Under the pieces are notes generated by a model. The model saw only the letters and a list, made by a program, of their open reading frames with translations, ran no database searches and was not told the origin of the DNA. 64,000 nt of DNA from Mesostigma viride (Eukaryota > Streptophyta > Mesostigmatophyceae > Mesostigmatales > Mesostigmataceae), in assembly GCA_009746045.1 (NCBI GenBank), contig RPFO01000213.1, positions 8,869,281-8,933,280 on the forward strand, read 5' to 3'. The position numbers and the translations under genes were made by a program. Below are positions 1 to 64,000 of the stretch, piece by piece. Every line of letters begins with the position of its first letter. Position 1 is the stretch's first letter.

Positions 1-2049
1 AACGCGTGAAAGTGCGCCTTTAGTAAGAGTCGGCCGGGGTCACTGCGTGGCAAAGTCACGCATGTGTTTTATTTTTGGCAGACATGAGCTATCGTAGCTT
101 ACATGGGCTTGAGCCACCGACTTGGGCTGTATAGTAGCTTACATGGACTACAGCCACCGACATGGACTGCGGTAGCTGACAGGGTGGCAAGCAATGGCTT
201 GGCAGGGACGCCCCCTCGCCCTATGGGCGCCCGATATGAACCCGCACGGTTCCCAGAGTATTCCCTACAGTGCATGTAGGGGATGCAGTGTAGGGGATGC
301 AGCATGCCCCTTGCTTCCGGGGCATGAGGCCGGGGGCAGCTCTGCAGGTCACGCTGACTGTGATGCCTGCTGGAGGGGTTGTGGGCGGGGGAGGAAGGAG
401 GGCCAACGCGAGCGCCGATGAGATCCGCCATCTGCCATCCGGGGCTGGCATGAGGAGGGCGGGGAGGGCATGAGGAGGGCACTGGGAGGGCGATGGGAGG
501 GCGGGGAGGGCATTGGGAGGGCGGGGAGGGCATTTGGAAGGCATTGAGAGGGCGGGTAGGGCATGGGCGCCGTTGCGGGGGACTGACCAAGTTGAACTGC
601 GGGGCCAAGGGGGCAGCACGCCGCGCCAAGTCAGTGGATGGGTTTAACCTGTGGGGTGGCACAATTTTCGGATGAGCGCCGCTCTGTGGACCATTGGCCC
701 TGGCCTCTCCCCCCCCCCTTTTCCTTTGCGGGGCTTGGACAGTGTGGCTGGGGGGGGGGGAGACAGGGCGTGGACAGGTCTTGAAATGGGTCTTGCGTAT
801 AGCAGGGGCTGTCCACATATCTGAGATCGATTACCATTATGTAAGTTTTATGACATGGTAGCCATGGCGCGACCTGGATCGGCAGGGACAAGCCAGGTCG
901 TCCCAGGTATGTCTGGGGAGCGCGCGATTTCCGAGCTTTTACTTTTCTGGGTTGGCTGGTTTAATGGAAGGATGCTAGATGATCACGTTCCCCCGTAGGG
1001 GGTGTATAACATTGCCCGCTGTCGGCCATGCCTCATGATAGGCAGGCAGGCAGGCAGGCAGTGGAAGCCAGCTGGCCATTTTTTCATTTGTCCTGCTGGA
1101 CTGGCTAGATGTGAACTAACCCGTTAGTGGCGTTTGAGCGGTTGCGGGCATGCAGGCTGTTGGACGATGACTGGTGTCGGCACCAAGTCACAGATATATC
1201 GATGGCCTCTGGGGTGAGGCGGATACCGGGCTTGGCGATGGGGGATGCCATCGACAAGCATTGGACAAGCAAGCCGATCAGGGCTTGCCTGTTAGAAGGT
1301 GGTAGGGAAGTGGCATCTCAATGACTTGGGCGCCGCCTGTGGTCTTGGAAGGGCCTTTTGGGAGGACCTTGTGACTAGTTCGAGGCTTGCCTGGTGAAGT
1401 TTCTTTTCCTTTGTTCGGCAGAAGCCTGGGTTTCTGTCAACCATCCCATAGGCATGCCTGAGCTGTTCTAAGAAGGCATGATGTTGCAAAGGTTCAATCC
1501 CACCGTTTGGTGGGTTTGTGAACCCTTTGGACTGTGTCTGTCAGGGACTCCTCGGCAGGCTCTGGTTGAATCTATGTGGCGGACATCCCACATCCTTCCC
1601 CAAAGAACAGCCTTTCTGCACTCAAGTGTTTTAGAACTGCAGTGGGAGCTTGTTTGAAGTGCCTGCGTACACGAAGACACTCAGTGGTATCTGCCCATTG
1701 TATGCCGTTTGTTTTGTTGTTTGGCCTGTATATATTATTGACTGTATCCTTCCATAGGTGGCGTTGTTACCGCAGACGGCTAGTCACTGACGATGCCTAC
1801 ATGGATCAGCCTGTGTTGGCTCGGGTACAGTATCTATAGGTGACTGATTTTTCTCTGCAATAAACAAGATTTTTTAGCATCCACGAGTCCTGATGCCAGC
1901 GGGCCTGCGATGTTGAGCAGAGTTGTATGCCCCCCCGACCTCGTACACACGAGTGTCAAATAAAGTAATGAGTAATTAGATTTTAGTCCGACTACCTTGT
2001 CCCCAGTTCTCAAATGGTCAAATACATTTCTTGTTTTTGGTCCATTGTT
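1..2049. other. Gene-free leader region
   Basis: No reading frame here shows a recognisable protein motif. The stretch holds simple repeats only: two imperfect ~40-bp copies around 94-180 (sharing GTAGCTTACATGG), the G-rich minisatellite listed separately, a (GGCA)n run near 1038-1061 and a (GGGT)n run just before 2070. Two AATAAA-type signals near 1859 and 1960 could belong to decayed transcripts, but nothing coding is attached to them. Confidence 0.5.
449..568. repeat. G-rich minisatellite, GGGAGGGC core
   Basis: About seven imperfect units of 16-18 bp built on GGGAGGGC(A/G)TTGG. The strand is strongly G-rich with regularly spaced G3-G4 runs, so G-quadruplex formation is possible (inference). 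The long proline-rich frames on the opposite strand are by-products of this composition. Confidence 0.75.
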
Positions 2050-2405
2050 TTTGGGTGGGTGGGTGGGAGCTGAAAAGAGGCCTCCCTACGTCCCCTACAC
2101 CACTCTAAGTACTGACTATCATTCACATTGCGCCACGCAGGCAGGCCTGCCGGCTGGCGCAAGTACAAGGTGACTGACTGCCCATCACAGTTGCGCCACG
2201 CCTGGCGGCTAGCGCAGGTACAAGGTCTAGTGACGTACGTTAGAAGCTACCTAGGCCTGCACTCCGGAACCACACTCAGCCGCAAAAAAAAGGGCCGGCC
2301 GGTGCAGTACCCTCGTGACAAGCGCTAGTCTTACGCTACCTACGGCAGGTCGGTCCCCTTTGAGCCCGTCCACGCGTCATATATAAAATGAGCGAAGCTC
2401 AACAA
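2050..2405 (-). repeat. Interspersed ~335-bp repeat, copy 1 (SINE-like candidate)
   Basis: The same sequence recurs at 3648-3981, starting AGCTGAAAAGAGG and ending AGCTCAACAAA. Here it is flanked by a 28-bp direct duplication (about 2020-2047 and 2404-2431), as for a retroposed insertion, and a (GGGT)n stretch lies between the left duplicate and the unit, which on the minus strand would be a (CCCA)n tail. Internally the unit carries two related ~30-bp blocks, each running from TTGCGCCACGC to GTACAAGGT, and a TATATAAA motif near its end. No protein is encoded. I could not identify clear RNA polymerase III A/B boxes, so the SINE label is tentative. Confidence 0.5.
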
Positions 2406-3647
2406 ATACATTTCTTGTTTTTGGTCCATTGGAGTTCCTTCCCACCAAGAGAAACAAATGTTTATTTTACATTTTTGTGTGCTAGGCTTTATACGGACAG
2501 CCTATACCACACCTTCAAACTCAGTGCACATCATTATCAAGTTGGTTATTGTAGCACCATGCTGGGGGCCCAGCATACTCGAACACAAGGTGTTGCCCCC
2601 ACACCTCCTACCTGGCCACCAAGGCTATCGCCAACCTTGGTGCCGAGTTTCTTTCCGCCCCTGGCCCCCCTCCCGCATGCTGCCGCGGCTGTACTGCCGC
2701 CCCCGTGTGGCCGCTACGGTTTCCCGGCGGACGCAGGGCGGCACCCATGTCGTTCCCCCGTTAGGGGGGCGGTTTCCAGCGGCTGCTCATTAGGCCTTAC
2801 GCCCCCGGACCGTCTCTCACAAGCCCAGGACCCATCACCAGCCCCACCCCCGAGGCTGGGATTTCCCGGCATTGAAACCTTTGTGGCGATAGGCCCTCTA
2901 CCCTACCAAGGCCTTGGCTTGGAAACTGCTTAGCCAAGGCCCTGACCAGGGCTTGTGTTGTTGTAGGAAATTTTTTATGGCATAGATATGCCCCCCTGGC
3001 TGAACCGAACTCTTTATCGCTTTTCCTATAATGCATCATACAGGATAAAAACAAGGCGATAAAACAGCAAGAATTTCAGCCCCGCCAGGCGAACATTCTT
3101 TGCTGAAAAACTGGGCAATGATGAAGAGCGCGCTCCTCCCACCAAGATTCGCTCCAGCCCCGCATCCTCAGTCCCCGAAACTCCCGTCTGGCCACAGGCC
3201 GAAAGATCGGGTCCGCTGTCAGGCTCCTGGCAGTTATGGGCTACCCTGGCACCCCGCGCTAGCCATCTCCACGTTTAAGGCAGATTCGCCTCCACCTGTG
3301 ATTCTTTCCACCGTAGCCGCTGGCCCTGGCCTGTATGGCTCCTTCCCTGACGTTGTCCGACTGAAAAAACGCAGCTTCCCCAGTGTCAGGAAGCTGCTTG
3401 CCGCACCCAGGGGTAGAGGGGAATCGTCAGTGGGCCCAGCGCCGGAAATCACACCCTTTTACTCAAATCGTAGAGCCCCCCACCCACAACCATTACCGTG
3501 GCCTGTAACGGTAGGTGGCGAACATAAAGACCTTTATTCCAGGCCTCTCCACGCCCGGAGAGGCCGATAGCATCGTCTTACATTCAGCGCAGCCGCCATA
3601 GCGGCCAGCCGACCTTGCCAGCAAATGCTGGGATCAAGTAGCGAAGC
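2406..3647. other. Spacer between two repeat copies, no gene recognised
   Basis: C-rich, moderately conserved-looking sequence with open frames of up to ~180 codons (2388-2933 and 3100-3570, plus strand). They are proline-rich, show no motif I recognise and could be compositional. The flanking 335-bp repeats are direct, so the whole 2.05-3.98 kb interval could be read as a small terminal-repeat retrotransposon without coding capacity (TRIM-like). The 28-bp duplication around copy 1 alone argues against that. Confidence 0.3.
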
Positions 3648-3981
3648 TGAAAAGAGGCCTCCCTACGTCCCCTGCACCACTCTAAGTACTGACTATCATT
3701 CACATTGCGCCACGCAGGCCTGCCGGCTGGCGCAAGTACAAGGTGACTGACTGCCCATCACAGTTGCGCCACGCCTGGCAGCTAGCGCAGGTACAAGGTC
3801 TAGTGACGTACGTTAGAAGCTACCTATAGGCCTGCACTCCGGAACCACACTCAGCCGCAAAAACTGAGGGCCGGCCGGTGCAGTACCCTCGTGACAAGCG
3901 CTAGTCTTACGCTACCTACGGCAGGTCGGTCCCCTTTGAGCACGTCCACGCGTCATATATAAAATGAGCGAAGCTCAACAA
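3648..3981 (-). repeat. Interspersed ~335-bp repeat, copy 2
   Basis: Near-identical to the unit at 2071-2405, with a few substitutions and short indels (for example AGGCAGGC reduced to AGGC). It lacks the (GGGT)n stretch and no flanking duplication was found. It lies directly upstream of the broken LINE at 4.0-6.6 kb. Confidence 0.55.
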
Positions 3982-4104
3982 ATTGTTGCGAGGCCGACTA
4001 CCAGCTACTTGCCCGGACTGCTTGACGCGGTGACGCCGGGCTACAAGTTCTGTAACTTACCAAACTCGCACCCCGTTGCCGCCACGCCATTTTCTACTTC
4101 GTAA

Positions 4105-5842
4105 ATGGCTTGCGTTGGGATCATCGACGAGCATCGATGCTCATTGACGCTGTGCACAATCCCACGGCGGAGAATAAGTTCGCCACAGCACAGCTCGCGA
4201 CGCAACGGCTCTATTCCATGTGCGCACACAGGGGACGGCGCGGCGCTGGTCAGCCTTGACCGCTGGTTGGCCCACAATGTTTCCTTAACAGCTCATGGGG
4301 CTCGCGCCCCCCCCCTGCCGCTTCACCCCGAGACGTCCGCCCGTCCGTTAATTGGGCGGTGTTGCTGGCCCGGCCCCCCCGCCGCCTGCGGCGCCCCGTC
4401 CAGCTCGGCCGCCGACTACCAAGTCCCCGCCTTAAAGGAGGGCTGCCTTGCCACCAACGATGTCGTCCACCCCTTCACTTTGGAGGCATTGTATCGACGG
4501 TGCCCTTGCTCGTTACGACTAGTTAGAGTCTTTGTATATAAGGGTATGCACCGTAATACTCCGGGACTCCCCAACGGGAGCACGAGGGGGGATTACGGAT
4601 GTTATGATATTCTAGGCGTGCAAGAGCATCGCCGCTCATCGGTGCCACTTGGCATGGTGAGCACTGATCGCCTGGCAGGTGGCTGGCGGTTTTATTTCGC
4701 TGGCAGTGGTACACCAGGCCAAGGTGGTGTTGGTCTTTTGTGTTCGCCGCTGGCAGTTGCTAGCCTCAGCACGCTTGAGTTTCTCACCCCACGCCTTATG
4801 GTAGCACATTTCACCTCCGTCGAGGGGCGGTCTAAACACCACCTCACGGTGGGGGTGGGGCGCTACGCACCCCATAGTTGTCTACCTGAGCCGGAACGCC
4901 AGAAGTTCTTCGAGGCCTTAATTGCATCGCCTTGAGGGGGCCACCCCGGCCCGCCACTTTTTGGTTATGCTGCTCGACGCCAATGCCACGCTCCCCGTGG
5001 GCACTGCTGGCAGTCGCTTTGCACCTGCTGACACAGCTGCTAACGACAACACTCCCCTGTTTTCTGCCTTTTTGCGGGATAGCGGGATGGTTGCTGTCAA
5101 CTGCCACTTCCAACGTCCCTCACAGGACTTGGTCACTTTTCGTGGCCCTAACGGCCGTCAGGCCTGTCTGGACTACGTGGTGGTACGGCAGCCCAGGTGC
5201 ACCTCGGTTCTGGACACCCGAGTGTTTGACATGCTGACGGTGTGCTCTGACCACCGCCTGGTGCGTGCGACCATTCGGCTCCGGTTCCACGCATCCAAGC
5301 GCCGCGCCCCAGTGGCCCGTCCTGACTGGTCTGTTCTACGCCCGGTCCGGGGAGATCCTGAGGACTGGACGGACGCCGAGCGCGAGCGGAACCGGTGCCG
5401 ACTGGAGTACCTGTCGGCCCTGGACGCCCGGGCGGACGTCGACGAGCTGGACCAGGGTGCTCCGGCAACGCCGCCATTTTTGCGGGCTTTGCGGCCCGCG
5501 CCCCGCTGCTGGCGGCCCGGCACCTGCCGGTCATGCCCCGCCGCCGCCCCGGCCCGCTCTACCGCCAGGACCCCAAGGTCTTGGCCGCCCGTCACCGCCG
5601 GCCTCAAGCGTAACCGGGACCCATTGCTGAAACCGGTGCTCCTGGCCGCCCTTGGGGAGGCCTACTACGCACATGCTCAGGACGCAGAGGCGGCCCAGTG
5701 CATCGCAGATGCCAAGGCCTGCCAAGCTCGCAACCAGGGCAAGGACATGTGGTACCACCTCGACCGGCTCGGCGGCCGGCGGCATGCAGCGCACCCCGGT
5801 GGAGCACACAGCCCGGGACGGTACGGCGCCGGTCAGCCTTGA
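4105..5842 (+). pseudogene. LINE endonuclease (APE-type), frameshifted
   Basis: The first open stretch (4105-4935) includes LGVQEHRR, GWRFYFAG and GGVGLLCSP. The second (4922-5842) continues with ARHFLVMLLDANATLPVG, LDYVVV and SDHRLV, a set that matches the endonuclease of LINE B (35.5-36.5 kb, minus strand) block by block. Known role in the family: nicking target DNA to prime reverse transcription; the SDHR box contains the catalytic Asp-His pair. A frameshift near 4918 breaks the domain in the middle, and the duplicated linker is fused in frame before it. Not functional as it stands. Confidence 0.8.
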
Positions 5843-6605
5843 CCGCTGGTTGGCCCACAATGTTTCCAAGGTTGACAGGTGGGGCTCGCGCCCCTCCCCC
5901 GCCGCTTCACCCCGAGACGGCCGCCCGTCTCGGTGTTGCCGGCCCCCCGCCGCCGCCTGCGCCCGGCCCCCCTCCTGGGCCGCGGACTACCAAGTTCCCG
6001 CCTTGCAGGAGGGCTGCCTTGCCACCGACGGCACCGTCCACCCCTTCACTTTGAAGGAATTGGACGGCGCCCTTGCTCACCTGCGGTACGACGCGGCGGT
6101 CGGTGCCGACCACCTTTCGGCTGAGTTGCTGAAGACCCCTGACCTTGCGGTGAGGGAGCTTCTGCTGGCGTTCTGCAACCGTGTCCTGCTCTCTGATGAG
6201 CCTCCGCCTGCTGAGTGGCAGACGGCCATCCGAGTCATGCTGTACAAGAAGGGCTCTGCTGCTGACCCCGGTAACTATCGGGGGGTCTGCCTCCAGAGCG
6301 CCGCGCTGAAGGTCTTCATGCGCATGATGCTGCACCGGCTCCGCGCCGCGCTGGACCCACACCTGGGTGAGTCTCAGATGGGTTTCCATCGTGGTCGTAA
6401 CACTGTCATGGCTGTGTTTGTCGCGCGCCGGTTGATGGAGGAGGTGCGTCGCCTTTGCCCTGACAGTTTGCCGCTAGTCTTCATTTTTGTTGACTATATC
6501 AAGGCCTTTGACACGGTCCTCTGGGAGGCTCTTTGGGCCAGGTTGACACCGCCCTTGGTCTGGCCGGCCCCCAGCGGCTTGGCCAACCAGGGCGGCATAT
6601 CTTGA
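5652..6605 (+). pseudogene. LINE reverse transcriptase, N-terminal half only
   Basis: The open frame runs through the RT fingers: VHPFTLKELDGAL, MLYKKGSAADPGNYRGVCL, GFHRGRNTVMAVF and FVDYIKAFDTVLW (motif A with its catalytic Asp). It then stops after about 25 unrelated residues. LINE B has the same blocks plus the downstream YADD. The protein would lack the palm Asp pair and thumb. The start at 5652 is arbitrary, because the frame really continues from the endonuclease through a frameshift. Confidence 0.8.
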
Positions 6606-6607
6606 CC

Positions 6608-7545
6608 TGACCTGGCGGCCCCATGAGGACATTCCCAGGACGCTAGGTAACCTGCCATGAACTACGGCCCAGATGTTGCTGGCCGACCTAATGGTCCCAG
6701 CCCAGTTTGAACACCGCACCCACTCCCTCTCCCTTCTTTCTTCTGCCATGCAGAACACTTGAGAAGAGGTGGCCAGCAGAAGATTGTCCAGGCTCACACG
6801 CCAGCCCCTGTGGGCAAGCCACCCACCCCCAAGAGGAAGGGGCATTTTGCTGAGTAGTGTAGTTAGGATTTTCTAGCCTAGATAGCTTAGGGTTAGGGTA
6901 GTTCGATTACGCGGCTTCTCCCACCTCCACCCATCCAGCAAGGAATATGTGCTACATGATCTCCCACCGGAGGCATGTTATAATTTTTATTTTTTTTATT
7001 TTTTTACATTTTGTGAGTTTTATTTATCTGAAATTAGTACCTACAATTGCCTCACATTATACACCAGAATTTATACTGGTCTTCAATAATCGTGGCGAAT
7101 AGCACAGTGTTTTTAGGCTTGCTGGCCGTTTAGAATACACTGGTCCTCCTACGGCGCCATCTGGCTAGCATGCAATTCCTAACATAAGAGTGCAAAACAA
7201 CGGTCCAATGCAACACACTCTCCCTTACATGCACACATGCATGCCCACACTGCTCACTGTCGCAGCACAATGGAGGCAGGCAGGAGATGGTCCATTGGGG
7301 GGATTCGGATCGTGTAGAGAGGAAAACTTCCTATGCTCTGGAGACCCAGGGCTGTCTTCAAATCCGTCCTACACGCAGCAATAACCTACATCCTACCAGG
7401 CTGGGTACACCATGAAGGAAACAGGTGCCCAGAACACTGCTAGGGGCTAACAATATTAGTATGCGGGAAGGAGTGGCAGGATAGGCGTCATAAAACCCCA
7501 CCACCAGCTCCTTTAAACACACATCCACATCATGAAAGGGATGCC
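6608..7545. other. Intergenic / likely 3' UTR of the minus-strand gene
   Basis: No coding signal. T-rich on the plus strand around 6975-7030. TTTATTT at about 7019 is AATAAA on the minus strand, 520 bp past the stop of the minus-strand frame ending at 7546, and could be its polyadenylation signal (inference). Confidence 0.35.
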
Positions 7546-10063
7546 TCAGTTGTCTGCCCCACACCCCATGCCTTTGTCAAACATGAGCATGTCCGTGAAA
7601 ATATGGCTCGAGTCACCCTCCAGATCTTGCCCCGGACCCGTGCCTGCCTCCTGGGGGCACACGAAACCGTCCTCGCTCATCCGGACGCCCCCGCCCAGGG
7701 ACCGGCAGTCCATTCCCTGGCCCGAAAGCAGAGACGCGCCGGCCTCGGCCTGCGCCGGCATGCCCACCGACCGCCGTTCCATGTCCATGATACGGTTCAC
7801 GTGATGCAGGTGCGCCGGCATGGGCGGCAGGCGCTGCAACGGTGGCTGCGGCGGCAGTGCCGGGTGTTGCGGCAGCACCGACACCGGCTTGTGCATGCCG
7901 CGGTCTGCCGCCACATCAGAGTACGCACAACTCTCCGCGGCCGGAAAGGCTGGGTCGGAGCCCAGATGGGCCGGGCTTGGAAACTCGCTGCCTTGCTGCT
8001 GGGCAAACCCATCGGCGAGCGACACACCGTTCCACAGTGGCAGACCACTCCGCATCGAAGCAGGAGCCCCCGCCAGGCCATAACTCGCCGACGCCGCCAT
8101 GCCAGGCTTAACCGGGCCACCCTGGGACGCATCACCTGGCATGCCAGGCAGGCGCGCCGAGAGGGCGACCTGGCTGGGTGTCTCACGCTGCTCCCCCCCC
8201 GAGGGCGGCCCCCCGCCGACCTGGCTACCAAAGTTTATTCCCCCGACCGGGAGTGGGGAGTTGGACCGCCCCACGAGTGCCCGCAGGATGGCCATCTCAT
8301 TCGCCGACCACATGAATGGGGCCCCTGGCCCCAGGGGGTTCCCCCGCGTGCCCGAGAGCCCCCCCCTGTCCTGCTCCTCCAGGGAACCTCCAACCGAGCC
8401 ACTCGGGGGGCCAGCCCCTGCCATCATCAGCCCTGCCTGAGGATCCATGGCTGTGCGCACGTTCGCCAGTAGAGAGACCCCCTTTGCGCCGCCGCCCTGC
8501 GCCTGCATGCGCGCCCACGGTGGCACAAGCATGCCACCGGCCCCGCTCTCCCCCCCGTCCTCGCCCTGACTGCTCCAACGGGCTACCCCGTCGCCCATGC
8601 CCCCAAGAGCCATCCCTTCACTCGCCCTCATTGACGCGAGGCCACCTTCACTTGCCCTCATGGACGCAAGGCCACCTTCACTTGCCCTCATCGACGCGAG
8701 GCTACCCATGGTGACACCAATGCCCCTGCCCCCGCCCACACTCCCCCCCGCGCCAGCGCCCTCGCCGCTGCTCTGGGGCATCGCCTGGGCTGACGTCCAG
8801 GTCGTCCTGGGAGTGGGGAGGTTCCCCGGCGGCAGCGGGGGGGTGCCTCCGACCAGCGTGTCCAGCGGCGGCGCCATCCCAGTCATGAAATCGTTCTCGT
8901 CACTGGTGGCCAGGAGCGAGAGGCGGCTCCCAGTGAGACGTCGAAGAGGCATGGGCGTGGGCGTGCCTCCTACGCTTTCCCCGACGGTGCTGCTACCGAT
9001 AACGCACAGGCCCATCCCGTGGGGGAGGTTGCCGCCCCCGATTCTCCCTACCCCTACCTCTCCTGTGCTCCCATGTAACGCTCCCAGTCCTTGCACGGCC
9101 GACCCTGAAGGGAAGGCCGCCCCCGGGGGCAGCGGGGGCATGGCTGCAGCAGACAGCCAATGCTCCCTCGCTCGCGTGCTATCCTCGGTCGAGGACGCAG
9201 GCAGGAGGCTTCGCGAACCGCCCCGCATGCCCATGGCCACGATACCCCCGCCGATACCCCTGCCCCCACCCCCACCCCCCACGATGCTTGTGGAGCCCCG
9301 GCCCACGCTCACGCTCCCTTGGCCACTCGCAAACATGCCCGTGTCGCCAAAGGAGACGGAACGGCGGACGGCCAAAGGCCCCACCGCGGCGGTGCCGACC
9401 AGCAACGGCCCCCCACCGGTGGATAGGCTCACGCTCGCCGCTGGCATACGTGCGGATGCCAGCACCGCTTCCGGGTCAAATGGTGCCGCCACCCTGCCCA
9501 CCGGGCCGCCCATATCCAACGCCGACACTGGAACCCGCCCGACCCCTCCCGCGACCCCACCTGCCGGTGCTTCCCCCCCGCCCGCCCCCCCCGTTCCCCC
9601 CCCGTGCCCAGGCCTCGGGAAGCACGCCAGCGCCCCACACGGGCGTGGCCGGCTCTGCCTCGCCAGGTGGCGCCAGCTCGCCAACTGGGGCCGCGGCAGA
9701 GGTCAAGCTCTCCATGGCCCTCGATTGCAGGTAAGGGTGCGCCCCCGCTCGCAGCGTGCTGCCTGTGGTCCGCCCCCCCGGCACCAACGCACAGTAGCTA
9801 CTGCTCCCTTCCTGCTTCTCGTGCAGGCGGCGTGCGTCAAAGGGACGCACGCGCCCCCCCCCCGTGCTGATCGTGGTCCCCGTGCCGTCACTCTCTGTGC
9901 TGGTCGGGTTGCGAAGCGTGGCTATCTCGCGAGAGGCCGCGTCGCGGCTGTTGTTGCGGTTCACGCTCGCGCTGTTCCCTTTGCTGTCAGTCGCGTGGGG
10001 GTCGTCGCTGTTGTCGGCCTGGGAGGACGGGCCCGCGGGCGTTGCCGTCACGCAGGTGTCCAA
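7546..10063 (-). CDS. Gly/Met/Pro-rich protein, possibly C-terminal exon of the GRF-like gene
   Basis: A 712-codon minus-strand frame (9684-7546) of low complexity, rich in Gly, Ser, Met and Pro, with no catalytic domain. It ends in a more ordinary sequence (HHVNRIMDMERR, FTDMLMFDKGMG). Upstream, the frame at 10063-9476 encodes a Ser/Asn/Asp-rich stretch (SQADNSDDPHATDSKGNSAS) in a different frame. The two could join across the G-run at about 9596-9604, where a single-base indel would be enough. It is the next large frame downstream of the GRF-like QLQ/WRC exon on the same strand, and GRF C-termini are typically long, poorly conserved and activation-rich, so I infer it may be a second exon. 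It could equally be an independent or spurious frame in GC-rich DNA. The opposite-strand frame at 8597-10141 is judged a shadow. Confidence 0.4.
8617..8706 (-). repeat. Three 30-bp in-frame repeats (10-residue unit)
   Basis: Three consecutive 30-bp units encode GGLASMRASE on the minus strand, with only a few substitutions among them. The unit length is a multiple of three and the changes are mostly silent, which fits a translated sequence and supports coding on this strand. Confidence 0.75.
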
Positions 10064-11756
10064 GGGGGGGGGCGCACCGTGGCCGGAAGGGTCCCCTTCA
10101 CCAACGAGAGCGCTACAAGTGGATCCTGTGGGGGGGGGTGATAGAAGGGGGTGTAGGGGGAGGTTGAGGAAAGGGGTGGGGGGGGGGGGCGTGTATATTG
10201 GGAGGCGTCAGGACGCATGGGGTTTTCCTTAAGCTAACGGGGGAAACAAAGCGACCAAGCCAAGGGAGAAGAACGCTTGGGAGACCGCAGCCCCACGGGG
10301 TGTGGAAATAAGAAGAATCCGGATGGGCCAGACAGATTAGCACAGATAAGAAGAATCCGGATGGGCCAGACAGATTAGATTAGAACACCCATTGACTCAA
10401 GTGCCGAGGCAACTTTGCAGACCTCAGTATGCCCTCTGCCTCGAGTCCATGGTGCACGCTGAAGTCATGCGATGCTAGTGCGTCCACAGCAGTTGTGCCT
10501 GCAACTAGCCATTCCCAATTAGGTCTATTTATATGCTCTCCGGGATATGTGCTACATGTACTCCCAACGGAGTTATGTTTCTAATTAATATGCTCCCCAT
10601 GTGCAAGCCTGGATAAAACTGGCCTGAATTATATCAACCGCCACCCCCGCAGTTGCACAGGCTGCCCTCACAGATTCAAGACGGCACCGCGTCCCCTTAC
10701 AGTTAGACGGCACTGTGGTGGAACCTTGTGCCTTCCTGGCGTCGCACGTAGTGGCAGTACAGCAAATAGGGATCTGTTCAACCAATCCTAAGGGTCATCT
10801 GTCTCACAAGGCCGTAGCATCCCATGCACCGCATGGTTCGGTGAATTGCGACAGCGCGATCACCCACAGCACAAAATGTTTCTTATTGGCGCCGGAAACT
10901 TGATGGCAACGTGCTTTCTTGATAGCTTCTTCTGCCAACCGTAGCGTACCGTTGGTAGGCACATTGCCATTCTCACGGGTGGCATGTTCTAAACAGTAAC
11001 GCAAAGGAAGCCCATCCAACCTATCCAAGGAGTTGGCCTTCGATATGACTTTCTGGCCGTCCGCATAAAAAATGGAGGCTGTCCCCATGAGGGCTTGGCC
11101 ACATCTTCCCCACGAGGGCAGGGCCACCCAGAAAAGATGCGGGCAACATGCTTCCAACACAACTGGGTTCGAAAGTGGGATAACCGCACGACTGTGGTGA
11201 CGGCACCTGTCCTACCCCAACCCCCCCCCCCCCCCCCGACCTCTTTACACTGACCTACCTTGCGAAATGGTAGACTTGTGGGTGGGTTCCACTTTTCCAG
11301 GTTACGTCCCCGGCCGTGCTACCACGCCTCACCCATCCCGCATCGAGAGCACACACACCAACACTGCGTGAATACCCTGCGCACGTACCCAGGGGGCAGC
11401 GGAAATACCAAGCATGCCCATGGGGGGCGATGCCAAACCCTGAACCCAAAGCCCTACAAAGACAAGCCTAAACTGTGAAACCTCTTGACCCCCCCCCCCC
11501 CCCCCCTCTTGAAAAACCACGAGCAAAAACTGAAAGTCAAACCTCAAAAACCTAAATCTCACAAGTGATGACCGAAAAGCCTACCCAAACAAAAGCCTAC
11601 CGTATGAGTGCAAGGTGTCTGAGCAATGGACAGAAAGGGCCCTACAGGCCACACCAAAGGACACGAGCGGCAATTTCAACCAAGGCAAGCGCAGGTCGAG
11701 CCACCCGGAAATGACGGCATGCCACATGGCACCCCACCACCTAGATCCGAGAGGCC

Positions 11757-11880
11757 TTTATATGCTATTACCTGGGACGACACTACCTTCGGCGGCCTTG
11801 ATATGCTATTACCTGGGACGATACTACCTTCGGCGGCCTTGATATGCTATTACCTGGGACGACACTACCTTCGGCGGCCT
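11757..11880. repeat. Three 41-bp tandem repeats
   Basis: Three near-identical copies of a unit containing ATGCTATTACCTGGGACGA and TTCGGCGGCC. The copies differ at one or two bases, so the expansion is recent. Confidence 0.8.
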
Positions 11881-13240
11881 TACCTCACACGGCACCATCA
11901 TGAACGGCATTCCCTTGGATTGCATTGAGCATGGGCTGCCTTACCTCACACGGCATTATCCTGCCATCCATTGCCATGAACGGCACGACTCAGACAGCAT
12001 CACCTTTTGACCTATTTGGGGTGGCACTTGCTTGCATGGCAGTACCAGCGATGGCGTCACATTGTACTATCTTTGGTATTCCTACGTACTAGCTTTGTCC
12101 CGTGCCTCCAAGAAAAGGGCACCGCGCTGCGGCGAGTGCTTCCCTATCTCTCTATTACCTTGTTTGTCATTTCACCTTGTCCCTTTCCCTTGTCTCTTTC
12201 CCTAGTCTATTTCACTTGTTTCATGTGAGCGCTGTCTTGCCCTGCACCATGCATGATGGGAAGGATGGGAATGTGCAAAGCTGCGTAATCAAACCCCTTC
12301 CCCGCAACACATAGAGCCAGCCCCTCCCTGGGGCATATCTAGTGGGCACCATGTGACCTCGACCTAGTGGGCCCACCATCTGACCTTCAGCCCACTAATG
12401 TCTGGCATCCGGCCCGCTAGCGCCCTCCCATGCTACACATGGTGCGATGCGCCACATGTAACATCGGTAGGCTCGATAGCGCCGCACTGGTCTGTGGTGC
12501 GTGCAGTGCATCGTCTCGCCCAGAACCCCATGTGTACGACCACGGTGCTCGCGGGTGGTGAGTGGCAGGTAGCAGGTGGCGGGTGCGGTCACATGCCATA
12601 GCCTCCATCCCGCAAGCAAGTGGCATGGGACAGCCTCCCCTCGGACCGTTTGCACATTGGTAGCCGACGTTGGAGAGGAAGTCACTTTAGAGGGACTTTG
12701 ACATACTGGGGGTGCCAGGGCATTGGATGCAGTCTAATGGGCTGCTGGCCGCACATGCAGTCTAGTGGGTGGCTGCCCACGCAACCCACCAGTACAGTCT
12801 GATTAACTAGTACCAAAAGCAGCCAACAAAGCGGTTTCTTGGACATCCGATCCAGAAAACCGACAAAGACAGATCAAACCGACAACCACCCCATGCACCC
12901 AAGGACTCAACAAATGATGCCATACCGTGATGGTGTTGGCAGAATAACATTACAGGTCCATGGCATGCCCCAAGGAGGTCTAGGGAGGCCCAGGGATGAC
13001 GAAAGACGACAGCATTGCAAGGCAGCCACCCATCTACGTGGCTGGTTTCCCTTCCGATACAATAATGAACGCCCCGAGAGTGAATACGGATCCCGCTCAT
13101 GTACACTCACGGTAGGCGCGCATGAGTCATTGTAGCTACGTCAGCAAGCGCTGTCAGCCATGCCAGCGCATAGTGCTGCTGGCGCACGACCGCGCACAGT
13201 GCTGATGCGTGGTACCCACGCTACAGCTGAGTCCAGGGAG

Positions 13241-13246
13241 ACTCAC
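13241..13246 (-). promoter_or_regulatory. Splice donor GTGAGT at end of the WRC exon
   Basis: The minus strand reads ACTG|GTGAGT here, a near-consensus 5' splice site placed 26 bp before an in-frame stop and after the basic region. It decides where the exon ends. Confidence 0.6.
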
Positions 13247-13865
13247 CAGTGGTCACGGTAGACGACGCGGTGCTCTTTCGCCGCGCGCTCCCACCCTTTG
13301 CGCTGGCGTGGCTCTTGCCGTGTGACCGTCGACAGACAATGCCGCGCGTTAGTTTGGAGAAGCCGCTCCCCTTGCCTTCATTATCTCCCTGCCCCTCGGC
13401 AACGGAATTGTTGAGATAGCAAGTTCGCTCCTTGCACCTGCACATGTGCCGCTCGCAGTACGCGCCGTTGGGAACAGCTGGCTGTTTGCATCGCCATCGC
13501 TGGCCATCGGTGCGGTTGCAGCGCGACGGGGATGGGTCAGCCGCCAGGATCAAAGCGGACTTGCTTTTCGCTTTGCCGGAATTCGTCGATTTGGTGGAGG
13601 CATCCCCGGAATTAGGAAAGGAGGCTTGGGAATCTAGCACGGATGCTGTCCCGGACTGGACGCATTGCTGTGCTAAAGGAAGCAGGCCACGCCCATCATA
13701 CGAGCCCCCGTTGTAATTGAACGAGAACTGCTTTTCGCTGCCGATTGATAAAGGTTCTCCTCGAAACAGCTCAGACACGACGTCATCAGGCCCCTTGGAT
13801 CCTGCTGCTAAGTGCTGGAAGAAAGCGACTTGCAGCCGGAATTGTCTGTATTGGGCATCCTCCAT
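13247..13865 (-). CDS. GRF-like transcription factor, QLQ/WRC exon
   Basis: From ATG at 13865 the minus strand reads a QLQ-like segment (residues ~5-35: QFRLQVAFFQHLAAGSKGPDD), then a WRC domain at about residues 112-150. The WRC zinc ligands are spaced C-X9-C-X10-C-X2-H (RCNRTDGQRWRC, then AYCERH), exactly the pattern of plant Growth-Regulating Factors. A basic, Ser/Lys-rich tail follows. Known family role: nuclear DNA-binding activators that work with GIF coactivators through QLQ. The reading frame meets a stop at 13221, but a strong splice donor (ACTG|GTGAGT, GT at 13246-13245) precedes it, so the exon most likely ends at 13247 and the stop is intronic. The QLQ is degenerate. The start could be preceded by another exon, since TTAG lies just upstream. 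Confidence 0.75.
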
Positions 13866-13903
13866 GGAATGTGCTAATTACGTAGGGAAACCTTCCAGGG
13901 CCA

Positions 13904-14356
13904 TTACGCAACAGTTGCTATGCTAACAATTTTCTCAGTGTACCCAAATCTAGCGACCGGTACGCCTACATTACTTGCTCCATATGTCATGGCGCGCAGG
14001 CGTGATTGAAGATATTTGTTATGCGGGAAGCTCAAGTCGGCCACGTACAGGCATAAAGGGGCGAGTGTGGTGCAACGTGCGTCAGATATTTTGGACTTGG
14101 ATTTCGGGCGCGAACTAATTGACGGCGTTTTGAAGGTGCCGCTAGATCTCTTACACGGTTGGGCCCCATGTCCAGTGCCACCGGTGATCTCACGTTCTAG
14201 CATGGGCCAACCGGGAACGACATACAGATTTGTTGATTCAGAGCGGATCCAGATGCGGGTGTACGCTATGAGTAAAAGTGCTTCTTCGCCTGGTAAATGA
14301 TTCGCAGCTCGGGAATCCAGCCTGCCGGCCTCTTTTCCTGATCCTGTGTTGTGCAC
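13904..14356 (-). CDS. Uncharacterised frame upstream of the GRF-like exon
   Basis: A 150-codon minus-strand frame of mixed composition (for example RPKSKSKISDARCTTLAPLCLYVADLSFPHN) with no motif I recognise. It could be a 5' exon or leader of the GRF-like gene, or chance. Without transcripts it cannot be decided. Confidence 0.2.
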   Translation of the reverse strand: MHNTGSGKEAGRLDSRAANHLPGEEALLLIAYTRIWIRSESTNLYVVPGWPMLEREITGGTGHGAQPCKRSSGTFKTPSISSRPKSKSKISDARCTTLAPLCLYVADLSFPHNKYLQSRLRAMTYGASNVGVPVARFGYTEKIVSIATVA

Positions 14357-14856
14357 GAAACGCCGACAACGACCCGATCATTCTGATGTGGTGGTGCGCC
14401 AAGTAAGCAGTCCGTCGTTTGACCTGCCGGGGGGCCGGTTGTTTAGTTAGTTGTATCCCACGCCGCACATGGGCAGCAGAGTCTGGGGGGCCGGTAACTG
14501 CGACCTTTTCGCACACCTGACATGCCGTTTCTTTAAAAAATGTAGTTATGAGCCAGAATCTTTAAGTGCCTGCGGTACGGAACGGGACCACATTTCCAAG
14601 CGAAGAATATTGGTAAATATGCAACACCTATCTGCCAATAGATTTTTAATTAATTATTCTGCCGAGTTCGGCAAGTACTCATGTCACCATCCACAGCGTC
14701 CGGCAGAACTTCTGGCCAGCTAAGCCACTTTCCATGCTGACATCAGGTAAAAGCGGAACCACAGACATGTCAGGTAAAAGCTCAGCTTCAGTTGCTGCAA
14801 TGATGAGTCCATCCGTGACGATAATAAACTCAGATGTTCCCACGCATATCTTCCAT

Positions 14857-15473
14857 TAATTAATTAATTAATTAGACTCGTGCTCCCGTTGGGGAGTCAC
14901 GGAGCGTTAACCCCGATGGATGGATGGCGGGGTGGGTGCAAGCAATCCTACCGGTCTAAGCTATCTACATCAGCTACCTACGGCATCTATCTAACAGCAT
15001 TACTACCTACAACATCTATCTACTATACAGCACCGCTGGCCGGCGTGCCTCCGTCCCACGGGTTTGCACTGACACGCGGGCGCTTCCCCACAGGAGCCGG
15101 GGGCTCGTTGTCCTCGATGACCTGGGCCCACTTGGCCTTGTCCATCATCTTCGTCCAAATCACGGAGAGGCCTAGGCCCCCCATGTCCTCTACTAGCTGT
15201 TCTTTGAAGGTGCGGGCCTTGCGGCGTCTAACGTCACGGGGCCGCCCGGCCCACGTCAGGAGGTGCCGGCCAGGCGGGCTGAGCTGGTCGCAGTCCCGCG
15301 GGGGGGCCACGTGAGGTGTCTACCTGGTTGGTGCGAGCTAGGTGTCCTACTGTTGAGCTGCAGGCGCCGCTGCTCGTGATATATGGCATGCCCTCATGAT
15401 CATGGTACAGGCCGGGTCCTCGGCCGTCATTGCGGACATGAGCAGCATATCCTACTCTGAAAATGGAACGAAA
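14857..15473 (-). mobile_element. LINE E: 5'-truncated LINE 3' end
   Basis: Flanked by an exact 11-bp target duplication, ATATCTTCCAT (14846-14856 and 15474-15484). Read on the minus strand it contains the C-terminal LINE block (LVEDMGGLGLSVIWTKMMDKAKW, RRRKARTFKEQ), a 3' UTR with CATC repeats, the conserved terminal hairpin (GTGACTCCC/GGGAGCAC) and an (ATTA)n tail next to the left duplicate. Same family as LINE B (33.1-37.3 kb) and LINE C (30.0-30.6 kb). The 5' truncation falls inside the ORF2 C-terminus. Confidence 0.92.
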
Positions 15474-15484
15474 ATATCTTCCAT

Positions 15485-17580
15485 GCAGTCTGGATGCAGC
15501 TCCAGAGTCCAGAGTCCAAGAGCACCAAGAGGCAAGAGCCAACATACAACTAGCCAGGTAGGAAGTGCCGACAGCAGTTGTTGGTTATATTTCCAGATAA
15601 ATAGGTGTACGTTTATTCCAAATATAACCGGTAGTTAATCCCTGCTAAGCCTAGGGTATCAAGATGTCAGTGGCTAAAACGGAGCCTTGCTAGACCACGG
15701 ACTGAAGCCAAGTGCTGGACTTCTAATGGGTTGTCATTGGGCATGTGGGTAAAGATCCTGTTTTTGCCGGCCATGAGGTCATGAAAGATCTCAAGTGGGA
15801 TGGGCTTATCCTGGTCCGCGCCAGCTGGGTCCCAGATTTTGTTTTGCTCATTTGCAACCCAAAGTTGTTAGTTATATTTAATTAGGACCACTAACCATGC
15901 ACTACTGAACTACTTACTATCTCTTACCGTCGAGAAGATACCTACTGACTCTGAACAGCCGGGGCTCCGGACGGAGAAGAGCAAATATTTAAAGAGCTTT
16001 AAGAGCTTTTTATTACAGATCTGTAAGCTAGGGCCCGAAAAAATACAAATGGCCACAGGGGGGGTGTCCAAAAACAAGAAAATTTACACGACGCTGGATT
16101 CGAGTAGATCTCGCGAAAAAAAGCATGTTTGCCGCTGGTCGCAACCCCAGGGGGTCTCTAGGTTAGAAGTTACAGAGCCGATCAAAAACCGAAGTTAACG
16201 TTAACTTAAAGGGTAGGTAGGTAGGGTGCCGGGCCGATATGGTTTTTTTACAACAAAACACTTGGATTTCTGCTAGCTCCCAGTATGGTCATCGGAATTT
16301 TGAAACGTTTTGACGGACAAACTGATAGCACTTGGCGAGCTGAACCCAAATCTGCAGTCAAAATTTTGGCAGGTACCATAGAGGGGGGGGGGGGTTGCCC
16401 GCAAGATGGTGCTGCCCCTAGGCACGGAAGTATGCTGCCGTCTGCCACCACTACAAGGCTTCGGCTATCTAGCGCCGTGCCGTGCCAGTATCGCGTCGCG
16501 CCGGCCAATGACCCATTTCAGAACACCGGAATTTTCCCATACACCAATATGCTCAAACGGTAGAGCTCGCGGAGCTGATCATTTGGCTCCCTAAGTTGAC
16601 CCCTATAACCCTTGGGACCTCAGGGTTTTGCTAGGTATAGCGCCTACGTGCTAGGAACTCGGCCGGTAGGATCCAAGGGCCAACTTTTGGAAAATTTCAG
16701 CGTATGTATGTGTCTGATATTTTTGTTTCGGACCCCCCCCCTGATGGCCAGGCGTTTTTTTATTACAGATCTGTACGTAAACTCCGACGTAATGCCTTCA
16801 GTTTACGTCCTCGGGGGTCGACCGGTCGAGGTGCAGGCCGTGTTCAGTAGTGAGTACCTGGAAGCAAAGTTCACTATTCAGCCATATGCATGGCTACGAA
16901 AGCTAGAGGAATGTCAGCCGTATGGCCTGCACACGAGGGTGATTAAAAAATCAAGCCTAAGTTAATCCTGCATCTAAGCGAGCAGAATAATTCAGTGCAA
17001 ACACAACAGCAATTGTGCGACAGTCTACGTACCAAACAATATTGCCGCGTGCACTAGGCTCTGTATTCTGGTCACCGGCACCCACGTGCCTTGGCTGCCG
17101 CATTGGATTAGGCGCCGGCCTTAAATACGAACTGAGTCGAGGGAAAACGCGAGGAGCGCCATCTAAGCAGTTGCTTGTCATGTCTATACGCCCGGGCATC
17201 TTATGACGTGATCTGTCTACCATGCACGCATTTTCCTTGCAGGATGAATCAAACGGCTCAGTTTTGACATTTTACTGGCGACATTGAAGTCCGGCCACGA
17301 CAATATAGCTCTGAGCACTCAGAGCTTCGTTGGCGAGAAAGGTTTAAGCTAGTCCTACTACCATAGTAACCTCGCGCGCAGTTCTTGTTGTCGGGCGGCC
17401 TAGTAGTAAGCTTACTTCATCTAGCGAAGTAGGTCGACAAGTGTTGAGACATCGGAACAACCGCAAACCGACAGTGCGGCAAGAGGATCATGACTGAGGA
17501 GGGGTGCCCCATGCACTCAGTGTTGGTCCCCACCACCCTTGCCAGTACCACCCTGTCAGTGTACTCTCCCGCCCTTGCCC
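15485..17580. other. Gene-free stretch
   Basis: No recognisable coding region. It contains a G9 run near 16384, (GGTA)n around 16210-16227, and two copies of a short TTTTTATTACAGATCTGTA motif (about 16006 and 16757) that hint at a decayed repeat. Confidence 0.4.
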
Positions 17581-18715
17581 CCCCCCCCCCCCCCCTCCGC
17601 CGACGACTATGCTGATGCCGAGACCCGGCCGGCCTCCCACCCCCCTCCCTCCTCCCCCCCATTGACTGTGCCCGGCGCCACCACGCCTCCCACCGCCACA
17701 GCCCACCACCTCCGCCCACCACCTCCGACCACCACCGGCCCTCGATCCTCTCCCTCCCCCCCCACCCTTTGCCATATAGCCACACCATGTCTCCCTCGCT
17801 GCCCCCACCCCCTACCCCCCCGCCGCCGCCGCCGACGAGGAAGATCACCCAACGTACCCCCCCCCGCCGCCGCCGAGGATGCCGACACCCTCCCACCCCC
17901 CTCCGTCCCCCACCGAAATCGCCACCACCCCTCCCGGCCCCGCCACAGCCAACCATGCACCTCCGCCCACGGCCACCCCTCCTCTCCCTCCCGCCCACCT
18001 TTGCCATATTAGCCACAGCCGCATGTCCCCCTCGCTGCCCCCCACCCCCTACCCCACCCGCCGCCGGCCGCCGTCGCCGCCGCGGAAGATTCCCCAGCCC
18101 CCCCCTGGCCGCCGCTGACGAGGATGCCGACACCCTCGCACCACCCTCCCTCCTCCCCACCACCGTACCCGCCACCACCCCTCCCACCGCCACAGCCCAC
18201 CACCTCCGCCCACCACCCTCCTCCTCCTCCCCCCACCATTGCCATAGCCCCACCATGTCCCCCTCGCTGCCCCCCCGGCCCCCTACCCCCGGCCCCCCCC
18301 GCCGCCGACGCCGACGACTAGGAAGGTCACCCAGCCCCCCAGCCCCCCGCCGACGACCGCGAGGATGCCGACACCCTCCCCCCCCCTCCCTCCTCCCCCC
18401 ACCGTACCCGCCACCACCCCTCCCACATCTGCCACAGCCTACTGGTCACCTCCGCCCACCACCCTCCTCTCCTCCCTCCCCCCTTACTACAGTACTACCA
18501 TTTGTCATAGCCACACAATGTCTGCCCCCCCTCCAGCTCATGTCTCTGCCACCGCCCCTCCTGGTCGGCAGTGCCTCACCCCACCCCTACCCACTTCCCC
18601 GCCATACCGACACCCCCACCACCACCCCGCTCCCCATGCACCGCATCTCCCGGCGACCTCCACCAGCAACGCATCTCGGACGAACGACTCATGTGGCTAC
18701 CCTGTTGGATGATGT
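17581..18715. repeat. Polypyrimidine-rich tandem block, ~240-265 bp units
   Basis: Extreme C-richness on the plus strand, with about four imperfect higher-order units marked by GAGGATGCCGACACCCTC-like sequences near 17611, 17874, 18119 and 18361, followed each time by CCACAGCCCACCACCTCCG-like and CACCATGTC-like blocks. All frames are open because of composition (Pro-rich on plus, Gly-rich on minus), so I do not call genes here. Confidence 0.7.
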
Positions 18716-19039
18716 CAACTAGAACAGTGATCTAGGTGGTTCTAGATCATGCGGCAATCTGGCAGACTGGCATGAGGCCCCGGAAGGCCAGTCAGACCCC
18801 CGGGGAATCAATCCCTCCACGTTACCCCTTGGGCCAAGCCTTACTCAAGGCCCAACCCATTGAGTAACCCTGCAGCAAGGTTTTTCCCCTGCTGGGCCCT
18901 ATCCCAGCAGGCTTTCCCTTCTTGCGCACATCCTGCATGTAGGTAGGTCGGCATCATATCCCTGTCGGTTACACGGCGAGCTCCCGCGGCGACCAGCGCA
19001 TTTGGAGAATCCAGCGTTTCACACGGCCCTTGGAGGCAC
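18716..19039. other. Short unannotated interval before LINE F
   Basis: No motif seen. It ends with TTGGAGGCAC (19030-19039), the left target duplication of the next element. Confidence 0.4.
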
Positions 19040-19099
19040 AAAGGAGCTGGCACAGCTTCCCAGCGCCCAGCCCAACCCTCTCGCCCTCGCCATTGTTCA

Positions 19100-21545
19100 G
19101 CCGACAGGCTTACCCGCCAATTAAACCCTCGCCAAACGCCTCGCCTGAACCCAAGAAACCATGCCACGATCGCCACAAATGGAGCCAATACTTGCCCGGC
19201 GACGGAATGTTCTCCCTCGTCGAGTGGCAGAGACTGTCGCCGCAGGAATGCGTCGAGGTTCTCGAGTTCCTCGTACAGGAACGGAAGCTCTTCGTGACCC
19301 TGAAGGGGGGGGCGGCTGCCGCGACACGTCCTGGCTCTACACCTTTGACGAACCAAGCCAACGCCTGTTTATCTTGACCAGCCACTACCAGCGCTGCGTC
19401 GGCGACATCACCCGAGCGATCAACGCCAGCCTCGCACAGCCGGCTGCCCCATCGGCTCCCTCCCTCTGCAAGGATGACATCCGCGCAGTGCTGGAGGAGC
19501 ACGTGACCTGGCCGCTGGCCGAGAAGCTGACATCGCTGAACACCACGCTCAACACGGTGGAAGCCCGGGTCTCCAACGTGGAAACCAAGGTCGTCCACAA
19601 GCTACAACCCCAGTTCACGGCGCTACACACCGCGGCGCAGGCTTCGGAAACGCATGTTGCACTTGTCTCTCGCCTTAACCAGGTGGAGGGCAAGTGTGGC
19701 GTGCTCCTGAAGAAGCTTGAGGCCATCACCGCCCACACCGAGGCCCTGGCCACACAGGTCCCCAAGATTAATTAATTAATTAATTAAACTCGTGCTCCCG
19801 TTGGGGAGTCACGGAGCACCGAAGTGCTTTTAATCCCTGTGTGTGCACTACAGGAGAAAGGGCAGAGACCCCCAGTCTCCTTCATGCCAAAGGCATGCCA
19901 CAGCTGCAATCGGGCGCGGCTAGCTAAAAGGACAGGCTAACGATCCGGCAAACTGTGGGTGCAATAAGACCCATGCGAGCATATCATAGCAAGGAGCGTG
20001 GGCAAGTAATCTGAGCATATTAGCCAGGGCGTAGCATGGCTGTACTAGGACTAGGCTAAGGCTATGGCTGGTTGTGTACCGTGCGTTGGCGGCACGTGAC
20101 TAGGTGTGTTGGCACAGCTAGGCAACATTCTAGGCATGGCTGCCTTGGTTACAAGCTAGGGCTATTGCTATTCTAGCCCGCTGGGGGCGTCCACATCTTG
20201 TGGTTGATCATCAGGTCCCCGCCCCTCCAGTACACCTTGGGCTTCTGGGGGTCCTGCTTATGGCGGAGGTATTCCGGCCACAGGTCGCGTCGCTGCTGTT
20301 GCTGAGCGGGGGTGAGGTCGTCATCCAGCGTCCAGGTGAGGTCGTGCAACCGCTTGCGACGAGAGAGGAACCGCTGCTTATCCTCAGGGGAGGGGAAGGT
20401 GAGTAGGACTGGTGGGGGAGCCGCCTTGTCCCGTGAGTGGGGAAGGCGGTGGCACCCACGCAGTTCTACCTCACCTACCAGGCCCATGAGGGTAAGAAGC
20501 TGGTTCTTGAGCTCGTCAGCAAGAGAGGTTGACGTCTCACCTGGCTTCTGGGGGAAGCGACGTAGCACCACTCGGCACTCGCGGCGAGCGCGGTCGGTGA
20601 CCTCCCGTTGCTGGGCTTGGCGGTGGTCCTCCAGCTCCTGGAGCTTTGTGGCGATGGCGTCGGTGGTGGAGGCGGTCGCTGACCGCAGCAGGTCCGCGTA
20701 GGAGAGCGGCGGGAGGTCGCCAGCATCCTGCCGGGGTGGCTGGGATGCAATGGTGGCCGTCTGCTCCGCTATCTTGGGGACCTGTGTGGCCAGGGCCTCG
20801 GTGTGGGCGGTGATGGCCTCAAGCTTCTTCAGGAGCACGCCACACTTGCCCTCCACCTGGTTGCTTAAGGCGAGAGACAAGTGCAGCATGCGTTTCCGAA
20901 GCCTGCGCCGCGGTGTGTAGCGCCGTGAACTGGGGTGTCCCCAAGATAGCGGAGCAGACGGCCACCATTGCATCCCAGCCACCCCGGCAGGATGCTGGCG
21001 ACCTCCCGCCGCTCTCCTACGCGGACCTGCTGCGGTCAGCGACCGCCTCCACCACCGACGCCATCGCCACAAAGCTCCAGGAGCTGGAGGACCACCGCCA
21101 GGCCCAGCAACGGGAGGTCACCGACCGCGCTCGCCGCGAGTGCCGAGTGGTGCTACGTCGCTTCCCCCAGAAGCCAGGTGAGACGTCAACCTCTCTCGCT
21201 GACGAGCTCAAGAACCAGCTTCTTACCCTCATGGGCCTTGTAGGTGAGGTAGAACTGCGTGGGTGCCACCGCCTTCCCCACTCACGGGACAAGGCGGCTC
21301 CCCCACCAGTCCTACTCACCTTCCCCTCCCCTGAGGATAAGCAGCGGTTCCTCTCTCGTCGCAAGCGGTTGCACGACCTCACCTGGACGCTGGATGACGA
21401 CCTCACCCCCGCTCAGCAACAGCAGCGACGCGACCTGTGGCCGGAATACCTCCGCCATAAGCAGGACCCCCAGAAGCCCAAGGTGTACTGGAGGGGCGGG
21501 GACCTGATGATCAACCACAAGATGTGGACGCCCCCAGCGGGCTAG
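19100..21545 (+). pseudogene. ORF1 nucleic-acid-binding protein of half-LINE F, interrupted
   Basis: Three parts. First, a region with EWQRLSPQECVEVLEFLVQE (frame of 19030-19377), which must shift frame at the G7 run near 19305. Second, a heptad-rich coiled-coil segment (about 19480-19765, RAVLEEHVTWPLAEKLTSLN onward). Third, after the insertion, 20948-21545 with a long helical stretch and an RRM-like/C-terminal part ending KVYWRGGDLMINHKMW before the stop at 21545. This coiled-coil plus nucleic-acid-binding layout is that of LINE ORF1 chaperones (known family role: binding element RNA). It is inactive because of the insertion. Confidence 0.7.
19769..20936 (-). mobile_element. Inverted half-LINE copy inserted into half-LINE F
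   Basis: Exact 11-bp duplication GTCCCCAAGAT at 19758-19768 and 20937-20947. The inserted copy is reverse-oriented: its (TTAA)n tail and hairpin lie at the left, and it is 5'-truncated at the right (starting in the coiled-coil part of ORF1, CCCCAGTTCACGG on the minus strand). It encodes the C-terminal ~250 residues of the same ORF1 (stop at 20173). Together with the downstream part of the host copy it makes an almost perfect inverted repeat of about 1 kb (19.79-20.77 and 20.95-21.95 kb). Confidence 0.93.
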
Positions 21546-21970
21546 AATAGCAATAGCCCTAGCTTGTAACCATTGGCGTCACTGCCGCTAAGGCAGCCAT
21601 GCCTAGAATGTTGCCTAGCTGTGCCAACACACCTAGTCACGTGCCGCCAACGCACGGTACACAACCAGCCATAGCCTTAGCCTAGTCCTAGTACAGCCAT
21701 GCTACGCCCTGGCTATGTTCAGATTACTTGCCCACGCTCCTTGCTATGATATGCTTACATGGGTCTTATTGCACCCACAGACTGCCGGATCGTTAGCGTG
21801 TCCGTTTAGCTAGCGCGCCCGAATGCAGCTGGGGCATGCCTTTGGCATGAAGGAGACTGGGGGTCTCTGCCCTTTCTCCTGTAGTGCACACACAGGGATT
21901 AAAAGCACTTCGGTGCTCCGTGACTCCCCAACGGGAGCACGAGTTTAATTAATTAATTAATTGGAGGCAC

Positions 21971-22150
21971 TCCTGTTGTACTGTTATGATTTTTCAACTC
22001 TTGGATACTTGGCTATGAAGTAACTCTGCGGTGTCCCGTACCGAGCGCAGTAGGACTAGCTTATGTAGGGGTCAAGTCCATTTCTCACATGTTTGGCGTT
22101 TGCCACCCCCATGCATAAGGTACGTAGGACCAGCCGTTGGACGGATCCAC
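21971..22150. other. Spacer
   Basis: Nothing recognisable. AT-moderate sequence between half-LINE F and the inverted-repeat element. Confidence 0.4.
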
Positions 22151-23880
22151 TATTAACTCGTCGTCTGTCCCAACTCAGTCCTAATAATAGGACTGAGTTG
22201 ACCTTTTTCAACCGTGTGTAGTGACTAGGTGGGGGGTCCATCCAAGATGCTTAGATGTGGGTCTATGGAGTATTTGATGTCCTCTTGCTGGCAAAAATAC
22301 TACATCAGTGAAAACTTGACCCAAACTCCTAAAAATTACATGGATGTATGGCACCGTCGGCGAATTTGCATTTTTGTGTGGTAGCATGAGTGGCAAAAAT
22401 TGAATAAATTCCATATGCATGTTAAAAAAATACAGGCATGTAAACAATATAGTTCTTGACCTGTGGCAAAAAACTGGACTCAATTTGGCCACTGGCACTG
22501 CCTGAAACACGCCAAATACTGCCAGTCCTATACATAGGACTGGGCCATGCTAGAAATTTGCAAGCATGTAAGTGCGGTCATACTACATAGTAGCGTGGCC
22601 ACAAACCATGTCAATCAGCCCATTTCCCTTCAGGCATAATAGGAAAACATACTTGCATCATCATATTGCAGTTATATTGTACCTTAGTATGTGTGAAAGC
22701 CTATGCATGCATGTAGGGAATGCGTATGGATACGTAGCTACAAAGGGATGTATTATAAGTAATAACCACCGATATAATGGGTAGGTTAGTCACATTTAAT
22801 TGTTCTTTACAAGAATGGACATGGATAAAACTGTATTACCTTGCCATGACATGGCCAAGATACCTGCTGGCACATGATGACAGTGGTTTATCACCATGAT
22901 TTTTCACTCACCCGTATAAGCTTGACAGTACCCTTGACGCAGCCCATGACCACACAATCATGCAGTATGAACATAGCAAGAGAATAACTAACATCTATGA
23001 AAGTGTTTTAACCCATTCAGCACCTAAAACCTTGTACAGCCACGCTACGGTAAGGCAAATGCCTGGTAAGATCATCTAAAAAGATGGTTTTAGAGAGGGG
23101 CAGGCAACGGTCAAGAAAGAGCAGCAAGACTCAAAACTGACAGCGCATCGCAAGCTTAAACTCATGTAAGAATACCAAGAAACGATGAAGCAGCGATATT
23201 CCAGCTTTACCTGGCACGGCTGGCGTTACCTTGGCCCAGGCGGTGCCTGCAAAAGTGGCACTTTGCGGCACACAAACCATGACGTGACAGAGTGGTCGAA
23301 ATCATCAAATCTTTACTGCCACTAGACTTAATCTACGACAATACATGATAAAAGGTAGAAAGAAACCTATAAACCCTTCGATTTGATCCGGGAATCAATT
23401 GTAGTAATCCATTCCGTCGACCTGCCTAATCGCAGATTTTTCCAGCAAGAACAGTGCCGACACCCAGTAAATCGCATCCCCGCGAGGTTAAAATTCACTT
23501 GTATCATCTTTAGGACATAAATAATCTATTTCCTGGGTTTGGCCCGCAAAATCGTCCGAAAACGTAAACTGCGTGCATGGGCGCAAGCCGCCATGGCTAG
23601 GTCGTGCATTTCCGGAACTCACGTTTCGCGTGAAAATGTACCCTTACCACCTGTACTTTCACCGTACGGTTAGACGCCCAAACCAAATCCAAAAAAATCC
23701 CAAAAATATGTCCAAGAAAGATCTTTTCAAGTAGTATTTGAATAAATTTTGAGAAAAATTTTCTGCCAAATATTCCGACCGGGGCGAATTTTCTACAAAA
23801 CCTCAAAATCAGGTCCTAAAATTAGGACTGAGTTGAACTCAGTCCTAAAATTAGGACCAGGGACAGACGACGAGTTAATA
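22151..23880. mobile_element. Inverted-repeat bounded element, non-coding (DNA-transposon-like?)
   Basis: A 21-bp segment starting TATTAACTCGTCG at 22151 is repeated in exact inverted orientation ending at 23880. Just inside each end are AGTCCTA-based palindromes: 22171-22200 with 13-bp arms, and 23812-23858 with a central AGGACTGAGTT/AACTCAGTCCT hairpin. No transposase frame and no convincing flanking target duplication were found, so the class is open. The interior is AT-rich and otherwise featureless. Confidence 0.45.
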
Positions 23881-26119
23881 ACCGTGTCGGACCACCGGCG
23901 CGGGAATAAACTCAACTCGACTCTCTTTCTGGCCTGCGCTGGTTGTCTCCTTGATAAACTCAACTCAACTCAACTCGGTGTTGGGTACCCCGGGTCCTCC
24001 GGCACTTCCCGGGAACCGACTGCCGACGACGAATAAAAAGCAATCGCCTAGCGAATTGCGGAACTAGGACTTTTGCGCCATTTAGGGGGGCGGAGACTAT
24101 TAATCAGGACTGAGCACCACAAGTTACACAGCCTTCCAGCCCAATATGCTCCAATATGGCTCGCGCTCGACCCGCCGGGCCGGCGCGTAGCCGTTCAGCA
24201 GGCTCCAGCCGGCTCTGCATGCTCATCACATGCAATAGTGAGAATGGTCAGCGGCGGGAGTTTTATGAAGTGCACCACAAGAGACCACAGTTGACAGTCC
24301 ACAAGACCACCACAAGACTCCACAAGATCTGGTTGCTCCCCCTGTCCATATTCGACGACGACCGACATCAGTCCAATTAATTTAAATAACAACCGGCAGT
24401 CCTCCCGGCCAGCCACTTGGACGACGACTGTAACTCGGAACTCCTTCCTTTCCTCCAATTCGACGACGGAACCCATTTTGGGCGAACCAACAGGCCTGCT
24501 CCTTCCCGTCCAAAAGCGGGATGACGGGGACGACACCGGAACGAGCAAAATGGCTGATGGGGCACCCCTCCTCAGGCGGATTGCCAGTCCGGCCGGCGTG
24601 GGAATCAAGAACAACAACATGATTATTGACTCCTGAGCCGTACACGTGTGCACCGGCGCGGCGAGCCCTGCAGCCCCGCCCGCCCGCCTCCCGGCCGCCC
24701 CCGGCCCCGGGCCCCCCAGCTTCCCCAACAAGGCTGAAGGCTGGCCGCCCGCGTTCGGGCCTCCGGGTCCGGCGTATTTTTCCGGGTAAATGGGTATTTT
24801 TTAGTAACCAATAAGAATATCGTTAGGTTAAGAGGTACCACGTATAGACCAGCTGGTTACCCACTGAGGGTCCGGCGTATTGCATGGCCATTACCTAAAC
24901 CGTTTATGCTGGAGATCTAACGACATTTTGTGTTCCCTGCACGCGTCAACTGCTAATCTACCAACGTACTCGGTATACTGCAACTGGGCAAAATTCAGGG
25001 TTGACCGGCGTGGGAATCAACACCACCACCAACAGGGTTGACCGGTTGCGAGGTTCGTGCGTAAATCCATGCGATGGAAGACGTAAGGTGGGCAGAGAAA
25101 ACTCGCTGGCAGCACCGCACTCCGGTGGGCCAGCAGCAGCAGCAGCAGCTTATACTAGTCACAGCTTAACAAAACAGTTTTAAGTGAAGTCGTTTAAAGT
25201 ATAATCGATCCAGCCATTATGTCGGGGACTCCGCCCCCAGAGCTTCAAATTGGGGAAAAATGGGACAGATGCATCGACACATCTTTGCGGTACATATGGC
25301 CAACGCAATGCTTTCATATCTGCCATCATCCCTGACCTTTCTGGTTGTTGATAACCTTCTTCGCATCATCTAACGGGTGCCTGCCGTTGTGTTGCCTGTC
25401 TGCCTGCAGGCGTTTCGTGTATGGCACGGTGTCAGGCGGGGTTGCCGGTCTCCTACTATGCCGTACGTCGCCGACGCTTCGCGCATTTAACAGATATTCA
25501 TTTCGCGTCTGTGAAGCTTTGCTTATTGGCATTGGTACATGAATCCCTATCTATGCGCTTGACAGGGCCTCCTGTCTGGCGCGGAAATCTTGCCCAAAGT
25601 CCGCCATCTGTGGTTGTTGGCAGGGCCCGTGCCCCTACCATACAGCCGTCGACACGCGTTATGCATCGAGAGCCAGGTCGTTTTTGTCTTGTTAATCTTG
25701 GCAGTATGCCGAGGTGATTATCTGCGCGTTCCTTAAACATTCCCCCTTACTTGTACATTTATCAATGGCTAATGCCCCCCCCTACAGGGCGCCCTGGTAC
25801 TAGGGGAGCCATGCTGGCTCTGGGCGCGGGAATCGGTCTTGGCTCGGCCCTAACGGACTGCTCTAGAGACTTTGGCGGTCTTCCTCCCTCCCTGTCATCC
25901 AATTACCAGGTATGGGCAGATGGCTTTGTTACACACAACTATGTGCAGCCTTGTTGGTGGACCCCTCCGTGAATTTCTCCGGCCAAGGTATCGTGACAAC
26001 TGGCTTGCACGACTGCATTTTACGGAGTTGATCTTACAGTTTTGGCAGGCACTCAACAGACCTCGTAGTTAATTGCTCAGATCTTGAAGTGCGTGGATTC
26101 TAATCTACTTATGCACGCA
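23881..26119. other. Gene-poor stretch with one long unassigned frame
   Basis: A minus-strand frame of 178 codons (24731-24195) crosses a GC-rich patch. Its N-terminus is Gly/Ala-rich and its middle is ordinary (VVELEERKEFRVTVVVQVAG), with no family recognised. (AACTC)n occurs near 23952-23975 and (CAG)n at 25131-25149. Nothing else is supported. Confidence 0.35.
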
Positions 26120-26472
26120 CTGTTTCACATGCACATGCACAGCCACATGCACATGCACATGCACAGCCACAGCCACAGCTACAGCGCCCCACAGCCACAC
26201 AGCCACAACGCCACACAGCCACAACGCCACACAGTCACACAGCCACACAGCCACAGCGCCACACAGCCACACAGCCACACAGCCACAGCGCCCCACAGCC
26301 ACAACGCCACACAGTCACAGCACCCCACAGCCACAACGCCACACAGTCACACAGCCACACAGTCACACAGCCACACAGCCACACAGCCACACAGCCACAC
26401 AGCCACACAACCACAACGCCCCACAGCCACACAGCCACACAACCACAACGCCACACAGCCACACAGCCACGT
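26120..26472. repeat. Hexanucleotide-type satellite (CACAGC/CACACAGC)n
   Basis: More than 300 bp of CACAGC, CACACAGC and CACAACGC units. Both strands are open in several frames (His/Thr/Gln-rich on plus, Cys/Val/Trp/Leu-rich on minus) purely because of the repeat, so no protein is called. Confidence 0.95.
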
Positions 26473-27123
26473 GGTAGGAGTACCTGATCGCCTGTGCTCA
26501 TGGCAGCTCCGTAGCAAAACCATCGTCTGCCGTACCGTGGCCTTCCCGGACCATGGCCAGCATTCACGGTGGCACGACAGGGCAGCCGCTGCGCATGGCT
26601 GTGGGGTTTTGTAGCACTCACCGGGGGTTTGGCAGCGCATCATGTCTTTCTATAGCGACTGTTGTGCACCGGTGCCCGAATATTAAACCGCTGGGCGTGG
26701 GATGGTTTGGATTGGTGTGGTTTGGTAGCATCCGGCATGCGCTGCTGGCATCCAGGCTTTGCAAGGGCCACCGGGCAACCTCTCATGTGTTGCCAAGGGC
26801 CCATGAAACATAGGCATGCGGTCCCTGGCTGTCGGGCTCCTTGCCTCCAACATCCGCGCAAGCCAACCCCCATGGTCGCAAGGGTTGCCGTGCGAAGCCT
26901 AGTCTGAGGCCTTTGGTCACTTGGATCTTTGATGCCAGCGGCTTCTCGGGATACCCCGGATGCTAGTGACAACTGGCCCACCCCCTCCACTGGCTCCTCA
27001 TCGGTGGGAGGCGTGCTGTCGGGTTCTGTAGAGGCGTCAGCTCATGGTGCTCCATCCATCATTCCCTGCTGTAGGGTTGGCCGGGCTTGGGTGGACGTTA
27101 CCAGACCAGAGTTGGTGAGGCGA
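26473..27123. other. Unassigned interval
   Basis: No recognisable gene. Open frames here are short and motif-free. Confidence 0.4.
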
Positions 27124-27765
27124 GAGGTTATCTCATGGCCATAGTGGCATCCATCCTTGAGGGCTGCCAGGCTGTCTTGGATGATGGGATGTTATCTCAT
27201 GGCTGTAGTGGCATCCATCCTTGAGGGCTGCCAGGCTGTCTTGGATGATGGGAGGTTATCTCATAGCTGTAGTGGCATCCATCCTTGAGGGCTGCCAGGC
27301 TGTCTTGGATGATGGGAGGTTATCTCATGGCTATAGTGGCATCCATCCTTGAGGGCTGCCAGGCTGTCTTGGATGATGGGAGGTTATCTCATGGCTATAG
27401 TGGCATCCATCCTTGAGGGCTGCCAGGCTGTCTTGGATGATGGGAGGTTATCTCATGGCTGTAGTGGCATCCATCCTCCAGGGCTGCCTGGCTGTCTTGG
27501 ATGATGGGAGGTTATCTCATGGCTGTAGTGGCATCCATCCTCCAGGGCTGCCAGGCTGTCTTGGATGATGGGAGGTTATCTCATGGCTATAGTGGCATCC
27601 ATCCTTGAGGGCTGCCAGGCTGTCTTGGATGATGGGAGGTTATCTCATGGCTGTAGTGGCATCCATCCTTGAGGGCTGCCAGGCTGTCTTGGATGATGGG
27701 AGGTTATCTCATGGCTATAGTGGCATCCATCCTTGAGGGCTGCCAGGCTGTCTTGGATGATGGAT
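27124..27765. repeat. 64-bp minisatellite, ten copies
   Basis: TTATCTCAT marks each unit at 27128, 27192, 27256, 27320, 27384, 27448, 27512, 27576, 27640 and 27704, an invariant 64-bp spacing. Units differ by single bases (GGCTGTAG or GGCTATAG; CCTTGAGG or CCTCCAGG). There are no spacers, and 64 is not a multiple of three, so it is neither CRISPR nor a coding repeat. Confidence 0.96.
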
Positions 27766-29639
27766 CATACCAGAGCGGTGAGCATGACCAAATTGTCATG
27801 TGTTTCTGGACTTGTGTGTGTTATCGCACTCGTCTGCAGGAGGATTTTGACATGGCTGCTTGGCCCCTTTTTATCCATCAGATACTGGATACCAAATGTG
27901 CAGCTTGCTGCCACCATGGCCAGGCCTGCACAGCATCCAGGGCAGGGTGTAGGGTAGAAAGGGCAGAGGGTAAAGGGGGTGTAGGTTGGGGCAAGCCGTC
28001 GCAGGCGTTCCCAAGCTGTCGTATGTCACAGAGATCGAAACTTGTGACCATGCCGGGCATGTGCGGGGGGCGGTGGAGGTGCCATGTGGCATGCAGGATA
28101 ATTAGGACACTGTCATATCCTGAGCAAGGATCCCCTCACACTAGGGGGGTTGTCCGGTCTCTGCATAAACGGGGGTGGGAGGGATGCCATGGTCAGGCTT
28201 GCAGAAAAGCTGTCTATGTGGGGTGGCGGGGTGATTACGTACTCGCATCATGCGTCATCATGCATCCGCACACACACGCACAACGCCTCCGCAAGCAACC
28301 TCATCATGCATTCACACGCATCATCATGCGCGTTTTCCTGCCATCTGGCACGTAGCAGTGAGACGATCAGCACAGGCACATGTGACCCATGTGTGCTTGG
28401 CAATGTGGCGGCGCTTGTAAAACGGGTCGGTGAAACGGTAGCTTCAATTTATCAACTTGGTCCCTGGATGCAACATCCGTTGTTGGGTGTTTTCATTGCA
28501 AGTAACTGCAAAAGTGGGCACGGCTCGGTTGTGACTGAGTTGGTTAAAACTTTCACCGTTAATGATGCAGACACTAAGCACAAGCGGAGTCCCATGCGCA
28601 TTCCAATGCTTTTGGTCTTATCCTATCATCCCAGGCAGACCTAACCCATACATTCTCTGACTTATAACGACATACAGCTGACACATTGCTGACTTTAATT
28701 GACTTCAACCTGTACCTTCGCTCTTACTTTTGGTGCCACGCAGGCCATCAAGGCGTCGACATCGGATGCGGAATAGTCAGTTGCCAAGCAGGAGTGCTTA
28801 CAAGTGGCCAATTGTCACCGTGGCATGGGGAGGGTGTACAAGCGCATGGACACCGTGGAGCAGTGCATGCAACAACGGCGAGTTTGAAAGTAACACCTTG
28901 CAATCTCAACAAGTTTGCCAAGTGTACCGACCAGGGGGGCACCTTGGCGTCAACTCTATTCCATTCAGGCATTGCGATATTATCATGGCAGTCGAGTGTT
29001 GCAGTGGAAAGCAAATGACTGAAAGATTGGTTGATAGTGGGATGTTTGACTACGGTGACGGCTGCTAGCACTCATGGCACAAGGGCATTCTTGTAAGGGA
29101 GTGCAAATGGCATCTCTCAATCGCTGGCAACTTGTCAATAAGCGGTAGCCAGGCAGCTGGCATGTTGTGCAAACGAATCTCACGCTCTGCAGCCCCTTCC
29201 TAGCATGCCTTCAATTAATCTAGCCATTTTGGCTTGGGTGCGCCATGTGCTATGAATGGCACAATGGTGAAGCCCTTTGGGGGGGGGTAATGCGTGGCCC
29301 TGGCTCTGTCTTAGCTTGGCGGAAGACGACCTTGCTGTTGTCTTTGGTATCGATCAGACAATTATTTCTATAATTGATTTGCTTTGTGAGAATGCATGTG
29401 CGATTGCACACGACAGTTGCATTATAGTGAGACAATTGTTCCTGGGCGAATGGCGTTCCAAGTTGCATTATTGGCCAAGCCAATGGCATTTTTGCAATCA
29501 TCTACCGGCAAGCAACATGCGATTTAGTTCACATTAATTCTCGTGATTCTCCAGCAATGGCTTTCTCACCGGGGTTTCCTCCAGGGTTCGTTCCCTTGGA
29601 TGATGTGGGGGGGGAGGGAAAACAGTAGACCTGTCAGCA
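27766..29639. other. Gene-free stretch
   Basis: Open frames (for example 27669-28355 and 28150-28644, plus strand) show no motif, and one begins inside the minisatellite. Short CATCATGC/CGCATCATC runs occur at 28230-28330. Nothing else is supported. Confidence 0.4.
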
Positions 29640-29866
29640 GGGGGTAGCCTGGTAAGGTCCTCAGCTAGTACCCCAAGCTCAGAAAATTTTGTTTACCTGT
29701 TTTGTCACTACTGTGGATGCTGCATCCTCTGCACCCCTGCGTGTTCGTCCTTTGATGTTTCTAAATCCTCAATGTTTCTGTCCTCGTATAGATAGTGGGG
29801 CTGCCAGCTCCTTTGTGAGCGAGGCCCTTGTTAGGAGACTAGGATTACATAGTAGCTATCCCTCAT
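29640..29866 (+). pseudogene. Retroelement aspartic protease fragment
   Basis: Around 29783-29866 the plus strand reads a retropepsin-type active-site block, RIDSGAASSFVSEALVRRL, preceded by readable coding-like sequence. It is cut at the insertion site of LINE D. Past the LINE, 32837-32900 gives a plausible continuation (VTVHY, then ADGRTLMG in a shifted frame), as expected for a protease flap region. It is a relic of an LTR retrotransposon or similar; no RT is left nearby. Confidence 0.55.
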
Positions 29867-29984
29867 AAGTAAGTAAGTACTTGCGTGTCATGCGCAAAGG
29901 CATGCCACGGAGTACTATGCTAATCTCATTAGAAAAATAATTACACAAAAGTGTAGTTACACAAATATGCATCATCCCCCAACC

Positions 29985-30556
29985 TCGAGTAGGATATGCT
30001 GCTCATGTCCGCAATGAGGACCTGTACCAGGGCATGCCCTATATCACCAGCACCATTAAGCAACGCCGCCTGCAGCTTGTAGGGCACCTAGCTCGCACCA
30101 ACCAGGTAGACACCTCACGTGGCCCCCCCGCAGGACTGCGACCAGCCCAGCCCGGCCGGCACCTCCTGACGTGGGCTGGGCCCAGTGATGTTAGACGCCG
30201 CAAGGCCCGCACCTTCAAGGAACAGCTAGTAGAGGACATGGGGGGCCTCGGCCTCTCCGTGATTTGGAAGAAGATGATGGACAAGGCCAAGTGGGCCCAG
30301 GTCATACAGGACAATGAGCCCCCCCGCGTGTGCAATCCCGCGGGAGGCCGGCACGCCAGATAGCTCCCCCTAGGGCAGCGTGCGGCTGCCTAGATAGATG
30401 TTGAAGTTAGAATGCTGTTAGATAGATGTAGTATGTAGCCACTGTAGATAGATTAGACCGGTAGGAATGTTTGCACCCATCCATCCATCCATCGGGGTTC
30501 AGTTAATGCTCCGTGACTCCCCAACTGGAGCACGAGTCTAATTAATTAATTAATTA
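29985..30556 (+). mobile_element. LINE C: 5'-truncated LINE inserted in LINE D
   Basis: Exact 11-bp duplication ATCCCCCAACC at 29974-29984 and 30557-30567. The plus strand encodes the last ~110 residues of ORF2 (stop at 30363; GHLARTNQVDTSRGPP, EDMGGLGLSVIWKKMMDKAK). Then come the 3' UTR with (CATC)n, the terminal hairpin and (ATTA)n. It is nearly identical to the matching part of LINE B. Confidence 0.93.
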
Positions 30557-30797
30557 ATCCCCCAACCGTTAAGCACTAGATGGGGATGTAATCCTCATCC
30601 GAGCTGTCCTCTACTGTAATGGTAGACGAGGCGGTAGTATAGCGGCTATCCTCAGGACCAATAACCTCCACCTGCGGACTTCTACCCTGCATGGCTAGCA
30701 ACGGGCCGCGGGGCCCGTGGGGAGAAAACATGAGCATACCCCTCGGGAAGGTGCTTATCGCAGATGGCAGCCCATTTCTCCTTGTCAATCATGCAGG

Positions 30798-32491
30798 CAG
30801 TGTGAGCCAGTACGGCAATACGGCAATACGGCAAAACCTCGGCGTATTGCGTATTGCCGTATTATACGCGTATTATACGCGTATTATACGCCAAAAAAAA
30901 AAAAGTGGTTTTTTGACCGGAAAAGTGGATTTTCAATTAGGATAAAATATTCTAAGGTGTTTATCCCATGGGCGTGCCTCTCAAAAACTCTAGCTAATGT
31001 CTCAATCTTGATGAAAAACAATACAATGCACGTAGAGGTCGCCGGTAGCCGTTTGACACTCACTTGGTTGTCTCATCAATTGTATGAAGTGTAATTAATT
31101 AATTAATTAGTTAATTATCACGTGACTGCGTCACGTGGGTGCCAATACAAAGTAGAGGAACCTTCAACCCCTGTACACAATGAGAGGGAGGGAGGGCGCC
31201 CTAGCTTCTCTCACTGCCACCGCCCACCAGTCGGTGGGCAGGCCACATCGAGCGCTCTATCCACATCACGGGGCCGGGGCGCATCACTGTGGGACAACCA
31301 TTATTAACGATACCAGAGGTAGGCTGAAGCATAGCTGATGCTGTACAAGAAAGGTGAAGTGGGCTCAACGGGCGTCTGCTAAGGCATAAGCAAATGGCCA
31401 CGCTGAGCCATGGCTGGGCTAATGTGATTGCGTTCATGCCACTCTAAACCGTTGGGGCTACTCTAAGCCGTTGGGGCTAGATCAGTATACTATGCTCGAG
31501 AAATACATGGCAAGTCATGCTATAATGTAAAAGCTATGTCGATTGCCCTCTTCTAGACAGCTGGCTAGAATCTATTCTGGGGGAGCCCTAGGGGGTGTCG
31601 ACAGTTTGTTGTTTACATAAAGGTCATGAAGTGTGATACTCATCCACTGCATGGTATATAGATTGCTAATTGAACTAATTCCTTATTACAACCATGAACT
31701 TATTGATAGGTATACGATTCGACCCAAAACCTTGATACAGTATGCAATAAAACGTGAACAGGATAGCACATACCAGATCAAAACCGCAGATTAATTACCT
31801 TCCTTGCTGGAGCTAGCCGGATGCCCACCTCATCGATGTAGCTGCGAGCCGCTTTCCTGGCCGTCGTCGCCAATAAAACATGTCAGCAATATATTTTACA
31901 CATCTATCCGCGTACAAACGTATCGACTTATTTCCCGCCTAGTAACAGTTAGCACATGCACGGCGACCGACCTGGTCGCTGATCAAACGAGGTTGCTGCA
32001 CCGAGCATAGGGTCGAGACATATCTGCGCACACCCAGGCGTTGCCTGCCAATGATATACGCTGTTTAGGACCTATGGATCATGCCTGCAAAATTGCAGTT
32101 CAAAATGTCAAGCCATGCTCCCATACCAGTCAGATTTCTGCACCTCCATGGCCGCGGAGGTCAACTATCATATTTATGCAAGTCGGTCTCGTTTTGCCAT
32201 CGTTTACCCACGCCGTCAACTGGCAGAGATGACAAGCGGGACCAACCGTAGGCCCGTACTCCCCAAGTACGGTTCAGGCTGCGTACCTGCCTAGGTCAGC
32301 AACGCCAAAACTAGCTCTGGCGCCAAATTCCGGAGCCGGGCGCCGTATAATACGCGAAAAATACGTATTATGCGCCGTATTTGCGTTGAGAACGCAATAC
32401 GGCGTATTTCTAGTACGTTAGTACGCCAAACCTCGCCGTATTGTATAATACGGCGTATTTACCGTATTATACGGTGTATTGGCGTACGCTG
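30798..32491. mobile_element. hAT-like DNA transposon 2, non-autonomous
   Basis: 8-bp target duplication CATGCAGG at 30790-30797 and 32492-32499, with imperfect terminal inverted repeats (CAGTGTGAGCCAGTACGG and CAGCGTACGCCAATACAC reading inward). An 8-bp duplication and CAG-starting termini are characteristic of the hAT superfamily. Subterminal regions at both ends are packed with CGTATTATACG palindromes and TACGGCAA/CGTATTGCG motifs, likely transposase-binding repeats (inference). No transposase frame inside, so it would need a helper. It sits in LINE D and restores the LINE reading when removed. Confidence 0.88.
31090..31140 (-). repeat. (ATTA)n tail plus CACGTGAC hairpin inside hAT-like element 2
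   Basis: A TTAA-type tail at 31093-31115 is followed by CACGTGAC-TGC-GTCACGTG, a perfect 8-bp-arm hairpin. This mirrors the 3' hairpin plus (ATTA)n ends of the LINEs here, on the minus strand, but with a different hairpin sequence. It may be the 3' end of another retroposon that landed in the hAT element. Confidence 0.4.
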
Positions 32492-32900
32492 CATGCAGGC
32501 GCGGAGTACGGATAGTCCCAGAAGCCCTGCATCTTCAAGCAGTTGTGTCACATAGGTCCGGGTCGCGCCACGCCGGTGCCCGGCCCGGCGCGCGCAAGTT
32601 TGCCAGTGGGTTGCGATGGGACAAGGGGACCCTGCCATAGGAGGAGGTGTCTACCTGCATGGTTGGCCCGTCTTAAGCCCCCCGTCAGGGCCCACATCGG
32701 TATTCACCTGGTCTGTGCGGGCAAGATGGCCGGCAAAGAGGAGGCGGCGTTGGCGGATGGTATGGGTGACAAGAGGGAGCTCGCAGTAGAGCTCGGCCCG
32801 GGTGCGGCGTTCTTGGTAGCGGAAGCTATCCCTCATGCCTCTCATGTGACTGTGCACTATATATGCTGATGGTCGCACTCTCATGGGACTGTAATATATC

Positions 32901-33063
32901 CTTACCTCTCCTCATTCAGGGTCGCCAGATTAAATTAGTGGCAACCATAGGCCCTATAAAAAACCAACGGAGTTATGTTACAATTCAATTCCATTCAATA
33001 GGCCCTATATAGGGGCCCTATATAACGATTGTTGATGTATTGTTGGGCTTAGATTGGCATCAA
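32901..33063. other. Short AT-rich spacer
   Basis: Contains small duplications (CCCTATA-type). No gene. Confidence 0.4.
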
Positions 33064-33285
33064 GGCCATTAATTAATTAATTAATTAATTAATTAATTAA
33101 TTAATTAATTAATTAGACTCGTGCTCCCGTTGGGGAGTCACGGAGCATTAACCCCGATGGATGGATGGATGGGTGCAAACATTCCTACCGGTCTAATCTA
33201 TCTACAGTGGCTACATACTACATCTATCTAACAGCATTCTAACTTCAACATCTATCTAGGCAGCCGCACGCTGCCCTAGGGGGAG

Positions 33286-34060
33286 CTATCTGGCGTGCCT
33301 CCCGCGGGATTGCACACGCGGGCGCTTCCCCACTGGGGGGGGCTCATTGTCCTCTATGACCTGGGCCCACTTGGCCTTGTCCATCATCTTCTTCCAAATC
33401 ACGGAGAGGCCGAGGCCCCCCATGTCCTCTACTAGCTGTTCCTTGAAGGTGCGGGCCTTGCGGCGTCTAACATCACTGGGCCCAGCCCACGTCAGGAGGT
33501 GCCGGCCAGGCTGGGCTGGTCGCAGTCCTGCGGGGGGGCCACGTGAGGTGTCTACCTGGTTGGTGCGAGCTAGGTGCCCTACAAGCTGCAGGCGGCGTTG
33601 CTTAATGGTGCTGGTGATATAGGGCATGCCCTGGTACAGGTCCTCATTGCGGACATGAGCAGCATATCCTACTCTGAAAATGGAACGAAGCATGCTGGTG
33701 ACCGCGCCGTCCAGCTTAATTGCGGGCCAGGTCGGCGGTGAGGGTCCACGTCTCGGCTCCATACGTGAGAACAGGAAGGACGAGGACCTTGAACAGGTCC
33801 TGTTTCTCGATCTTGCCCAGGGGCTTGCGCCACAGGGCCCGGTACTGGCGTAAAGCGTGCCAGGCGAGGGAGATGCGATGGTCCACATCAGCCTTGCAGC
33901 TGGGGAGCAGGCTGCCCAGCAGCTTAACGCGGTCCCGATACAGGACTCGAGAGCCGTCTATAGGAGATAGAGGGGCGGCGGTGAGTTGGTGAGCCCAACC
34001 GCCAGGGCTTCTCGCTGACCTCAAGCCCCACTGCACGGGCCTCGAGAGCCAGGCAGTCAA
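33286..34060 (-). pseudogene. LINE B ORF2 C-terminal domain
   Basis: Two overlapping frames (34060-33716 and 33888-33286) carry the post-RT part: LLGSLLPSCKADVDHRISLA, QDLFKVLVLPVLTYGAETW, then QRRLQLVGHLARTNQVDTSRG and the terminal EDMGGLGLSVIWKKMMDKAKW block shared with LINEs C and E. The switch between frames is near 33720-33890. No zinc-finger pattern was obvious. Confidence 0.75.
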
Positions 34061-34077
34061 GCCATGTCTGCACGTGC

Positions 34078-34935
34078 TCAGCTTGTGTCCTCGATCAAGA
34101 GGGTGGTGTCGTCTGCGTAGATGATGTCTGCTAGCCGAATCTCCGTGTCCGCACCGCCATGCCAGAATTTGTTAGCAACCTGCACTCCTGGTTCCCTGCC
34201 CACGATGCGGGCAAATCGCTTGCGCGCCTGAATCATTACGTATTCGACAACAATAATGAACAGGTAGGGCGACAGCACGCAGCCCTGCCACACACCCTTC
34301 TGTAAAGGGCATGGGGGCGTGGTCCCGTAAGAAGTGCGCACCGAAGTGGTGGACCCTTCATACAGGTTGCGGATGACAGCAATCAGGGGGCGGGGGATCC
34401 GGAACAACTCGAGGATGTCCCAAAGCGCAGGCCAGAAAACCGAATCGAAGGCTTTGATGAAGTCCACCAGCACAAGGTGCAAAGGGGACTCACCAGGCTG
34501 AAGGCGTTGCAGTTCCTCCACCAGTCGGCGAGTAGCGAAGAGCGCCTGTACTGTGTTGCGACCTGAACGGAAGCCGTGCTGAGTCTCGCTGAGGTGACCG
34601 TCCAGGGCCGTGCGCAGGCGGTTCAGGATGAGCCGCATAAGAAGCTTGAGGGGGGCACTTTGAATGCACACCCCTCTGTAGTTGCCGGGGTCGGCAGGCG
34701 ACCCCTTGTTCTTGTACAGCATCGTGCGAAAACTGTGTTGCCAGGCCGCTGGAGGTGGTTGCGACGACAGCAGAAGGCGGTTGCAGATGTCCCGGAAGAG
34801 CAGCATAACACCTGTGTCCTCGAATTCGGCTGCAAGTTTTACAACTGCGGCCGGAATCTCGTCAGAGCCGGTGGCTGCGTCATAACGCAGGCGCTGGACC
34901 GCCTCCGTGACCTCGCGAGAGGTGAAAGGAGGCAT
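34078..34935 (-). pseudogene. LINE B reverse transcriptase
   Basis: An RT fingers-palm domain with NKGSPADPGNYRGVCIQSA, QHGFRSGRNTVQALF, LVDFIKAFDSVFWPALW (motif A, catalytic Asp), QGCVLSPYLFIIVVEY (motif B) and DIIYADDTTLLIED (motif C with the Asp pair). The family function is copying element RNA at the nicked target. The frame ends at a stop right after motif C (34078), so thumb and C-terminal domain are disconnected. The RT core itself has all key residues. Confidence 0.88.
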
Positions 34936-34973
34936 GTCAGACGGGTCGCCAAGTGGGCCGACCAGCGGGGGGA

Positions 34974-35594
34974 CTAGGTAGTCCGCCGCTGACCTAGGCG
35001 GGGCAGGGGGCCCAGCGGGGCCGGCCAGGGCGGCCGGGCGGGCGGCGGCGGCTGGGAGCAGGGGGGGGGCGGCGCAGCTGTCCCCACGACCTCGGCCGTG
35101 GCCGTGGCCCAGGTACGAAGCCGCTTGGCTGGGGCGCCGGGGACGTCGTGGCGGTGGGGCCGGCCGAGGCCGTCCGGGTGCCCGAGGCGCTTGTACCAGA
35201 ACCAGGCCCCCTTGCCGTCGTGCTTCTGCTGGCAGCTGCGCAGGTCCTTGACCATCTGCTGAGCATCTGCCTTCTCAGCCTGCTCGTAGGCGGCCCTCAG
35301 AGCTGCTTGCAGCCCAGGTTTGGCGATCGGATCTCTGTTGCGGCGGAGCATCTGCCTGGCGGCGACCACTGTCGGTGCGTGACGGTGGACAGCAAGCTGC
35401 CGGCGCGGAGGCAAGGTGGGAAGGTGCGGGCAGCCAGGCGATACTTGGCGGCGACACCACGGAGGATCACTGAAATATCCCCCGGCGGCGGAATGGCGTG
35501 TAACTGCTGTCGGCTGCCCCGGCGTCGAATACGGCCAGGAAATCATCCCTGTGCGACATAGCGGCCTGCTCTTCTGCTGACATCTTGTCGGCAT
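34974..35594 (-). pseudogene. LINE B linker between endonuclease and RT
   Basis: Partly readable segment (RNRDPIAKPGLQAALRAAYEQ, GKGAWFWYKRLG) matching the linker of LINE A (ARNQGKDMWYHLDRLG). It then enters a Pro/Ala-rich stretch before the RT. It overlaps the endonuclease frame, showing a frameshift near 35470-35590. Confidence 0.6.
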
Positions 35595-36490
35595 CCTTCA
35601 GCACAATCCGGAGCACTTTCAGATCTGGCTGAGGTGCCAGCTGTCGCGACGGTTTCACCCCAGGAAACCGCAATCTGATGATGCGAGCGAGCACGAGACG
35701 ATGATCAGATTCCACCGTGCTGACAGAATCTTGCAGGACGCGAGCATCGACAACTGAGGGGCGCTGAGCCCGACGTACACAGACATAATCAAGGCACACC
35801 ACCCGATCCGACGGCCCAAAAAAGGTGGCCAGCTGCTCAGCGGGGCGTGCGAAAGAAGCATTGCATGCAACCAGCGCAGATTCTGCCAGCAGATTCGCAA
35901 ATAAAGGCGTGTTACCGTTGGCTGTCGTGTTGGTTGGGGAATACTGAGCGCCCCCAGTGCCAACTGGCAGCGTGGCGTTGGCGTCGAGCAGCATAACCAG
36001 GAAGTGCCGAGCTGGGATGTTGGCCTCCTCCTCCTTGAGGGCGTCGAAGAAGGCCTCACGTTCCGCCTGAGCTCGACCCGCATGTGGTGCATATCCCACG
36101 ATAACGGTTAGCGTGTGGTGTGAATGGCCCTCAGTGGCCGAAAAAGTGGCCACTAGCACACGCGGGGACCGCAGCACGATGGACTGGAGCTGCTCTGATG
36201 CTGCCGGCGAGCACAAGAGGCCCACACCACCTTGGCCCGGCGCGTCGCCGCCACCATAGTGGAACCGCCAGCCTGCGCGCAGGTCGTCGACCAGCAGACC
36301 GTTGACCGCGTGCTGAGGGTCAACGGTGCGTCGGTGCTCCTGGACTCCAAGAACAGCGATCTTGTTGTCGGCGCACAGGGCGATCAGCTCGTCGACGCGT
36401 TGGCGTGCTGGGGTGCCGCCGCTCGTAGAAGGATCTGCAGGGAGGGTGCGCACGTTAAAACTTGCAATACCAAGAATGGGCCGTTGCCCT
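35467..36490 (-). pseudogene. LINE B APE-type endonuclease
   Basis: The frame is open upstream of the first methionine-like codon and begins GIASFNVRTL, the typical first strand of this domain. It then has ADNKIAVLGVQEHRR (catalytic Glu), GGVGLLCSP, VIVGYAPHAG, ARHFLVMLLDANATLPVG (Asp-Ala-Asn), VCLDYVCV and VESDHRLVLARI (Asp-His). All signature blocks of a LINE endonuclease are present in one frame. The domain continues into the linker through a frameshift, so ORF2 as a whole is broken. Confidence 0.88.
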
Positions 36491-36879
36491 ATTAGCGGGG
36501 GGGTGGGGGTGGGGTGGGGTGGGGGTGGAGAAGGGTAGTGCTGGAGGTGGGGGTGGGGGTGGGGGGGGGGGGGGGGGAGGGTGGCGATTGGGGTTAATGC
36601 TTGTCAACGCATGGAGGCTTTCTTTCAGGACGGATATGCGTCGTCTCCGTCCTGGCTGGGGTCGCCGGCGTGTCGACTGGGCCTCATCCCGCTCAAGGCG
36701 GGCTAGGAGGCGTGTAAGGCTGGTAAATTGGCGGGAAGGTTGACCGTGGCGTGCCTGGCGACCTTGCATCCTGATCATGCTCGCACGGTGCGACATGAGG
36801 ATGGAATGGGGCTTGTTTATAAAGGCTGTGCCCAAAGCCTATTGTACCGCGAGGCCGCGAGGGTGTGCCCTAATTACCG

Positions 36880-37265
36880 GGCGCCATCCATACCCGGGAC
36901 GTGCGTAGACGATGATGACGCGGCTGGGGCGGGCCTGGTACGGCCCGACTTGTGCCGCTTGTTAGGAGCCTGCGCCTCCGTGCGCTGCCAGGCCGTTGAT
37001 GAACAGCACGGGGGTGTCGTGGACGAGGCGGACGTAGACCTTCTGGCCATCATTCCTGGCCTTGATCGCCACGTCGCTGCCCAGCAGACCGTTCTTGATG
37101 ACTAGCTGGGCCGGTGAGAGGAGGTCGTCGAGGCTCGGCGCGTTTCTCCCGCCTAGGAGCTTGCATGCGGGCCTGGAGTACCTTCACCTTGCTGGCCACA
37201 TTCGCGAAGGTCACCCGGATGGGGCCAGGCTGGCCCGCCATCCAAGCTGCCGACTCAATGCGGCA
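36880..37265 (-). pseudogene. LINE B ORF1 C-terminal remnant
   Basis: The minus strand reads TFANVASKVKVLQARMQ and, in another frame, IKNGLLGSDVAIKARNDGQK, the pattern of an ORF1 C-terminal domain (single-strand nucleic-acid binding). It is only distantly similar to the ORF1 of the half-LINEs. Frameshifted and 5'-truncated. Confidence 0.55.
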
Positions 37266-37403
37266 CTATACTTTTCGTCCGAGGGTAGTAAAAAGGATCC
37301 GAGGCGTAAATTACGAGGTGGTAATTTACGGCACAGACTACTCTTACCGTTTGCATACGAGTTCGGATCTTTCTCGTAACAGTTAGATCCGAGGTAAGAT
37401 CCG

Positions 37404-37600
37404 ACGTCGTAAATTACGAGGTAGTAATTTACGAGGTAGTAATTTACGAGGTAGTAATTTACGAGGTAGTAATGTACGAGGTAGTAATGTACGAGGTAGT
37501 AATGTACGAGGTAGTAATGTACGAGGTAGTAATTTACGAGGTAGTAAGGTACGAGGTAGTAATTTGCGAGGTAGTAATTTACGAGTTGGTAATTTACGAT
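37404..37600. repeat. 15-bp minisatellite, ~13 copies
   Basis: Unit ACGAGGTAGTAATTT with variants (AATGT, AAGGT, AATTTG). The 15-bp period keeps frames open (a 5-residue repeat such as LLPRT on the minus strand). This is an artefact of the period and I do not call a gene. Confidence 0.93.
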
Positions 37601-38309
37601 CCCGGTACTCGGTCCCGTAGGTTACGACGTCGTATATGCTTCTCGCGTACACTACCGGTACTACAATCATGTCGCTATGTCGTTCTGAATTGCAGTACGC
37701 ATGTCACTTATCAGAATTTCACTTTGATTTCACTTATCATTTCGGTCAACCTAACCCCTAACACCCATTTACCCGGGGGAAAAAAATGAATGGCATTTGC
37801 AGCAAGGCTCATGCAAGACGAGTTCCTATTTCATAAAAAATTTCATTATTAAATGGAGGATTACATGTCATGCACAAAAATCCAACGCCTTCACAGAAAA
37901 TAGCATATCAAGTCTTCTGACGACAATATCAAGTCAATATCAAATTCGTGGCTTCTCTTCGTGGCTTGAAATACTGTTTCCATGCGGTGCTTAGGACAGC
38001 TCCGGGGATGTCGGCACCGCACAGAAGCTCCATCCGGGAGCAAGTGCGCCGGGGGAAGATGTTGTACATCCAGAGCTCGATATGTGCGGGAAGCCGTCGT
38101 GTTGGAAACCGAGGTGTCTGCACATAATTCCGCGCGCAGGCAGCTTGTGCCTTTACGGGGGAAGACCTGCGACACCAAAACCGTGTCCGGACAATGCAAT
38201 ACGGAGAAATGGCAACGGCAGATGGAGTCGGCTAAGGCCGCTTGTAAGGAAAGTGATTTTTAATGCACGAATAAATGTATAATGCATGCTACATCGCCAT
38301 CGCTTGGGC
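37601..38309. other. Unassigned interval
   Basis: Only motif-free short frames (for example 38199-37891 minus). Nothing recognisable. Confidence 0.4.
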
Positions 38310-38560
38310 GGTGAAAAGACAAGGACCAACCACATGCCCCCACCTACCATTCGTGCATCCCGCCCTTGACGAGGCACAACCATGTGCCCCCACCTACCCT
38401 TTGTGCGTCCCTCCCTTGACAAGAAACAAGCACGTGCACCTATCTAACCTTTGTGCATCCCTTCCTTGGCAAGGAACAAGCACACCCAGGTGCCACCTAT
38501 ACTCCACATGCATCCCTCCCTTGACAAGGAACAAGCACGATCACCCAGCTACCCACTAGC
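38310..38560. repeat. Degenerate ~55-bp tandem repeats
   Basis: Four to five imperfect copies of a unit with GTGCATCCCTCCCTTGACA and AGGAACAAGCAC. Confidence 0.75.
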
Positions 38561-38789
38561 ACGGCAGCAAGGCAGACCTTACAATGGCAAGTGATGTTTA
38601 TCGGTAGAAACTGTTAGACAACTAGCAAACGAGCCAGCCGGTGAAGAGCAAGGCACGCATGCAAGGAATTTGTCGTTGCCTATGTCTACGCTTGTGTTTG
38701 TCACTGCAGTTGAAATCTGCATTTGCATCAGCAGGCCCGATCGAACCCCATGTCGCCACCCGCATTTCCACTTATACTTCACGGCCCCT

Positions 38790-39190
38790 TATTCTTCTCT
38801 TGTGCCTGCCTTTGCCCTAACTGTTACCCTAGCATCTGCCCTTGCCCCTATCCTTTGATCCCCAGTGTTTGCCGTTGCCCTCATCCTTTCCCTAGTGCCT
38901 GCCCTTGTCTTCATCTTTTCCCTTGTGCCTGCCCTTGCCCTTGTCCGTTCCCTCGTGCTTGACTTGTCCTAATCTCTTTCCCTTGCGCCTGCCCTTGCCC
39001 TTATCCGCTTCCCTTGTGCCTGCCCCTGCCCTTGCCCTTGTCATATTTCCCTTGAGCCTGCCCTTTTGGCAAGCACAAGTGCCTTTGTCCTTTCCTTGGC
39101 CTTGTGCTTGCTCTTCCAGTTTCCCTTTCCTTTGCTCGTGCGGTTGCCTTTGCTCTTACCCAGGTGCTTGCCCTTGCCGTTTGCAAGCTG
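38790..39190. repeat. Degenerate C/T-rich repeats (CCCTTGTGCCTGCCCTTG core)
   Basis: About 400 bp of irregular 18-30-bp units of the core. The open frames through it (Pro/Leu/Cys-rich) are compositional. Confidence 0.8.
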
Positions 39191-40026
<836 letters not shown>

Positions 40027-40595
40027 GAGAAGTGCGGGTGGGGGTGGGAGAGGTGGGATGGAAGATTCACTACGTTAGCAGGCGACTAAACTGCTACAAT
40101 GACACAAAACCACGGAGCTAGGCCCTTCACTCCATCAGATCAGAGTGAAAACCCATGTTGAAACTGGGACAAATGCCATTAGAATGTTACTATGACCGTG
40201 GCTAGTAAACGTGAATTGACACCCAGGTTGTGACTTCAACGATTGGAGGCAACCTTGCCAAGTCTCCCAAATGCAGTCGGCTAGACAAGCTTCACAAAAA
40301 ACGCAGCAAACATGTTAACGTTGCTAATATTCCAACGACGCGCATCCGCAGTCCGGCTGCCAATGAAGTCTTCTTGGTCGCCAGCTGTGCACAGAGGAGT
40401 AACCGCTAGAGACGCCAATTTGCGAACAACTCATTACAATTACAAAGCGCAGGAAGCAGATGGCTATGCATCAACAATTACTTCCGCTCGCCCTCGTATT
40501 TAGCCAGGTCTATCTGCCCAAACTGGGTAAATGTTTTGCGATCGGTGAAATTGGCACTCTAGTGACTTACTTTCCCAGAAAGTGTCCATTCACAC

Positions 40596-41290
40596 AGTTA
40601 ACGTTCTTATCACACGCAATGTGAAGGATATGGTTGCAATGCAGCAATGTGTGATATGGTTGGAAACGGAGCTTTGTTAAAATCGGATAATGTTACAGCG
40701 CTCACACACTTGAGGCTTGTACCCGCGCTTGCCAAGTCAAGGCACAACACGTGAGGCGGGCTCGCAAGAGATGCCCATTTGGCACTGGCCTATTGTTTAT
40801 ATACTTGTGCACTGTGCTTGCTAGTCCTGAGCAGCCTAGGAGGCCTGCTCAGTAATAACACCCCCGGTACAGTATTCACTACCTGTACAGCGCTCAACTC
40901 CTATACAGTAGGTCTGCCATACAGGCACAGTGACCACAGAGCACAGTCCACAGTGACTATTGCATCTGCACCTAGAAGTCCAGGACTAAGCCTGCGGTAC
41001 CAACAGACCACAGGTTAAGGTTCCTATTTCCTGCGTACGACGTATTAATCCAATACCGTCGTAGGTACAGCACCTAATTCCTGTCAGCCCAGGAATTACT
41101 GTCGACCCCATATGTCGTCGGCAAATATTCACGTCCGACTTAGAAGAACAGCCGGCTCGCGCTCGCGCGCGACCGGGAAGTCGGAACGCCATAACTTTCT
41201 TGATACTTGTCGGAATGAACTCGTTCCGGTGCCGCTGGAATCGCAGAGATATGCCGAATCAGGATCACGCCAATGCGCTTGGCGTTAACT
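40596..41290 (-). repeat. Copia 3' LTR
   Basis: Begins AGTTAACG and ends CGTTAACT, an 8-bp inverted repeat instead of the usual TG...CA. On the minus strand TATATAAA lies at 40803-40796, matching the same spot in the other LTR. It holds a near-palindrome (CTGAGCAGCCT...CCTGCTCAG) around 40826-40851. Confidence 0.92.
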
Positions 41291-41308
41291 CCAATCCTTT
41301 CTTTTCTT
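41291..41308 (-). promoter_or_regulatory. Polypurine tract of the Copia element
   Basis: Minus strand AAGAAAAGAAAGGATTGG abuts the 3' LTR directly, the expected primer site for plus-strand DNA synthesis. It fixes both the LTR boundary and the orientation. Confidence 0.8.
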
Positions 41309-42037
41309 GAGCTGTAGCAGCTCACACAAGTCTACATACAAACACACACAATGGGTACTGGACATCCTCCCCGACTACAAGTCACAACCCGCTGGGCATG
41401 ACAGTCAGCTTGGATTCCTTATTATATGTACATAGCACCCATACTGGCTCAGGAGCACAAACAAATTACAATGAGTCCCTATCCCTTCACGGGAAGCTCG
41501 TTGTGTTACCCATGTACAAGAGGTTGGCCAACTGTGGCAGCCCATAGGTGTTCAGCTAAGAACTTGAGAAGTATGTACAACCTTCAGGACCTTAGGCGAA
41601 ACCCCACAGATCACCCACAACAGCTCATCAGAAAACATTGCTGACCCCCAGACGGGAGTCGGCGCCGGTCTGCTGCCCCTTATCGAACCAGACACAACAT
41701 CTACGCGAAGCACATGCAAAACACAAGCTCCCATACTCGTTCCAACCGTGGAAAATCAGGGGACCTGTCGCCACCTCACCAGCATGGTGGATGGGTCAGC
41801 CAGTCCGTGAAACTCCGCCTTAAGACGGCACCAGGGAATCGAACCCCGCCCACAAACCACAGATCTGGGGAAACCTCAGACTGAGATGAAAACCCCAGAT
41901 AGACATCTCTCCATCAGAGACAATGTCAGACATTCCCACACCAGAGACATGTCTCACCCCTCAAGGTGTGCTCAGGATTATGTACAATCAAGCTCCCAGC
42001 CTGATATCCAGAGACTTAAGCACCCAGCTCTCAGCTT
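41309..42037 (-). other. Copia 3' untranslated region
   Basis: Non-coding internal sequence between the RNase H stop and the polypurine tract. No additional ORF is supported. Confidence 0.6.
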
Positions 42038-43330
42038 TTAGACAGATAGACCGACTTGACAGTCAGCATTCATGAGCTTCCTCAGTACATTGTACTGGGC
42101 TGGGGCCTTGTGTGGCAGCTTTGTCAATGCATCAGCAGGGTTCTCCTCGCCAGGGATATGCTTCAAGTCAACCAAACTGGCCAACTCCTTCAGCAACAAA
42201 TAATCCAGGTCCCGGCTCCTGGCCAGCTGCTTGTGAACAAACTGGACCATACCCATGCTGTCTGTTAGCAACAACGTCTCCATCTGCAAGGTCCAAGGGG
42301 TAACTGAAGCCAGCTCCAGCATTAACTCCTTTATGTACAGGCTGGACTGGATCCCCTCGCATATGGCCCTGCATTCTGCCACATCTGAACTGATACAGAC
42401 CCTCTTCTGCAGTCTGCTGTACCAGCTGAACAAACTTGCCCTGCTCTGATAAAAAGCAAACAGAGCAGCAGATCTCCCCCTGACCTTGGTAACCTGGCGA
42501 GCATCCATGGAACTGTCAACAAAGATCTCCAAGGTGATAGGCTGGGTAAAGTCAATCCCAGACAAAATCAGATCAGGGGTACTCTCCACCAACCGGGCTA
42601 TGACTCGAGGCTTCTCATCCTCAAGCACCTCATCAGGCATTCTGCTATGGACCATCAAAGACGGACCATAGATGCTGGCAAACCAGGCCCACATGCCTCT
42701 CAACTCAGGTCCTGCAGCCTGGGTGATCTTCTCTGGCAAGGCCTTCACAATGGTCTGTTTATAATCTCCTCCAGCCTGAAGCCTGATACTCCACTCCCCG
42801 TCCCTCCTGAACAGGGTAGCCTGCATTCCACAGAACACTACAGGCTTGTTGGGCTCCTGCCACAGCTCCTTGCCCAGTGAAAACTTGCCACTGATGACAG
42901 GAATAAACTTCTTCAGCCAGGTCGTGGGGGCTAGCAAATGCAGATCATCTCCATGCAAACTAGCATACACTGGCAGACCCTCCCATTGGGCCAGCAGCAA
43001 ACAGGGATCAACTGAAGACACTCTCAAGCCACACTCACTGATCAGAGCTTCCTGCAGCGTGAGTCTCCAGATGATTGGGCTCGACCTGAGTCCTTCCAGG
43101 CCCTTCAGAATAACCAGAAATTGTTGATGCAGCTCCAGCTTCCAGATGGCAGGCACCTCAACACAGTAAGGCTCATCCTGCTTCCACACCCTCCTGGCCA
43201 CTCAGTTCTGGATCAGATTTTAAAAATGCCCTCTTGAAGTCCAGCAGCACTGATGACATAGCTGCTCCCCTGTTCAGCAACCCCACGTAGAGACATAGCA
43301 AAATTCTCCATGTGTCGTGTAGCATCCCTG
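42038..43330 (-). pseudogene. Copia RT (C-terminal part) and RNase H
   Basis: The frame 43201-42038 has the Copia RT motif C in the form ASLHGDDLHLLAP (HGDD in place of YVDD). The RNase H follows: EIFVDSSMDA (first Asp), SSDVAECRAICEGIQSS (the Copia EAEY-like block), LLTDSMGMV and the closing HIPGEENPADALTKLP. Upstream (43330-43202) the FKRAFLKSDP motif of the RT palm (normally DVKxAFL) is readable in a shifted frame with a stop near 43213. The Asp pair of the RT is kept. HGDD is seen in some algal and protist Copia elements as far as I recall, so it need not be a defect. Confidence 0.82.
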
Positions 43331-43338
43331 GCGTGTAT

Positions 43339-44656
43339 CAGTGAACAGCCATACGGCGTATAATACGCCGTATGGCGCGTATTATACGCCATACGCAAGA
43401 TTTCCGTATGGGTATGGGAAAAAAAATACGCACTGCGTATGGTTTGCGTATTTTTTGCGTATTGCGTATTTTTTGCGTATTTTTTGCGTATTTTTTGCGT
43501 ATGAACCGCGTTCGAAGTAGCTTCTGGCATCATTTTGGACGGCAGTGGAGCCGGAACTAGACTGTATCTAGGCGACCTGGAACTCCGCGACAAATAAACG
43601 ACATGCAGGTGCCAAGCTGGCCGTGCATGTACGACTGTACGTGCATTGCTGCAGATTGCTGCGTGTCGGACTAGGGTCTAGGAGACGAAGGACGAGGAAA
43701 TTAGGTGACGAAGTTATGTTGTCTGCCAACAAGGGCGCGCATCTGGCACCTAACATTTAATCGTAGCACAATTGACATCCAGGCACCATGGCTAGCGACG
43801 GTGATGGTGTGGGTCTATGGAACACGATGATGACTGGGCCGACGAGATGCAGGCCGTATTCGAGACTGTCTGGACACACATCGTGAAAGAACAGACTCTC
43901 AACAAGAAAGGGCAGCCGACAGGTAACTACAAGCTAAGTGACGTGCACACTTTTGGATGCAGAATTCTCGGGTTCTACCACCCGAGCAAGGCTAGCACCC
44001 GCCATATCATGGGCGCTACGTACGCGAAGGAGGCAAGAGTGAGCGAGTGCAAGAGGCCGCCGGAGGCATTACGTCGCAGGCTGCGGGGTATTTGGTGTGA
44101 CTCGCGATGCACATAAATGCCTTATTTAGCCATGCAGGCTGCTGCTAGCCAGCCACCGTACCATATGTGTTAATGGTTTAGGGAAGCTGGGTCGGGTTGC
44201 TGGCATGCATGGTATCCTGCACGCTAGCCACATTGTTGGCAGCCCGTATGGATTCTTGCTTCATGTAGATCAATATTGCATGGTGGCCTACCACGAGTAG
44301 GCAAGATGTCTGTTTCTGGCACAATGTCTTATTACTTTTGGCAAGTTGGCCGACTGACCGTGTGCTATTTACAGACATTATTAATAACAACAGATGTACA
44401 ATGCTTGTATTTGTAGGCATGCAGCGACGGCAACGGCAATATTATGTGATGATGTGTTAAATAAAGGCAAGTGGTGTTGCAAGAACACACAAAAAACATG
44501 CCTGATTGGTCAGAATGTTGAAGAACCCCCTGAACCATGCAAAAAACAGCATTTTCAAGAGTCCCCGTATGGTTTGCGTATTATACCCCGTATGGCGTAT
44601 TATACACCATACACAAGGGCCCCGTATGGCTGCGTATTGCGTATGGCTGTTCACTG
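43339..44656. mobile_element. hAT-like DNA transposon 1, non-autonomous
   Basis: Perfect 17-bp terminal inverted repeats (CAGTGAACAGCCATACG at the left, its reverse complement at the right) and an 8-bp target duplication GCGTGTAT (43331-43338, 44657-44664), the hAT signature. Both subterminal regions are dense in CGTATTATACGCC palindromes and GCGTATTTTTT repeats (five near 43446-43503), shared in style with hAT-like element 2 at 30.8 kb. No transposase. It interrupts the Copia RT within the same reading frame region. Confidence 0.95.
43817..44116 (+). CDS. Small unassigned frame inside hAT-like element 1
   Basis: 99 codons with normal-looking composition (DDDWADEMQAVFETVWTHIV, YKLSDVHTFGCRILGFYHPS), unlike the AT-rich flanks. 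No family recognised. It could be a transposase remnant, a captured host fragment or chance. Confidence 0.3.
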   Translation: MEHDDDWADEMQAVFETVWTHIVKEQTLNKKGQPTGNYKLSDVHTFGCRILGFYHPSKASTRHIMGATYAKEARVSECKRPPEALRRRLRGIWCDSRCT

Positions 44657-44664
44657 GCGTGTAT

Positions 44665-45079
44665 AGCTCCTCTCCTGGCAGACTCCCCGTGCCGTGATAC
44701 TCATTCAGGACAGGCCTGACATGGGGCACTGATACCTCATCCACAACCTTCCTCTTCAGCACAAATCTCAAAGCAAGCTTCCTTGATGCTGGGGGGCGTC
44801 TGTCTGTTGGTGCAGCACACTCAAACTGCAACCACTCCTCCAGTGCCTTGGAGAAGGCGAGCTTCCAAGCCTCAAACAAAGTAGGCGAGCTCATCTCTTG
44901 GACCAGCTGGTCATATGTCAAAGGAGAGTGTGCAGCAAGGCTCCTGTGAGTTATGCCAATACTGCTGGGGTGCAACACAGCTGGAATCACCAAACTGGCC
45001 GCTGGGGGCACCTCGATCCCCTTCGTCCCATTTTACACCCTTGACTGGCTTGGCCCTGCACCTGACTGGAAATGTTGTC
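44665..45079 (-). pseudogene. Copia RT, N-terminal part
   Basis: The minus strand (frame 45011-44457 before the hAT end) reads YDQLVQEMSSPTLFEAWKLA, LEEWLQFECAAP and LALRFVLKRKV, the standard Copia RT opening (W..A...E...L, then ..WVFKxK). It is cut at the GCGTGTAT site; the RT continues at 43330. Confidence 0.75.
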
Positions 45080-46023
45080 CTGAAATTTTCTAGGGGAATC
45101 ATCCCCCAGCCATCTCTTCTCAGAGCTGTAGCTCTGATAGAAATCCCAGGATTGCCCAGAAAATTCTGACCCAAAATCACAGGGCCATCATAGTCCTCTA
45201 GGACAAGGAAGGTCACATCCACACCCATGACAGGGGCAGTAACCTCTCCCAACACCCTTAGATGCGTCCTACCACTGAAATCAGACAACCAGGGGTAACT
45301 TGGTTCTCCGACCAGCAGTTCTCCTGTATGCTGAGGTCCCATGACAGAAACCTGTGCATTGGTATCTATCTCCATGGCAGCTACCTCAGGTTCATCCAAC
45401 TGGACAAGCTTGGACACCTTAGGCTCCTTCTTGGCTCTTTGCAAAGCCTGTACAATATCTGATAGACGCACACCCCTAGGCCTGGTGTCGGGCCGTTCCG
45501 GAGGTGCAGCCTGTCCGCCTGCTTGCCCAACCACCGTATGTGAAGGTACCCCAGGGGCCGGGCCAGGGTCACCCTGAGGGCTCGATACAGCTGTAGCACC
45601 CTGATCAGGAAGCTCCACGTCACCCCCGCCTTGTACACCAGCGGGCACCTGGAAGAGGTCTCCTTGATTACCTCCCCGGGGACGGATCTTTGACCAGGAC
45701 AGACGGTGCACTGCTTGGGAGCCATCAATGGCCACCCAGCACTTATGGCCAGCGGCTTCTACTCGGGTCACCACCCCATCATGCCAGCTGCCACGTTTCC
45801 CTGGAAAGCTTGGTTCCTTCCACACAACAACCTGTTGTCCAACGTTAGGTTCTAGGACACTCCAGCCCTTGTCTTTCTGCCTCAGCTTGAGGAACTTGGC
45901 CTCTAGCTTCTCCTTCCATGCCTGCTCAGCATCAGCTGTCAGCATCCTGGTATGCAGCATAAGAGGATTGATGGCAATGTCACCAAAGAACATGGGAGTC
46001 CTCAGGTTCAGCCTGTCCTCCAC
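44911..46023 (-). CDS. Copia integrase C-terminal tail plus aspartic protease-like domain
   Basis: 370 codons. The first third continues the integrase tail (MLTADAEQAWKEKLEAKF) and has an SH3-like barrel (VGQQVVVWKE, WHDGVVTRVE, VAIDGSQAVHRLSWSKI). A linker follows, then a retropepsin-like unit at about 45385-45080: MEIDTNAQVSVMGP (active-site box DTNA where DTGA/DSGA is usual), then VTFLVLEDYDGPVILGQNFL (the second hallmark, ILGxxFL). The order integrase-protease-RT differs from the Copia standard protease-integrase-RT. The Gly to Asn change in the active-site triplet may reduce activity. Both statements on activity are inference. Confidence 0.75.
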   Translation of the reverse strand: MEDRLNLRTPMFFGDIAINPLMLHTRMLTADAEQAWKEKLEAKFLKLRQKDKGWSVLEPNVGQQVVVWKEPSFPGKRGSWHDGVVTRVEAAGHKCWVAIDGSQAVHRLSWSKIRPRGGNQGDLFQVPAGVQGGGDVELPDQGATAVSSPQGDPGPAPGVPSHTVVGQAGGQAAPPERPDTRPRGVRLSDIVQALQRAKKEPKVSKLVQLDEPEVAAMEIDTNAQVSVMGPQHTGELLVGEPSYPWLSDFSGRTHLRVLGEVTAPVMGVDVTFLVLEDYDGPVILGQNFLGNPGISIRATALRRDGWGMIPLENFRTTFPVRCRAKPVKGVKWDEGDRGAPSGQFGDSSCVAPQQYWHNSQEPCCTLSFDI

Positions 46024-46936
46024 AGATCGAACGTAGCCATGCAGATGTCACAATGGCAGATGACGTCCTTGGAATCCTCTCCACCAGCAGCACAGTCTTG
46101 ATCTCTTGGATGGCTCTCTCCACCACCCCTTGCTGGCCGTGGCTCTCCCTGGGTGTAATCAGCAACTCTGGAAACTCTGGCAGGTTCTCACAGCACTCAA
46201 ACTGAATGTCACACTGCAACAACTCCAACCCAGGGTACCTGCTCCTTGTCAACTTCAGAGCAGCAATCAATGTAGGCTTCTCCATGTCAGGCAGGATCTC
46301 TAGGGTCTTGTACTTGGTATATCTGTCCACTGCCACCAGCAGCTTCAAACCCCTGATTCTCTGAATATCTACCTGCACATGGCCTGGCTGCAAAATAGGA
46401 GTCCTGGCATGAGACTGCTTGGGCTTTCTAGCAACTAGCCTGCACTTGCAAGCTTGAGCAACCTGTTGGCAGATGGAGTACAACTCACTTCCTCCCAGCC
46501 GTCTAGCAACTTGCAAAGACTGAGCTGCATGGCCAAACATGGTATGCAACCTTGAGGCATTGATGTCATACAAGAGAGAAAACCTTTTATTGTCATTATT
46601 AGCACTCAAGGTATGTACAGATCCCTTATGTACAGGAGGCACCAGGGTCGTGCCTGTCAGACTGTCTCCAGCCCTATCCTCATCCTGACCATCCTGTGCC
46701 AGTCCTGCACGGTCAGAATGCTTCTGAGATCCACCTGGGTCCACATCACCAGGTCCTACCTCAGGCTCAGCACCGCCATGGCGGGCACGTTGGCGAGTAA
46801 CCACTGCAGCTACAGCTGGCATACTCTCTGTGGTAACCAAGCTTGCCCCATCGTGTCCAATAGGCTCTTTCACTAGAGCATGGGGCTGCCCCTCACTGCT
46901 GTCACTAGCAGCTTCATTACACACCCCTGGGGGCAC
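45980..46936 (-). CDS. Copia integrase
   Basis: Starts with a low-complexity linker, then a GAG-pre-integrase-type zinc region (RLHTMFGHAAQ ... CQQVAQACKC, HHCC) and the DDE core: VQVDIQRI (first Asp), LLQCDIQFE (second Asp), GVVERAIQEIK (Glu). The family reaction is 3' processing and strand transfer of the DNA copy. The core ends in another frame from the tail (46023 onwards), so there is a frameshift near 46000. No protease was seen between gag and this domain. Confidence 0.82.
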   Translation of the reverse strand: MPPGVCNEAASDSSEGQPHALVKEPIGHDGASLVTTESMPAVAAVVTRQRARHGGAEPEVGPGDVDPGGSQKHSDRAGLAQDGQDEDRAGDSLTGTTLVPPVHKGSVHTLSANNDNKRFSLLYDINASRLHTMFGHAAQSLQVARRLGGSELYSICQQVAQACKCRLVARKPKQSHARTPILQPGHVQVDIQRIRGLKLLVAVDRYTKYKTLEILPDMEKPTLIAALKLTRSRYPGLELLQCDIQFECCENLPEFPELLITPRESHGQQGVVERAIQEIKTVLLVERIPRTSSAIVTSAWLRSICGGQAEPEDSHVLW

Positions 46937-46969
46937 CCTCCAGGGTTCAGGGATGTGTGCAGGCTCAAG

Positions 46970-47857
46970 TCAATGATCAGCAGCCTTGCCCTTGCCCTTG
47001 TCCTGGGATGGACCAGCCTTGTCCTTGCTGCCACCCTGAGCTGGCTTGCTCTGACCTTCCTGCCTCAGGTACGAGGGACACTCATTCCTGAAGTGACCCT
47101 TCCCCTGGCAGAAATAACATTCCACCTGACTGATGTCCCGTGAGGTCCCACTGCTGGGCCCAGCCTTGGGAGGACCACCCACCCTCTTGAAGTCAAACTG
47201 GGACTGTGGATGTCCCGACTTCGGCGGGGTCCCCCGTCCAGCCCTTCTGTCACGCCCCCTCCTGGACCTTCCTCGACCCCTTGAAGAGGTCTCAGGCCCT
47301 CTCGAGGGCGCTGGGCCCCCGTGGCCCGATCCCCTCATGGACTTAACCGTGGGTTCAGTGGCCTCCTCATCACCCTGACGAGGGCGCTTACCACCCACGT
47401 ACTTGCCGCTGAAACACTCATACAACTGGTCCGTCATGGCTGCCCAGCCATGGACCTGTCGCATGTGGATGGTCACATTATCCATGGTGACCGTATCCAG
47501 CTGCAGCGACTTGAGAAAGTCGCCCATGGCCATCCGATCTGCGACGAAGAAGCCCTTGGCCATGGCGTCCTCCCTCAGCTTGACGAAGTCTTCAAAGGCG
47601 TGGACCACTAGTTGCCCCTTGATGGGCTTGTAGTCCAGGTATTCTTGCTTCAGGTGGGACCCATCTATGGTCCTCTTGTCACTCAGGAACGACCTGAGTC
47701 GCGTCATAAACGCCGTCCAGGTGTCCCCCGCCGCGTGTCGCTCCCGAACAAACTTGAACAGCCGCCTCGCCGACTGCCGTATGTAGGCACTAGACGCCAG
47801 GATGCGAAGCTTGTCACCGTTGTATATCTCCGTGTACAAGTTCATGTCCTCTAACAT
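46970..47857 (-). CDS. Copia gag with zinc knuckle
   Basis: 295 codons: a helical gag core (ARRLFKFVRERHAAGDTWTA, LSDKRTIDGSHLKQEYLDY), an Arg/Gly-rich stretch (RGRGRSRRGRDRRAGRG), then a CCHC knuckle CYFCQGKGHFRNEC (CX2CX4HX4C) and a Lys-rich tail. Role by family: particle protein binding element RNA. The N-terminus (KDNWQPRDIL, stop at 47962) lies in the preceding frame; the ~100-bp break may be an intron or a disruption. Confidence 0.82.
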   Translation of the reverse strand: MLEDMNLYTEIYNGDKLRILASSAYIRQSARRLFKFVRERHAAGDTWTAFMTRLRSFLSDKRTIDGSHLKQEYLDYKPIKGQLVVHAFEDFVKLREDAMAKGFFVADRMAMGDFLKSLQLDTVTMDNVTIHMRQVHGWAAMTDQLYECFSGKYVGGKRPRQGDEEATEPTVKSMRGSGHGGPAPSRGPETSSRGRGRSRRGRDRRAGRGTPPKSGHPQSQFDFKRVGGPPKAGPSSGTSRDISQVECYFCQGKGHFRNECPSYLRQEGQSKPAQGGSKDKAGPSQDKGKGKAADH

Positions 47858-47961
47858 CCTCTCAGCAGATTTCCCTAGACATATTTAGGCCGGGTCCACA
47901 CGGGCAAAACTCACAGGGAAAACTGGCCGGGGAAAACCTCTCGGCACGGGTCGGCGCGCGG

Positions 47962-48226
47962 TTACAGAATGTCCCGGGGCTGCCAATTGTCCTTGATGGA
48001 CTGAAACTGGCCTAGCACCGCGTACCCCTCAGCAACGGTTGGTCGCTTAGGCGCCGCTTGATCTGCGGCTGGCGCGTGCTGCCCGCCCTGCGATCCTTGG
48101 CTCTGATTATCTGGCACATCAGCCTGGTCTCCCAGCGCCTGGCCGTCCCCGCGTCCATCGCGTCCACCGCGTCCATCGCGTCCATCTCGTCCATCCATCC
48201 CAGCGCCGCGCCGCCCGAAGCCCATA
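47962..48226 (-). pseudogene. Copia gag N-terminus, cut by the Gypsy insertion
   Basis: The frame from 48225 down to the stop at 47962 has a short Asp-Gly-Arg repeat (GRDGRGGRDGRGDG) and NWQPRDI. Removing the Gypsy element and one CATA copy joins it in frame to an upstream ATG in 59685-59727, independently confirming the Gypsy boundaries. Confidence 0.7.
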
Positions 48227-49134
48227 TGTCACGGACGCGCGCTATGTCATCCGGGCGCCCACTATGCACAAGACCGGTGACGTGCGCAAGGAATTTGTCT
48301 TCTACGCATTTTCGACAAAGGCTAGTGACCGGGGGGGGACACTAGCACTTGCAGCATAAGAGCGGACGAAAGTGTACGTGCACGCGCGCCGGGCCAGGCA
48401 CAGCTGGGCGCGCAGCACTGACTTGAGCGGACGGCAGCACAAGTGTGCAGCGTCGAGAGGATCATACGCGTGTTAGTGGACAGCTGGAGCTGAAGCTGTA
48501 CTGCTGGACTTCAACAGCGCCGAGGCTATTGACAGGCCAGGTGTCTTTGTGGTGTAGAATAGCGGGTCAACGTTATGAGGACTGGACAGAAAATGGAAAA
48601 GGACAATTTGCGGTGCGGAGCCAGATCGCTGGAATGAATGCGAAATCGCTGGCAGCCCTAAAAAGGGATTTCTTCTAGAAAGGAACGATTAGACGCAATG
48701 TTTGCTGGGCCACTCACACGCAAGGTGTGAGCGTGCAGATTGTCTGAAGGATATTATGCTTCGACCTTGCTGGACGTGACTCAATGTCGGACATTCCCAG
48801 GGACAGAAATGCCGGAGCCTCTAGGAGATGAGATCGGCAACAGGGTAGCAATTTAGATTTGTCCGGATGCCTTCCTGCTTTTGTTGGCATGTGTGGTAGA
48901 AAGCCAGGACGGCAACTGGAATGCGGTTTCTATTCGCATGGTTCAGGCAGCAAGATAGTTTTGGCATTCCTGGCTGGACTGACAAGTGTGGCGTGTGTCA
49001 TGCGTGTGGCATGACGAATGGACTGTGCAAAGTGTGTGTTGTGAAAGCATTATTCTATAGCAGGGGAGGCAATAAGGTGGTCATCAGGCACGAGGGACAG
49101 TTCCTTGTCCTCGGCTGAGAGCCCTCCTTTCTTT
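48227..49134 (+). repeat. Gypsy left terminal block B1
   Basis: Starts TGTCACGGACGCGCG. It matches 58406-59541 almost perfectly once the 230-bp block at 59200-59429 is excluded. After 49134 the sequences part, and block A, which follows B at the right end, is absent here. Confidence 0.92.
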
Positions 49135-49403
49135 ACTCGAAGAGACTACCCGGTAGTCTGCTTCCTTCTGTTCGAAGCCAAGACGTTGGCTTTAGTGTTT
49201 AGCAACCATCAGCAGTACAGGGAACGGCCTGGCTGACAGTTTGTAAAGGAAGTGTCTTGAGACAGATTTTAAGAAAATAGAACTAGCCAGAATTTGCTGG
49301 CTCTTGTCTTTTTCTGGCAGGCTAGTCGAGTCGTTATCCTTGACACCTGTTATAAAGCCTTTGGTTGTTGCTTCTTCTCAGCGAAACCTAGGCTTGTTGG
49401 TTC
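49135..49403 (+). other. Gypsy 5' leader
   Basis: Non-coding sequence between B1 and gag. No tRNA-iMet primer-binding sequence (TGGTATC...) was seen at the B1 edge, so the primer is unknown. Confidence 0.5.
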
Positions 49404-51239
49404 TTGTTTTGCCCATCGGTCAGCTGGTGCATGCCACTGACGCGAGCGCAGACTCGAGCCATGGCAGATGCAAATAGAGCAGATGCCGACACGTCCGCTC
49501 CGGGGTCGAATGGCGGGATTCCTCCCGCCGTACCCGCAGTGGGTGAGAGTCGCGACCAAGAAGCGCCGCTGAGTATGGTGGCGCTGTTCGCGCAGATGCA
49601 AGCGCAGATGCAGCAACAGTCGCAACAGTTGCAGCAGCAATTGGCGCTGCAGATGCGGGAAGTGACCGACAGATTGGTGGCCGTAGAGGGTCGTCATCTG
49701 CAGTCCACACCATGGGACGGGCAGGCATCGATGCCGGGCCCCAGTGGTGTTGCCGCGGAGCCGAGGGAGCGGGACCAGCCGCCAACCTCAGGTAATGCGG
49801 CGGGAAGGGCTTCGATGGAACCGGGGGTTTTGGCTGGGTCGCTAACCCAACACGACTTGCTTGGTGAGGCGGATGGTCAGCCACGGGGCGAGTATACGCT
49901 GGCGCCCAGGCGCCTGCCTTTCGATCAAGCGCGAGACGGATTGCACGAGGAGAACGGGGCAGGGCTGGCGCGCGCGATGGACCCACACAGGGGTGCACCA
50001 GGACGCATGCTGCCAGGCGGGGCCTCAATTCCGTTTGGGCGAGGCGGTGGGGCGCTGACCGGCGGGTCGACTGCACGGTGGTCAAGTGTGCCAATCGGGC
50101 GCATTCCGCCCATGGAGGACATAACCACGCCGCTGGCTTTCCGAGTACGGGAGGCAGCACGACCAAGCACGCTGGCGCAGGGACGCGCAGCTCAGCGACC
50201 GCCGGAGGATGCCGATGGGGTGCAGTACCCGCAAAGGGTGCGCCTCATACCGGAAGGCGCGAAGATGCCCACCCTACCACGGGTGGACATGCGCGAGAAG
50301 TTCTCCACAACCGGCAATCTGGCCACGCTGGCGCAGGCCTACAACGCGTACAAGTCATGGATTGATCTGCAATACATGACTACGCAAGGCGCTGTAATGC
50401 ATGAGTTTGTGATGAACAACATGCATTTTTTCTTTCACGGCCTTACGCTGAGGCGAGTGGCTAGGCTGGTGGAGCAGTGGAGAGAGGTCTCGCTGTACAC
50501 GCGTCACACGGACGTGTGGTTCGGCTTCGACGGGCGTGGCCAGCCCGACTATGACAACATCATGTATGGTGTCGACCCTGCCGAGGAACTGTGGGGCCTC
50601 CTTCGCCAGGAATACCCGGTGGAGACCATCAAGGCAGAGCGTGAGTGGCGCAGTTTCAAGATAGCCGAGGGTGAAACCCCGGAGCAATCTTACGAGCGCC
50701 TCATGGAGTTCGCCGGCGAAGTGGAGGACTGGTCCGAAAAGCTGGCGTGTCAGAAATGGCTGCAAGCGCTAGGCTCCAAGGAGATGGAGCTGCCCACGCC
50801 GCCCAACGGCCAGCCGTGGCGATTGCGGTCACTGTGCATTGAGGTCAGGGCCATGATGCGACGACACGCGCAAGGCCGGATCTCGGTAAGCACGGTGGTG
50901 GCCGAGCTGCAGGCCAAGGTCGACGCGCTGACCAAGGCCAAGTCGGGTGAGTCGTCTGCCACAAGACAAGCGCGCCCGCAAGGCGGCCACGGTGCTAGCA
51001 GGAACCAAGGGGGGTCTCGCAACGCCTCATCGCATGATGCAACCCAGGGTAACGCCGCTGGCGGCAACAAAGACGCTGCCGCCCCGACGCGAGCTGGGGG
51101 GGCACGTCCTCACAGACGGGTACTAGGACGGATGCGCGCAAATCGGGCTGCTTCCTTTGCGACAAGGATGGGCACCTTAGTCGCGAGTGTCCAAGCCGCT
51201 GCACGAAGCCGCATGGGGCAGACACGAAGTGGCACCTGA
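49404..51239 (+). CDS. Gypsy gag
   Basis: 611 codons; the likelier start is the methionine of MPLTRAQTRAMAD at 49434. It has a Gln-rich coiled-coil (AQMQAQMQQQSQQLQQQLAL, 49590-49660), a disordered Gly/Pro region and the retrotransposon gag core at about 50330-50780 (EFVMNNMHFFFHGLTLRRVA, ELWGLLRQEYPVE, EDWSEKLACQKWLQAL). A basic Ser/Gly-rich tail follows. The zinc knuckle that should close gag is read in the -1 frame, so the last ~45 codons of this frame are probably not native. Confidence 0.88.
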   Translation: MFCPSVSWCMPLTRAQTRAMADANRADADTSAPGSNGGIPPAVPAVGESRDQEAPLSMVALFAQMQAQMQQQSQQLQQQLALQMREVTDRLVAVEGRHLQSTPWDGQASMPGPSGVAAEPRERDQPPTSGNAAGRASMEPGVLAGSLTQHDLLGEADGQPRGEYTLAPRRLPFDQARDGLHEENGAGLARAMDPHRGAPGRMLPGGASIPFGRGGGALTGGSTARWSSVPIGRIPPMEDITTPLAFRVREAARPSTLAQGRAAQRPPEDADGVQYPQRVRLIPEGAKMPTLPRVDMREKFSTTGNLATLAQAYNAYKSWIDLQYMTTQGAVMHEFVMNNMHFFFHGLTLRRVARLVEQWREVSLYTRHTDVWFGFDGRGQPDYDNIMYGVDPAEELWGLLRQEYPVETIKAEREWRSFKIAEGETPEQSYERLMEFAGEVEDWSEKLACQKWLQALGSKEMELPTPPNGQPWRLRSLCIEVRAMMRRHAQGRISVSTVVAELQAKVDALTKAKSGESSATRQARPQGGHGASRNQGGSRNASSHDATQGNAAGGNKDAAAPTRAGGARPHRRVLGRMRANRAASFATRMGTLVASVQAAARSRMGQTRSGT

Positions 51240-51240
51240 T
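51103..51240 (+). CDS. Zinc knuckle in the pol frame
   Basis: Upstream of the first pol methionine (51239) the pol frame is open and encodes GCFLCDKDGHLSREC (CX2CX4HX4C, 51146-51190). The switch from gag to this frame must happen near the G7 run at 51096-51102. Either a -1 frameshift or a sequence error/indel explains it. Confidence 0.75.
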
Positions 51241-54200
51241 GAACAAGTGTCCAGCCGCGGGCATCAAGACGGTCCACTTCGCCGAGATGGCGGGCAAGAC
51301 CGACTCGATGGAAGCCCAGGTGGCTGCCATCAAGCATGGTGAGGAGGCGACGGCGCCCCCCAACCAATTCGAGACGGTGTACCGGGAGGACCCATTCTGG
51401 GCGCCCATGCCGGGTGACGTCGAGATCAACGCTGCGGAGGCTACCAAAGGCAAGCAGGCACGCAGCCCGCTTTCTTTTCAGCAGGCACCCATGTTGCCTG
51501 CCGGGCAGTTGCCCGCGTCCTTTTCCATGCCGCTGGCTGGGGTGCAATCTGCTTTTGAGCATGCGAACCCTGCTGGGCTGGAGCAGCGTAGGCGATTGGC
51601 GCCTGTGTACCCAATGCCGTTCATTGTGGACGTACCCATGTTTTCAGCACGGCAGGTGGTCGACACCTTCGGGCAGAAGGGGGTTGAGTGGCTGGGGTCG
51701 GTTGTGTCCGAGATCCAGTTGTTCGCAGATGGGCATGATGTGCGCACCTTGCGCAATTCTGAGTCCGTCACCTACGGGCGCCAGCCGGTAGAAGCCGCAG
51801 TGCCCGTGGTGCAAGCGGGAGTGGTCAGCACAAGTAGCCAGCAGCGCACTAGTGCAGTCCCCCAGGTTCCCACGGTGGTTCCATACCCCAATGGTGAGCC
51901 GTCCATGGCGTTCCAAGCAGTTGGAGCCTGTGGAGATGTATGGAGCGACATGGTGACATGTCCGTTGGTTGGCGCAGTCAAGCTTGATAGCGGTGCTCAG
52001 CCGCTAGTCATCAGCACGGACTTGGCCACCATGCTGAACCTGACCTACGAGAACGGTGGCTTAGTGGAAAGCCCCGTGTCTGTGTCAGGTTGGCAGGGTC
52101 CGGCTAGTAAGCCGTACGCTATGACGGCGGTTAAAGTCAACGTGATTTTCAATCCGTTGCGCGCCTCTAGCATGACCACCGTGTCCGCGTATGCGCTGGT
52201 GGTCAACAAGTGTGGATATTCCGCACTACTCGGGGTGGATGTCCTTGCTCGCGCCATGGTTCAGGTGGACTATAGGGCGGAGGAGGCATCTTACATCCCT
52301 GATTGGGATGGGGCTGGCCTGAAGCGGGCCAGCGTGCCGGTCTCATGCTTCAGTTCTTCAGCCGGGGCTGCACGCCTCAACCCTTCCGCGGCTGCGGGCG
52401 TGGTGGAGGTCAGCATGGTGGAGGTACGGGCGGCGGGCTCATCGGCGTGGGACAAGCATCGGACGGTGCTGCCCCAGCCAACGGCGAGCATTGCCAAGAT
52501 GCGCACGCAGTGGTCGCTGGATGCTGTGACGTCCACGCGGCAGCTGGCTATGCGCAAGCGGGTAACTGAAGCCGTCATCACCATTCCTCAGATGGCCAGC
52601 CATGGCCTCACTTTGCTGCAACCGGGTGTCTCGGAGGCCCAAGGTAATTTTTCTGCTGCAATCTTACCGCAGGCCCCTGATTTTGCCAAGGGTGCGGTAG
52701 TGTTGGAACTGTTTGCGGGGATCGGAGGGGGCATTGCAGGCTTTTTGGCCGCAGGCGGCGTGTGCCGTAAACTCATCGCGGTAGAGCCATCGCACAAGGC
52801 GCGTCAGGTGTACTTCAGTCACTGTGGCGTGTTGTCGCGAGAGTATCCCGCGCAGTTTCCGCCATCAGCATGGCGTGACCCGTTTGGGGAATGTCCTCAA
52901 GATATCCGAGCCATCGGTGAGGTGCAGGTGCAGCAGTTGTTGCGCAGGCATCATGCCATCGACTTGGTAATTGCGGGTTGGGAGTGCCAGGGCCTGAGCC
53001 AGGCAGGGCAAGGGCGGGGGCTAGCCGATCCGCGTAGCGCGCTGTTCTGGGAACTGTTGCGTGTGGTGGGACTGTTGCAGTCGCGTCAGCCCCATCCGCC
53101 TGCGTATCTGTTTGAGAACGTTGTGGCGGGTGACAGCCCACATCAGGCGGTGCGGGAGGACTGGGCTACAATCGTGGCACTCCTGGGGGAGCCCATCGTG
53201 TGTGACAACGCAGGGCTGGGTGGGCTCACGCATCGTTTGCGTGCCTATTGGACCAACGTGGCGTGTGCGACCGATGTGCAGGCGGTCTTGGGGGCCGTAG
53301 CAAGGCAGCATCCGAGTGTGTCTGCGGAGGTAGCATTGCCTTCCCACCTAGTCACGCAGAAGGTGGATAGCGAGGATCGCCCACCGTATGCACGCGTCAA
53401 CCGGGTCGGGAGCCCCATGTGTGCACTGCCGACCCTGGTCAGTTACCAAGGGTCGACAGCATACCGTGATCGGGGTAAGGGTCTCGTTTGGGACACTACC
53501 ACCGGTCTGTTGGTGCAGCCACCCGCAGAATTTCGTGAGGCCAGCATGGGTTTTCATGTCGGGGCCTCGGCGCTGCCGGGCGTGCTCGAGAGTGAGCGCT
53601 GGTCTTTGATAGGCCAGGCTATGTCGGTGTTGCAGGTCGGGTATGTGCTGCTTGCATCGGTTGCCGTGCGCCAGTCTGGGGGGGCGTCCCCAGCCAATCC
53701 GCCTCAGCAGGTTGAGGCGCGCGCAGCCAAACTGAAGCGCCCTGCAGCGACGGGGACTTCATCAGCATGGGGGTGGCGTCTGCGACAGGTGTGGACTATC
53801 ATTCTCATGACCGCCCTGCTGACCAGCACCGTGCTGGCCGGCGAGCCCACGCTGCATCGGGTAATACACCGTGCGGCACGCGAGGCTCCGGCGGTGGGTG
53901 TCACACCAGGCGTGGCAGCCTTTTCCTTGTTCCACGACGATGCGGCTAGGGCGCCGCATCTTGAGGCACATGCGGTAGCTGTGGGTGATCCCGCGGATAC
54001 GCACCCCTGGGCTATTGGCGAACACCTTTCTGATGCGCAGCGCTCAGCCATGCTAAAGTGGCTAGGCACTGCAAGGGGGGCCTTCGCTTTCACAAGTGAT
54101 GAACTGGGGTGTTTCAATGGTGGGACCATGCGTGTTCCATTGGACACTGACACCCCTTTGTTCCGACGCCAGCATCGCCTGAGTCAGGCCGAGTTGGATT

Positions 54201-54652
54201 TTGTAGCCGAGCAATGCAAGGAGTTAGAGGATGCCGGTATCATCAGGCAATCTTCCTCCAGCTATGCCGCTGCCGTTGTCGTTGCGCCCAAGAAGGACGC
54301 TATCACCGGGGCATGGACGGGTATGCGCATGGCCACCGATCTGCGGTTGCTGAATGCACACACACCCGTGGACCGTTACCCCATGCCACGTGTGGATGAT
54401 GTCCTGGATAAGATATCTCCTCATGTGAAGTTTGTGTCCTCGCTGGACCTGCGTAGCGGCTTTCATCAGATCGCAGTTGCGCCGGAGGATCAGCGGAAGC
54501 TTGCATTCTGGGGGGGCGGCAATTTGTATGAGTGGGTGCGCATGCCCTTTGGGCACCGCAACGCTAGTGCTGTTTTCCAACGAGCTATGGACAAAGTGCT
54601 TGCAGGTCTTCCTTTCGCCGCTTGTTCAACGTGTAGTACATTGATGATGTAA
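51239..54652 (+). CDS. Gypsy pol part 1: protease, C5-DNA methyltransferase, RT N-terminus
   Basis: 1137 codons. Protease at residues ~245-345 (VKLDSGAQPLVIS, then YSALLGVDVLARA). Methyltransferase at ~484-810: motif I LELFAGIGGGIAG (~490), AVEPSHKARQV (motif II), IAGWECQGLSQAGQGRGL (motif IV, ~580, with Cys; Glu replaces the usual Pro before it), DPRSALFWELLRV, YLFENVV (motif VI, ~625), THRLRAYWTN (motif VIII, ~665), CALPTLVS (motif IX) and IGQAMSVLQVGYVLL (motif X). Motifs are in canonical, unpermuted order. A hydrophobic segment follows (IILMTALLTSTVLAG, ~857-871), then RT fingers and palm motif A (SSLDLRSGFHQIAVA, ~1070). The frame dies after FAAC because of an 11-bp insertion before the YIDD box. 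Confidence 0.92.
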   Translation: MNKCPAAGIKTVHFAEMAGKTDSMEAQVAAIKHGEEATAPPNQFETVYREDPFWAPMPGDVEINAAEATKGKQARSPLSFQQAPMLPAGQLPASFSMPLAGVQSAFEHANPAGLEQRRRLAPVYPMPFIVDVPMFSARQVVDTFGQKGVEWLGSVVSEIQLFADGHDVRTLRNSESVTYGRQPVEAAVPVVQAGVVSTSSQQRTSAVPQVPTVVPYPNGEPSMAFQAVGACGDVWSDMVTCPLVGAVKLDSGAQPLVISTDLATMLNLTYENGGLVESPVSVSGWQGPASKPYAMTAVKVNVIFNPLRASSMTTVSAYALVVNKCGYSALLGVDVLARAMVQVDYRAEEASYIPDWDGAGLKRASVPVSCFSSSAGAARLNPSAAAGVVEVSMVEVRAAGSSAWDKHRTVLPQPTASIAKMRTQWSLDAVTSTRQLAMRKRVTEAVITIPQMASHGLTLLQPGVSEAQGNFSAAILPQAPDFAKGAVVLELFAGIGGGIAGFLAAGGVCRKLIAVEPSHKARQVYFSHCGVLSREYPAQFPPSAWRDPFGECPQDIRAIGEVQVQQLLRRHHAIDLVIAGWECQGLSQAGQGRGLADPRSALFWELLRVVGLLQSRQPHPPAYLFENVVAGDSPHQAVREDWATIVALLGEPIVCDNAGLGGLTHRLRAYWTNVACATDVQAVLGAVARQHPSVSAEVALPSHLVTQKVDSEDRPPYARVNRVGSPMCALPTLVSYQGSTAYRDRGKGLVWDTTTGLLVQPPAEFREASMGFHVGASALPGVLESERWSLIGQAMSVLQVGYVLLASVAVRQSGGASPANPPQQVEARAAKLKRPAATGTSSAWGWRLRQVWTIILMTALLTSTVLAGEPTLHRVIHRAAREAPAVGVTPGVAAFSLFHDDAARAPHLEAHAVAVGDPADTHPWAIGEHLSDAQRSAMLKWLGTARGAFAFTSDELGCFNGGTMRVPLDTDTPLFRRQHRLSQAELDFVAEQCKELEDAGIIRQSSSSYAAAVVVAPKKDAITGAWTGMRMATDLRLLNAHTPVDRYPMPRVDDVLDKISPHVKFVSSLDLRSGFHQIAVAPEDQRKLAFWGGGNLYEWVRMPFGHRNASAVFQRAMDKVLAGLPFAACSTCSTLMM
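52685..53680 (+). CDS. C5-cytosine DNA methyltransferase domain (within pol)
   Basis: The domain transfers methyl from S-adenosylmethionine to cytosine C5 in its family. The AdoMet loop (FAGIGG), the motif IV Cys in WECQGLS, the ENV of motif VI and the RLR of motif VIII are visible, and motif X closes the fold. The RS.LFWE.LR...P.YLFENV arrangement is closer to eukaryotic/DNMT3-type and phage-like enzymes than to DNMT1; this is a motif-level impression. The PC to EC change next to the nucleophile is unusual. It is fused in frame between protease and RT without its own start or stop, so it would be released by the element's protease. Confidence 0.9.
54626..54636 (+). other. 11-bp insertion at the RT active site
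   Basis: Between the Cys codon at 54623-54625 and TAC at 54637 there are 11 extra bases (TCAACGTGTAG). Without them the frame passes straight from FAAC into YIDDVIVFSATFEEH (RT motif C) and on to the half-LINE junction. With them, translation shifts and stops at 54652. Confidence 0.8.
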
Positions 54653-54730
54653 TCGTCTTTAGCGCGACATTTGAGGAGCACCTGGCGCACTTGGAGCAGG
54701 TTCGCTTGGCTCTCGAGGAGCATAATATGC
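54637..54730 (+). pseudogene. RT motif C segment of the Gypsy pol
   Basis: Reads YIDDVIVFSATFEEHLAHLE with both catalytic Asp residues in the frame that would follow FAAC. It is cut by the half-LINE insertion right after EEHNM. Confidence 0.85.
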
Positions 54731-55245
54731 TGCGGTCAGCGACCGCCTCCACCACCGACGCCATCGCCACAAAGCTCCAGGAGCTGGAGGACCACCGCCA
54801 GGCCCAGCAACGGGAGGTCACCGACCGCGCTCGCCGCGAGTGCCGAGTGGTGCTACGTCGCTTCCCCCAGAAGCCAGGTGAGACGTCAACCTCTCTTGCT
54901 GACGAGCTCAAGAACCAGCTTCTTACCCTCATGGGCCTGGTAGGTGAGGTAGAACTGCGTGGGTGCCACCGCCTTCCCCACTCACGGGACAAGGCGGCTC
55001 CCCCACCAGTCCTACTCACCTTCCCCTCCCCTGAGGATAAGCAGCGGTTCCTCTCTCGTCGCAAGCGGTTGCACGACCTCACCTGGACGCTGGATGACGA
55101 CCTCACCCCCGCTCAGCAACAGCAGCGACGCGACCGGTGGCCGGAATACCTCCGCCATAAGCAGGACCCCCAGAAGCCCAAGGTGTACTGGAGGGGCGGG
55201 GACCTGATGATCAACCACAAGATGTGGACGCCCCCAGCGGGCTAG
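54731..55245 (+). pseudogene. ORF1 C-terminal fragment of the half-LINE
   Basis: Continues by chance in frame from the Gypsy RT (EEHNM then LRSATASTTDAIATKLQELE) to the ORF1 stop at 55245 (WRGGDLMINHKMWTPPAG). The sequence equals the ORF1 C-terminus in half-LINE F apart from single changes. Confidence 0.88.
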
Positions 55246-55662
55246 AATAGCAATAGCCCTAGCTTGTAACCATTGGCGTCACTGCCGCTAAGGCAGCCAT
55301 GCCTAGAATGTTGCCTAGCTGTGCCAACACACCTAGTCACGTGCCGCCAACGCACGGTACACAACCAGCCATAGCCTTAGCCTAGTCCTAGTACAGCCAT
55401 GCCACGCCCTGGCTATGTTCAGATTACCTGCCCACGCTCCTTGCTATGATATGCTCACATGGGTCTTATTGCACCCACAGTTTGCCGGATCGTTAGCCTG
55501 TCCTTTTAGCTAGCCGCGCCCGATTGCAGCTGTGGCATGCCTTTGGCATGAAGGAGACTGGGGGTCTCTGCCCTTTCTCCTGTAGTGCACACACAGGGAT
55601 TAAAAGCACTTCGGTGCTCCGTGACTCCCCAACGGGAGCACGAGTTTAATTAATTAATTAAT
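54731..55662 (+). mobile_element. Half-LINE copy inserted in the Gypsy RT
   Basis: Target duplication TAATATGC (54723-54730 and 55663-55670); the first bases are ambiguous because the element may share C or T with the target. It is 5'-truncated inside ORF1, ends with the 3' hairpin (55619-55643) and (TTAA)n, and is nearly identical to the copy at 21.04-21.96 kb. It lies in the same orientation as the Gypsy pol. Confidence 0.95.
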
Positions 55663-55666
55663 TAAT

Positions 55667-57013
55667 ATGCGGCTGCACCCTGAGAAGTGCAAGTTCGCCC
55701 AGCGGACCCTCTCATTCCTTGGTCATCAGATTGTGCCGGGTGGCCGGACGCCTGATGCCGCCAAGGTCGAATCCATTGTGCAGGCCGCCGTACCCACGGA
55801 TGTCTCAGGGGTGCGGGCGTATTTGGGTTTGGCTGGCTATTACCGAGGTTACATTGAGAACTTCAGCAGCAAGGTGAAGCCCTTGACCGAGTTACTCAAG
55901 AAGGGGTGCGTGTGGGCGTGGGGTCCCGCACAGCAACGCGCCATCGAGACAATCAAGCAGGAGCTCACGTCGGCCCCGATTCTGCGCGCCCCTGACTATG
56001 CTTTGCCGTTTGTGTTATATACCGACTGGTCCAAGGTAGGACTGGGTGCGGTCTTGGCGCAAAAGGATGGTGATGGGCGCGAGCACGTTATTGCTTATGC
56101 TAGTCGCAGCAACAACCCAGCGGAGAGCCGGTATTCTTCCTATGAGGGGGAGGCACTGGCTGTGGTGTGGGCCATCAAGCACTTTCGCCCGTATTTAGTT
56201 GGGCGCGTGTTTACTCTGGTGACAGACCACCAGCCGCTTCAGTGGCTAATGACCAACACCAACCTGACGGGTAAGCTCGCCCGATGGGCCATGATTATCC
56301 AGGAGTACCACATGACCATTGTGCATCGGGCCGGCAAGGACCATGTCAACGCCGATGTGCTATCCCGATACGCCATGCCTACCACTGTTGACCACACTGG
56401 AGCCCGGGCCATGGGTGCCGAGGGCTCGTCGGGTTCTGTGGTCTTTGTGAACGCTGCTGGGTATGCGGCCGACGATGAGGAGGAGGCGTGGTGGCGCAGT
56501 GTCGAGTACTCTGTGGCGGACTTCGGCATCAGCGACGACCCGGTGCGGCCGTCGCCATTCACGCCATCCAAAGCTGTGTGCGCTATGGAAGAGGGTAGGT
56601 CTCTGTCCTTTGACATTGATCCTTCTCTGCAGCAGCTGATCGCTGTGCAGGCTCTCTTAGCGCGTAGCTCTCTTGCTGATTGCTACACCGCTGATATCTG
56701 GCTAGATGGTCGAGTTTTGGAGCAAGTGCAGGGTGCTGTCTTGACTCCTACTCCAGTCGATTGGACTCCTGCTCAGAAGGCGACGGAGTTGAACAGGGTG
56801 CAGCACAGGGCTGCAACCTATGGTTGGGAAGATGGGGTTTTGTACAAGCTGTTGGGCAAGCGTAGGGTGGTCGTCCCACCGCCTGACAAGCGCGTTGCTA
56901 TAGTGCAGGCGTACCACGAGCGGTATGGTCACTTAAGGGTGGCAATCGCACGCTCAGCCTCGTACGGACCAGCTATTGGTGGAATAACATGCGACACACA
57001 GTGGCCCAGGTAG
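55667..57013 (+). CDS. Gypsy pol part 2: RT thumb, RNase H, start of integrase
   Basis: The RT resumes after the half-LINE (MRLHPEKCKFAQRTLSFLGH, VRAYLGLAGYYRGYIENFS). RNase H follows: VLYTDWSKVGLGAVLAQ (first catalytic Asp), SSYEGEALAVVWAIKHFR (Glu) and LVTDHQPLQWL (Asp), then the tether HRAGKDHVNADVLSR. A Gypsy-specific linker leads to the integrase zinc region (YHERYGHL), where a 1-bp frameshift near 56936-56945 breaks the frame; the stop is at 57013. All RNase H catalytic residues are kept. Confidence 0.9.
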   Translation: MRLHPEKCKFAQRTLSFLGHQIVPGGRTPDAAKVESIVQAAVPTDVSGVRAYLGLAGYYRGYIENFSSKVKPLTELLKKGCVWAWGPAQQRAIETIKQELTSAPILRAPDYALPFVLYTDWSKVGLGAVLAQKDGDGREHVIAYASRSNNPAESRYSSYEGEALAVVWAIKHFRPYLVGRVFTLVTDHQPLQWLMTNTNLTGKLARWAMIIQEYHMTIVHRAGKDHVNADVLSRYAMPTTVDHTGARAMGAEGSSGSVVFVNAAGYAADDEEEAWWRSVEYSVADFGISDDPVRPSPFTPSKAVCAMEEGRSLSFDIDPSLQQLIAVQALLARSSLADCYTADIWLDGRVLEQVQGAVLTPTPVDWTPAQKATELNRVQHRAATYGWEDGVLYKLLGKRRVVVPPPDKRVAIVQAYHERYGHLRVAIARSASYGPAIGGITCDTQWPR

Positions 57014-57318
57014 TGGCCAGCTGTGTCCCGTGTGCTCGAACCAAGGCTAACTTTAGCGCAGATCATGGTGCCAAGGAGCTGATGTCGCTTCCCATCAAGG
57101 GCTTGTTTTATCGCTGGCACGTCGATCTGTGCGGGCCGTTTCAGGAGAGCCCTGACGGCAACCTCTATGTCATGGTATGCGTGGAGAGCTTTAGCAAATG
57201 GGTTGAGTTGATCCCCATTGCTGACAAGCATGCCGCTACCACAGCGAAGCATTTTGCAGACATCATCACCAGGTTTGGGGCTCCCGCGGACTCAGGTAGT
57301 CACGGACCAGGGTGGTGA
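56940..57318 (+). pseudogene. Gypsy integrase, N-terminal part in shifted frame
   Basis: In the +1 frame the zinc region continues (TLSLVRTSYWWNNMRHTVAQ, CVPCARTKA: the HHCC cysteines), then the core with FYRWHVDLCGPF (first catalytic Asp) and MVCVESFSKWVELIPI. A second 1-bp frameshift lies near 57283-57290 (GCTCCCGCGG), after which this frame stops at 57318. Confidence 0.85.
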
Positions 57319-58234
57319 GTTCAGGGGTGAGTTCCAGGAGTTGCTGGATGGATGTCTTATTGATCACCGTCGCACTTCTCGGGAGCATCCTCAGGCCAAT
57401 GGTTTGGCTGAGAGATTGGTGCAGACCGTCAAGCAGGCGCTGCGCAAGTGGAGCCTGCAGGTGCCGGAGTCGGCCAGGTGGGATCGCGAGTTGGCATGGA
57501 TTGCCATGGGTTATCGCATGTCTCCCCAGGAGTCTCTCGCTACCTTCTCCCCGTATTTCCTTCTGTTCGGGCGTAATCCTCTTTTGCCTACGGAGGCACA
57601 GGTTGCGCACCCCGAACCCATGGCCTTCGACAACGCTCAGCAATTTTTGGTTGAGGTGCTGGCCAGGGCAGAGACTTTTAAGAAGGTCATGCCCATCGCG
57701 ATGAACAACTTGTTCATTGCTCAGCACAGGGACTCCCTGCGTTACGCTCAGCGCCGGGGGGGCGCATACATGGCTCGCCAGCTGCGGTTTAGGCCAGGGC
57801 AGTATGTTTTCCTGCGCACTCAGCTGAAGCACACTTTGGATGTGGAGGCGGGGCCCACCATTTTGCGCATTGTGGCTATCAAACCATCGGGAGTGGCAAT
57901 TTTGGAGGGCGCCGACGGGAGCCGTACGACAGACAACGTCAGCAATCTCAGTCCCTGCTCACTGCCCAATTTGGTCCACGACCTCCAACCGCACACATCT
58001 CGCCGAGTCAAGGACGCCCAGTGTCAGGTTTGTCACCGGGTCGATCAGGCGGAGTCCATGTTATTGTGTGATCAGTGTAACTGTGGTTGGCACATGCAGT
58101 GCTTGCAGCCCGTGGTCACCAGCATTCCGGAGGGGGATTGGTTTTGTCCAGTGTGCACCGCTGCGCAGTTTACCTCCCGCAGCTTGACTGCGGTCACCGC
58201 TGCCCTTGTCTTGGTACGATCGCTGTCTTCGTGA
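57218..58234 (+). CDS. Gypsy integrase C-terminal part with PHD finger
   Basis: From about 57288 this frame gives VVTDQGGEFRGEFQELL (second catalytic Asp), HPQANGLAERLVQTVKQAL (Glu) and FLLFGRNPLLP. An SH3-like C-terminal domain follows (FRPGQYVFLRTQ, AGPTILRIVAIKPSGVAIL, NVSNLSPC). The protein then carries a PHD-type zinc finger (58022-58160) before a hydrophobic end and the stop at 58234. By family, the integrase inserts the element DNA; an attached chromatin-reading module would bias target choice (inference). Confidence 0.88.
   Translation: MLTSMPLPQRSILQTSSPGLGLPRTQVVTDQGGEFRGEFQELLDGCLIDHRRTSREHPQANGLAERLVQTVKQALRKWSLQVPESARWDRELAWIAMGYRMSPQESLATFSPYFLLFGRNPLLPTEAQVAHPEPMAFDNAQQFLVEVLARAETFKKVMPIAMNNLFIAQHRDSLRYAQRRGGAYMARQLRFRPGQYVFLRTQLKHTLDVEAGPTILRIVAIKPSGVAILEGADGSRTTDNVSNLSPCSLPNLVHDLQPHTSRRVKDAQCQVCHRVDQAESMLLCDQCNCGWHMQCLQPVVTSIPEGDWFCPVCTAAQFTSRSLTAVTAALVLVRSLSS
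58022..58160 (+). CDS. PHD finger at the integrase C-terminus
   Basis: Cys4-His-Cys3 order: CQVC, LLCDQCNCGWHMQCL, then GDWFCPVC, with the Trp two residues before the last Cys pair that PHD fingers show. PHD domains commonly bind histone H3 tails. It takes the place that the chromodomain has in chromoviruses. Confidence 0.88.
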
Positions 58235-58249
58235 TGGGGCCGGTCGCCA

Positions 58250-58260
58250 GCGAGGGGGGG
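58250..58260 (+). promoter_or_regulatory. Polypurine tract of the Gypsy element
   Basis: GCGAGGGGGGG directly precedes block A1 (58261). If it primes plus-strand synthesis, the reverse-transcribed long terminal repeat starts with A, not with B. Confidence 0.6.
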
Positions 58261-58403
58261 AATCATGGGACAGGTCCTCGCCCACCCCACAGGGCATGCA
58301 GTTAAGGCAGGCACATCAGCTCAGCTCATTTGGGTTTTACCAAATTAAGCTGAGTGGCCAGCCGCCATGGTGGCGCCGGAGATTGTGGCACGCAGACGCG
58401 ACA
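58261..58403 (+). repeat. Gypsy terminal block A1
   Basis: 143 bp from AATCATGGGACAGG to GACGCGACA. Repeated at 59542-59684 with the same length and no difference that I can see. Followed by GC and then block B2. Confidence 0.93.
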
Positions 58404-58405
58404 GC

Positions 58406-59541
58406 TGTCACGGACGCGCGCTATGTCATCCGGGCGCCCACTATGCACAAGACCGGTGACGTGCGCAAGGAATTTGTCTTCTACGCATTTTCGACAAAGG
58501 CTAGTGACCGGGGGGGACACTAGCACTTGCAGCATAAGAGCGGACGAAAGTGTACGTGCACGCGCGCCGGGCCAGGCACAGCTGGGCGCGCAGCACTGAC
58601 TTGAGCGGACGGCAGCACAAGTGTGCAGCGTCGAGAGGATCATACGCGTGTTAGTGGACAGCTGGAGCTGAAGCTGTACTGCTGGACTTCAACAGCGCCG
58701 AGGCTATTGACAGGCCAGGTGTCTTTGTGGTGTAGAATAGCGGGTCAACGTTATGAGGACTGGACAGAAAATGGAAAAGGACAATTTGCGGTGCGGAGCC
58801 AGATCGCTGGAATGAATGCGAAATCGCTGGCAGCCCTAAAAAGGGATTTCTTCTAGAAAGGAACGATTAGACGCAATGTTTGCTGGGCCACTCACACGCA
58901 AGGTGTGAGCGTGCAGATTGTCTGAAGGATATTATGCTTCGACCTTGCTGGACGTGACTCAATGTCGGACATTCCCAGGGACAGAAATGCCGGAGCCTCT
59001 AGGAGATGAGATCGGCAACAGGGTAGCAATTTAGATTTGTCGGGATGCCTTCCTGCTTTTGTTGGCATGTGTGGTAGAAAGCCAGGACGGCAACTGGAAT
59101 GCGGTTTCTATTCGCATGGTTCAGGCAGCAAGATAGTTTTGGCATTCCTGGCTGGACTGACAAGTGTGGCGTGTGTCATGCGTGTGGCATGACGAATGGT
59201 TTGGTTCATAGTCGAAGAGGACTCTCACGCAGCGTGTAGTCTCTTCGAGTCTCTCGTTAGTGGCCTTCGTGTTTCTCCCTTTCCTTGGGAGCAAGGCCGG
59301 TAGCATGTCATGGAGCGCTGCCTAACTGCGGGCTCGTGAGCATGGAGTGCATCGATATTGAGACTATCAACGTGTTGTAATTGTATTAACTTTCTCAATA
59401 AATTCCGCATGTGCGGCTTCATCATCAGACTGTGCAAAGTGTGTGTTGTGAAAGCATTATTCTATAGCAGGGGAGGCAATAAGGTGGTCATCAGGCACGA
59501 GGGACAGTTCCTTGTCCTCGGCTGAGAGCCCTCCTTTCTTT
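58406..59541 (+). repeat. Gypsy terminal block B2
   Basis: Same as B1 (48227-49134) with one substitution (TCCGG versus TCGGG near 59041), one base fewer in a G-run near 58510 and an additional 230 bp at 59200-59429. Confidence 0.93.
59200..59429 (+). other. 230-bp block present only in B2
   Basis: Inserted (or lost from B1) between CGAATGG and ACTGTGC. No target duplication. Contains a hairpin (CGAAGAGGACT...AGTCTCTTCG, 59214-59250) and CAATAAA at 59397, so it could supply a polyadenylation signal. Confidence 0.75.
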
Positions 59542-59684
59542 AATCATGGGACAGGTCCTCGCCCACCCCACAGGGCATGCAGTTAAGGCAGGCACATCAG
59601 CTCAGCTCATTTGGGTTTTACCAAATTAAGCTGAGTGGCCAGCCGCCATGGTGGCGCCGGAGATTGTGGCACGCAGACGCGACA
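59542..59684 (+). repeat. Gypsy terminal block A2 (right end)
   Basis: Second copy of block A. Its last bases GACA mirror the TGTC at the left end of the element, and CATA follows as target duplication. Confidence 0.93.
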
Positions 59685-59825
59685 CATAAAGCCCGCTTGT
59701 TGGTTGATAGCTCCATCTTCCATGATGGCCTCTGTTCAGATCTGCTACAGCCAGCCAAGTGGCCAAGCAGCAATTAAAGCAATATAAGCTACTGAACAAG
59801 AAAGGAAAGTGCCAAGTGTTACCAC

Positions 59826-60749
59826 TCAGGCAAGACCACCACGGCTGGCCCCAGGCGCGTCCTGGTTCTCCTTGTCGCTGTCGCCGTCGCTGTCGCTCAC
59901 CACAATCAGCTCTGGTACCCTGCTACCTGCTGCGCCGTCGTCGACCCGCTGTCGGCCCGCGATGACTGAATCGTCACCGTTGGTATAGTAGACAGGTGAC
60001 AACCCGTCGTTGGCACCCCGCGGATTGTATCTTGGCACCTCGTGGTCACCAAGTGTCTCGTCGCCTAGCCCAGCGACACCCCCTGCTCCCTCCTCAAGGT
60101 CACTATCGTACCCAAGAGGTGCAAACTCTTCCCAACGCGTCACACGAACGCGAAGGGGCGGGGGCAGCTCCTGAAAAGGAACTCTTACTCGCTCTGGAAA
60201 CCTGCCGACTCTTGTCGCGCGCTGTCCTCCGGCGATGGCTTCCGCTGTCGCCCCGACCTCTGCAAGCCGCCTGTAGTGCTCCGCTCCGCGTCGTTCACGC
60301 CTAACTGGCCCCGCTGCAACACCCTCGTCGCCGATGCCGCCTGCGAAAGCACGTGGTACTCCCGCGCCCGCTACTGTCGGTACAAACTCGTGTCGCCCTG
60401 CGCCAGCTGCTTCCGCAACCTCGCCTCGCCTTGCCGCCAACTCCGTCCGCACTCGCTCAGCTACTGCTGTAATCACCGTCTGGTGGATGCCGACCAACCC
60501 GTGAAGCTCCTGCTCGAGGTCGTCGATGCTCCGGTGCTCCGGAATGACGATGGTTTGTACGTGTCGCAGAATTCGCTCCCAATCTTCGACCTGGTCGTCG
60601 ACGAATTGCACGAAGCTGCGATTTACAGGCGGACGATCTGCAAGCAATAAAGATAGATCCCGAACGACACGACGTAATTCAGGAGAAATCGAACCCCCAG
60701 CAGACTGCCGAAACCGGAAATCCTGCTGCCGTTGTTCCTCCTGCACCAT
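59826..60749 (-). CDS. Extra ORF upstream of Copia gag, unknown function
   Basis: 307 codons starting MVQEEQRQQDFRFRQ, between the 5' LTR and gag. The N-terminal half is helical (SPELRRVVRDLSLLLADRPP, VNRSFVQFVDDQVEDWERIL, LEQELHGLVGIHQTVITAVA) and the C-terminal half is Gly/Pro-rich with an acidic end (VVSDSDGDSDKENQ). No family recognised and no envelope-like or enzyme motif. It could be a first exon of gag or an accessory protein. The acidic C-terminus may be a protein-interaction tail (speculative). Confidence 0.5.
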   Translation of the reverse strand: MVQEEQRQQDFRFRQSAGGSISPELRRVVRDLSLLLADRPPVNRSFVQFVDDQVEDWERILRHVQTIVIPEHRSIDDLEQELHGLVGIHQTVITAVAERVRTELAARRGEVAEAAGAGRHEFVPTVAGAGVPRAFAGGIGDEGVAAGPVRRERRGAEHYRRLAEVGATAEAIAGGQRATRVGRFPERVRVPFQELPPPLRVRVTRWEEFAPLGYDSDLEEGAGGVAGLGDETLGDHEVPRYNPRGANDGLSPVYYTNGDDSVIAGRQRVDDGAAGSRVPELIVVSDSDGDSDKENQDAPGASRGGLA

Positions 60750-60842
60750 TCACCACCAGACGAGCTTCTCGCGTCGTCAACGCTGCACACCGCAACCGGC
60801 AACGACCCTCCTGGCCGTTCCGCTGAGACTGGTTGTAATTTG

Positions 60843-61537
60843 AGTTAACGTTCTTATCACACGCAATGTGAAGGATATGGTTGCAATGCAGCAATGTGTG
60901 ATATGGTTGGAAACGGAGCTTTGTTAAAATCGGATAATGTTACAGCGCTCACACACTTGAGGCTTGTACCCGCGCTTGCCAAGTCAAGGCACAACACGTG
61001 AGGCGGGCTCGCAAGAGATGCCCATTTGGCACTGGCCTATTGTTTATATACTTGTGCACTGTGCTTGCTAGTCCTGAGCAGCCTAGGAGGCCTGCTCAGT
61101 AATAACACCCCCGGTACAGTATTCACTACCTGTACAGCGCTCAACTCCTATACAGTAGGTCTGCCATACAGGCACAGTGACCACAGAGCACAGTCCACAG
61201 TGACTATTGCATCTGCACCTAGAAGTCCAGGACTAAGCCTGCGGTACCAACAGACCACAGGTTAAGGTTCCTATTTCCTGCGTACGACGTATTAATCCAA
61301 TACCGTCGTAGGTACAGCACCTAATTCCTGTCAGCCCAGGAATTACTGTCGACCCCATATGTCGTCGGCAAATATTCACGTCCGACTTAGAAGAACAGCC
61401 GGCTCGCGCTCGCGCGCGACCGGGAAGTCGGAACGCCATAACTTTCTTGATACTTGTCGGAATGAACTCGTTCCGGTGCCGCTGGAATCGCAGAGATATG
61501 CCGAATCAGGATCACGCCAATGCGCTTGGCGTTAACT
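60843..61537 (-). repeat. Copia 5' LTR
   Basis: Identical by eye to 40596-41290, including the TATATAAA on the minus strand at 61050-61043, which would drive transcription leftward into the element. Followed on the right by the CACAC duplication. Confidence 0.92.
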
Positions 61538-61542
61538 CACAC

Positions 61543-61975
61543 GACAACCGACTCACGCTCACACGTCGTGAGGAGTTGCCGATAGGATAAAGAAGCCGAA
61601 CGATGAATTGCTGTACATAAATGCCACGCTAACGGCGTCGTGAACTGACTTCTTGCAATCACGATTAAAGTGCCCGGCCCAACAACAAATTGGCGACACA
61701 CGACCCCGCAACTGGAAAAGAATTATGGCCACATTGATATACATCGGTTTGATAAAGTAAAACCTCGCATTCGGTTCTGGCTAGCCTCAAACGCATGCGC
61801 CTTGAAACCTTTATCCTCCTGGCGGCCACAGTTTCTCGGTTCTCTTGTTCCGTTGGTCGTGCCGCTAGCGTGCCAGCCGCTCCAGTCCCTAAAATTCAAA
61901 TTCGTGTTGTTCGAGAAAACGTTGTCGGGTCGGCGACGGCACGATGCCGGGCCGGGCTGCATGGGCCATGGAGGG
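61543..61975. other. Spacer
   Basis: No gene recognised. The frames entering the next repeat array are not supported as proteins. Confidence 0.4.
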
Positions 61976-62335
61976 TGGTGGTACACAAATACCGTACAGG
62001 TGGTACACAACTGCAGCCAGGACAACAGCCGGGCGCTGCGTACCTGCCGTGGGAAGGAGGGGGGTGGTACACAAATACCGTACAGGTGGTACACAACTGC
62101 AGCCAGGACAACAGCGGTTCGCTGCGTACCTGCCGTGGGAAGGAGGGGGGTGGTACACAAATACCGTACAGGTGGTACACAACTGCAGCCAGGACAACAG
62201 CCGGGCGCTGCGTACCTGCCGTGGGAAGGAGGGGGGTGGTACACAAATACCGTACAGGTGGTACACAACTGCAGCCAGGACAACAGCCGGGCGCTGCGTA
62301 CCTGCCGTGGGAAGGAGGGGGTGGTACACAACTAC
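61976..62335. repeat. 86-bp tandem array, about 4.2 copies
   Basis: TACACAAATACC recurs at 61982, 62068, 62154 and 62240, with a partial fifth copy at 62326. Each unit contains two GGTGGTACACAA sub-motifs and CTGCAGCCAGGACAACAG. 86 is not a multiple of three, so the same peptide appears in successive frames and the long open frames here are artefacts. Confidence 0.95.
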
Positions 62336-62399
62336 GGTATACCGGCCTAGTACAGCCCGATGTAATTCCCGAGGGCCTACATGTAAAGACCGACGGGCA

Positions 62400-63056
62400 T
62401 AATCAACGACCTATATTACCAATAGCCGCCGCATATCAAACAGGTCGTATTCATGACGCCCGTCGAGGGCGATGACGGTGACGGCGTCACCGTCATCGCC
62501 CTCGACGGGCCAACATCTAAACTCTTCTCTTAATCAACAATCTATATTACCAATAGCCGCCGCCTATCAAACAGATCCTATTCATCGCGCGCGTTAACGC
62601 CCCGTCATCGCCCCGTGATCATCGCCATGCCGAGGGCCAACCTCTTAACTCTTTATTGGGAGTAATAGTAAACGACCTATATTACCAATAGCCGCCGCAT
62701 ATAAAAAAGGTCGTATTCACGACGCCCGTCGAGGGCGATGACGGTGACGGCGTCACCGTCATCGCCCTCGACGGGCCAACATCTAAACTCTTCTCTTAAT
62801 CAACAAACTCTTCTCTTAATCAACAAACTATATTACCAATAGCCGCCGCTTATCAAACAGATCCTATTCATCACGCGCGTCAACGCCCCGTCATCGCCCC
62901 GTGATCATCGCCATGCCGAGGGCCAACCTCTTAACTCTTTATTGGGAGTAATAGTAAACGACCTATATTACCAATAGCTGCCGCCTATCAAACAGGTCCT
63001 TTCCATCACGCCCGTCGAGAGCGATGACGGTGACGGCCGTCACCGTCATCGCCCTG
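62400..63056. repeat. Alternating ~131-151-bp satellite with 51-bp palindromes
   Basis: TATATTACCAATAG recurs at 62412, 62543, 62678, 62829 and 62964. Odd units carry a palindrome of CCCGTCGAGGGCGATGACGG type (62459-62509 and 62725-62775 perfect 24-bp arms around GGC; a degenerate one near 63010-63055). Even units carry CGCCCCGTCATCGCCCCGTG and an ATTGGGAGTAATAG segment. The higher-order dimer is about 266-286 bp. Confidence 0.93.
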
Positions 63057-64000
63057 CCGGCATTGCCATACAAGAAGAAGCTCTCGATCCCAGGTATAGA
63101 CTACCTCGGGTATCATCATCGTAATTGCTAGCATCGAGATCATTCATACCTACCGACGATGGCCAGCTGCAAAAGAAAAATGTCGACCAACAGACAGGAC
63201 CTATCGCCGGGAACCCTCAAGGCAATAAGGGCGAGACAGGCTTTCACCGTTAAGTAAAGTTGTCCACATCGTGCTAAGGAATTTGTGCTAATCTATGAGT
63301 ACCTATATGGACACTTTGTCGCATTTTTTACATGGCAAATAAGCGATGTATGTGTCATGTAGGCTGCCATTGGTGCATGCATGCATGGGCCAGCAATGAT
63401 GGTCAGAGGTACATTGTGCCTATGAGATAACCATCGATTTGTTGATCAGCAAGTGATTCATTACGTGAGACAACAATATGTTTGGGGGCTAAGCTTCTTA
63501 CATTCCAAGTCACATGGCCCGCCATAATTGTTTTCTTATGTGTTTAAGGTTAGGGCTCTGTTCATGACTGAACGTCATGAACGCGCTCTATTCATGACAT
63601 TGATTAATTGATTTTAATTAGTCTCATGTCCATGTTGGGGGACCGGGATCTCTGAATTCCCTGCCAGCCGTTAAGAATGTACTCCAGCACAAGTACATTT
63701 TGAGTTTTTCCAAGTTTCTTGTTTTTTGCTTGTTTCAAGTTCAGTTTTGCATAAAAAGTGTCCCCATAGCCCCTGGATCTCATCTGGAGGTAGTTGAACT
63801 AGTATATGCTACAATATACTAGGTTGTACTATTTTCTACTACATTTATACTATAATGTACTAAATTGAACTACATCTGAACTAAATGTAACTGTGATTGA
63901 TGCCCCTGTAACGTCTCCCAATGCTCAATAACAGGTCTGGCCACCATTGGTGACCTCCTAGAGCCATTCACAGCTGCATTTCGTGGATCACCGCACAAAA
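63057..64000. other. Unassigned right edge
   Basis: AT-rich sequence without coding motifs. An irregular (ACTA/TACT)n patch occurs around 63795-63890 and small GAACGTCATGAACG-type duplications near 63565-63600. Confidence 0.4.

Follow-up and report, generated by a model that had tools for sequence, protein, structure and literature searches.

The closest described counterpart of the locus reported here is KnitGypsy-Dnmt3 of Klebsormidium nitens, a Gypsy element with a Dnmt3-related domain (de Mendoza et al. 2018, PMC5890265); the name KnitGypsy was found by literature search in one paper only. There the domain lies within Gypsy Pol and is under purifying selection, and the Figure 4 legend gives a DIRS-like repeat order together with Gypsy domains. 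The same paper describes SymbioDIRS-Dnmt3, whose Pol occurs in two different domain orders, and SymbioLINE-Dnmt, both of them Symbiodinium retroelements encoding cytosine methyltransferases. The initial annotation of this DNA had named such enzymes from Klebsormidium and dinoflagellates, and rightly so. In orchids, too, Ty3/Gypsy elements with a nucleic-acid-modifying enzyme have been reported, there an m6A demethylase domain (PMC9289625); enzyme and host are both different. The literature search returned no paper on Volvox Gypsy retrotransposons with a cytosine methyltransferase.

The element of Mesostigma viride is larger than first annotated and lies at 48227-59684 of the window, that is, the whole stretch of 64,000 nucleotides that was analysed, and comprises gag, protease, a DNA methyltransferase (DNMT), reverse transcriptase, RNase H, integrase and a PHD finger. 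Because its architecture and repeat plan match, it is another member of the already published KnitGypsy-Dnmt3 kind, in a different host and a different class; the PHD finger and 4-bp target duplications are features read here in Mesostigma. More specifically, the K. nitens polyprotein P0009 (KFL_009030040), likely one of the KnitGypsy-Dnmt3 copies of PMC5890265, has the order protease-DNMT-RT-RNase H-integrase, with the methyltransferase between protease and reverse transcriptase as in Mesostigma, and the polyprotein was retrieved directly by the DNMT domain of the window at E 8.2e-33. The initial annotation had proposed a related or independent case, which this shared order and direct match narrow to a related one. 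The two differ at motif IV, where P0009 has PCQ and the window ECQ; of the key residues conserved in KnitGypsy-Dnmt3, Mesostigma keeps the Cys, ENV and RxR, but not the motif IV Pro.

Structure, insertion and copies of the Mesostigma element

The window copy is bounded by a 4-bp target-site duplication, CATA, at 48223-48226 and again at 59685-59688, and all features between are on the plus strand. Repeat comparison places the left repeat A1, beginning TGTC, at 48227-49135. The gag ORF of 611 aa (49404-51239; open from 49392 on, its first in-frame ATG at 49431) overlaps pol at 51053-51239, the pol frame being -1 relative to gag and carrying a zinc knuckle, CFLCDKDGHLSREC, at 51149-51190. As first annotated, a single uninterrupted frame of 1137 aa at 51239-54652 holds protease and methyltransferase, followed by the first part of reverse transcriptase: the aspartic protease region spans approximately 51944-52288 (LDSGAQ at residue 249, 51983-52000; profile match in the near-identical P0001), the DNMT3-like C5-methyltransferase domain 52658-53692, and the N-terminal part of reverse transcriptase 54287-54610. 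The reverse transcriptase palm that had also been claimed for this frame is there in part, with RVT_1 matching residues 1017-1124 (E 5.7e-11) over profile positions 2-141 of 205, and a motif search of the ORF found no YIDD-type motif.

By-eye reading locates YIDD in a different frame, right behind a TAG, and a LINE fragment at 54728-55666 lies inside the reverse transcriptase, near-identical to 21028-21962 (plus strand, 98.6%) and 20690-19767 (minus strand, 97.1%) of the window. The window copy is therefore broken. The remaining pol continues in the RNase H ORF (55667-57013; RT_RNaseH at 55994-56308) until the frame breaks within the zinc-binding region of the integrase, and the integrase (56989-58234) occupies two overlapping frames, 56989-57318 and 57218-58234, with the PHD finger at its C-terminus (58022-58156, E 1.3e-09). 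In the genomic copy L021/L022, RT, RNase H, H2C2, rve and PHD follow one another in one frame, the Pol order of Ty3/Gypsy, and the DNMT part shares this frame over the two fetched stretches.

Downstream of the integrase, a purine run, GCGAGGGGGGG, at 58250-58260, which may be a polypurine tract, directly precedes repeat B1 (58261-58403, 143 nt, ending GACA); a GC joins B1 to A2 (58406-59541), the full form of A, and B2 (59542-59684), identical to B1, forms the right end of the element, again GACA. A1 of the window is without a 228-nt stretch present in A2 and in nine A1 repeats of other fetched copies. Identical LTRs around the whole coding region, as in Ty3/Gypsy, were thus not found, the repeats being split instead in the plan A-coding-B-GC-A-B, both in the window and in 8 of 10 fetched copies. 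DIRS/PAT-type elements have comparable A-coding-B-A-B split direct repeats, but the Mesostigma element has an rve integrase and target duplications. Membership in DIRS was rejected, the rve integrase being present and no tyrosine recombinase appearing among the Pfam matches of the window element and L021/L022. The Symbiodinium elements of PMC5890265 are of tyrosine-recombinase or LINE type, in contrast to a Gypsy element with a DDE integrase. The element ends are TG...CA, and 4-bp target duplications flank 8 of the 9 copies with both ends seen (the exception is C998), both as for a Ty3/Gypsy integrase. Together with the split repeats, these show that insertion of the Mesostigma family is of the integrase type.

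The window copy is a recently inserted, now broken member of a multicopy Ty3/Gypsy-type family. This family has multiplied recently, to judge by A1 and A2, which are nearly alike within copies (1-4 differing sites in 7 of the 8 that could be compared), and gag is 99.9-100% identical across ten other fetched copies, in one of which the match starts at nt 68. The DNMT domain had 117 scored genomic matches, each given as 100%, and all 40 scored DNA matches were 100% over 1035 nt. Genome searching for further copies of the fusion, as the initial annotation had proposed, found a 2074-codon pol frame including the domain in 35 of 41 scored copies. The RNase H region was scored in 94 copies, and a scored DNMT domain lies upstream of it in 82 of them, which bears out the earlier view that the methyltransferase belongs to the retrotransposon and is no neighbouring gene; in 81 of those 82 the gap is 1022-1024 nt, and in the window copy 1975 nt because of its LINE. 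A neighbouring host gene was rejected, this gap being constant in 81 of the 94 scored copies, and so was a chance ORF. Copies lacking the domain, or its failure to match the methylase family, had been named at the outset as potential counter-evidence; neither check overturns the reading, the domain matching PF00145 and standing upstream in 82 of the 94 copies. Of the other 12, three could be inspected, and one of these apparently lost the DNMT by deletion.

A second Mesostigma subfamily carries the DNMT at the same place in Pol with 65% identity, the domain being broken, partial, diverged or missing in 9 of 16 fetched loci. Compared between subfamilies using the 7 loci picked for an unbroken domain, the other 9 being left out, pN is 0.24 and pS 0.73-0.75 (saturated), the seven comparisons amounting effectively to one. 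Judged from this pair, the domain is under purifying selection between the subfamilies. That a host methyltransferase gene or fragment landed in one copy and has no role there would agree with the broken state of the window copy; this is scarcely credible, however, since dozens of Mesostigma copies, the second subfamily and polyproteins of K. nitens and Closterium all have the domain in this position, and in view of the purifying selection. Such a one-off insertion was rejected as contradicted by the copy survey, since 35 of 41 scored copies have the long frame with the domain.

Identity and active site of the methyltransferase

The search against PF00145 suggested in the initial annotation matched residues 488-628 of the pol ORF (E 2.8e-11; 43.8 bits, cut-off 22). 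Of the methyltransferase motifs it had listed, I (ELFAG), IV (GWECQ), VI (ENV), VIII (HRLR) and X (GQAM) are present, motif IV in a non-standard form with GWECQ for the usual Pro-Cys-Gln and with the catalytic Cys retained (codon 52985-52987). Against PDB, the family profile matched DNMT3A best (1.6e-23) together with DNMT3B/3C, then DRM, then bacterial enzymes and last DNMT2-type chains, and no chain named DNMT1 was among the 56 matched. The best 50 PDB matches of an AlphaFold2 model of the domain (pLDDT 81) were all DNMT3A/3B/3C entries (top E 3.6e-15). These PDB comparisons place the domain nearer to DNMT3 than to DNMT1, DNMT2 or bacterial enzymes. They also bear on whether element RNA or host tRNA, rather than DNA, is methylated: an RNA substrate is raised for the dinoflagellate LINE enzymes in the 2018 paper (PMC5890265), but with profile and predicted fold nearest DNMT3 (the profile also DRM) and DNMT2-type chains weakest, RNA methylation is quite improbable here.

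Across the family, 109 of the 119 rows with letters at the catalytic position retain the Cys. Motif VI Glu is found in 103 of 105 and motif VIII RxR in 97 of 103 readable sequences among those 109. Alternatively, the domain may no longer be catalytic and may now bind DNA or RNA, or play a structural part, within Pol. Some weight is lent to this reading by the replacement of motif IV Pro by Glu in 73 of the 109 Cys-keeping sequences, the window included, and by 10 of 119 rows in which the Cys is gone, such as the volvocine P0072, P0119 and P0129. A pseudo-enzyme would be expected to lose its catalytic residues, however, and their retention, with Glu and RxR alongside Cys in 97 sequences, counts against this reading, which is rather unlikely.

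Relatives in other green algae

The architecture of relatives was surveyed in 120 listed of 181 matches. Among the matches listed, the DNMT is placed before RT in the window, Klebsormidium and Closterium, and between RNase H and integrase in Haematococcus, Chromochloris and metagenomes. P0067, P0104 and P0126 are relatives without the domain, and it has decayed in several chlorophyte elements. A scan of viral contigs with the family alignment gave 12 pattern matches, and no relative is encoded by any of them.

Profiles of the two placement sets, built from rows aligned on a mixed profile, recognise each other at 216-360 bits versus 43-70 bits for human DNMT3A, a score lowered by the use of its N-terminal segment only; the whole human DNMT3A chain scores 86.5 bits against the mixed profile. 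This mutual recognition far above the DNMT3A segment suggests, without proving, that both placements go back to one ancient capture. The choice between single and double capture was judged on these profile scores and not on a rooted tree, human DNMT3A alone being too distant as a root, and none of the free-standing enzymes P0030-P0064 covered enough columns for a tree with the element domains. That attempt left out P0001, near copies, ten degenerate rows and all rows covering fewer than 230 columns. In a separate, more careful DNMT tree the long-branch P0163 groups with a type II row, and the two placement types split cleanly in only 14% of bootstrap trees. For the backbone trees, proteins covering less than 70% of columns were dropped first, leaving 106 rows, and near copies next, leaving 81; in the tree of those 81 rows, type I does not form a single clade, being interspersed with rows that lack their 5' part. 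A smaller backbone tree used 29 hand-picked rows, without P0069, P0138 and P0173. The position of the window within its branch varies: it is sister to K. nitens P0009 in one tree (SH-aLRT 85) and to P0117 in another (83/93). The fuller history, in which one ancient DNMT3-like capture founded a clade of DNMT-bearing, mostly PHD-finger Gypsy elements in streptophytes and chlorophytes, with one relocation within Pol, a change from Pro-Cys to Glu-Cys in most members and a second branch missed by Pfam-based surveys, has about even chances of being correct.

Putative role of the methyltransferase

On the overall reading, held with some confidence, the Pol-borne DNMT3-like enzyme of this multicopy Ty3/Gypsy-type element most likely methylates the element's own new DNA or the chromatin where it lands, and is kept for its benefit to new copies. 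In intact copies, the DNMT would be freed from Pol, wholly or in part, by the protease, and the presumably active enzyme would travel with reverse transcriptase and the PHD-tagged integrase. Its substrate would be the newly made DNA of the element, or the chromatin where the element lands, modified ahead of integration or in its course; of the putative roles, self-methylation of cDNA is the likeliest. The element would keep the domain because new copies survive better with it.

The overall reading also has observations against it: the motif IV Pro is replaced by Glu, the domain is apparently lost in at least one copy, impaired or missing in those 9 second-subfamily loci and absent or decayed in some relatives, and CpG observed/expected is higher in the element (0.85) than in the window outside it (0.74). 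The CpG ratio of the element thus holds no deamination trace of self-methylation; the copies are young, however. In the 2018 study (PMC5890265), the K. nitens domain gave no methylation in yeast, a result its authors regard as inconclusive. The same source reports CHH and CHG methylation on silent K. nitens elements, KnitGypsy-Dnmt3 copies among the examples, and itself raises the possibility that methylation restrains the element or its competitors, silencing element copies and easing the load on the host. For Mesostigma such restraint is improbable, set against a family amplified so recently that A1 and A2 are nearly alike.

Transposons are the usual targets of DNA methylation, and here a recently amplified family brings its own DNMT3-like enzyme, of a family with an odd Glu-Cys active site. 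With dozens of near-identical copies available in an alga that is grown in culture, self-methylation is checkable there. DNMT-bearing Gypsy elements were previously reported from one related alga, and the relatives found here suggest an old and widespread green-algal lineage. Mesostigma is an early-branching streptophyte with kin elements across green algae, and the Klebsormidium acquisition reported in 2018 may thereby be recast as part of a possible single, long-lived alliance.

Coding content of the element and its copies

The element spans window positions 48227-59684, and its identification, together with that of its methyltransferase domain, is close to certain. Gag lies upstream of the ORF at 51239-54652, and RNase H, integrase and a PHD finger lie downstream. 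The initial annotation had placed protease, methyltransferase and the palm of the reverse transcriptase (RT) in one uninterrupted frame. This is borne out for the aspartic protease motif, the C5-methyltransferase (DNMT; Pfam PF00145, E 2.8e-11) and, with an RVT_1 match at E 5.7e-11, the beginning of RT, but the YIDD motif of RT is missing from this ORF and was found by eye in another frame, after a TAG. Because RT is also interrupted by a LINE fragment (54728-55666) and the integrase is divided between two frames, the window copy looks dead. The best database match of the region is protein Mesvir1/13565, whose label we take to denote Mesostigma viride (Streptophyta, Mesostigmatophyceae), with 100% identity (rounded) over the 71% covered.

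Gag and pol overlap at 51053-51239, with pol in the -1 frame, a zinc knuckle in the pol frame and a G7 run at 51096-51102; gag identity among ten fetched copies is 99.9-100%. Elsewhere in the window, two near-identical LINE-type segments in opposite orientations (19767-21962) are of the same family as the LINE inside the element, and Copia-like polyprotein remnants on the minus strand (42038-47857; ORFs judged by eye) adjoin the element upstream. A minus-strand ORF at 13221-13865, with a plant-type WRC-like zinc motif recognized by eye, is probably a host gene.

In the M. viride assembly (439.9 Mb in 2243 contigs), at least 41 copies of the ORF were scored from 2832 candidates, and 35 of the 41 hold a 2074-codon open frame around it. 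The domain alone gave at least 117 scored matches, all displayed as 100%, and at the DNA level all 40 scored matches were 100% over 1035 nt. For the RNase H ORF, 94 copies were scored; at least 82 of them have the scored domain upstream, at a distance of 1022-1024 nt in 81 of the 82. Three of the other 12 were inspected: one has the domain, one lacks pol there, and in one the domain seems deleted, since pol nucleotides 101-401 occupy its expected position. In one class of copies pol is divided into two frames of ~1040 codons each; comparison of three such loci (L059, L060, L061) with an intact copy showed no mismatches and one shared 1-nt gap, which lies between DNMT and RNase H and may be real or a homopolymer error. 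Pfam matches in one copy followed the order DNMT, RT, RNase H, integrase and PHD over two stretches, with no match for a protease in the first, DNMT-bearing stretch.

Split repeats and insertion

The repeat plan A1-coding-B1-GC-A2-B2 is present in the window and in eight of ten further copies, the other two having one end outside the fetched stretch. A1 is shorter by 228 nt in the window, A2 is shortened in copy C1469, and copy C1468 has 89 additional nt between A2 and B2. The element starts with TGTC and ends with GACA, and identical 4 bp stand on both flanks in eight of the nine copies with both ends visible (CATA, CATG, CCCA, TAGT, TTCT, AGCT, AGGT and TATG, one per copy; the exception is C998). 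These termini and flanking duplications make a DDE integrase the most likely agent of insertion for this element and its DIRS-like split repeats. De Mendoza et al. (PMC5890265) ascribe a DIRS repeat plan to KnitGypsy-Dnmt3 of Klebsormidium nitens; the window element has such a plan in common with it and is of the KnitGypsy-Dnmt3 kind.

A1 and A2 differ at 1-4 of ~1137 sites, plus 2-4 gap columns, in seven of eight comparable copies, and the insertions are therefore young. The rearranged C1469 has 32 differing sites. Near position ~105 of A (window 48330s and 58508s), all ten A1 repeats have a G run one base longer than that of all ten A2 repeats. Ordinary LTR copying should have equalised the two; the difference suggests either that near this position neither repeat is copied from the other or that a systematic sequence error is involved. 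Against the first reading, the private variants of C1469 are common to its A1 and A2, and homopolymer error may be the source of the difference.

The methyltransferase domain

An eight-domain profile matched DNMT3A best in the PDB (1.6e-23), followed by DNMT3B/3C, DRM and bacterial enzymes. For the AlphaFold2 model of the domain (pLDDT 81, pTM 0.85), DNMT3A, 3B or 3C entries made up all 50 PDB matches listed (best E 3.6e-15; TM 0.66 by query length). Motif IV of the window reads GWECQ, with Glu replacing Pro ahead of the catalytic Cys. The motif has letters in 119 of 127 element rows, and the Cys is kept in 109 of these, preceded by Glu (73), Pro (29) or Ser or Ala (7). GWECQ is common to both Mesostigma subfamilies, represented by the window and protein P0025. 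Their domains share 65% identity, and a pN of 0.24 against a saturated pS of 0.73-0.75, in effect one comparison using seven near-copy loci picked from 16 for an unbroken domain, shows purifying selection on the domain protein. The domain is broken, partial, diverged or missing in the other nine loci of the second subfamily. Between subfamilies, identity is higher for RT (83%) and RNase H (87%) than for the domain, and lower for the protease (52%).

The same genome holds a second multicopy C5-methyltransferase with a PCQ motif (locus L053, G000:C47, a 364-aa frame), and frames of this type have equal scores on nine other contigs. By eye it has a bacterial or viral look, and it possibly belongs to another mobile or viral element.

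Two architectures in green algae and a putative role

A search with the RT-integrase of the K. nitens protein returned 181 proteins at E<=1e-60, the best 120 being listed, and architectures were read in 183 proteins. Type I, with DNMT before RT, includes the window element, K. nitens P0009, Closterium P0161 and P0176 and, by a weak DNMT match, P0170 (label Tetstr1, presumably Tetraselmis). Type II, with DNMT between RNase H and integrase, comprises 61 RT-RNase H-DNMT-integrase-PHD proteins and partial ones. In Haematococcus lacustris the type II domain retains Cys, EN and RxR in P0100, P0113 and P0177 and is decayed in P0108, P0149, P0162 and P0180. P0173 (label Chrzof1, which we take to be Chromochloris) is also of type II, and decayed type II domains occur in Pleodorina, Tetrabaena and Pseudoscourfieldia. 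Of these hosts, Chromochloris and Pseudoscourfieldia belong to the Chlorophyta. Relatives lacking the domain are P0104, P0126 and, from K. nitens, P0067, and sixteen RT-RNase H-integrase-PHD proteins start too near RT for the domain to be judged. Beyond PHD or integrase, type II proteins P0004, P0006 and P0007 extend for ~200 more residues, where DPW-containing motifs resemble, by eye, a second Rossmann methyltransferase; a Pfam scan of P0006 and P0007 gave no match for this extension.

The two architectures could reflect one capture followed by relocation, or two captures from unrelated sources. A careful RT-RNase H-integrase tree of 29 chosen rows splits type I from type II (support 100/99); in a quick 81-row tree type II forms a clade (95) that includes two DNMT-less rows, and type I is not a single clade. 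The types also stand apart in a quick DNMT tree (82 and 86), and a careful one places 13 of 14 type I rows in a 98/99 clade, with one long-branch row elsewhere. With a profile built from type I domains only, all 13 type II proteins tested scored 275-360 bits, and with a type II-only profile all seven type I proteins tested scored 216-338 bits, far above the DNMT3A segment (70 and 43 bits against type I and type II) and the best free-standing proteins compared (62 and 52 bits). These reciprocal scores favour one capture with later relocation. Among four type II proteins scanned against the Pfam cut-off of 22 bits, P0006 passes (29.5), P0173 (20.6) and P0007 (15.6, cut at its start) fall under it, and P0100 gave no match. 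A survey based on PF00145, as used in 2018 according to the legend of Fig. 1a in PMC5890265, could thus miss type II domains.

Coming from the same Pol as the integrase, the enzyme would be present during cDNA synthesis and insertion. The integrase carries a PHD finger, and PHD fingers are common chromatin readers. The most economical reading is that the enzyme would methylate the element's own cDNA or DNA at the landing site; self-methylation is a putative role that we put forward tentatively. Methylation of cDNA was proposed for the DIRS elements by de Mendoza et al. (PMC5890265). The ECQ change in motif IV speaks against self-methylation, as does CpG, which is not depleted (observed/expected 0.85 in the element vs 0.74 for the remainder of the window), though the element is young. 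New in this work, with no prior report found in the open-licence literature searched, are the host, the many copies with an open frame, the presence of target duplications alongside split repeats and the Glu-Cys motif, together with the evidence placing this kind in a green-algal lineage that is widespread and has two architectures.
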